From positions 1 to 31,055 of the IMG/VR virus record IMGVR_UViG_3300026253_000004: a stretch of 31,055 bases of DNA. One strand, given 5' to 3'. Source of the stretch: a virus. Made by a program: the position numbers and the translations under genes. The notes under the pieces are model-generated. The model saw nothing but the letters and a program-made list of their open reading frames with translations, searched no databases and was not told the origin of the DNA. Positions 1 to 31,055 of the stretch are shown piece after piece. Every line of letters starts with the position of its first letter. Position 1 is the first letter of the stretch.

Positions 1-46
1 AGTTAATGGCTATAGTGCCATCCATTATTTTTTCTAGTTCATTCAT
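1..46 (-). CDS. Partial gene, N-terminus only, runs off left edge
   Basis: An ATG at 46-44 on the minus strand opens a frame reading MNELEKIMDGTIAIN before the window ends. It is in the same direction as all other genes and follows the 750 aa virion gene by about 60 nt of AT-rich DNA (47-106), as expected for the next gene of the late operon. Fifteen residues are too few to assign a function. A start there is plausible because the frame opens directly after an A/T-rich leader like those before the neighbouring genes. Confidence 0.5.
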   Translation of the reverse strand, partial: MNELEKIMDGTIAIN

Positions 47-106
47 AAAGTAATTAAATTTAATTTTTCTTTAATTATAATTACAATTTTTAAGTGATTT
101 TTACTA

Positions 107-2359
107 TTAAGTAATAGAAAGAAGCTTGTTTACATCAAATCTTAACGTCTGATTAGCTGTCCCAGCTTTTATTATTTCTATATTACCAGTTATAGTTGCT
201 ATTCTACTTGTATTTTCTATTGTTAATGTAATCCCGTTTTCTAAAGTTTGAACAGTATCCATTGTCCAATCACCATCACCAGTTGCTCCACCACCACTAG
301 TAATAAGTGGGCTTTGTACAGAAGAATCGATACCTATGCCACTAACTCTAGATATATTATTAATAACACCTTCTTTGCTATTAACGTCTATCACAGCGTG
401 AGCACTAGTAGCTTCTCTAGTTGTAGTTGTTGGAGCCGTTAACGCAATAGCCAGATTTGTAAACTTAACATCCCAACCATACACTCTTAGTATTTCATTT
501 TCACCATAACCCCCGATTTTTAAGGTAGTTCCACCAATAGCTAAAACTTGTTGTTTGTTAAAAATAATATTACCCTCTTGAACAGTAACCAACCCTTTTA
601 CTATTGTTGGCTTTTTACTTAGCGTATCTAAAGCAGGCCTTTCGTTTTTTATAATTATCTCCTCGTCTTCAGTATCAGGGAATATTGTTATTGTATCTTG
701 ATATTTCCCTACCACCGTATCCGTTGCAATATTATCTCCTGCAAGCACAATCATTCCTTCTTTTAGTTTATCAACATAATTATTTATAGGCCAACTATAA
801 TTCATTTGATTACTAAACGTCAGTGGTAAATCATCTGCTATAGATATTGATTCAGATATAGTAAAAGTTTTTTCACTACCCTCACTTACTGCAGTTACTG
901 TTACTGTAGTAGCAGCAAGCGCTGCGTTGCCTAATACTCTATCACCTACCGTCGCTATAGTACTTGAGACAACATGGGTTGTTACTGTTTGGCCAGTACT
1001 TGCTCCATTTACAGTAGTTCCTCCTTCTGAAGTCGAATCTGCCTCTGTGGTAATACTTGGATATATATTTTCTCCTGGTAATGCTACCGGGGCAGCGCCA
1101 ACCACTGGTTTAATAAAAGATAAAATATCGCTAGCTGCAGGCTGTTTTAAAATTCTATACGCAGCAACTACAGTAGCTGTACATGTAAGAGAGAAAGATG
1201 TCTTATCTTCGGATTTTCCTCTATTAGTAGAAACAGTAGCGGTTGCAAATGTACCTGTCACTGCCCCGCCAATACTATAACCCTGCATTGTTAATGTTAA
1301 ATCCTCATATTGATAAATAACTTTTTGTAATAATAAAGAACCAGAACCCGTAGATGAATTTATGTCGATGCTACCATCTCCAAACCTTACTTCATTATAA
1401 TTAGCGTGTTTCGTACCCGGTTCTGCAAATAAATAAATATCATATTGATTACCATCGTTATCACTAGGGAAAACTATATCACGCGAGTAAGACCCCTTCC
1501 GAATTTTCCCATTTTCTAATCTAGTTCTTATAGTTTGAAAAGTGTCGGTTACAAAGTTGTAATACTGACCAGCATCATTTTTAATCTCTAAACTAAAAGC
1601 AGCACCATCACTTCCCTTTACAGAGAAAGACCTAGTTTCGCCAGCTTGTTTTATATCCGATAAATCTAAATCAAAACTATTTATAGTTTTTGGAGCTGAT
1701 AATTTCCCAAAAGGGTCTGGTATGTTTGTCGGGTCATAACCCCGGCAATCTGAACAGTTTTCGAATTGGTTTGATTGAAAAGGCTGCTGTCTATAAGAAA
1801 ACATGGGCCAATTTCCAATATAGTTATTTTGGGAGTCAAGGGGTCGTAGATCCATTTTGCCTAATCCTTTATAAATATAACAATCTATTGAGTTATAGTC
1901 TTCAAAATCTACCCCAAAATCCTCCCAATCTCCTGGGGAAGCAAAAATTGTAGAACCACCTGTAAATCTTTGTCCAACTACACGTACAACATCACCCACA
2001 GAAGGTTGCCCTACTTGATTATAAAACATATTTAGCCAATGTGTATAACCCGCATGCGCGTTGGGTAAATAATAGTATGGTGGATTGGGATTTGGGGGTA
2101 GCGGGGTACCGTTTCGATATAGAATCTCAACCTCAGCCCCTACTAAATTTGATACCGAAGAAAGCCCCGGTGGTAATTTCTTACCGCATATCGCCCACTT
2201 ATGAACCATTGGACGGTTAGGAGATGTAGGATTTATAGGGGGACCAGTTGTTAACATAGAACTATTAGCCATAAGTGTTCCGTCTGGCATATAATGATAG
2301 CCAGGAGGAGCTATTTTTCCTTTAATCTTTATTTTACTAGGTTTATTGTGATATGCCAT
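107..2359 (-). CDS. Putative virion/tail-associated protein (750 aa)
   Basis: No enzymatic motif is visible. The N-terminus carries a Gly/Pro/Tyr-rich stretch (PPGYHYMPDGTLMANSSM, about residues 18-35) of a type I associate with late structural proteins of marine Bacteroidota phages. Residues about 60-230 are rich in Pro, Tyr and Trp with a CSDC pair near 202-205; from about 330 on the protein is Thr/Ser/Val-rich and looks like successive beta-strands, as in fibre or adhesin-like virion proteins. It is the last complete gene of the tail block, 12 nt after the 134 aa gene, which suits a tail accessory or fibre protein. There is no signal peptide. Function is inferred from position and composition only. 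The start at 2359 is supported by the short spacing to the upstream stop. Confidence 0.55.
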   Translation of the reverse strand: MAYHNKPSKIKIKGKIAPPGYHYMPDGTLMANSSMLTTGPPINPTSPNRPMVHKWAICGKKLPPGLSSVSNLVGAEVEILYRNGTPLPPNPNPPYYYLPNAHAGYTHWLNMFYNQVGQPSVGDVVRVVGQRFTGGSTIFASPGDWEDFGVDFEDYNSIDCYIYKGLGKMDLRPLDSQNNYIGNWPMFSYRQQPFQSNQFENCSDCRGYDPTNIPDPFGKLSAPKTINSFDLDLSDIKQAGETRSFSVKGSDGAAFSLEIKNDAGQYYNFVTDTFQTIRTRLENGKIRKGSYSRDIVFPSDNDGNQYDIYLFAEPGTKHANYNEVRFGDGSIDINSSTGSGSLLLQKVIYQYEDLTLTMQGYSIGGAVTGTFATATVSTNRGKSEDKTSFSLTCTATVVAAYRILKQPAASDILSFIKPVVGAAPVALPGENIYPSITTEADSTSEGGTTVNGASTGQTVTTHVVSSTIATVGDRVLGNAALAATTVTVTAVSEGSEKTFTISESISIADDLPLTFSNQMNYSWPINNYVDKLKEGMIVLAGDNIATDTVVGKYQDTITIFPDTEDEEIIIKNERPALDTLSKKPTIVKGLVTVQEGNIIFNKQQVLAIGGTTLKIGGYGENEILRVYGWDVKFTNLAIALTAPTTTTREATSAHAVIDVNSKEGVINNISRVSGIGIDSSVQSPLITSGGGATGDGDWTMDTVQTLENGITLTIENTSRIATITGNIEIIKAGTANQTLRFDVNKLLSIT

Positions 2360-2371
2360 TTATTATTTTAT

Positions 2372-2776
2372 TTATTTACTACTTTCAGAAAGTTCTGCCC
2401 CAACAGAGAATAGTTCTACTTTCTCCCTTGAATTATTTACAAATTTTATCTCCATATAATAACCAATTAGACTAGTGGTATTAGCTTTTTTATCTTTACT
2501 AAACGTTATAAAAGATCCCGGTTGAGGGGTTATTGGGTCTCCATTAGCGTTATACAAGTCACAAAGTACTGTTATGGTTGATATATCACCATTAGACAAG
2601 TCTGCGTTTACTATCTCAGTAATCTTACCTAATTCAATTGTAGTCGAAGTACTACCTGTACTATAAGCAGTAGATGAAGCCCCTATAGTACTGACAGGGG
2701 TATAATATACCATATCCCCAACTTGGGTTGATATATTTATAGCGGTGTTAAAGTCTAATGATAGTGCAAATGCCAT
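2372..2776 (-). CDS. Hypothetical small beta-rich virion protein (134 aa)
   Basis: A 134 aa protein starting MAFALSLDFN, with alternating hydrophobic/Ser-Thr patterns typical of a small beta-sandwich and no catalytic motif, membrane segment or cysteine cluster. It sits between the giant tail protein (16 nt upstream) and the 750 aa virion protein (12 nt downstream), so a tail or fibre-associated structural role is the simplest inference. I do not recognise a family. The 'MAF' start is also seen in the 240, 334 and 524 aa proteins of this operon, but here the likeness does not go beyond three residues. Confidence 0.45.
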   Translation of the reverse strand: MAFALSLDFNTAINISTQVGDMVYYTPVSTIGASSTAYSTGSTSTTIELGKITEIVNADLSNGDISTITVLCDLYNANGDPITPQPGSFITFSKDKKANTTSLIGYYMEIKFVNNSREKVELFSVGAELSESSK

Positions 2777-2792
2777 AGTTTAATTTTTAAGG

Positions 2793-5700
2793 TTAAGATG
2801 ATGGTACAATAAATACCGTAGAATACGCCCAGCTTGAATAAACAGTCCCAGGAGAATCATCACATTGGGTTCTAACTCTGAATTGAAGCTCTGCATTAAC
2901 AGGATAAGAAACATTATTCCCTGAATATAGGGTTATTGTAGTAGTGCTAAGCCCAGTTGTTTGGTTAAACGTTAAGGCGCTTGGTAAAATGGTGTAAATA
3001 GTTGTCCATACCCCATTATTTATATCTACACCTAGAACCCCCACCTCATAAGTCAAAGCTTCACAAGCTTCCTTGAGGACTACATCAATCGTAACAGCAA
3101 AACCTGAAACTATTACCGCATTTTTAACGGTCACTGGAGTAGGGGAGGCGCAAGTTAAACAACAATTTCCATCATCACAAGTAGCAGATGCGTTATAATT
3201 TAATGCGGTTGGGTTAGTACAACCGTAATCTGTTAAGCAACTACTATCATCACAAGAAGCAGATGCGTCATAGTTACATGCTGTAGGATCAGTACAACCA
3301 AAAGTCCCATAACAAGAACCATCATCACATGTGGCTAATGAATTATAGTTACAATATGCTGGATCATCACAACCTAGAAGACCAACACAACTTCCATCAT
3401 CACAAGTAGCTGATGCATCATAGTTACATGCTGTAGGATCAGTACATCCATAAATAGTGTTACAAGAGCCATCGTCACATGTGGCGGATGAATTATAATT
3501 ACAAGCTGTAGTATCCATACAACCATAAACAGTATTGCAAGAACCATCATCACAGGTTGCTAATTGGTTATAATTACATGCATTTGGATTCGTACAACCC
3601 CAAACATAACTACACGAACCGTCATCACAAGTAGCTGTAGCATTATAATTACATGCTGTAATATCTGTACATCCATAAGCTGTTAAGCATGAACCATCAT
3701 CACAAGTAGCTGCAGAGTCATAATTACATGCTGTAGGGTCAGTACATCCATAGTCTGTTAAACAAGAGCCATCATCTACAGTGGCGTTTCCGTCATAATT
3801 ACATGCAGTTGGATCAGTACAACCAGGATAGACACATTGGGAGTCGTCAGGGAAATCAAAGGTACCACCATTCCCAGCAGCAGCATCATTACACCCTATA
3901 GTATAAGTTTGGCTGATGGCTTGTATTTGGCATGAAGTCGTCCCAAAAGAAGTAAAAGGATTAATCTCCCAGTCTACAGTAATGAAAGGGATTCCTATAG
4001 GCACTTGCATTACGCTGAAAGTTATATTTACATAATGCTCAGCAGGGGGATTTGTATGTACACCAAATTGTCCAGGTGAGGATGTTTTATCGTATATAAC
4101 TACTCCGTTATCATCTTTTACCTCTACATACATCTCGTAAGCATCAGGATATCCCAATGCATCAACACCCACAGAGTATGCGGTATTGAGAAGATCAACA
4201 CTTAATTTAACAATATTAGTATTAAAAGCACCACCTCCTCCTGGGTAGGTCCCTACTTGCTGGGATAATACTGGGCAATTATAAATACAACTCCCATCAT
4301 CAGTATTTGCTAATGAATTATAATTTGTAGCCGCATAACTAGTTGGATCGCTATTAAAAATTCCATTATTATCTAGCGTATCATCAGTACATCCATCTAC
4401 AACTGGAATACATGAACCATCATCGAAAGTTGCTAAAGGATTGTAGTTAAATGCTAAAGGATCTGTACAACCCCCTATAATAAGAGTAGTACAACTTCCA
4501 TCATCAGCGACATAAGCACTTCCCCCACTAGCTACTGCCACAAGATTTGTAGCATCCCAGCAGTCGTTACAATATTCCGTATAAGCCGCATCTTTACAAC
4601 CAGCACAAGTATCGTAGAAACATGAACCATCATCAGAAGTAGCTAATGGATCATAATTACAAGCTCCCCATGTTGTCATCGCCCCATAAACATCTACAGG
4701 TGTCATCCCAACAGCACCCAATGCCGTGTATGTTCCCGTATTATCTGTACAGCCAGGTATATCTGTAGTCGACACTGAATAAGTGTCTGTTATTCCGCTA
4801 GAGTTACTACAAACAAATCCAACTTCGAAAGTGTAATCAGTTCCTGCCGCTAAATTTATAGGAGGTGTGGTAGTGGAGAAACTTTGGAAACTACCACCGT
4901 CTATTGCCGTAATGTTACCTTGCCAGAATACAGCATTAGTATTAGTATCTGTAACTGTAAGGTAATAATCACCAGCAGCTTGAGGTTGATTTGTAGTAGG
5001 AGTATTCCATACTAAATCTAAACTTGTTGTTGTTATGTTTATAGCGTGTAACCCTGTTGTTTGTACACACCATTCACAACCATCGTAGAAAGGTTGTCCC
5101 GCAGCGGTAACGGCATCATCCCAATTATTAGCTGTTTGATCCCCACAGAATAAGCAAGTACCATCATTAATAGTCGCAAGTGGATCGTAAAGTGCCCCAG
5201 TGGACAATGTACAGCCATATATATCGTATGTACAAGAACCATTGTCAATATTCACCGTAGGGTCATAGTTAGAAGCTCCAGTGATACATTGGGTCCCAGT
5301 AGTATCGCAAGTTATAGTCCAATCATCCATGCAACCCGCAATAGATAGTATACAAGAACCATCATCAGTATTTGCAGTGGAATCGTAGTTAATATAAGTA
5401 TCATATACAAAATTACCATCAACAGTTTGAGCAGCGTTAGTACACCCTAAAACAGTTGCAATACAACTGCCGTCATCTACATTGGCATTCGGGTCGTAGT
5501 TGGTAACACTAGGATAAGCGTCGTCTGGAACGTCCATCATGGAATCATCCGTACAGCCAGGATAAGTACATGAACCATCATCAGTATTAGCCGCTGCATC
5601 AAAGTTAGAAGCATTAGGATCAATACAACCATAAACCTTTGCAATACAACTACCATCAGGTAAATCGGCATTAGGATTATAATTTAAAGCAGTACTATCC

Positions 5701-8700
5701 ATACAGCCAAATATACTTCCTATTGTAGCTTCTTGCAGTGACCCAATTCCTTGAATTGCAAAACTAGAGGTATCATAGTTTTCAACTACCCCTCCAGTAT
5801 TTTCATTGTGTGTTACCGAAAGACCTTTAATATAATTAAACCATTTCCCTTCTTTCTCTATAAATTCTGGAATTCTACCCTTTTCTTTATTTGTTTCTAT
5901 ATTCTCAACGTACCACCCTTTTTTATCTTCTAAGTTATAAAACTCATTATCATTATGAACCCCTGTTGGAGTTACTCCAAAAGCATCATAAGTAGTATAT
6001 TCTGTAAATTTGTTAACTTTAGATTGGCTACCTTCATAATTTAAAGTAGTAAACGATTTTATACTTCCAGGGAGTTCGTTTAATATAACAGTAAAACTTG
6101 AATCGCGCGGTAAGTAATAGAATGTATTTCTATCTACTGATTCATCATGATGCTTCCACAGTTTCCCATTTTTAAATGTATAATATTCATTAGCACAGCT
6201 GATAGCATTTTCAGGTATAAAAGATTTAAAACTAACCCAACCCTTAACATCCTCCCTAAATGAAACCGTTTTTGATGGAAAATCATTTGGATCTGCCGTT
6301 GTTGTCGTAGTCGTAGTAAAGCGATCTCCAGTAAAAGTAATGTGCAAAGATATACCGGCCGCAAAATTACATGCACTGTCACACATTATATTATTACTTA
6401 GTAGAATTACTAATTGTGCCCCACTATTATATACAGCAATAACCACTGTATCTGCGGGGAAAGCGTATCCAGATGTAGATGTCGTGACAGTGTCACCAAT
6501 TTGAATACCAATAATAGGTGTTCGTATTTCATTTCCAGGTGCGGATATTATATCCCCAAACCCTGTCCAACTAAAAGGGTTGTTAGTGGTAGTCTCTTCA
6601 GTAGCGAATGTTTGTTTACCTATCTCTTTTAGCGTTATATTATACTCGTCTTTTTTATCATCATAACTACCAATTAAAGTATTAGTTAACTTTAAATTAT
6701 CTTTAAACCAATCCTTCATGCCATGATTAGATATAGGTGTTAAGCCATCTCTTGATAATCTCATTACCACACCTCTAACTTTATCTGTAAAGTATACCCT
6801 ATAGTTTTCCGACGCGAATGATTCTGGGTTTTTAGATATACCAAATTCGCCTGAAAATGGTATTGCTTGCCCTAATACATTATTAGTCGATGTTAACTGT
6901 GAATTTCCATCCGCATTATATACCGCATCTTTATTAGCTAGTATCTTTAAAATCTTATCTTCACATAGTGTAATTAAATCAGAATCCCTAGAATGAAGTT
7001 TCTGAATACTACCGTAAGTAGGATTTATATCTTTTGTTATTTTTTCCCCCGCAATAAATTGATTCAAGTTATTTACTCCCGACGTAGAGTTATACAATCC
7101 GGAGTATATTAGTCCATATTTTCGATGTTCCTCCTTATATTGATCTGCTAAAGTCATAGAGACTTTAACTCCGTTTGTTATAAACGGTTTATTATAAGTA
7201 TCCCCAACACGATTAGATTCCACTCCATTATTAAAAGACCAACAATTAAACCAAGATAATGAAATACTTTCAGTCACTGGTATTATCTCTAATTTTACAA
7301 CTACATTAAAGCCAGTATTTACACCAGTCCCAAGCTCAAACGGGAAGCCATAATAGAGAGGTACATGCCCAGTTATAGAACTGCCATCAGGAGCAGTAAA
7401 CTTAAATAGTCCCCCAAGAACCTCCGCCAAAAGAACCTCATTTGATAAATGAAAATACTGTCCGTCAAATTGTGTTACAATGGTATCTACAGGGAATGTC
7501 CCGACACTCCCATCTAAGCTAAACGTAGAACCTATAGGAATAAAATCAGTAATATTATCATTCGTGATCTTCGTTGGTATCTTATTAGTTGCTTCATAAT
7601 ATATGTCAAGATCAACATCTTCTTTTGGCTCGGTTTCAAATATAGCTGGGTTTCTACTAATAAGGTTAGGTCCCTCAACTTCAAATGGTTCTACAAATTC
7701 TAGCTGCCCTTTAGTCGTCTTAGTTATTAGTTGCATTTTAGTATTTGTAGAAAGATCATCTGCTCCTTCGAATACTTCGTATTTTATCGTATATCTAAGC
7801 CTTTTATTATGTTCATCCATAATATCAACCAGTTGGGTATTGTAAGGATTATTCTGCAAAGACAAGTAGGCGGTATCGGTATTCGCAGGAAGTCCTAAGC
7901 TCAGCAATGCATAAAACTCAACACCACTATTAGTCACGCTATAAGTTACCCTCCCTCTATAGTTATATAGCCTTTCGGGATAAGCACCTGTAATAATATA
8001 AATAGTAGTGTCATCTTTTATTCGAAAATATTTCCCTGGTTTCAGGTTGTCTGTGATCCCAGCCTCCCCCTCGGTGTATGAATTAGAGCTATTACCTACA
8101 TTCCAATTTATATTGTGGTTAGGGGTCACGTTAGCTTTTAGCTCGGAGTATGATAAATGAAAAAATAAATCGGTACCGTCAGTATGTATTCCTTCGCTAA
8201 ATACTACCCCTTCACTTAGTCCTGTCCCATTATAACTGAGGACTGTGGAGAAGGAGTTCGGTATCGTGTTGTAGTTCCCAGTAAAACATCCATTTCCCCC
8301 AGTCTCACAGCCATCATCTCCATACGGTATACACCCTCCTCCACTTTGAGGGCAACAATTACCACAATATTCCGCTTCTTGGGAATACCAATCACCCGTA
8401 ACAGTCCACGACTGGTAGGAGGTGGTATCCGACCAGTCTGTCCCCGCGCCATCATCCGTGTTGGAGTTGAAAATATTATTATTATCACCTGGCTGCGTAC
8501 CAGCATAAGAGGTTTCGTCAATAAACCATTTTCCATGAGTATGGTCATCATCAAACTTTAGGTTTTCAACCCAATCATCATGTGTTTTACTTGCATCATT
8601 ACCCGTAGTACCATTTCCGCCACCAACGGCAGTAGCGTCATCGTCTGATAAGTAAAATAGGTCAGTAAATTCAGTAACTTTCCAATCCAAAGTAAGTTGT

Positions 8701-11474
8701 TTTTTAGATTTTACTTTATCCTCTATGATTAAATCCTCTTTTATTTTAACAAAAAACCTTCCATCAAATTCAGGTTTATTTAGAATTTCCTGTTTGAAAA
8801 AGTGTGGCTTTAATTGCCCACCATCTGCATAATTTGCCCATAAGTATCTTACTAACCAATCATCACTTTGGGGAATTACGGTACTTAAATGTACTACATA
8901 CAAACCATTAGTATCATCATCCTCAATGCTAGTTACTAGGTATCTACTAGATATACGCTTAGATTCCTCCCCAGTTAGGTCATCAACTTGTAGGTTTGAA
9001 AATACTACATATAAGTTGTCCTTTCCCATTCCTCCCATAAGTTCCGCAAGGTCATCTAATCCCATATGCTTCGAAGTGGAATCATATGCACTATTCCAAT
9101 GAGTCTTGTGTATTGTAAAAGAAGTATGGCCTACCCAAGGCGCTTCTGCGGGAGCAGATACAACACCACTAGTTCCACCAAATAGATTATATCCATTTAC
9201 GTGTTGATTTGGTTCCGCAAGTAAAGTATAGGTTGTTTTTATATAATCTGGTGCTTCATTCTCTATTGCTACAATTTTATATCTAGCTTCTTCCTCCACC
9301 GCCTCATCAAAATCAACTCCTTTCTTTAGTATAATATAAGTATCATCATCTACTTTATTTCTATCGACAGAAGGAAAAGAAAGCCAAACATTGCCATCTG
9401 CAGCGTCATATATCCTATCCATAGCCAAGTTGTAATATTCGTTGGAGGTTTCTTTTACAAATATTTTATAATAATCAGCCCATGATGGATGTTCGCTATT
9501 AAGCCCAATGTTTATTGAGCTTGAGGCTGTTGCGTATATTTTTGGAACTATTTGGGTTGCTGCTGGAGAAGTAAATACAGGGGTTTCCCTGCCATATTTA
9601 TCTCCATATACAACCCCAAAATTATATGTTCTTAAAGATTTTATAGATTTTTGTCCTACATTTCCATCTCCTTGGACTAATCTAACATTTATGTTAGCCT
9701 CAATCATAGGAGTATAGATATCCCCTAAGGAGGTTGTAAGATTGTAACCTTGAACATAATTAGCATAGATAATTCTATTCCCGGTCACCTCTTGTGCTAA
9801 CGCTGTTTTAGGCACGTTATCCCAAACTCTTATTATTTGATTAGAAGGTAACTGTGCATATATATTTTCTGTAGTTATATCATAAGATCCACGTAAACTA
9901 CTTTGGGATCCCGAGGCTTCCCAAGCAGCATCATTTTTGGTTATACTTTTTATAACGTATATATTTGGGGCTGTTTCATTTTTATATAATAAATCAACTT
10001 GAACGACATCTTTTGGTATATCTGAAGGTATAAAATCTTGTAAAGTTAATTCTTTTAAATTATTAACCATTCCTTTATTAAAAGCTTCGGTCGGATGATA
10101 ACTAAAATGCCCGGGAATAAAGGCAACTTCTGAAAAAGGCCCTATTGTAGAGTATTCATTGTCTTCATATTTATATCGGCAAGCAAATCTAGGAAATTTA
10201 CGCTCGAATAAATCATGACCTTCTTCTTCCAGGGCGATCTCATATACCACTAAACCTACCGGGTTTTCACTTGATAATGTCACTATAGTTACCTTCAATG
10301 TCATCCCCCCTCCATATGTAATATCGGTAATTACTACTCGCGCTGTATAATTTTCTGGGGGAAGTTGTCCCACTCCCGATTCCATTAATCGAAGAGTATC
10401 TCCTATTTCAAAGTTAGGGGGGGACCCAAAGATATCATCTTCAACAGTTATCCACATAGAGAATCCCTCTTCAAATAGCACATTACTGGCATTGGCAAAA
10501 TTAACATCCCCGGTTATTCCACTAATAATTCCCTCTCTAATGGAAGTTAACTTTGACAATGTAGGGGGTTTTACCGGTCCTTTTTTAATAACAGTTATAT
10601 GTTCCTCTTTTATTAACCCCTTGTTTGCCCCTTCAACAAATAATATAGTATGGTGAAGTCCATCATTATTAGTACCGTAATCACATCTTGGTATATTTAT
10701 TTTTTTAGGCTCTGTTATTCCATCTGTCCATAATAGTAAATCGTCAATAATATTTATACCAGTAATTACCTTACTAGCGTTAAACTGTAATACTCTATCC
10801 GTAGAGCTTGTGAATTTCGTGTAAGCAGAATTCATTAAGGTCATTAATATAGGCGATGTTAGATTACCTGTACTAATAGTAATATGAGTAGCACTAATCG
10901 CGGTTACCTCTACTTCTAGTCCAGTAAAAAAAGAACTTGAAAAAGAAAAGGAAGTAATTATATCCCCCACAGCAAATACGGGGGAGACCAATGGGATACT
11001 TACGCCAGTAAGAACAAGATTAGTCATTATCCCTGTAGGGAGAACAGTTGAATATCCTGCTTTATAGTAAATATCCGCAAAAATAACGCTTATTTGGTCT
11101 TCTTTATACTCTAATATGTAGTCACTAACTGGATTTGAATAAAAATCCTCCGTTTCTCCGGTCGGCGGTGGTCCAAGTGGCCCCTCTACTTGTAATTCTA
11201 CAGGGAAGTGTCCGGCAATAAACCAGTATAATGCATCGGTTTTCTCATCAGCAATACTACCAATACAGGTATCCTCATTTTTTAGGAAACTAGTATTGCT
11301 ATTATCACTAATTAACTTATTACCTAGTATATTTTGGATAGTTCCTACGTCTCCTCCCTCTGAAGTAGAAACTTGTATATTCATTGCATCTCTGTACTCT
11401 CCGTTGGGAACAAGTCTCTCATCAACATCCTTGTTCATTTTACCACCGGTAAACTGATGTTTAATCTCTGGCAT
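2793..11474 (-). CDS. Giant tail nozzle-like protein with C-terminal DDGSC repeat array (2893 aa)
   Basis: Residues 1 to about 1900 look like a tail nozzle/tubular or stabilisation protein of podoviruses: the N-terminal motif FTGGKMNKDVDERLVPNGEY (residues 8-27) and later blocks such as GRIPEFIEKEGKWFNYIKG (about 1865-1884) are, as I recall, hallmarks of this marine phage family. A cysteine cluster (YCGNCCPQSGGGC and following, about 1035-1066) interrupts it. From residue 1923 the character changes: about 20 units of the form GC-D-x-A-NY-x-A-DDGSC follow, the last nine perfectly spaced at 25 residues (2551-2771). They are interleaved with beta-sandwich (FN3-like) stretches near 2140-2240 and 2400-2520, and a final one at about 2775-2893. 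Such acidic Cys repeats resemble calcium-binding thrombospondin type 3-like repeats. It follows the 291 aa adaptor by 3 nt. Inference: nozzle at the tail tip fused to a host-binding adhesin. Confidence 0.65.
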   Translation of the reverse strand: MPEIKHQFTGGKMNKDVDERLVPNGEYRDAMNIQVSTSEGGDVGTIQNILGNKLISDNSNTSFLKNEDTCIGSIADEKTDALYWFIAGHFPVELQVEGPLGPPPTGETEDFYSNPVSDYILEYKEDQISVIFADIYYKAGYSTVLPTGIMTNLVLTGVSIPLVSPVFAVGDIITSFSFSSSFFTGLEVEVTAISATHITISTGNLTSPILMTLMNSAYTKFTSSTDRVLQFNASKVITGINIIDDLLLWTDGITEPKKINIPRCDYGTNNDGLHHTILFVEGANKGLIKEEHITVIKKGPVKPPTLSKLTSIREGIISGITGDVNFANASNVLFEEGFSMWITVEDDIFGSPPNFEIGDTLRLMESGVGQLPPENYTARVVITDITYGGGMTLKVTIVTLSSENPVGLVVYEIALEEEGHDLFERKFPRFACRYKYEDNEYSTIGPFSEVAFIPGHFSYHPTEAFNKGMVNNLKELTLQDFIPSDIPKDVVQVDLLYKNETAPNIYVIKSITKNDAAWEASGSQSSLRGSYDITTENIYAQLPSNQIIRVWDNVPKTALAQEVTGNRIIYANYVQGYNLTTSLGDIYTPMIEANINVRLVQGDGNVGQKSIKSLRTYNFGVVYGDKYGRETPVFTSPAATQIVPKIYATASSSINIGLNSEHPSWADYYKIFVKETSNEYYNLAMDRIYDAADGNVWLSFPSVDRNKVDDDTYIILKKGVDFDEAVEEEARYKIVAIENEAPDYIKTTYTLLAEPNQHVNGYNLFGGTSGVVSAPAEAPWVGHTSFTIHKTHWNSAYDSTSKHMGLDDLAELMGGMGKDNLYVVFSNLQVDDLTGEESKRISSRYLVTSIEDDDTNGLYVVHLSTVIPQSDDWLVRYLWANYADGGQLKPHFFKQEILNKPEFDGRFFVKIKEDLIIEDKVKSKKQLTLDWKVTEFTDLFYLSDDDATAVGGGNGTTGNDASKTHDDWVENLKFDDDHTHGKWFIDETSYAGTQPGDNNNIFNSNTDDGAGTDWSDTTSYQSWTVTGDWYSQEAEYCGNCCPQSGGGCIPYGDDGCETGGNGCFTGNYNTIPNSFSTVLSYNGTGLSEGVVFSEGIHTDGTDLFFHLSYSELKANVTPNHNINWNVGNSSNSYTEGEAGITDNLKPGKYFRIKDDTTIYIITGAYPERLYNYRGRVTYSVTNSGVEFYALLSLGLPANTDTAYLSLQNNPYNTQLVDIMDEHNKRLRYTIKYEVFEGADDLSTNTKMQLITKTTKGQLEFVEPFEVEGPNLISRNPAIFETEPKEDVDLDIYYEATNKIPTKITNDNITDFIPIGSTFSLDGSVGTFPVDTIVTQFDGQYFHLSNEVLLAEVLGGLFKFTAPDGSSITGHVPLYYGFPFELGTGVNTGFNVVVKLEIIPVTESISLSWFNCWSFNNGVESNRVGDTYNKPFITNGVKVSMTLADQYKEEHRKYGLIYSGLYNSTSGVNNLNQFIAGEKITKDINPTYGSIQKLHSRDSDLITLCEDKILKILANKDAVYNADGNSQLTSTNNVLGQAIPFSGEFGISKNPESFASENYRVYFTDKVRGVVMRLSRDGLTPISNHGMKDWFKDNLKLTNTLIGSYDDKKDEYNITLKEIGKQTFATEETTTNNPFSWTGFGDIISAPGNEIRTPIIGIQIGDTVTTSTSGYAFPADTVVIAVYNSGAQLVILLSNNIMCDSACNFAAGISLHITFTGDRFTTTTTTTADPNDFPSKTVSFREDVKGWVSFKSFIPENAISCANEYYTFKNGKLWKHHDESVDRNTFYYLPRDSSFTVILNELPGSIKSFTTLNYEGSQSKVNKFTEYTTYDAFGVTPTGVHNDNEFYNLEDKKGWYVENIETNKEKGRIPEFIEKEGKWFNYIKGLSVTHNENTGGVVENYDTSSFAIQGIGSLQEATIGSIFGCMDSTALNYNPNADLPDGSCIAKVYGCIDPNASNFDAAANTDDGSCTYPGCTDDSMMDVPDDAYPSVTNYDPNANVDDGSCIATVLGCTNAAQTVDGNFVYDTYINYDSTANTDDGSCILSIAGCMDDWTITCDTTGTQCITGASNYDPTVNIDNGSCTYDIYGCTLSTGALYDPLATINDGTCLFCGDQTANNWDDAVTAAGQPFYDGCEWCVQTTGLHAINITTTSLDLVWNTPTTNQPQAAGDYYLTVTDTNTNAVFWQGNITAIDGGSFQSFSTTTPPINLAAGTDYTFEVGFVCSNSSGITDTYSVSTTDIPGCTDNTGTYTALGAVGMTPVDVYGAMTTWGACNYDPLATSDDGSCFYDTCAGCKDAAYTEYCNDCWDATNLVAVASGGSAYVADDGSCTTLIIGGCTDPLAFNYNPLATFDDGSCIPVVDGCTDDTLDNNGIFNSDPTSYAATNYNSLANTDDGSCIYNCPVLSQQVGTYPGGGGAFNTNIVKLSVDLLNTAYSVGVDALGYPDAYEMYVEVKDDNGVVIYDKTSSPGQFGVHTNPPAEHYVNITFSVMQVPIGIPFITVDWEINPFTSFGTTSCQIQAISQTYTIGCNDAAAGNGGTFDFPDDSQCVYPGCTDPTACNYDGNATVDDGSCLTDYGCTDPTACNYDSAATCDDGSCLTAYGCTDITACNYNATATCDDGSCSYVWGCTNPNACNYNQLATCDDGSCNTVYGCMDTTACNYNSSATCDDGSCNTIYGCTDPTACNYDASATCDDGSCVGLLGCDDPAYCNYNSLATCDDGSCYGTFGCTDPTACNYDASASCDDSSCLTDYGCTNPTALNYNASATCDDGNCCLTCASPTPVTVKNAVIVSGFAVTIDVVLKEACEALTYEVGVLGVDINNGVWTTIYTILPSALTFNQTTGLSTTTITLYSGNNVSYPVNAELQFRVRTQCDDSPGTVYSSWAYSTVFIVPSS
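3162..3824 (-). repeat. Nine coding tandem repeats, 75-bp period
   Basis: Nine consecutive units encode GCTDPTACNYD-x4-CDDGSC followed by a 4-residue linker, each exactly 25 codons (8 x 75 + 63 = 663 nt). The first unit has V in place of the third Cys; the next seven carry four cysteines each; the last (GCTNPTALNYN...CDDGNC) has lost the second. The DNA copies are clearly similar but not identical (for example 'catcatcaca' and 'acatgctgta' recur). They are in frame inside the giant tail protein, so this is a protein repeat and not a CRISPR array. Confidence 0.9.
3825..5708 (-). repeat. Dispersed, diverged DDGSC repeats and beta-sandwich inserts
   Basis: About a dozen degenerate units of the same family lie upstream of the regular array in the same protein, starting at residue 1923 (FGCMDSTALNYNPNADLPDG). 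They keep the terminal Cys and usually the D-D/N-G-S/T-C end, but spacing varies because of insertions such as DDSMMDVPDDAYPSV. Most have two cysteines instead of four. Two longer spacers, about 2140-2240 and 2400-2520, look like FN3-type domains. The pattern suggests an old, diverged set with a younger amplified block at the C-terminal side. Confidence 0.75.
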
Positions 11475-11477
11475 GTA

Positions 11478-12353
11478 CTAGTGTTTTATTTGTTTCGATT
11501 TACCTCTTAAAATTTGAGTAAGTTCTTCTAGCTTAAGATTTGATAATCTTAATTTTGCAGTTCTTATAGCTGCAAATCTTTCTTTTTTAAATCTATTAAC
11601 TTGATACTCTGGAATATTTGCTTTCCCAGCAAGGATCGCATGAGATATCCATTTATACATTGCTTCCTCCGCAAATTTATGAACTTGCATTTCACCGTCT
11701 GTTCCAAGACTATCGCTTATATAATCTAAGATTACAGTTTCTCCACTAATATTAGAACTAAAATGTATTTTTCCTGAATGACAATCTATATAAAAAGATC
11801 CGTTCACTTGAGCGTGTTGAGGATCCAGTCCAAACCTCGAGCCGTCCATCGGCCAATAAGCATCATCATCATATTGGTTTTGGTTTTCGGATGGTGTTCC
11901 TGACTTATAATTCGACCAAGCCGTAGATTCGTGGTTTTCAATAATATTATTAGTAGTAGCATTGAAAATATAGTCCCCGTCCGCATATTGTTTGAGACTT
12001 CTTGGATTAGAAGTTTTTATAGCAGGATATAATAAGTGTTTTATACCAGCAGAATCTACCCAGCTAATTTTAGTATAGTTTACATAGTCTTGTGGTAGTA
12101 TCATTTGTAAAGACGCGGGCAGTATAATCTCTTGGGATTTGCATGACTTAAAGGTGTCAAAAGATAATTCTGCTAAGGCTCTCTGGGCATGGAAAGCTAC
12201 ATCTAATCTTTTAGCTTTTGAAATTATCTTATCTTCACCAACATATACTAGCATAAATTGAGTTATAATATCATCTAAAGAAGTAAATTGATAATTACCA
12301 AAATCATCTCCAGTATAATATTCTTCTTGAGTTATGTCATCTAATAATCCCAT
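11478..12353 (-). CDS. Head-tail adaptor / tail tubular A-like protein (291 aa)
   Basis: This 291 aa protein precedes the nozzle-like gene by 3 nt and follows the 239 aa gene by 4 nt, the place where short-tailed phages encode the adaptor or gp11/gp4-like ring protein. Visible blocks are an N-terminal helical part with AFHAQRALAELSFDTFKS (about residues 53-70), a central strand-rich part (PQDYVNYTKISWVDSAGI, about 87-104) and a C-terminal helical part (KFAEEAMYKWISHAILAGKA, about 226-245). The helix-strand-helix layout fits tail tubular A/adaptor proteins, which sit between portal and nozzle. The assignment rests on position and general resemblance. No catalytic motif is present. Confidence 0.55.
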   Translation of the reverse strand: MGLLDDITQEEYYTGDDFGNYQFTSLDDIITQFMLVYVGEDKIISKAKRLDVAFHAQRALAELSFDTFKSCKSQEIILPASLQMILPQDYVNYTKISWVDSAGIKHLLYPAIKTSNPRSLKQYADGDYIFNATTNNIIENHESTAWSNYKSGTPSENQNQYDDDAYWPMDGSRFGLDPQHAQVNGSFYIDCHSGKIHFSSNISGETVILDYISDSLGTDGEMQVHKFAEEAMYKWISHAILAGKANIPEYQVNRFKKERFAAIRTAKLRLSNLKLEELTQILRGKSKQIKH

Positions 12354-12357
12354 TTAT

Positions 12358-13077
12358 TTATTGTTTTTCTTGTTGAACTTGCGACATTTCCATACCTTGG
12401 CCAGCCCTCATAATATCGGCTCTCTGCATAGCTACACCCGCAAATTTTAATATTTTATAAACTAGTTCTGTTTCTTCTGAAGGGTGAAGTTCAAAATTAG
12501 TGGTCTTTTGGGGATTTGGATCGTACAAAGCTTTTTCGTTAATAACTACATATCCCCATGACACCGTTGTTGGACGTCTAAAATAGAAAACTCCAGTAGG
12601 AGTAATGAAATCATCCCCTGCTACAACCCTCATTATACCACGTCTAATATTAGCAATAGGCCTTGTTATACTTGGTCTTGTTAAAGGGCCTCCCCGTCTA
12701 GCCTCATTAAAATCTTTTGTTTTTAATATCTCACAATTAATATTATTAAATTCTATTCTATGAACTCTATAAATATAATTCGGAAGTACTTTATTAATAC
12801 CTCCACCCCCTGCCCCTGTATAACCACTTACAACAACCGTTCCATCAGTATTTTCAAAGACTTGTATCTTTTCCTCAAGCATGTCATCTATGTCAGCATA
12901 CACATAATCATTCCCTGGTACTCTTGCTGCTTGGTTTAAATCATAAAAATATTGTTCAAATATTTCTAACTGTGCTTGATTAGCAAATAAGTTAAACTCC
13001 TGAGGAGTTATATATCCTCTTTGTTCTTTATTAGCGAACGCTAAAACTCTTTGATATACTGTGTCTATATTTACCAT
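12358..13077 (-). CDS. Putative connector/ring structural protein (239 aa)
   Basis: The N-terminus (VYQRVLAFANKEQRGYITPQ, residues 7-26, then EFNLFANQAQLEIFEQYFYD) is helical and of a type I recognise from conserved structural proteins of marine Bacteroidota podoviruses. The middle is beta-rich with a Gly-rich loop (GYTGAGGGGINK, about 84-95), and the C-terminus is Gln-rich (MSQVQQEKQ). It is encoded directly before the adaptor, so a ring or connector between portal and tail is a reasonable inference. No enzyme motif is present. The start at 13077 lies 9 nt after the stop of the 53 aa gene. Confidence 0.5.
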   Translation of the reverse strand: MVNIDTVYQRVLAFANKEQRGYITPQEFNLFANQAQLEIFEQYFYDLNQAARVPGNDYVYADIDDMLEEKIQVFENTDGTVVVSGYTGAGGGGINKVLPNYIYRVHRIEFNNINCEILKTKDFNEARRGGPLTRPSITRPIANIRRGIMRVVAGDDFITPTGVFYFRRPTTVSWGYVVINEKALYDPNPQKTTNFELHPSEETELVYKILKFAGVAMQRADIMRAGQGMEMSQVQQEKQ

Positions 13078-13086
13078 TTTATTTTT

Positions 13087-13248
13087 TTATTTATTATACG
13101 GGAATAATCTATTTAAAGTATTTTTCCTTTTGCCACAACCACAACCCTTATTTGTAGCTTTACTAATAGTATCTACAATTTTTTTTATACCCGTTGCTTT
13201 TGTAATATTCTCTATTGTATCGCCTAGTCCCTTTGGTTTCCTCTCCAT
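13087..13248 (-). CDS. Small Lys/Cys protein with CGC motif (53 aa)
   Basis: A 53-codon frame fills the space between the 287 and 239 aa genes. It starts MERKPKGLGDTIENITKATG, continues through a second short amphipathic helix (IKKIVDTISKAT) and ends with a basic Cys motif, GCGCGKRKNTLNRLFPY. I recognise this shape (KGLGDTIE...ATGIKK...CGC..RK..LN.LFPY) from small proteins recurring in Bacteroidota phage structural regions; its role is unknown to me. The spacing is tight, with 9 nt to the next start, and the frame has no alternative long reading. The closely spaced cysteines could bind a metal, but two alone are weak evidence. Confidence 0.75.
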   Translation of the reverse strand: MERKPKGLGDTIENITKATGIKKIVDTISKATNKGCGCGKRKNTLNRLFPYNK

Positions 13249-13275
13249 ATAATTTAATTTTTATGTTTCATATTG

Positions 13276-13302
13276 CCCTGATGACTTTTAAAATCACCAG
13301 GG
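13276..13302 (-). terminator. Hairpin between the 287 aa and 53 aa genes
   Basis: A 27-nt near-perfect inverted repeat: CCCTG arms at 13276-13280 and 13298-13302, extended by one mismatch and a TGA/TCA pair, with a central TTTTAAAA. It lies 16 nt after the stop of the 287 aa gene. No T-tract follows on the minus strand, so a classical intrinsic terminator is doubtful. An RNA processing or stabilising hairpin is equally possible. Confidence 0.35.
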
Positions 13303-13317
13303 ATATATGAATGGTTA

Positions 13318-14181
13318 TTAGCTTAACCTTTTCTCAATATTGGAGTAAATCTCCATTCCTTCATCAGTCTTAAACCATGCGGCTAAAGCTGAGTATGGAT
13401 GCTCGTCAAATGGAACGTTCATTAGCTTTCTATCGTTAGATCCCCAAGTAAACATTCTTTGGTCAGAAGATAATTTTAATATCCCCATTTCTGTCGCCTT
13501 AATACCGAAGTTTCTAAGAACAACGTTTTCATCATTTACTAGTTCTAAGAACAACCCTGGGTTTCTCTTAGCATATAATAGTAAATCTCTTTTAAGTTCC
13601 TTAGAACTCATCTTAGATACCTTAGACCCAAGCTCAACACGCATCACAGCTTCTGCCATATCAATTTCCATAGACATAGCCGCATTTAATGCCTTGATCT
13701 CTAATTCTAGTATATCAATTTCATTTGCAGCAATAGCTTGTGGTTGTAGTTCATAGAACATCTTATTTCTATGAGGGTGGTATAAAGATAATAGCTTTTG
13801 TAATGTAACTTTATTTTTAGGTACGTGTAAGACTCCGCTTCTAAAAATAATATGATCTAGTCTTTGATCCCCTTTCATTTCGTCTACAAAACAACTTCTT
13901 TGATTTGAGGTGTGCTTCAACTCTCTCTCATATCCTAACTCTTCATCGAAGTAGTATATATCAGTAGCTCTAATCGATCTACTTAAAGGTCTTTTCCCAT
14001 TTCTAAGAAGATAAGTTCTATCTTTAATTTCCCAAGATGGTTTCTTAGGGGCTGCTGCTTTAACAGCTACTGGTTTTGGCGTTTCCACCACTGGATCTTC
14101 GAAGAATTCTTCTACAACATCCATAATTTCTTTTTCAGTTACAACTTCTTGTGCAACTTCTTTTTTTGCTTTTTTTGCCAT
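13318..14181 (-). CDS. Conserved-type head/tail protein of unknown role (287 aa)
   Basis: The first 45 residues are Lys/Glu/Ala/Pro-rich and low in complexity (MAKKAKKEVAQE...KPVAVKAAAPKK), then a folded part begins at WEIKDRTYLL (about residue 50). Visible blocks are VDEMKGDQRLDHIIFRSGVL (about 99-118), a helical stretch about 155-200 and a C-terminal KLMNVPFDEHPYSALAAWFK (about 251-270). I recall proteins of this shape just after the capsid gene in marine Bacteroidota phages, without known function. It is separated from the capsid gene by a strong terminator, so it may be expressed at a lower level. A head completion, ejection or chaperone-like role would all be consistent. Confidence 0.45.
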   Translation of the reverse strand: MAKKAKKEVAQEVVTEKEIMDVVEEFFEDPVVETPKPVAVKAAAPKKPSWEIKDRTYLLRNGKRPLSRSIRATDIYYFDEELGYERELKHTSNQRSCFVDEMKGDQRLDHIIFRSGVLHVPKNKVTLQKLLSLYHPHRNKMFYELQPQAIAANEIDILELEIKALNAAMSMEIDMAEAVMRVELGSKVSKMSSKELKRDLLLYAKRNPGLFLELVNDENVVLRNFGIKATEMGILKLSSDQRMFTWGSNDRKLMNVPFDEHPYSALAAWFKTDEGMEIYSNIEKRLS

Positions 14182-14194
14182 AATATAATATAAT

Positions 14195-14242
14195 ATAAAT
14201 TAATAAAAATAAAGGGAGTGGAGACTAAGCTCCACCCTCTTT
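14195..14242 (-). terminator. Intrinsic terminator after the major capsid gene
   Basis: On the minus strand, 14 nt after the capsid stop codon, a 13-bp stem (arms 14230-14242 and 14211-14223, one A-C mismatch and one G-U pair, 6-nt loop) ends in TTT and runs into TTTATTTTTATTAATTT. A GC-containing stem followed directly by a T-rich tail is the usual form of a Rho-independent terminator. It lies inside the structural operon and would reduce read-through from the capsid gene to the tail genes. Confidence 0.75.
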
Positions 14243-14255
14243 AAAATAGTTGTGC

Positions 14256-15689
14256 TTAGTTTAATAACATGAAGTTATTAGCACCTTGAGTAATTAAACA
14301 TCTTTCTGATAAGAAGTTTACAGTCATTGCATCTAAATCAGAAGTAGAAGCTCCAACAGAACCTGTAATCCAAGTTTTGAATTTTCTGCTTTCTAATTGA
14401 GAAGCTCGGTATCTAACATGTAAGAAAGGACGTTTCATGTTCTTCCCTAATTGTTGGTCATAAACCGAAGACGTACCAGCTGGGATAATAATACCTCTAA
14501 TATCCTCACCTGCAGTAGCTGCATTATTAATACCGCCTCTTGTAGCTAGGTCATTTAAGTATTTCCAATCAGATTTGTAGAAATCGTAAGATCCACGTCT
14601 GAAACCAGAGAAACCTAAGTTTAATGCCATATCTTCTGAGTTATCGAATACTCCGTAAGAAGTACCTCCAGCTCCGTAAGAATTCATAGAAGCTAACATG
14701 TCGTCGATCGCAAGAGATGTACCTCTGTTTAAGAATAACATGTTCTCCTCAATAGCACCGTTTTTATCAAACTCAGCTAAGATAGCATCAAATTCAGCTA
14801 AATCAGTTGCAGCATTCACTCCAGTAAGACCGGATGATTGATGACCTCTTGATTTAACAGCAGCGAATAAACCTTCAGTACCTGCAGTACCAGCACCACC
14901 ATCAGTAGGTAGAGCAATAGCAGATCCAACCGCTACTAATTCAGACTCAATCATACTCATTTCACAGTAATCAGTAAATCTTGATCTAGTTTCGCCTTCA
15001 GCTTTTAAATACCATAAGTACCCGTTTTCTCCACTTTCACCAGAAATTTCAACCCAACCAATTTGAGCAGCGTCCGATCCAGAAACCTCATACTGGTCTC
15101 TTAAGATAATTGGCTTATTAGTGAATGTAGTGAATGATGGTTTGTTAGATCTACCTCCAACATAAGATTCTCCTTTTGCATTTTCAGAACCAAATACTAA
15201 GATAGTTAAAGTATCATCACTATCTCCAAAACCAGCGTCTGACATATTCGCATACCCATAAGGATCTACATCAATAGTTGCACTCCCTGCAGCAGCAGTA
15301 TTTACACGTGCTGTGATTGTTTGTCCACCACCCGCAATTAATACTTGATCACCAACTCTAATACCATGAGTAGTAGTCAAACCCACTCCGTCAATATCAT
15401 GAGATATTTCCATAGTACTTGCAGCTGCTGATGTTGTAGTTGCTTTATAAGATAAGTGTAACCTACCTTGTTCTGACCAAATAACTTGATCAGCTGACAT
15501 AGCTTCTTCTGCTCCAACTTGACCTAAGAATCCTGAGATAGTACGTTTTCCGTAAACCTCAGCTTCTTTTTCCATCAAATCAGGTAAGTATTGCTGTGCC
15601 CATCCAGTATCCTGGAGGTCTAAATAATTTGCCGACGTAACTTGCTGCACTGGTGCTGCTTGAAACGCCGTCCTTGCTGTAATTGCCAT
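14256..15689 (-). CDS. Major capsid protein (477 aa)
   Basis: The assignment rests on position (portal, scaffold-like protein, then this gene), length and conserved-looking blocks. The N-terminal arm (QVTSANYLDLQDTGWAQQYL, about residues 16-35) and EKEAEVYGKRTISGFLGQVG are followed by a Gly/Ala/Thr-rich insertion (about 80-150). Then come ILRDQYEVSGSDAAQIGWVE (about 195-214) and GYLWYLKAEGETRSRFTDY (about 222-240), a block typical of capsid proteins of Bacteroidota podoviruses and, as I recall, of crAss-like phages. The C-terminus (FLHVRYRASQLESRKFKTWI...) suits the end of an HK97-type fold. No protease domain is fused. A leader of AT-rich DNA (15690-15714) precedes it and a terminator follows it, consistent with high expression. 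Confidence 0.85.
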   Translation of the reverse strand: MAITARTAFQAAPVQQVTSANYLDLQDTGWAQQYLPDLMEKEAEVYGKRTISGFLGQVGAEEAMSADQVIWSEQGRLHLSYKATTTSAAASTMEISHDIDGVGLTTTHGIRVGDQVLIAGGGQTITARVNTAAAGSATIDVDPYGYANMSDAGFGDSDDTLTILVFGSENAKGESYVGGRSNKPSFTTFTNKPIILRDQYEVSGSDAAQIGWVEISGESGENGYLWYLKAEGETRSRFTDYCEMSMIESELVAVGSAIALPTDGGAGTAGTEGLFAAVKSRGHQSSGLTGVNAATDLAEFDAILAEFDKNGAIEENMLFLNRGTSLAIDDMLASMNSYGAGGTSYGVFDNSEDMALNLGFSGFRRGSYDFYKSDWKYLNDLATRGGINNAATAGEDIRGIIIPAGTSSVYDQQLGKNMKRPFLHVRYRASQLESRKFKTWITGSVGASTSDLDAMTVNFLSERCLITQGANNFMLLN

Positions 15690-15714
15690 AATTAATTTGT
15701 TTTAAATTGTTAAT

Positions 15715-16899
15715 TTATTTTCTATTTTTAATTTTAAACTTAAAATCAGAAGAGTCATTACCTAAAACCCTCACTTTTATTCCACCCGCCTCAACCGCTG
15801 TATGCGATTGTCTTGGATCCATATTTATGTTCTTGGAGGTTGCAATACTATTTTTCATAGCGTCAGCCCTACCTTGTTCATAGAAGTGATTAGCAACTGC
15901 ATCCGCGTTCATTGCTGTGAATAAAGATTTATGGTAACCCTTAGCGTCTTTTAATCCCATTTTTTTATCCAAAAACTTTTTGGTAAAATTATTTAGGTCG
16001 CTTTGGACTCCCTTAACCTCATCAGCATTGTTAACATTAAATCTGTATTTCTTTTCACCGACAGTATATTCAAAACCTTTGAACTTGTCGTTAAAAACTT
16101 CATTCGTTTTCTGTGTGAAAATATCAGAGTTATGCTTAGCGGCCTTTTTGGTCACTTCTGATTCCTTGTTATATCTATCAAAAAAATCAATCGCCTTCTT
16201 TTGCTCACCTGTGAGTTTTGATCCAGCTTTGATCTCTTCATAGTATTTAGATTTTTGACTATCTAAATATGTTTTTGCGCTAGCTATTTGCTCTTTTTGC
16301 GCTAATTTTTTTCTTCTTATTACGATGTCCTCATCAATCTCTTCGTCATAACTGAAATTATCCTGCATTAAGAAATCAATCTCTTCAGTATTTAAATGAG
16401 GTTTTGTTTTTTTATAGTACTCTCTTAAAATAGTAGTGTCTTCCATATCGGAATAATTTCGGTTAAGCTGTACGTAATCACTTAGATCTCCGCCAGTCTC
16501 TTCCATAAAGTCCACTAACTTTTGAATATTTTCAGGGAGAGCATCGCCAGTTTCCATAGACTCAGTGATAGCTTCTTCCGCTTCAGCCGCGATTTCTTCC
16601 ATCTCTTCAGTAGGCTCATCAGTGATTTCTTCTAATACTGGAGTTTCCTGTGCCTCTACTTGTGCTTCTTCTTGTGTAGTATCTTCTGAAACTACCGTAT
16701 CTTCCTTGACGCTAGTATCGCTTTCTTCAACTTTGTCTTCTACTAATGGAGGCGGTTTACTTAAATCTACTTTAGTTATGCTGTCATCTCCAGCACTTTC
16801 AAATTTACTTTCATCAACTTTTGTTGTGTTTTCATCACCTGGATCTTGTTGATCTAATTGTGTAATCTCTTCGACTACTTTTTCATTTTCATCTTGCAT
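15715..16899 (-). CDS. Acidic scaffolding-like protein (394 aa)
   Basis: The gene is between portal and capsid, the standard place for a scaffold. The first 140 residues are extremely acidic and disordered-looking (runs of Glu/Asp with Thr, Val and Pro). Residues about 140-330 are charged and mostly helical, with probable coiled coil (FLMQDNFSYDEEIDEDIVIR and following, FFDRYNKESEVTKKAAKHN). The C-terminal part contains FTAMNADAVANHFYEQGRAD and ends in a basic tail (SSDFKFKIKNRK). Acidic N-terminus, helical middle and a basic C-terminal patch that could bind capsid protein match scaffolds such as T7 gp9 in general style, not in sequence that I can show. No protease motif is seen. Confidence 0.65.
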   Translation of the reverse strand: MQDENEKVVEEITQLDQQDPGDENTTKVDESKFESAGDDSITKVDLSKPPPLVEDKVEESDTSVKEDTVVSEDTTQEEAQVEAQETPVLEEITDEPTEEMEEIAAEAEEAITESMETGDALPENIQKLVDFMEETGGDLSDYVQLNRNYSDMEDTTILREYYKKTKPHLNTEEIDFLMQDNFSYDEEIDEDIVIRRKKLAQKEQIASAKTYLDSQKSKYYEEIKAGSKLTGEQKKAIDFFDRYNKESEVTKKAAKHNSDIFTQKTNEVFNDKFKGFEYTVGEKKYRFNVNNADEVKGVQSDLNNFTKKFLDKKMGLKDAKGYHKSLFTAMNADAVANHFYEQGRADAMKNSIATSKNINMDPRQSHTAVEAGGIKVRVLGNDSSDFKFKIKNRK

Positions 16900-16925
16900 A
16901 ATATAATATAATAATAGTTAATAAT

Positions 16926-19328
16926 CTATCTAGGGTCAAATGTACCCAATCCAAAGCCACCGTCTAATATATCATTACCTGCTGACTCAAAGTTTTTAGG
17001 TTGTTTTCCTGTTTTTCTTTGGTCAATAAGTTCAGATTGCTGGGTTGCTTGAATTTTTGTTCTTTCGTCCTTTCGATCTTCTTTAGTTTTATCCTTGTCT
17101 TTTTGACTAGTCGTTTCTAATCCTTTCAATTGCATATTCATCTCAAACTCTAATTGCATCAACTCTTTCTTATACTGAACCTCTTGAGCCATTTTCTGAG
17201 AAGCTAACTGACCTTTTAATTGTTCTAATTCCCCTTGACTAGCCGTGATAGCTTGGTTCTTTTGTATTTCAGATTGAGCAGCAGCTTGTGCAGACTGCTG
17301 GTTCATTTGCGCTTGCATTTGTATGTTCTGCTGTTGTTGGGCTTGATCTTTGTCTAACTTTCTCTTTCTGCGTATCTTCAATAATTGGTTAGCCAGTTTG
17401 GTATTCCTAATTTCACGGATATCAATAGCATCGGATAATTCTATTATCTGTTGTTGAATAGCCATTTGTATATTGTTTTCTAACAACATCTTTTCCTCTT
17501 CGTCTGGTGTTAACTCTATAAATATACCGAAATCATATAAGTGTAATTCTCCCATCTCCTCGAGGGTAGCCACATTATGTACCCCTATCTGTTGTATAAA
17601 AGCCTCCTTTGTTGGGGAATACTCTAGTATATCCGATATTCTTAAAGAAAGACATTCTGCTACCTCTGCTGTTAAAAATAATCCCGCTTGTAATATATGT
17701 CTAGTAGCTGTATTAGAATTAGCTGCTGCTAATTTCTGTACTCCTACTAAAGCATTTTTATCTGGGGTACTACCGTCACGAGCCTCATTAAGACCAGTGA
17801 CATCTCTTATCATTTGTAAGTAGTAGTTATAAGTACCGATTAAGCTTTGCATTTTAGCTCCTCCGCTTCCAGAAGATATTTCTTGAATAGGTACTCTTCC
17901 TGGATTCATATCTCCGTCTGACGTAAGCGATCTACCAATAACCGAACCCGTTTGGAAGAACATGTTTAAAGCTTCTTGCGGGTTATAGTTTGTTCCATTA
18001 CCTAAATCTATCTCAGCTAAACCATCAGCATCTAAATAAACTCCGTCCGGCACTAACCTAGACATTACTTGTTGTAATTTTAAATGTGTTAATTGGATCA
18101 TATCAGCAAACCCTGTTATTCTACCAACTAGCGAATCGATTCTACCATCATACATCCCAGGGGCTACAATAGCATAGTTCATTTTTACTTTAGTATAATC
18201 ACTTTTAGGGCGGACCATATTCTTAGCTAACTCCCACTTAATTAATTTATCCGTACCAAGTATCATAGCTCCTTCATATAAACATTCGATTGAGCGTGAC
18301 ATTTTCCCATACCCACCTTCTTTATCTTCTGGCGGATTAAACTCGTCTGTCTTCTGTATAATCTTATCTGCACCAGTAGCGGTTTCTTTAACCTTATATA
18401 CTTCGTTCATATAAGTCTTGTAGTTGAAGTATAATACTTGAACTGTATTATTATCATCTCTACTTCTTCTCGTTCCAGTATAAGTACTCTTACTAACTAT
18501 CTCTTCAAGATCCTCATTAGATAAATGGGGGAACTGTTTAACCAACTCATTTATATGAACCGGCTTAACTTCACCAACATAATATATATCTTCAAAATAA
18601 GGGGAATCAGTATGGGAATATACTAAGTTAGCAGGATCAACGTAGTCGATAACTACCCCCTCTGATGTATTAAAGGTAGTCTTAGTGCTACCTATACCTA
18701 TAGTTGTTAGGTCGCGATAAAATTGCTTTTTCTTTAGTTCAAATTTATTACCTTCCATCAGCACGTTTATAGCTTGCTCCTCCGCTATTTCTACTGCTTG
18801 CTTATAGGTAAGTTGCATATGAAGTTCTAGCTCCTCCTGGGTCTCCGGAAGCTCCTCCATGTTACTCTCTCTAACATTCAGGTTTAACTCTTTTTGGACA
18901 GCTGTATTAAATTCCTTTAAACGCATATCTTTAAGGATTGATTCCATATATGCGGTTCTTTTAGCAACTCCATTAGGATCTTGAGAATATGCTTTTATAT
19001 CATAAGTTCTTTCTGCAATACCATTAACTACTATATCTACAAACTTAGAAATAATTGGAACTGGTTTCCAGTCTAAATTTAAATAGGACAAATCACCATT
19101 AATAGATAACTCATCCTTATACTTTTGTATAGGCTGCTCTCCTCTAGCATATAACCTAAGATTATGAAAGGTATCAGCATTAGCTTCATATCGGCTAACC
19201 CCATTAGTTTTATTAAACCACTCCCCCTCAATAGCTTTACCTACCGAAAGCCCATATTCGTAACTGATCTTTTCCGCATCGCTAACCACTTGGCTTGGGA
19301 AATAACTTTTAATGCCAGACTCTGCCAT
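16926..19328 (-). CDS. Portal protein (800 aa)
   Basis: It directly follows the large terminase gene (5 nt gap) and has the size of podovirus/crAss-like portals. The N-terminal block FHNLRLYARGEQPIQKYKDE (about residues 54-73), the motif LDWKPVPIISKFVDIVVNGI (about 85-104), and the central region about 450-560 with helices and YNYYLQMIRDVTGLNEARDG (about 502-521) are typical of portals that form the dodecameric DNA channel at one capsid vertex. The tail beyond about residue 660 is Gln-rich coiled coil (QQQQNIQMQAQMNQQSAQAA) and then strongly charged, consistent with a C-terminal barrel or tail inside the capsid. The assignment is by these features together with gene order; individual contacts cannot be judged. 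Confidence 0.85.
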   Translation of the reverse strand: MAESGIKSYFPSQVVSDAEKISYEYGLSVGKAIEGEWFNKTNGVSRYEANADTFHNLRLYARGEQPIQKYKDELSINGDLSYLNLDWKPVPIISKFVDIVVNGIAERTYDIKAYSQDPNGVAKRTAYMESILKDMRLKEFNTAVQKELNLNVRESNMEELPETQEELELHMQLTYKQAVEIAEEQAINVLMEGNKFELKKKQFYRDLTTIGIGSTKTTFNTSEGVVIDYVDPANLVYSHTDSPYFEDIYYVGEVKPVHINELVKQFPHLSNEDLEEIVSKSTYTGTRRSRDDNNTVQVLYFNYKTYMNEVYKVKETATGADKIIQKTDEFNPPEDKEGGYGKMSRSIECLYEGAMILGTDKLIKWELAKNMVRPKSDYTKVKMNYAIVAPGMYDGRIDSLVGRITGFADMIQLTHLKLQQVMSRLVPDGVYLDADGLAEIDLGNGTNYNPQEALNMFFQTGSVIGRSLTSDGDMNPGRVPIQEISSGSGGAKMQSLIGTYNYYLQMIRDVTGLNEARDGSTPDKNALVGVQKLAAANSNTATRHILQAGLFLTAEVAECLSLRISDILEYSPTKEAFIQQIGVHNVATLEEMGELHLYDFGIFIELTPDEEEKMLLENNIQMAIQQQIIELSDAIDIREIRNTKLANQLLKIRRKRKLDKDQAQQQQNIQMQAQMNQQSAQAAAQSEIQKNQAITASQGELEQLKGQLASQKMAQEVQYKKELMQLEFEMNMQLKGLETTSQKDKDKTKEDRKDERTKIQATQQSELIDQRKTGKQPKNFESAGNDILDGGFGLGTFDPR

Positions 19329-19333
19329 ATTTA

Positions 19334-21547
19334 TTATTTGATTATTTTAGAAGTACTACCAGTATTTGTATACTTTGCAATACTTATGTTTAATTTAGGT
19401 TTTTCTACTTTTGCGTTCGGAGCATATAAATGTCTATTGTTAGCCATAATAGCTAGCCCTGAACTTATCGAGGCATCATGCTTCGTTCTTTTGTTAATAT
19501 CAAACTGAGCCCAATCATTTAGTAACTCATTAAAATATAAATCTCCAACTGTTCCGTCTTGGTTAAATCCAACATGATCCTGGATGTACATCTCAATCGC
19601 TGCAGCGTGCGCTTGTTTTATGTCCTCACTTGAATTTGGTATTCCTCCAACTTCTTTTTCTGCTACAGATAATTTATTCCATATCTTATCTGGCCTATTC
19701 ATACTAAATCCTCTGTAACCCCTTCTCCTTAGATAATATAATAATCTAGGTTTATTATTCTCTGCTAGTATTGGCATACTATAAAATACTAAAGCCATTA
19801 GAACATCTTCAAAGAACATCTCCGCAGTCGGAGGTCTCGATAAATATTCTAAAAAGAAACTGTTTGCTGGAGCATCTTCCATGCTAAATCTAGTTAATCC
19901 GTGTAACGCTCCTTTTGATCCTCTACCATCAGTAGTACCTGATATATCATAAGAGTCACAACCAAAAGCTCCCATATGTTCATTGCCAGGCCACTTTACG
20001 CCATTCTTTATTATTACGCGGTTTTGCAATTGTTTTGGAGGAACCCAACTTACTTTAAATCTTCCCTTAGGATCTGGATAAAAAACAACTTGAGAATCTT
20101 TAATACCGTTAACCCATTGAAAGTTTCCTTGTGTAATACCCAGAGTACTTGACATTTCTTCGTTGTAATCTATTTGCTCATATATTTTAACTAAGTTAAA
20201 AATAGAGTTTTTTGTTTCGTCTCTAAAAGCATGCTCAGTGGTTCTTGGGAATTGTCTATAAAATTCATTTAAAGCATCTTGGTCATCCTTAAGACCATCA
20301 GCTTCATTTTGCCAATTGTCTATTACCCCTACATCTATTAATTCACCGTCTGGGGCAAAGATATCGATATTAGGAGTAGTAAAGACTGGAACTCCATGCT
20401 CGTCAATAAATCCTTCGTAGTTCCATTCCATTGGGATAAACAAAGAGTATAAACCAGACTTTGTTTGGCCATTTCTATTTCGCTTAGTGACGTCTGACGC
20501 ATTATATAGTTTTTTAAAATTACTACCTCCTTTATCCAAAGCGTTTGATGTTGATCCCATCATACACTTACCTACTATTCTACTACCTAATCGTAAACAC
20601 GTCTTTGTAACTCTCCAGTTATTTAAAATATTATCTGGTCTTTCCCACTTACCACTTTCATCATGAACTAGTAATGCTAATTTCTCACCATCATAACTAT
20701 TGTCTCCAGTATTCTTCCAGTCAATAGTCGTATCTAATCCTTTTATTTCTTCTAACTTCTCGTTAGTTGTAATCTTTTTTCTCGTAAACTTACTCGCCGG
20801 AACTCTATATGCTAATTCTGATTTAGGACGATCCATACCGTCCTGTACAGGTTTAAAGAAGAACGGGTAGTTTATACTAATTGGTACAACCTTATCTGTA
20901 AACATCTTCTTAGCGTCTGATCCAGACTTAGATAAGATACCAAATCTACTATCACCTGCAAGAGTAGCTAGATTAACCGTTTCCGCTGAAGACATAAAAG
21001 AAAAACCAGAACGTCTATTTTTTAAGTAACACATTCCGTAGCATCTTTTGTCTGCCTTGCAAGCTTCCCAAAATATAAAGAACAATCTATTCGCCTCTCT
21101 AAAATCTGGTGCACCAACATCGATCTTGCTCCATTGTAAGTACATATAATGGGTTCCTACTAGGTATACTGGCTTTCCATTATTAATAAACCAAAACCCT
21201 TCCTCTCTCCTTTTAAACTCTTCATCTATATAATCAAACCACTGTTCTTTCTGTTCCTCTGGATAACTTCTCCAATCAAATATATTTTTAAGCCGAGCTA
21301 ACTCTTCTGGTTGGTCAAATTTAACCCATTTATTTTTTTTATGTTTAAACACTTCTTTAGGAACCTTAGGCAAAGCTATCTTAAGGTTTTGTATTTCAAG
21401 TATCTCTCCTATTTGGCCAGTTTTAGATATAACAATTATATCATGCTCTTTGTCATAGCCATACTTCCATTTCTTGCCTTTGTTAAGCCTATTTATAGTA
21501 GTCCTTTTTACAGGCTCTACCGTCTTAACTAAACTTTGCTTGTACAT
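19334..21547 (-). CDS. terL: Terminase large subunit (737 aa)
   Basis: This is the packaging ATPase/nuclease. A variant Walker A-type motif KNRRSGFSFMSS lies at residues 176-187 in place of GxxxxGK[ST]. Walker B is LALLVHDESG (290-299, with D296-E297), and a probable coupling motif GKCMMGSTSN lies at 326-335. The C-terminal RNase H-like nuclease is marked by GCDSYD (D531 and D534) and by KHDASISSGLAIMA with D691 as candidate third metal ligand. The N-terminal 130 residues are an additional domain with WFINNGKPVYLVGTHYMYLQ. The protein drives genome translocation at the portal and cuts concatemers; its gene precedes the portal gene, as usual. The start at 21547 coincides with the stop of the upstream small gene. 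Confidence 0.93.
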   Translation of the reverse strand: MYKQSLVKTVEPVKRTTINRLNKGKKWKYGYDKEHDIIVISKTGQIGEILEIQNLKIALPKVPKEVFKHKKNKWVKFDQPEELARLKNIFDWRSYPEEQKEQWFDYIDEEFKRREEGFWFINNGKPVYLVGTHYMYLQWSKIDVGAPDFREANRLFFIFWEACKADKRCYGMCYLKNRRSGFSFMSSAETVNLATLAGDSRFGILSKSGSDAKKMFTDKVVPISINYPFFFKPVQDGMDRPKSELAYRVPASKFTRKKITTNEKLEEIKGLDTTIDWKNTGDNSYDGEKLALLVHDESGKWERPDNILNNWRVTKTCLRLGSRIVGKCMMGSTSNALDKGGSNFKKLYNASDVTKRNRNGQTKSGLYSLFIPMEWNYEGFIDEHGVPVFTTPNIDIFAPDGELIDVGVIDNWQNEADGLKDDQDALNEFYRQFPRTTEHAFRDETKNSIFNLVKIYEQIDYNEEMSSTLGITQGNFQWVNGIKDSQVVFYPDPKGRFKVSWVPPKQLQNRVIIKNGVKWPGNEHMGAFGCDSYDISGTTDGRGSKGALHGLTRFSMEDAPANSFFLEYLSRPPTAEMFFEDVLMALVFYSMPILAENNKPRLLYYLRRRGYRGFSMNRPDKIWNKLSVAEKEVGGIPNSSEDIKQAHAAAIEMYIQDHVGFNQDGTVGDLYFNELLNDWAQFDINKRTKHDASISSGLAIMANNRHLYAPNAKVEKPKLNISIAKYTNTGSTSKIIK

Positions 21548-21822
21548 TACTTAGATCTACCTTCCGCGAATCCTTTAAAAACTTTTTCCTTTCTCTCTTC
21601 AGGTGTTTTTCCCTCGAGTAAGTTCTCTTCTTCTTGGATTCTGTTAAGTATTTCAAATGCATCAAATATGGCTAGTTTTTTAGTGGCTGCTGCATTCTTA
21701 AGTCTATCTGCTGATATGTCATCGTCTGAATCAACGATTGCTTCCTTCGCTACTTTAATCAGTTCTTCAACTGCTACTTGCCCAGCCTGGATTATATTCC
21801 TCTTCGTCTCCTTGATATTCAT
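21547..21822 (-). CDS. Small helical protein, candidate terminase small subunit (91 aa)
   Basis: The frame opens further upstream (21909), but those extra residues overlap the preceding gene deeply and look non-native, so I take the start at 21822: MNIKETKRNIIQAGQVAVEE. The product is almost entirely helical and charged, with AVEELIKVAKEAIVDSD, then RLKNAAATKKLAIFDAFEIL and a basic C-terminus. It is directly upstream of the large terminase gene, sharing its last nucleotide with that ATG. Position and size suggest a small-subunit role (DNA recognition), but no HTH can be shown. A 56-nt overlap with the 196 aa gene remains even with the shorter start. Confidence 0.5.
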   Translation of the reverse strand: MNIKETKRNIIQAGQVAVEELIKVAKEAIVDSDDDISADRLKNAAATKKLAIFDAFEILNRIQEEENLLEGKTPEERKEKVFKGFAEGRSK

Positions 21823-22357
21823 ATTTGATTGTAATAAAATTAGATAAAACTCGATATAGTCTCTCGCCATCAACGATAAACTCATATTCACTACTTGGCC
21901 TAAAACCAATTAGATCGTTGACCTCTACAGTACCGTCTGAATATTTAACAATACCAACTAAAGGTTTTTCTGTATCAATGTTAAATTGATCTTGGGTTTT
22001 TAAAGGTTTTACGAAGCAATACCCCTTTGGAGCAATCCATTCGTTATTTCTCTTATATAAGAAAATTTGATCTTGCGTTATAAAATAAGTAGACTCATTA
22101 AAATAACTTCTACTATTCTTTTCAATACCTTTTACATTGTGCCATCTTCTAAAGACGTTATGATGTATTATAACAGTATCCCCCGCTTGTATGTCTGTAT
22201 GTCCCGCTATTGGCGTCGATATAATAGTTGCTTCTCTATTTACATATTGGTGATTAAAAACCTCAGTATTAAGTATGAGCTCAGAATCCCCAACTGTCTT
22301 CTTATTATTATATCTTTCTCCTTTTGGCGCTACAACAAAGTTGTGTACGCTCTTCAT
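21767..22357 (-). CDS. Two-domain GroES-fold-like protein (196 aa)
   Basis: I read this as two tandem co-chaperonin-type domains. Domain A (about residues 4-102) has an opening strand (VHNFVVAPKG), a loop with a hydrophobic triplet SELILNTE (25-32) where GroES has its mobile loop, then REATIISTP, then DIQAGDTVIIHHNVFRRW (55-72), the counterpart of the GroES 'VKVGDIVIFND' strand. The last strand is ESTYFITQDQIFLYKR (88-103). Domain B (about 108-181) repeats the order: PKGYCFVKPLK, LVGIVKYS, TVEVNDLIGFRPSSEYEF (143-160), LYRVLSNFITIKYEY (167-181). It lacks a clear mobile loop. The C-terminus is acidic (DEEEYNPGW). Encoded just before the terminase genes, with TAATG coupling to the upstream gene. 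Recognition is by pattern, not by alignment software. It could instead be a virion protein that uses this fold. Confidence 0.55.
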   Translation of the reverse strand: MKSVHNFVVAPKGERYNNKKTVGDSELILNTEVFNHQYVNREATIISTPIAGHTDIQAGDTVIIHHNVFRRWHNVKGIEKNSRSYFNESTYFITQDQIFLYKRNNEWIAPKGYCFVKPLKTQDQFNIDTEKPLVGIVKYSDGTVEVNDLIGFRPSSEYEFIVDGERLYRVLSNFITIKYEYQGDEEEYNPGWASSS

Positions 22358-22578
22358 TAATATTCGAGATTATACTCTACAGATACTGCCATGTTCTTAT
22401 TAAAATCTTTCCATGGTAGTACGTTGTTTTTCTTTTTTATATAGATAGAGAACTTTGTATCTTCTTCTATGATATCGCAGATAGTATGACCACCATACAC
22501 TTCTTGCCCTACGGCATAGTGCATGGCGTCATTCTTATAATCTTTACCGATACTAATCTTTCTTATTAACTTCGCCAT
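22357..22578 (-). CDS. Small conserved-type phage protein, unknown (73 aa)
   Basis: A compact 73 aa protein: MAKLIRKISIGKDYKNDAMH, VGQEVYGGHTICDII, then KFSIYIKKKNN and WKDFNKNMAVSVEYNLEY. The alternating strands and short turns suggest a small beta-barrel, and I recall similar short proteins in uncultured marine phage genomes without known function. It is translationally linked on both sides: 26-nt overlap with the coiled-coil gene upstream and TAATG overlap with the GroES-like gene downstream. No catalytic, membrane or metal-binding motif is present. Confidence 0.6.
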   Translation of the reverse strand: MAKLIRKISIGKDYKNDAMHYAVGQEVYGGHTICDIIEEDTKFSIYIKKKNNVLPWKDFNKNMAVSVEYNLEY

Positions 22579-22849
22579 TTTCTGGATAATTTATAACTCC
22601 ATCTTGAATATTAACATCATAAGTACCGTAATCTTTTTCAAATTCAGCTTGTAATAATGTTAACTCATCTCTTAACCCAGCAATGTTATGCATCATCTCA
22701 TGCTTTCTTAACTCTAGAGATCCTATTTCTAATTGAGCTCTATTAATATTGTTTACTGTCTCTTGAACTTTTGATAACTGGTCATCAGTTATTTTTTCTG
22801 GTTTAACTCCTTTAAGTTCTTTGATTTTTGCGTTTGTACCTTTTGCCAT
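22553..22849 (-). CDS. Coiled-coil protein, unknown (98 aa)
   Basis: A 98 aa charged protein; residues about 22-72 form a continuous predicted helix with heptad-like spacing (DDQLSKVQETVNNINRAQLE, LRKHEMMHNIAGLRDELTLL), followed by a short strand-forming tail (YGTYDVNIQDGVINYP). A long helix plus small beta tail suggests an oligomeric structural or assembly factor. It is the first of three linked small genes before the terminase genes and overlaps the 73 aa gene by 26 nt. I do not recognise a functional family. Confidence 0.6.
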   Translation of the reverse strand: MAKGTNAKIKELKGVKPEKITDDQLSKVQETVNNINRAQLEIGSLELRKHEMMHNIAGLRDELTLLQAEFEKDYGTYDVNIQDGVINYPENGEVNKKD

Positions 22850-22878
22850 TTTATTTAATTTAAGTTAATTGTTTATTT

Positions 22879-23601
22879 TTATCTCTCGAATGATAAGATT
22901 AATTTAATTGGAGATTGATTATACATCTCATCACCATCATCAATTTGTCCGATATTAGCTTCTTCTAGTGTAATTTGTGTTGCTGAGTCAACTGTTTTAA
23001 TAGTTCCAATCTGAGCGTTATCATTAGCGCGAATATAATCTCCAGGAGCTAATGTTAATAGAGCAGATTTACCATCTAACGTAAGCACTGTTGATGCCCC
23101 TGCTAGATGTTGTGCGGTAACTGCTGTTGTACTAGCGAAGTTAAACGTTCCACCCGCTACACCCCCAACATATATTCTGTCAAAACCACCTTTCCTATCA
23201 AAGCTTGAAATATTACCATCATCACTTGTTAAGCAAAGAGAAGGGGGAGTTGCGTGTGCCGTGGCAATAGATTGGTAATCAAGACTGTTTTGCCCATAAT
23301 CAGCAGCAGCAATACTAACAACTCCTAATAAATCATTTGAAACTGGTTGTGTAGCTGTAGCACCTTGAGTACCCATAGCTAAAGTGTTTGAAGAAAATAT
23401 TAAATCAAATGGAAGAGCTTGTGCTGCTCCATCATTACCCCTAACAACAGCTGTTACACCTATTAATCTATTTGTTCCTTTAGGTACCTCAAACGCTGTT
23501 GAAGGGAAAAGAACATCGTCCGCTGCATATGCGCCTCCATCTAAAACTGATATTGAACATATAGGTTTTACTACTTTTGTGAAATATTTTGAAAATGCCA
23601 T
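22879..23601 (-). CDS. Putative virion structural protein (240 aa)
   Basis: A 240 aa protein poor in charged residues, rich in Ala, Thr, Gly and Asp, starting MAFSKYFTKVVKPICSISVL and ending SPIKLILSFER. The composition is that of a beta-rich capsid-associated or decoration protein: stretches such as RLIGVTAVVRGNDGAAQALP and LLTLAPGDYIRANDNAQIGT look like successive beta-strands with short loops. It lies between the holin-like and coiled-coil genes, with only 4 nt to the holin stop. No motif gives a function; a minor capsid role is an inference. Confidence 0.45.
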   Translation of the reverse strand: MAFSKYFTKVVKPICSISVLDGGAYAADDVLFPSTAFEVPKGTNRLIGVTAVVRGNDGAAQALPFDLIFSSNTLAMGTQGATATQPVSNDLLGVVSIAAADYGQNSLDYQSIATAHATPPSLCLTSDDGNISSFDRKGGFDRIYVGGVAGGTFNFASTTAVTAQHLAGASTVLTLDGKSALLTLAPGDYIRANDNAQIGTIKTVDSATQITLEEANIGQIDDGDEMYNQSPIKLILSFER

Positions 23602-23605
23602 AATT

Positions 23606-23998
23606 TTATTTTTTTACTTTTTCTAGTGATCTGCCGCCAAAATAAGCACCGATCACGGTTATTAATACTATTTGTAATAAGCTTGTCCACTTCTCTTCAA
23701 CTATAAACTTGATTGTACCAGCGTCAATGAATATCATTAAAACTGTTGATACAACTAAGAATGCTAAGACAAGTGGTCTTATATTTTTTGAAAGCCATGA
23801 ATCAGATTTCATATCAGCTTCCCAACGAGATGTAACTTCTTTTTCCATCTCTATCTCATAATTACTTATAAGTTCCTTTATTTTAAGTTCTGCTGCAAGT
23901 TTTTCTTCTTTAGATGTATGTAAGTTGTCTATAACTCCACCTATACCTTTTACTAGTTCAGTCGCTCCAGAAGAAAATATTTGTGTTAATATACTCAT
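23606..23998 (-). CDS. Holin-like membrane protein, 3TM holin type (130 aa)
   Basis: Two strongly hydrophobic segments stand out: NIRPLVLAFLVVSTVLMIFI (about residues 72-91) and LLQIVLITVIGAYFGG (about 107-122), after an amphipathic, charged N-terminal half (KEEKLAAELKIKELISNYEI). The block RWEADMKSDSWLSKNIRPLV before the first segment and the GAYFGGRSLEK end are characteristic of the '3TMs holin' group found in phages and gene-transfer agents. Such proteins open the inner membrane at the end of infection. The gene lies next to the HExxH gene (3 nt gap), which would suit a lysis pair. An N-terminal third segment is weak here. Confidence 0.75.
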   Translation of the reverse strand: MSILTQIFSSGATELVKGIGGVIDNLHTSKEEKLAAELKIKELISNYEIEMEKEVTSRWEADMKSDSWLSKNIRPLVLAFLVVSTVLMIFIDAGTIKFIVEEKWTSLLQIVLITVIGAYFGGRSLEKVKK

Positions 23999-24001
23999 AA
24001 T

Positions 24002-24415
24002 TTAATGATTTCCATTATTTGCATCATTCTCCCAAGGGAATTCCGTACCCCCAGCTTCAACCCATTCCCCATTATAGAGTATCATATCAGCCCCATCGAT
24101 AGTTTGCCTAGGGTAGATTATACCATCATATTCTACGTCATTATCAGAATATTTTAGTTTACCTAGCTTTATATCAGTAGCGTGGCGCATCTCATGTACT
24201 ATCACTTGTGTTTCTTCCTCTCCACCCGGGATTAGTTGGTCACTAATATAAATACTTCCATCCATATTAGCTTCACCTAAGACACCTTCTTCAAGTGGGA
24301 CTCTAATAATAGGTGTACCAGGAATAGAAGGCTCCTCACGTTTAAAACGTAATTTACTTTTTACTTCACCATTGCTGGCTTGTAAACCTCTTTCTCTACC
24401 TAGTTTAAACCCCAT
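24002..24415 (-). CDS. HExxH putative zinc metalloprotease (137 aa)
   Basis: The block QVIVHEMRHATDIKLGKL contains HEMRH (H74-E75-H78), the zinc-binding/catalytic signature of metallopeptidases. The following acidic positions (E120 in WVEAGG, E125, E129) are candidate third ligands, so a gluzincin-like arrangement is possible; which one binds zinc cannot be decided. The N-terminus is basic (KSKLRFKREEPSIPG) and the protein has no signal peptide, so it would act in the cytoplasm or the virion unless exported by the holin. It is TAATG-coupled to the 25 aa gene and adjacent to the holin, so it could serve in lysis or in virion maturation. Substrate unknown. Confidence 0.6.
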   Translation of the reverse strand: MGFKLGRERGLQASNGEVKSKLRFKREEPSIPGTPIIRVPLEEGVLGEANMDGSIYISDQLIPGGEEETQVIVHEMRHATDIKLGKLKYSDNDVEYDGIIYPRQTIDGADMILYNGEWVEAGGTEFPWENDANNGNH

Positions 24416-24492
24416 TATTTTTTCTTTTTCTTAACCTTCTTTTTAGGAGGTCTACCTTTTTTCGTACCATATGTTCCTTTTCCTTGTGGCAT
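24415..24492 (-). CDS. Lys-rich 25 aa peptide
   Basis: An open frame of 25 codons plus stop starts MPQGKGTYGTKKGRPP and ends in a run of Lys with one Val. I recall short proteins beginning 'MP.GKGTYG.K.GRP' from marine phage genomes, without function. It starts 1 nt after the stop of the winged-helix gene (24494) and its TAA overlaps the ATG of the metalloprotease gene, so it is inside the operon and not a chance frame in a long gap. A strongly basic peptide could bind nucleic acid. Existence is fairly likely; function is open. Confidence 0.6.
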   Translation of the reverse strand: MPQGKGTYGTKKGRPPKKKVKKKKK

Positions 24493-24493
24493 A

Positions 24494-24934
24494 TTATCTA
24501 TCTTTATCTTTAATCATATCGTCTATAGCTTTATTGAAAACTTTATCTGTATATGATTTGTTATTATAAAATACACTTCTGAAAGAAATTGGTAGATCAT
24601 CCTCCCCTAAAAGTATTTTGTACATTCTAGTTATTAGTTGTTGAGCTTTAAACGATGTTTTAAATATAGAACCCTTGGATTTCTTTCGATCTCCTTCTCG
24701 CCATACATTTACCCATTCGTCCCTTCTAAGCTTCTCCCAACGGTTCTTATCCCAAGTCATAGTATAAGTACCATCTTTAAACTCTTGTCGTGTAAATCTT
24801 TTTTTACAGTCTAAATAAATTAATAATTCTAGATCTGCATCTGTTAATCCGTAAGTCTTACAGGCCCATTTTCTAACGAGCCTGTAATACTTAAAGATAT
24901 TCATTTCACGCAAATCTTGCGCGGTTAATCTCAT
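24494..24934 (-). CDS. MarR-like winged-helix protein (146 aa)
   Basis: The layout fits a winged helix-turn-helix: helices YYRLVRKWACKTYGLTDADL and ELLIYLDCKKRFTRQEF (about 16-52), then KNRWEKLRRDEWVNVWREGD (63-82), a charged wing (RKKSKGSIFKTSFKAQQLIT) and a C-terminal helix. In MarR family proteins the same order (recognition helix, 'L..DGWV', wing with D-R, 'LT..G') is seen, but the residues are only partly kept. It probably binds DNA and might regulate late genes, or it might be a packaging/structural protein that uses this fold. It follows the 101 aa gene by 3 nt. Confidence 0.5.
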   Translation of the reverse strand: MRLTAQDLREMNIFKYYRLVRKWACKTYGLTDADLELLIYLDCKKRFTRQEFKDGTYTMTWDKNRWEKLRRDEWVNVWREGDRKKSKGSIFKTSFKAQQLITRMYKILLGEDDLPISFRSVFYNNKSYTDKVFNKAIDDMIKDKDR

Positions 24935-24937
24935 CTA

Positions 24938-25243
24938 CTATGTACCAGCAGTATAAACTACAGCACTAACGGCAGCAAAAGGCGCTGTGGCAGCAATGAT
25001 TTTAAGTACGCCTCCATATTGGATTTGACCTGCGCCAACTTCTTGGGCTAATCTTAAAGCGACTTCGTCAGATTTTCCTACTGTAGTAGTTAAAGTAATT
25101 ATCTCCGAAGAAATATCACTGTCATCATTGGCAAATAGTAACTTCACGGTATCCGTGGCAGTTACTTTGATTTGATTGATGCTTTTAGCAGGAAAAAAGT
25201 TTTCACCTTCCCCAGCTGCTTCTACAAAATGTAACATTTTCAT
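24938..25243 (-). CDS. Hypothetical small protein (101 aa)
   Basis: A 101 aa, mildly acidic protein with beta-strand pattern (SINQIKVTATDTVKLLFAND, SEIITLTTTVGKSDEVALRL) and Ala/Gly-rich C-terminus (AATAPFAAVSAVVYTAGT). Start at 25243 with a second Met two codons later; the upstream region is an A-rich leader (25244-25260) of the type favoured in Bacteroidota. It is the first gene after the 121-nt spacer behind groES, so it opens a new transcriptional segment or a processed part of the same one. No family recognised; a small virion protein is possible. Confidence 0.5.
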   Translation of the reverse strand: MKMLHFVEAAGEGENFFPAKSINQIKVTATDTVKLLFANDDSDISSEIITLTTTVGKSDEVALRLAQEVGAGQIQYGGVLKIIAATAPFAAVSAVVYTAGT

Positions 25244-25332
25244 AATTTTTGTTTTTTTTGTTAATTAATTAATTTTGTTTGTTTGTTCTTGAGTTTTAGG
25301 GTTTGGGGCTTGTGGTTTGGGTTAATCTATGT

Positions 25333-25360
25333 ATAATATCACATATAAACGTGATATAAT
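25333..25360 (-). terminator. AT-rich inverted repeat just after groES
   Basis: Arms 25333-25342 (ataatatcac) and 25351-25360 (gtgatataat) pair at 9 of 10 positions around an 8-nt loop, starting 4 nt after the groES stop. There is no clear T-tract downstream on the minus strand, so it may be a weak terminator, an RNA stabiliser or a binding site for a dimeric regulator. It lies in the longest spacer inside the operon apart from the gene-free right end. Confidence 0.4.
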
Positions 25361-25364
25361 AAAT

Positions 25365-25622
25365 TTATTCCACTAAGACTACATCTCTAGCTTGTATAAC
25401 ATGATAAAGGGTATCCTTCCACGTTATGCCATGGCCAGCATGTTTGTCATAATATATTGTATCCCCGTCTTCTAACCCTTCGGCTAAATTTCCAGCGGAT
25501 ATTATCTTTGCTTTTAAATACCGGTTATCAACATCAGTATCATCTGTCATTATAAGACCAGCTACCTTTTTAGGTTCAGTCTTAAGCTTGTCTACTATTA
25601 TATAGTTATTAATTGCTTTCAT
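25365..25622 (-). CDS. groES: GroES-type co-chaperonin (85 aa)
   Basis: An 85 aa protein with the linear order of GroES: opening strand NNYIIVDKL (5-13), flexible loop EPKKVAGLIMTDDTD (16-30) containing the hydrophobic triplet L-I-M expected to dock on GroEL, strand LKAKIISAG (36-44), LEDGDTIYYDKHAGHGITWK (50-69) and last strand TLYHVIQARDVVLVE (71-85). GroES caps the GroEL ring and creates the folding chamber; bacterial versions have 94-97 residues, so this one is short, mainly in the roof region, as in other phage co-chaperonins. Its ATG overlaps the end of groEL by 14 nt, so the two are translationally coupled, in the inverse of the bacterial order. Confidence 0.88.
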   Translation of the reverse strand: MKAINNYIIVDKLKTEPKKVAGLIMTDDTDVDNRYLKAKIISAGNLAEGLEDGDTIYYDKHAGHGITWKDTLYHVIQARDVVLVE

Positions 25623-27174
25623 TCATTCTCATATTTGAAATTACACAATCTGCAGATATTATAGTAGATACAACACTTACTGCATTCTTAAGAGCGGACT
25701 TGGTTACAAGTACCGGATCTATCACTCCAGCCTCAATCATATTGATTCTCTTACCGGTTATAGCGTCTATACCGAAGCCCTCGTGGTCTTCATACCCGTT
25801 AGCCACACTTATACCAGCATTATGTAGTATTGTTTCAAACGGTGCTCGTATTGCATTTAACAGTATCTTTTCACCAATACTTTCAGACTTTACATATTGG
25901 GAAGCATTCAACAGTGCGATACCACCGCCTGGAACAATACCTTCTTTAAGAGCAGCTTTAGTCGCATAGATAGCATCTTCAATCCGATCTTTCTTTTCCT
26001 TTAGCTCAACCTTAGAATCAGCGCCTACTTTCACCATTCCAACAGAGCCAGATAGCATTGCTAACCTTTGCTGCAGTTTCTTCTTAATAAAAGGGTTTTT
26101 GTCTTCTTTATCAATTAACTTCTGTATACTCTTTACTCGCTCTTCTAATTCTCCCTCTGGAGTCTCTATAGTTAATACAGTATTCTTGTCTTCAGTAATA
26201 GCAGTATAAGCCTCACCTAAGCAGTCTATGTTAATTAAATCTAAGTCATCACCTAATTGTTCGTTAATAACCTTCGCTCCAACTAAGAACGCTAAATCTT
26301 CAACTGTGTCTTGCTTAGTAGGACCAAAGCCTGGTAAGTCAATGATATTAACTTTTATATTACCTTTGACTTTGTTCATAAGCAATGCAGCTTTAACTTG
26401 TTGTTCTACTGGAGCTACAATAAGTAAGGAACGCTTATCCTTAATAACATGTTCTAATATTGTCTGAATCTTCCTTATGTTAGGTATTTCCGAATATACT
26501 ATTAATACTAATGGATTATCAAGTTCACATACTTGCTTATCCTTATCAGTAACGAAATGTGGTGATGTGAGTCCTGAATCTACTTGCACACCATCGACTA
26601 TCTCGACGTATGTTTCTTCAGTTGGAGATTCCTCCATTAATACCACCCCATCTTTACCTACTTTAGTATAAGCTTCTGCTATAATCTTTCCAAGCTCTTC
26701 GTCGTTATTACAACTTATAGAGCTTACGGATTTTAGCATATCACCTTCGATCTTTACGGAAACTTTGTCTAGGTAAGCATTTACCTTTTTAAGGCCGGAC
26801 TTAATCCCGTCTTTAATTTCCCTAATAGTTTCTTTGCTAGTATTTACTTCTTTTAACAATGATTCGGCAAGGACGGTAGCTGTCGTAGTACCGTCACCTG
26901 CTTCTCTCACTGTATTTCTAGCAGCTTCTTTAATAAGGGTTGCGCCCATATTTTCAACCGGGTCAAATAAGACAACAGATTCTGCTACTGTTACACCGTC
27001 TTTTGTTATGACCGGGAGTCCTCTGGCATCTTCGTATATAACGCATTTACCAGATGCTCCTAAGGTTGACTTTACTGCTTTTGCTAGTTTTTCAACACCA
27101 GCTATTATTTTACTCTTTGCGTCATCGCCAAAGGATAAGTCCTTGACAATCTCGCTTGGTTGATTGTATTCCAT
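25609..27174 (-). CDS. groEL: GroEL chaperonin (521 aa)
   Basis: It matches the GroEL family over its full length. ATP-binding and hydrolysis residues are in place: D59 in VITKDGVTVA (equivalent to E. coli D52), D94 in GDGTTTATVLAE (equivalent to D87) and D400 in RIEDAIYATKAALKEGIVPG (equivalent to D398). The apical domain (about 190-375) has hydrophobic surface helices (LVLIVYSEIPNIRKIQTILE, SLLIVAPVEQQVKAALLMNK). The C-terminus stops at MRMNESN without the Gly-Gly-Met tail of bacterial GroEL, and 521 residues is shorter than the usual 540-550. Encoded by a phage, it probably folds virion proteins of this operon or replaces the host chaperonin; host origin by past transfer is an inference. 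Start at 27174, 35 nt after the 100 aa gene. Confidence 0.96.
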   Translation of the reverse strand: MEYNQPSEIVKDLSFGDDAKSKIIAGVEKLAKAVKSTLGASGKCVIYEDARGLPVITKDGVTVAESVVLFDPVENMGATLIKEAARNTVREAGDGTTTATVLAESLLKEVNTSKETIREIKDGIKSGLKKVNAYLDKVSVKIEGDMLKSVSSISCNNDEELGKIIAEAYTKVGKDGVVLMEESPTEETYVEIVDGVQVDSGLTSPHFVTDKDKQVCELDNPLVLIVYSEIPNIRKIQTILEHVIKDKRSLLIVAPVEQQVKAALLMNKVKGNIKVNIIDLPGFGPTKQDTVEDLAFLVGAKVINEQLGDDLDLINIDCLGEAYTAITEDKNTVLTIETPEGELEERVKSIQKLIDKEDKNPFIKKKLQQRLAMLSGSVGMVKVGADSKVELKEKKDRIEDAIYATKAALKEGIVPGGGIALLNASQYVKSESIGEKILLNAIRAPFETILHNAGISVANGYEDHEGFGIDAITGKRINMIEAGVIDPVLVTKSALKNAVSVVSTIISADCVISNMRMNESN

Positions 27175-27209
27175 GTATTAAATTAAATTTGATTAAATTG
27201 TACTACTTG

Positions 27210-27512
27210 CTACTTCCCTGTCTTCTCGTAAGACTTTGAGCTTTTTAGCATTTCTGCTTTCGTTACTTTATGTCCCTTCAATTTTTTATGTGCTTCAAAG
27301 ATTTTAGGTCCTCCTTCCGGGTGGGCGCGAAGTTCCGGGAAGTTTTGGTAAGCATAAGCACCAAGGGTGTCTCCTGCTGTCGGAAGAGTATCTTGGATTA
27401 TAATTTTTTCATCATCAGAGGTTTTTTTATCGAGTAAAGGTGTGGATCCAATTCCAAAGTTTCTTTGCATTGGACTGTCTGGACTCGATTTCAGTTTAAA
27501 TGGTGTTCCCAT
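27210..27512 (-). CDS. Small protein of unknown function (100 aa)
   Basis: A 100 aa protein starting MGTPFKLKSSPDSPMQRNFG, with an extended Pro/Ser-rich N-terminus, then DDEKIIIQDTLPTAGDTLGA and a helical, basic C-terminus (KKLKGHKVTKAEMLKSSKSY). The Phe-Lys-Leu-Lys-Ser start is common in small marine phage proteins, as I recall, but I know no function. It directly precedes groEL, with 35 nt between, and follows the 97 aa gene by 23 nt. Nothing in the sequence links it to chaperonin function, so proximity is the only hint. Confidence 0.5.
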   Translation of the reverse strand: MGTPFKLKSSPDSPMQRNFGIGSTPLLDKKTSDDEKIIIQDTLPTAGDTLGAYAYQNFPELRAHPEGGPKIFEAHKKLKGHKVTKAEMLKSSKSYEKTGK

Positions 27513-27535
27513 AATTATTTTTTGTTTTTATTTAG

Positions 27536-27829
27536 TTATTCAAATGTTTTGACCACTTTTGGTCCTTTTGTTGCTTCTAATTTTTTAGCGAAGTGATCGA
27601 CACTACCATTTATAGCAGCTTCTGCACCTTCTATTGTTTCTCTACGTGTAACATCGTGCCACTCTCCTTCCTTCTCAGGATTTAAACATTCTGTTTGGTA
27701 AAAACCATTGGGTAATTGGGTTATCCTCCAGTTCTTCTTTTCGGAGAGGTGTTTCCATTGGCTAATAGTTTTTTCATTCGGTTTAATGTTGCCAGTAGTT
27801 GAACTGGTCTTATAATACAAATAAGTCAT
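27536..27829 (-). CDS. Conserved-type small protein (97 aa)
   Basis: A 97 aa protein with a central motif NWRITQLPNGFYQTECLNPE (about 33-52) followed by WHDVTRRETIEGAEAAINGS (about 57-76) and a basic-to-hydrophobic end (LEATKGPKVVKTFE). The strand-strand-helix order looks like a compact alpha/beta domain, and I recall this combination of motifs in uncultured marine phages, without assigned function. The single cysteine and the lack of catalytic triads give no enzyme hint. It sits between the 524 aa and 100 aa genes in the early part of the operon. Confidence 0.6.
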   Translation of the reverse strand: MTYLYYKTSSTTGNIKPNEKTISQWKHLSEKKNWRITQLPNGFYQTECLNPEKEGEWHDVTRRETIEGAEAAINGSVDHFAKKLEATKGPKVVKTFE

Positions 27830-27878
27830 TTTATTTTGGTTTTAGGTTATTGACTTGGTTTAGGGTGTATCCCTATAT

Positions 27879-29453
27879 TTATCTTTCTGATGGAGGCACG
27901 TATCCCTCGTTTCTGAGGTTTTCACGAATAGTCCCTCCCTCCTGTGAGTTTTTCCATAGCTTATCAAGCTTTCTGACTCTACCCTCAGAGATAGGCTCTC
28001 CCTTTATAATCATAGGCTCGCTCTTTGGCATCTCGTAGCTCGGCATTTCTACAGGTTGCTGGACATCGGTAGGTGGAGATGTTGGTAATTGTTCAGCCCC
28101 CCTAGACTCTATACTAGTGGCAGTATCTAATAAACGTCTTTTTCTCTCGGCTTCTTGCTCCTCTACACCCCCGTGTATTGCAGCATCATAACCCGCTTCA
28201 CCAAATTCTGGGTCGTCCTCTTCATAAATTTCGGTCTGTTCAGCAGTTAACTCTTGTTCTTGTGCTAATTTAGCCGCTCTATATTTCTCTATTGTACTCT
28301 TGGTAGCTTTCCCATATAGTTCCTTAGCCCCCCGTATTTCCTCATTTCTTGCGCGAATTGCAATATTTTGTTCTTCTAAAGCTACCCTTTTAACCTCCTT
28401 CTCAGCAGCTTTTATTTTTTGTTTCTCCAATAATTCAGCTTCTCTCTTTGCTGCAACTTGTGCTTGGCGGGTTTCCTCCTCCTCCACTAGTTTTTGGGTA
28501 GCTTCAGCCGCTAACCGTTCATTCTCCTTCTCTTCAGCTATCTCCTCAGGAGTTTTTGATACTTTACTACTTTCCTTGCCGCTTGGGTCATACGTTCCTT
28601 TTGGGTTTATCCACTCGTCGGTACCCTCTTCATATTCCATTGCAGTCTCTGCTTCTTCATAGCCTTCAACTGTAGAAAGGTCGTAGCCGAATTTTTCAGC
28701 TGCTTTTTCAAACCTATTGGTACCCTCCCTCGTGGCTGCTGTCGCAGTTGCTTTTTGCAATTTTTCCTTATTTGCTTTAGTCGGTAATGAACGAATAGAC
28801 CTTGGCTCTATAGTAAGAGGAGCGTCTTCTTTACGTTCCGCCAGTAGTCTAGCTTCCTCAGTAGCCTTTAATTCCTTAGCTAACCGTTCTTTTTCCGCCG
28901 CATCTATCTTAGCTTGGTTCTTAGCTTGGTTCTTAGCATCCCAGTCCGCTTGGTTCTGGGCTTTTTTATCTTTTATTTTTTGAGCCGCGATTTCAGCCGC
29001 GCTCATAACACCCCCAACCCCTTTCTCTACCGTTCCTTTAATCCATTTTCCAGCCTTCTTGATCCATCCTTCCCCTTTCGGTTTTTTGTCTTCCTTTTTA
29101 CTCCCCTTCTTTTTACTATCTTGGTACCTTTTTTCTGCATCAGCAGTTCTCTGAGCATCATTTGCATCGATGACAGCTTGGGTATCTTTACTTGTCCACT
29201 TCTTCTTAGTCTTTGGTTTTTTCTCTTTATCCGGTATATCACCCATTTTGAACTCGCGCCCATAATCAATCAACCCAATACCTTTGGACTTTCCATGAGC
29301 CCCCGCTGCCCGCAGTAAGTCAGCATCTGGCCCCGAGGGTGCTGCAGCAACTATTGACTTATTAGTTTTAGTAGCCTTAGCCACTGACGCTTTAACTGCT
29401 GCCTTATGTGTTGTTGTCCCCATTATAATGGGTTTATTCATGTTAAATGCCAT
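27879..29453 (-). CDS. Lys/Glu/Ala-rich helical protein (524 aa)
   Basis: The N-terminus MAFNMNKPIIMGTTTHKAA is like that of the preceding 334 aa gene (MAFNMKK). A short globular region follows (LLRAAGAHGKSKGIGLIDYG, about 46-65), then a basic low-complexity stretch (about 75-125), GEGWIKKAGKWIKGTVEKGV (amphipathic, about 127-146), and long charged helix/coiled coil (about 150-430). A 12-bp tandem duplication in the DNA (28909-28932) codes for the repeated KNQA. The C-terminus is Pro/Glu-rich. This composition is typical of structural or internal virion proteins and of hinge-like linkers, so an ejection or core protein is possible. No enzymatic motif was found. Confidence 0.45.
   Translation of the reverse strand: MAFNMNKPIIMGTTTHKAAVKASVAKATKTNKSIVAAAPSGPDADLLRAAGAHGKSKGIGLIDYGREFKMGDIPDKEKKPKTKKKWTSKDTQAVIDANDAQRTADAEKRYQDSKKKGSKKEDKKPKGEGWIKKAGKWIKGTVEKGVGGVMSAAEIAAQKIKDKKAQNQADWDAKNQAKNQAKIDAAEKERLAKELKATEEARLLAERKEDAPLTIEPRSIRSLPTKANKEKLQKATATAATREGTNRFEKAAEKFGYDLSTVEGYEEAETAMEYEEGTDEWINPKGTYDPSGKESSKVSKTPEEIAEEKENERLAAEATQKLVEEEETRQAQVAAKREAELLEKQKIKAAEKEVKRVALEEQNIAIRARNEEIRGAKELYGKATKSTIEKYRAAKLAQEQELTAEQTEIYEEDDPEFGEAGYDAAIHGGVEEQEAERKRRLLDTATSIESRGAEQLPTSPPTDVQQPVEMPSYEMPKSEPMIIKGEPISEGRVRKLDKLWKNSQEGGTIRENLRNEGYVPPSER
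28909..28932 (-). repeat. 12-bp tandem duplication inside the 524 aa gene
   Basis: Two adjacent copies of ttagcttggttc encode the repeated Lys-Asn-Gln-Ala in the coiled-coil part of the 524 aa protein. The repeat keeps the reading frame and is the kind produced by slippage. It carries no further known role. Confidence 0.8.
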
Positions 29454-29455
29454 AG

Positions 29456-30460
29456 TTATTTATTTAGATAAAATCTCCCTTTACGATCTGTAGGTCCATA
29501 TTCCTTACTCCCAGGGGCTAGGTGCTCTCCGTACTTTTCGGTAAACTCAGTTTGACTTCCTTCCCATACTATTCTGCCTGCTTGGTCCCTTAGGTTTATT
29601 TCAGATTTCCCATCTTCCCCCTTAATGTAGCTCCCCCCACGTTTCCCCTTCATTTCTGTAGTAAAGTACTCGGAGTTATTTTTAACCAATTCGTAAGGAG
29701 GGGCTTTCTTCAGCTCCACCTCAGTGAGTGCATCTTTTACTTCCAGGTTCTTAATCTTAATCATCCCCGCCATTGTAGTGGGTTTTATAGGTACCCTCCC
29801 TGGTTTTACTTGTTCAGCTGTGTTTTCATAAAAATAATCAAGCAAGGCTCCTCTCTTTAGTTTCCTTTTTCCTGTTGGGTAAATTCCAGTTTTCTTTAAT
29901 TCATCGTCTAAAGCCTTACCTTCTTTTATTAACTCAACCCCCTTCATTGTTGCTTCAACACATTCCCCATGAGCGCCCGCCATAAACCCCTTTCCACATC
30001 CTGGATCATCATAGCCCGGATCAATAAAGTCCTCTCCTGCCCCAGATATCAATTCTCCCTCTGAATTCCACACCGAAGTATTTTTCTTGTAATATTCCTG
30101 TCGAGTTTTTAACTCCTTCATTTTCCCCAAAAGCTTTTTAGTACCTTTGGTTTTAGTATCTATACCCTTGTTATATAAATCATCAATAATTACAGCTTGA
30201 TTATAAGCAGCTGTCGAATCGCTATGTGCTTGTAGTTTTTCTTCGTACTCAGCCATAACCCTAGCATTATATTCCTCCGTAGTCTCTTCCTTGGCACCAC
30301 CAACTTTTACTTCCGGAAGGAGGATACCCGCCGGGTCTTTGTCCTCCCTCATTGGGGACTTAGATAAGAAGGGTGAATTACTCTTATGTATGCCATCTCC
30401 ACCAGCTCCGCTATCCTGCAATCCTGTAGCGGTGAATTTCTTTTTCATGTTAAATGCCAT
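29456..30460 (-). CDS. Uncharacterised protein with MAFNMKK start (334 aa)
   Basis: A 334 aa protein: MAFNMKKKFTATGLQDSG, then Gly/Asp-rich linker with KSNSPFLSKSPM, a helical part (AEYEEKLQAHSDSTAAYNQA, about 70-89), GYDDPGCGKGFMAGAHGECV (about 149-168, two cysteines about 12 apart) and a C-terminal half with GRVPIKPTTMAGMIKIKNLE and AGRIVWEGSQTEFTEKYGEH. I do not recognise a family. It overlaps neither neighbour: 2 nt to the 524 aa gene downstream and 2 nt to the basic protein upstream. Start region (plus-strand 30446-30461) is identical over 16 nt to the start region of the next gene, which may reflect an old duplication of the leader. Confidence 0.45.
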   Translation of the reverse strand: MAFNMKKKFTATGLQDSGAGGDGIHKSNSPFLSKSPMREDKDPAGILLPEVKVGGAKEETTEEYNARVMAEYEEKLQAHSDSTAAYNQAVIIDDLYNKGIDTKTKGTKKLLGKMKELKTRQEYYKKNTSVWNSEGELISGAGEDFIDPGYDDPGCGKGFMAGAHGECVEATMKGVELIKEGKALDDELKKTGIYPTGKRKLKRGALLDYFYENTAEQVKPGRVPIKPTTMAGMIKIKNLEVKDALTEVELKKAPPYELVKNNSEYFTTEMKGKRGGSYIKGEDGKSEINLRDQAGRIVWEGSQTEFTEKYGEHLAPGSKEYGPTDRKGRFYLNK

Positions 30461-30462
30461 AA

Positions 30463-30771
30463 CTAATATTTTCCTTTATACTTAGACTTCGTAGAACCAC
30501 TTCTACTATTCCTCGCTCTATTCGCTTTCTTTGGTACACACTTCCCATTCTCCCCAACACTATGATCAAAATCATACCCCTTCCTGCATTTAGCCTTCTG
30601 TGCCGTTCTCTTCTTGAATTTACCCCAACTAGACATCGCATAACGCTTATCTCTAACAGCCTTCTTCTTAGCAGCTGAAGCCGATAACTTCTGCTTATGT
30701 AAAGGAGACCCCTCACACTCCGGACATTCCCCAGCAGCATTCCTACGCTTCTTTCTCCTCCTAAGTGACAT
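30463..30771 (-). CDS. Small basic Cys protein (102 aa)
   Basis: I choose the start at 30771, MSLRRRKKRR; in-frame ATGs at 30783 and 30789 would add only 4-6 residues. No ribosome-binding site decides between them. The protein is very basic (Lys/Arg about a third) with CPEC at 16-19 and two further cysteines (C62, C78), an arrangement that may hold a zinc ion but does not match a known finger exactly. SWGKFKKRTAQKAKCRKGYD and the C-terminal KANRARNSRSGSTKSKYKGK look like nucleic-acid-binding surfaces. It is the first gene after the gene-free right end of the window, so it could be a small DNA-binding or virion protein. Function is unknown. Confidence 0.5.
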   Translation of the reverse strand: MSLRRRKKRRNAAGECPECEGSPLHKQKLSASAAKKKAVRDKRYAMSSWGKFKKRTAQKAKCRKGYDFDHSVGENGKCVPKKANRARNSRSGSTKSKYKGKY

Positions 30772-30780
30772 TGTATAATT

Positions 30781-30792
30781 CATATGCATATG
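30781..30792. promoter_or_regulatory. 12-bp palindrome catatgcatatg before the first gene
   Basis: A perfect 12-bp palindrome, 9 nt upstream of the chosen start (30771), and 6 bp from a CACGTG palindrome (30795-30800). This position is suited to an operator or other protein-binding site. I found no clear Bacteroidota -7 box (TAnnTTTG) near it, so a promoter is not shown. Confidence 0.3.
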
Positions 30793-30865
30793 ATCACGTG
30801 GTAATAACTCAATTTAAAATATGTTGTAAATATTGAGGTGATGGGCAACATATAGGTATATAGAG

Positions 30866-31051
30866 CACCCCCCCTATACTAAAACCCATTCTAGTTACCC
30901 CACCCCCCCTTCCATTTCATCGTTTCCCTCAAGGGTTTTCACCTTTGCCTTTCGGCTGTGTTCTCATACCCTGAAGTAGTTTCCCATTAGATTATTGGGC
31001 TTTTCCCTGGCCCACAGGCTTGGGTCCACGATCCCTGGATACAGGGGGGCG
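30866..31051 (-). ncRNA. Candidate structured RNA / leader at the right edge
   Basis: This stretch is clearly GC-richer than the rest of the window and carries no open frame worth reporting. On the minus strand it can form: CCCTG/CAGGG with a TATC loop (31033-31046), a 6-bp stem with one bulge GG(A)CCCA/TGGGCC (31009-31027), GCC-GAAA-GGC with a GNRA loop (30947-30956), and CAAAGG...CCTTG (30930-30947, alternative to part of the last). The ends CGCCCCCC (31051-31044) and GGGGGGTG (30873-30866) could close the whole element, though G/C runs pair easily by chance. I recognise no known RNA family: it does not look like tRNA, tmRNA or RNase P RNA. It may continue past the window. Confidence 0.3.
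30868..30909 (-). other. Four G-tracts, potential G-quadruplex
   Basis: On the minus strand the tracts are 7 G (30909-30903), 4 G (30901-30898), 3 G (30887-30885) and 7 G (30874-30868), with loops of 1, 10 and 10 nt. Such spacing is compatible with a quadruplex, though two loops are long. In AT-rich DNA directly upstream of the late operon this is striking. The same G-runs could instead pair with C-runs of the neighbouring GC-rich element. Confidence 0.35.
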
Positions 31052-31055
31052 AGCA

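What the first reader, a model, noticed from the sequence alone, without database searches (positions are those of the whole stretch)
2793..11474. Tail nozzle-like protein fused to a giant adhesin-like repeat region
A protein whose N-terminal two-thirds look like a podovirus nozzle/tubular protein continues without a break into about 20 DDGSC repeats and FN3-like domains. Such repeats are a hallmark of secreted or surface proteins of marine Bacteroidota. Fusing host-type surface domains to the tail tip suggests receptor binding by mimicry or by Ca-dependent attachment. At 2893 residues it takes more than a quarter of the window.
Basis: partly seen in the sequence, partly recalled or inferred. 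Interest (0 to 1): 0.7.

Follow-up and report, generated by a model that had tools for sequence, protein, structure and literature searches.

The report
Phage tail muzzle with adhesin arm
A marine phage's tail-tip gate protein (a crassvirus-type muzzle) carries a 960-residue arm of cysteine-rich repeats of a kind otherwise found mostly in secreted proteins of marine Bacteroidota; relatives carry such arms at two different sites and with different tips, which suggests an exchangeable device for gripping host cells.

Summary
Window 2793-11474, minus strand, is one uninterrupted 2893-aa ORF: residues 1-1929 tail protein, then 20 DDGSC-type repeats with an FN3 domain between blocks and beta-rich domains elsewhere. 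It is not an assembly join: about 20 other contigs show the same junction.

The nozzle reading is right in kind. The closest known family is the crassvirus muzzle (phicrAss001 gp44), whose ring-joining domain and propeller resemble the T7 nozzle. Relatives pass Pfam cut-offs for crAss_MUZ and crAss_MUZ_C, and a model of the phi38:1 homologue hits the solved muzzle first. The repeats are host-type: the 80 best genome hits are all Bacteroidota.

New here: the arm sits between the muzzle core and a small terminal domain. That domain is fused to the muzzle in arm-less relatives but is a separate gene, 2-29 bases downstream, in nearly all armed ones. Another clade carries DDGSC modules after residue ~270, again splitting the muzzle gene. 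Tips vary: internalin-like LRR, Lcl_C-like, beta-sandwich. The arm comes and goes on the muzzle tree.

Best explanation: an exchangeable adhesin arm (stalk plus tip) on the tail tip for host attachment. Muzzle identity ~95% sure; adhesin role ~60%; Ca dependence untested.

The parts
2793..11474 (-). Whole gene: muzzle/nozzle plus adhesin-like arm, 2893 aa
   Evidence: Open frame; relatives in 79 viral loci
5688..11474 (-). Muzzle core, residues 1-1929; conserved blocks 1-1616 and 1734-1929
   Evidence: PHROG 14478 'virion structural protein' E 3e-126; homologous to phi38:1 gp097 and other flavophage virion proteins; relatives pass Pfam crAss_MUZ and crAss_MUZ_C cut-offs; homologue model hits phicrAss001 muzzle 7qok/7qol
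6597..7268 (-). Best conserved block (residues 1403-1626), propeller part
   Evidence: PHROG best stretch; beta-propeller hits over the corresponding part of the homologue model
5826..6134 (-). crAss_MUZ_C-like stretch (residues 1781-1883)
   Evidence: Pfam PF25729 E 3.3e-5, 24.7 bits, just under the cut-off of 27; relatives reach 31-68 bits
10660..10675 (-). Second insertion site used by a sister clade (about residue 270)
   Evidence: DDGSC module and gene split at q264-271 in L031, L039, L043, L044, L046, L047, also L171, L174
5154..5708 (-). DDGSC block 1, six units (residues 1923-2107)
   Evidence: first ~60 residues of the tail model at pLDDT 82-92
4767..5063 (-). FN3 domain (residues 2138-2236)
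4287..4754 (-). DDGSC block 2, four units (residues 2241-2396)
3897..4277 (-). Beta-rich domain of unknown kind (residues 2400-2526)
   Evidence: sequence; model confidence low
3162..3896 (-). DDGSC block 3, ten units, mostly 25-aa tandem with four cysteines each (residues 2527-2771)
2796..3149 (-). C-terminal beta-sandwich-like tip (residues 2776-2893)
   Evidence: predicted strands, low confidence; the tip is the part that differs most between relatives
2372..2776 (-). Separate 134-aa gene = terminal domain of the muzzle in arm-less relatives
   Evidence: HMM built from fused C-terminal domains and this ORF; fused in L006, L024, L029, L030, L035, L036, phi38:1; separate directly downstream in armed relatives; PHROG 18548 spans both this ORF and muzzle residues 1735-1826
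107..2359 (-). Further tail gene, 750 aa, homologous gene next to the muzzle in relatives (in some it lies between muzzle and terminal domain)
   Evidence: match to L170 E 8e-168; C-terminal similarity to L026/L038 ORFs by eye
11478..13077 (-). Two upstream virion genes (291 aa and 239 aa), probably ring/connector proteins by synteny
   Evidence: PHROG 13977 and 14543 virion structural proteins; same order in phi38:1; ring role inferred

Best explanation
The gene encodes a crassvirus-type tail muzzle, the gate at the tip of a short tail (hexameric in phicrAss001), extended by a modular adhesin arm. SHOWN: homology of residues 1-1929 to the muzzle family; the DDGSC/FN3 arm and its Bacteroidota character; the arm's position between the core and a terminal domain that becomes a separate gene; a second insertion site near residue 270; different tips in relatives; gain or loss along the tree. 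INFERRED: the virion carries one arm per muzzle subunit (six if the stoichiometry of phicrAss001 holds); the DDGSC blocks are a disulfide-rich stalk; the end domain (here a beta-sandwich) is the ligand-binding head; the arm touches the outer surface of a Bacteroidota host first and brings the muzzle to the envelope, where gate opening releases DNA. A free C-terminus, obtained by ending the chain and restarting the remaining domain as its own gene, would let a long arm hang off the muzzle without breaking its fold.
For: Muzzle: Pfam crAss_MUZ 58-61 bits and crAss_MUZ_C 31-68 bits in relatives, cut-off 27; homologue model best PDB match 7qok_A E 1.3e-11, VIA Z 15.3/14.9 against 9.4 for the next, itself a phage portal-tail protein; relatives infecting Cellulophaga and Tenacibaculum are podoviruses (PMC8776804); synteny with phi38:1. 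Host-type arm: the 80 best of 258 confirmed genome hits are all Bacteroidota; many of the bacterial carriers begin with a signal-peptide-like stretch (by eye). Adhesin logic: core conserved but arm variable (window versus L002: 74% identity in core columns, 33% in the arm); tips differ: LRR in L004 (Pfam LRR_4 1.8e-7; internalin J model 8.5e-11, far under its cut-off), Lcl_C-like in L007 (7e-6) shared with L011 and L027 (36% identity) although L027 lies in another muzzle clade. Site and fission. Turnover: DDGSC present/absent needs at least 4 changes; L004 (arm) and L006 (no arm, fused terminal domain) are sisters at 100/98. In phicrAss001 the distal muzzle is proposed to contact the cell surface (PMC10172136).
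Against: No binding, host-range or virion data exist for this phage; neither the arm nor its tip has a characterised relative. The window protein itself misses the Pfam MUZ_C cut-off narrowly (24.7 of 27), so membership rests on relatives. The homologue model has mean pLDDT 51.7 and the arm model 54. Some unrelated phages carry DDGSC repeats in other giant proteins, so the repeat need not be muzzle-specific. Phage proteins fold in a reducing cytosol, so a 71-cysteine arm would have to oxidise late; phicrAss001 tails do contain disulfides (PMC10172136), which makes this possible, not shown.
Confidence: 0.6

Rival explanations
1. Passive spacer: the DDGSC/FN3 arm is mainly a stiff extension that holds other tail fibres or bridges a thick capsule, with no ligand of its own.
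For: Repetitive, length-variable (3-14 motif copies across phage carriers) and partly tandem array; muzzle reach through capsule is discussed for phicrAss001.
Against: Tips are distinct, non-repetitive and of types known from binding proteins, LRR and Lcl_C-like.
Confidence: 0.2
2. Low-affinity environmental sticking: the arm holds the particle to polysaccharide gels, mucus-like exopolymer or particles where Bacteroidota live, rather than to a specific receptor, as proposed for Ig-like domains on other phages (own knowledge).
For: FN3 domain present; host proteins with the same repeats look secreted.
Against: Position at the gate of the tail, not on the capsid, favours a step close to ejection.
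Confidence: 0.15
3. Homotypic mimicry: phage DDGSC repeats bind the host's own DDGSC proteins.
For: Same repeat consensus in phage and bacteria position by position, up to 75% identity.
Against: No evidence that DDGSC repeats self-associate; no identical 20-mers shared among the sampled units.
Confidence: 0.08
4. Assembly artefact or chance frame.
For: None beyond the unusual length.
Against: Same junction in about 20 contigs from many metagenomes; conserved downstream gene order.
Confidence: 0.01

Closest known systems
phicrAss001 muzzle protein gp44 (PDB 7QOK/7QOL; Pfam crAss_MUZ, crAss_MUZ_C)
   Same: Homologous core by Pfam through relatives and by fold through the phi38:1-type model; end of the tail gene block; length variation by insertions is reported there too (PMC10172136).
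   Different: gp44 is about 1360 residues as modelled and ends near its MUZ_C region; no DDGSC/FN3 arm; no split of the gene reported.
Cellulophaga phage phi38:1 gp097 (Callevirus, Pervagoviridae) and homologues in phi18:3, Gundel, Panino, elemo phages
   Same: Same gene position and order; core homologous at 32-38% identity over matched parts; phi38:1 ends with the same terminal domain.
   Different: 1324 aa, terminal domain fused, no repeats.
DDGSC-repeat proteins of Flavobacteriales, Chitinophagales and Saprospiraceae
   Same: Same 20-21 residue unit with invariant cysteines at both ends.
   Different: Bacterial proteins appear secreted with T9SS- or dockerin-like ends (by eye); the phage protein has no such start and is a virion protein by homology.
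T7 gp12-type nozzle
   Same: gp44's ring-joining domain and seven-blade propeller are stated to resemble it (PMC10172136).
   Different: No direct similarity tested here; no arm.

Membership tests
Crassvirus muzzle protein | Sequence match to crAss_MUZ / crAss_MUZ_C above curated cut-off | tested here: inconclusive
   Window protein: MUZ_C 24.7 bits against 27, MUZ not listed. Homologues Gundel, L185 and phi38:1 pass.
Crassvirus muzzle protein | Muzzle fold (ring-joining domain, 7-blade propeller, IG domains) | tested here: met
   For the phi38:1-type homologue (residues 125-1324): top hits 7qok/7qol, E 1.3e-11, Z 15.3. The window protein itself was not folded whole; low model confidence.
Crassvirus muzzle protein | Hexameric assembly at the tail end | not testable with these tools
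   Needs cryo-EM.
Order Crassvirales | Phylogenetic placement by TerL, portal and MCP | not tested
   Closest isolates are Pervagoviridae/Pachyviridae flavophages; order membership is not claimed.
DDGSC repeat of Bacteroidota secreted proteins | C-x5-x-x-[YF]-x5-x-DDGSC unit with flanking cysteines | tested here: met
   12 window units fit the strict pattern; consensus agrees position by position with 961 bacterial units.
DDGSC repeat of Bacteroidota secreted proteins | Disulfide pairing | not testable with these tools
   In bacteria cysteines 8 and 16 of the unit co-occur (odds ratio 8.4), suggesting a second bond, but the units are not independent.
Fibronectin type III | FN3 fold | tested here: met
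   Residues ~2138-2236: only FN3/Ig-like matches, best Z 7.2; Pfam 21.9 bits against cut-off 25. Modest strength.
Calcium-binding adhesin repeats | Calcium ligation | not testable with these tools
   Acidic DD motif only; no match to a known Ca-binding repeat family in Pfam.

The most novel reading that the evidence does not exclude
In a large uncultured lineage of flavobacterial podoviruses the muzzle is a docking platform for exchangeable adhesins captured from host secretome modules: arms with different heads are swapped in and out at two fixed sites, and each insertion ends the chain and restarts the remainder as its own gene, so that the muzzle is assembled from two or three polypeptides.
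Probability: 0.4. Interest if true: 0.7.

Novelty: new variant of a known kind. Interest (0 to 1): 0.52.

Why it matters
It names a candidate host-range determinant for a widespread uncultured group of marine phages related to crassviruses, in which the receptor-binding parts are mostly unknown, and places it on the gate protein itself rather than on a separate fibre. The repeated insertion with gene fission shows a simple evolutionary route by which a structural tail protein gains a long free arm. The DDGSC repeat is common in marine Bacteroidota secretomes, yet the text search in the open-access library found no paper that treats it.

Tried and rejected
Direct sequence search of the PDB with the window protein, with phi38:1 gp097 and with two profiles gave no muzzle hit; the link came only through Pfam on relatives and through folds. 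Assembly artefact: rejected by recurrence. Diversity-generating retroelement behind the Lcl_C-like tips: no reverse transcriptase found in 22 partial records, which as fragments do not exclude one. Homology of the 134-aa ORF to phi38:1 gp098 (similar length, same position): rejected; it matches the end of gp097 instead. Idea that the terminal domain is always separated by the DDGSC arm: rejected, since L021, L026, L028 and L038 have it separate without an arm, with another tail gene between. NCBIfam gave nothing for the window arm or the 750-aa protein. VIA listed no match for the DDGSC units themselves; that is no evidence of a new fold. Literature searches for DDGSC, nozzle extensions and flavophage adhesins gave nothing relevant.

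Full report
What is there. The window is a 31,055-base virus record with its long genes on the minus strand: chaperonins, terminase, portal, capsid and tail genes in order. The ORF at 2793-11474 (minus) is 2893 aa without interruption. Residues 1-1929 carry few cysteines; from residue 1923 on there are 20 GC...DDGSC units in three blocks, an FN3 domain at about 2138-2236 and two further beta-rich segments. The last block is a 75-bp tandem array.

What the N-terminal two-thirds is. PHROG 14478 (virion structural protein) matches at E 3e-126. tblastn finds the gene in Cellulophaga, Tenacibaculum, Maribacter and Flavobacterium phages, always within residues 1-1930 and never in the arm. phi38:1 has the same gene order, and its homologue gp097 is 1324 aa. 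Pfam crAss_MUZ_C hits the window protein just under its cut-off (24.7 of 27 bits), but phi38:1, Gundel, L185, L066, L028 and L026 all exceed it, and Gundel and L185 also exceed the cut-off of crAss_MUZ. A model of phi38:1 gp097 residues 125-1324, though of low confidence (mean pLDDT 51.7), has the phicrAss001 muzzle as its first PDB match by a wide margin (Foldseek 1.3e-11 against 1.5e-3 for the first other protein; VIA Z 15.3 and 14.9 against 9.4 for the next, which is a phage portal-tail protein). The muzzle of phicrAss001 is a hexamer at the tail end whose ring-joining domain and propeller resemble the T7 nozzle, which gates ejection and whose distal domain is thought to touch the cell (PMC10172136). 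So 'nozzle-like' is correct and 'crassvirus-type muzzle' is more exact.

What the arm is. A scan of 84,980 prokaryote genomes with six repeats gave 258 confirmed places, of which the 80 best are all Bacteroidota: Flavobacteriales, Chitinophagales, Saprospiraceae and Cryomorphaceae. Many of those bacterial proteins begin with a signal-peptide-like stretch and end in T9SS-like or dockerin-like sequences; this was judged by eye, not by HMM. Phage and bacterial units share their consensus position by position. In bacteria the two inner cysteines of the unit co-occur (283 both, 300 neither, 349 and 29 one only; odds ratio 8.4), as expected of a second disulfide, though units within a protein are not independent. 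The window's last block is mostly the four-cysteine form.

How the arm is placed. Mapping relatives onto the window protein gives a conserved core q1-1616 and q1734-1929. After q1929 about 20 relatives have a cysteine- and DDGSC-rich tail; others end there or have a domain of about 120 residues ending '...GYYANVKFENNSxxKVELFAVSAEVTESSK'. An HMM built from those fused domains together with the window's 134-aa ORF (2372-2776) finds it fused to the muzzle in L006, L024, L029, L030, L035, L036 and phi38:1, none of which has DDGSC repeats. It finds it as a separate ORF in every arm-bearing relative whose downstream sequence is held. In 20 of those 21 listed loci the start codon lies 2-29 bases after the arm's stop; L005 and L012 look like one virus, and the exception, L020, has it 3 kb downstream. 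In the window the gap is 16 bases. PHROG 18548 independently spans muzzle residues 1735-1826 and the 134-aa ORF. Separation is not unique to armed phages: L021, L026, L028 and L038 have it without an arm, with another tail gene between.

A second site. In L031, L039, L043, L044, L046 and L047, one clade with full support, and in L171 and L174, the first ORF holds muzzle residues 1 to about 270 followed by a cysteine-rich module (DDGSC in all but L039) and then stops; the rest of the muzzle is a second ORF. L171 has DDGSC repeats in both places. L043 also has a separate 771-aa DDGSC ORF next to the muzzle. Residue 265 corresponds to phi38:1 residue 154, which lies near gp44 residue 150-160 by the structural alignment and so near the start of IG1 (163-292); this mapping is approximate.

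Turnover and tips. On a tree of the core, DDGSC presence needs at least 4 changes, and the C-terminal arm at least 5 that starred branches force; gain and loss cannot be told apart without a root. L004 (arm) and L006 (no arm, fused terminal domain) are sisters at 100/98. The core is 74% identical between the window and L002, the arm 33%. Tips differ: L004 has leucine-rich repeats (Pfam LRR_4 1.8e-7; best NCBIfam model internalin J, 8.5e-11 but far under its cut-off). L007 has an Lcl_C-like domain (28.9 bits of 34.9) shared at 36% identity with L011 and L027, although L027 belongs to another muzzle clade. The window ends in a beta-sandwich-like segment of unknown kind.

How it most likely works. 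Shown: family, arm, position, fission, turnover and different tips. Inferred: each muzzle subunit carries one arm; the DDGSC blocks are a disulfide-rich stalk; the head binds a surface component of a Bacteroidota host; contact brings the muzzle to the envelope. Ending the chain and restarting the last domain as its own gene would give the arm a free end while the muzzle keeps that domain. The host is probably a flavobacterium, because all isolates with the core infect Flavobacteriia and the arm is of Bacteroidota type. A phage record assigned to Kyanoviridae and several unrelated viral contigs carry similar repeats in other proteins, so the module is not strictly confined to this family.

Limits. 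No virion, host or binding data exist; both structure models are weak; the window is a partial genome; signal peptides and secretion signals were not scored; counts of relatives are limited to the best 80 loci and include near-duplicates.

Verdict. A real feature, correctly spotted, of a known kind (muzzle plus adhesin modules) in a new arrangement. Interest 0.52; novelty: new variant of a known kind.

Noticed in passing
25365-27174 (-): The phage encodes both GroEL (521 aa, Pfam Cpn60 174 bits) and GroES (85 aa, Cpn10 34.7 bits); phi38:1 also has GroES upstream of its terminase and a GroEL detected in its virions (PMC13288928).
   Followed up: partly
28000-31000: G+C rises to 0.42-0.44 against about 0.36 elsewhere, over two low-complexity, charged ORFs (524 and 334 aa) with near-identical starts MAFNM[NK]K and no Pfam match.
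   Followed up: no
24002-24415 (-): 137-aa ORF with an HEMRH motif, suggestive of a small metallopeptidase, but no Pfam match.
   Followed up: no
L164, L172, L179, L181: Large proteins (1800-3040 aa) with DDGSC repeats in viral contigs that show no match to this window's tail and head genes: the repeat module is spread among unrelated phages.
   Followed up: partly
L043:17994-20306: A free-standing 771-aa DDGSC ORF with 53 cysteines directly after the split muzzle genes.
   Followed up: no
L004:15977-18298: Muzzle arm ending in internalin-like leucine-rich repeats.
   Followed up: partly
11478-12353 (-): The upstream virion protein is 291 aa here but 439-457 aa in several relatives (L165, L166, L170, L171, L174).
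   Followed up: no
L049-L064: In another group of relatives the muzzle is split near residue 1400 into two ORFs, without DDGSC repeats.
   Followed up: no
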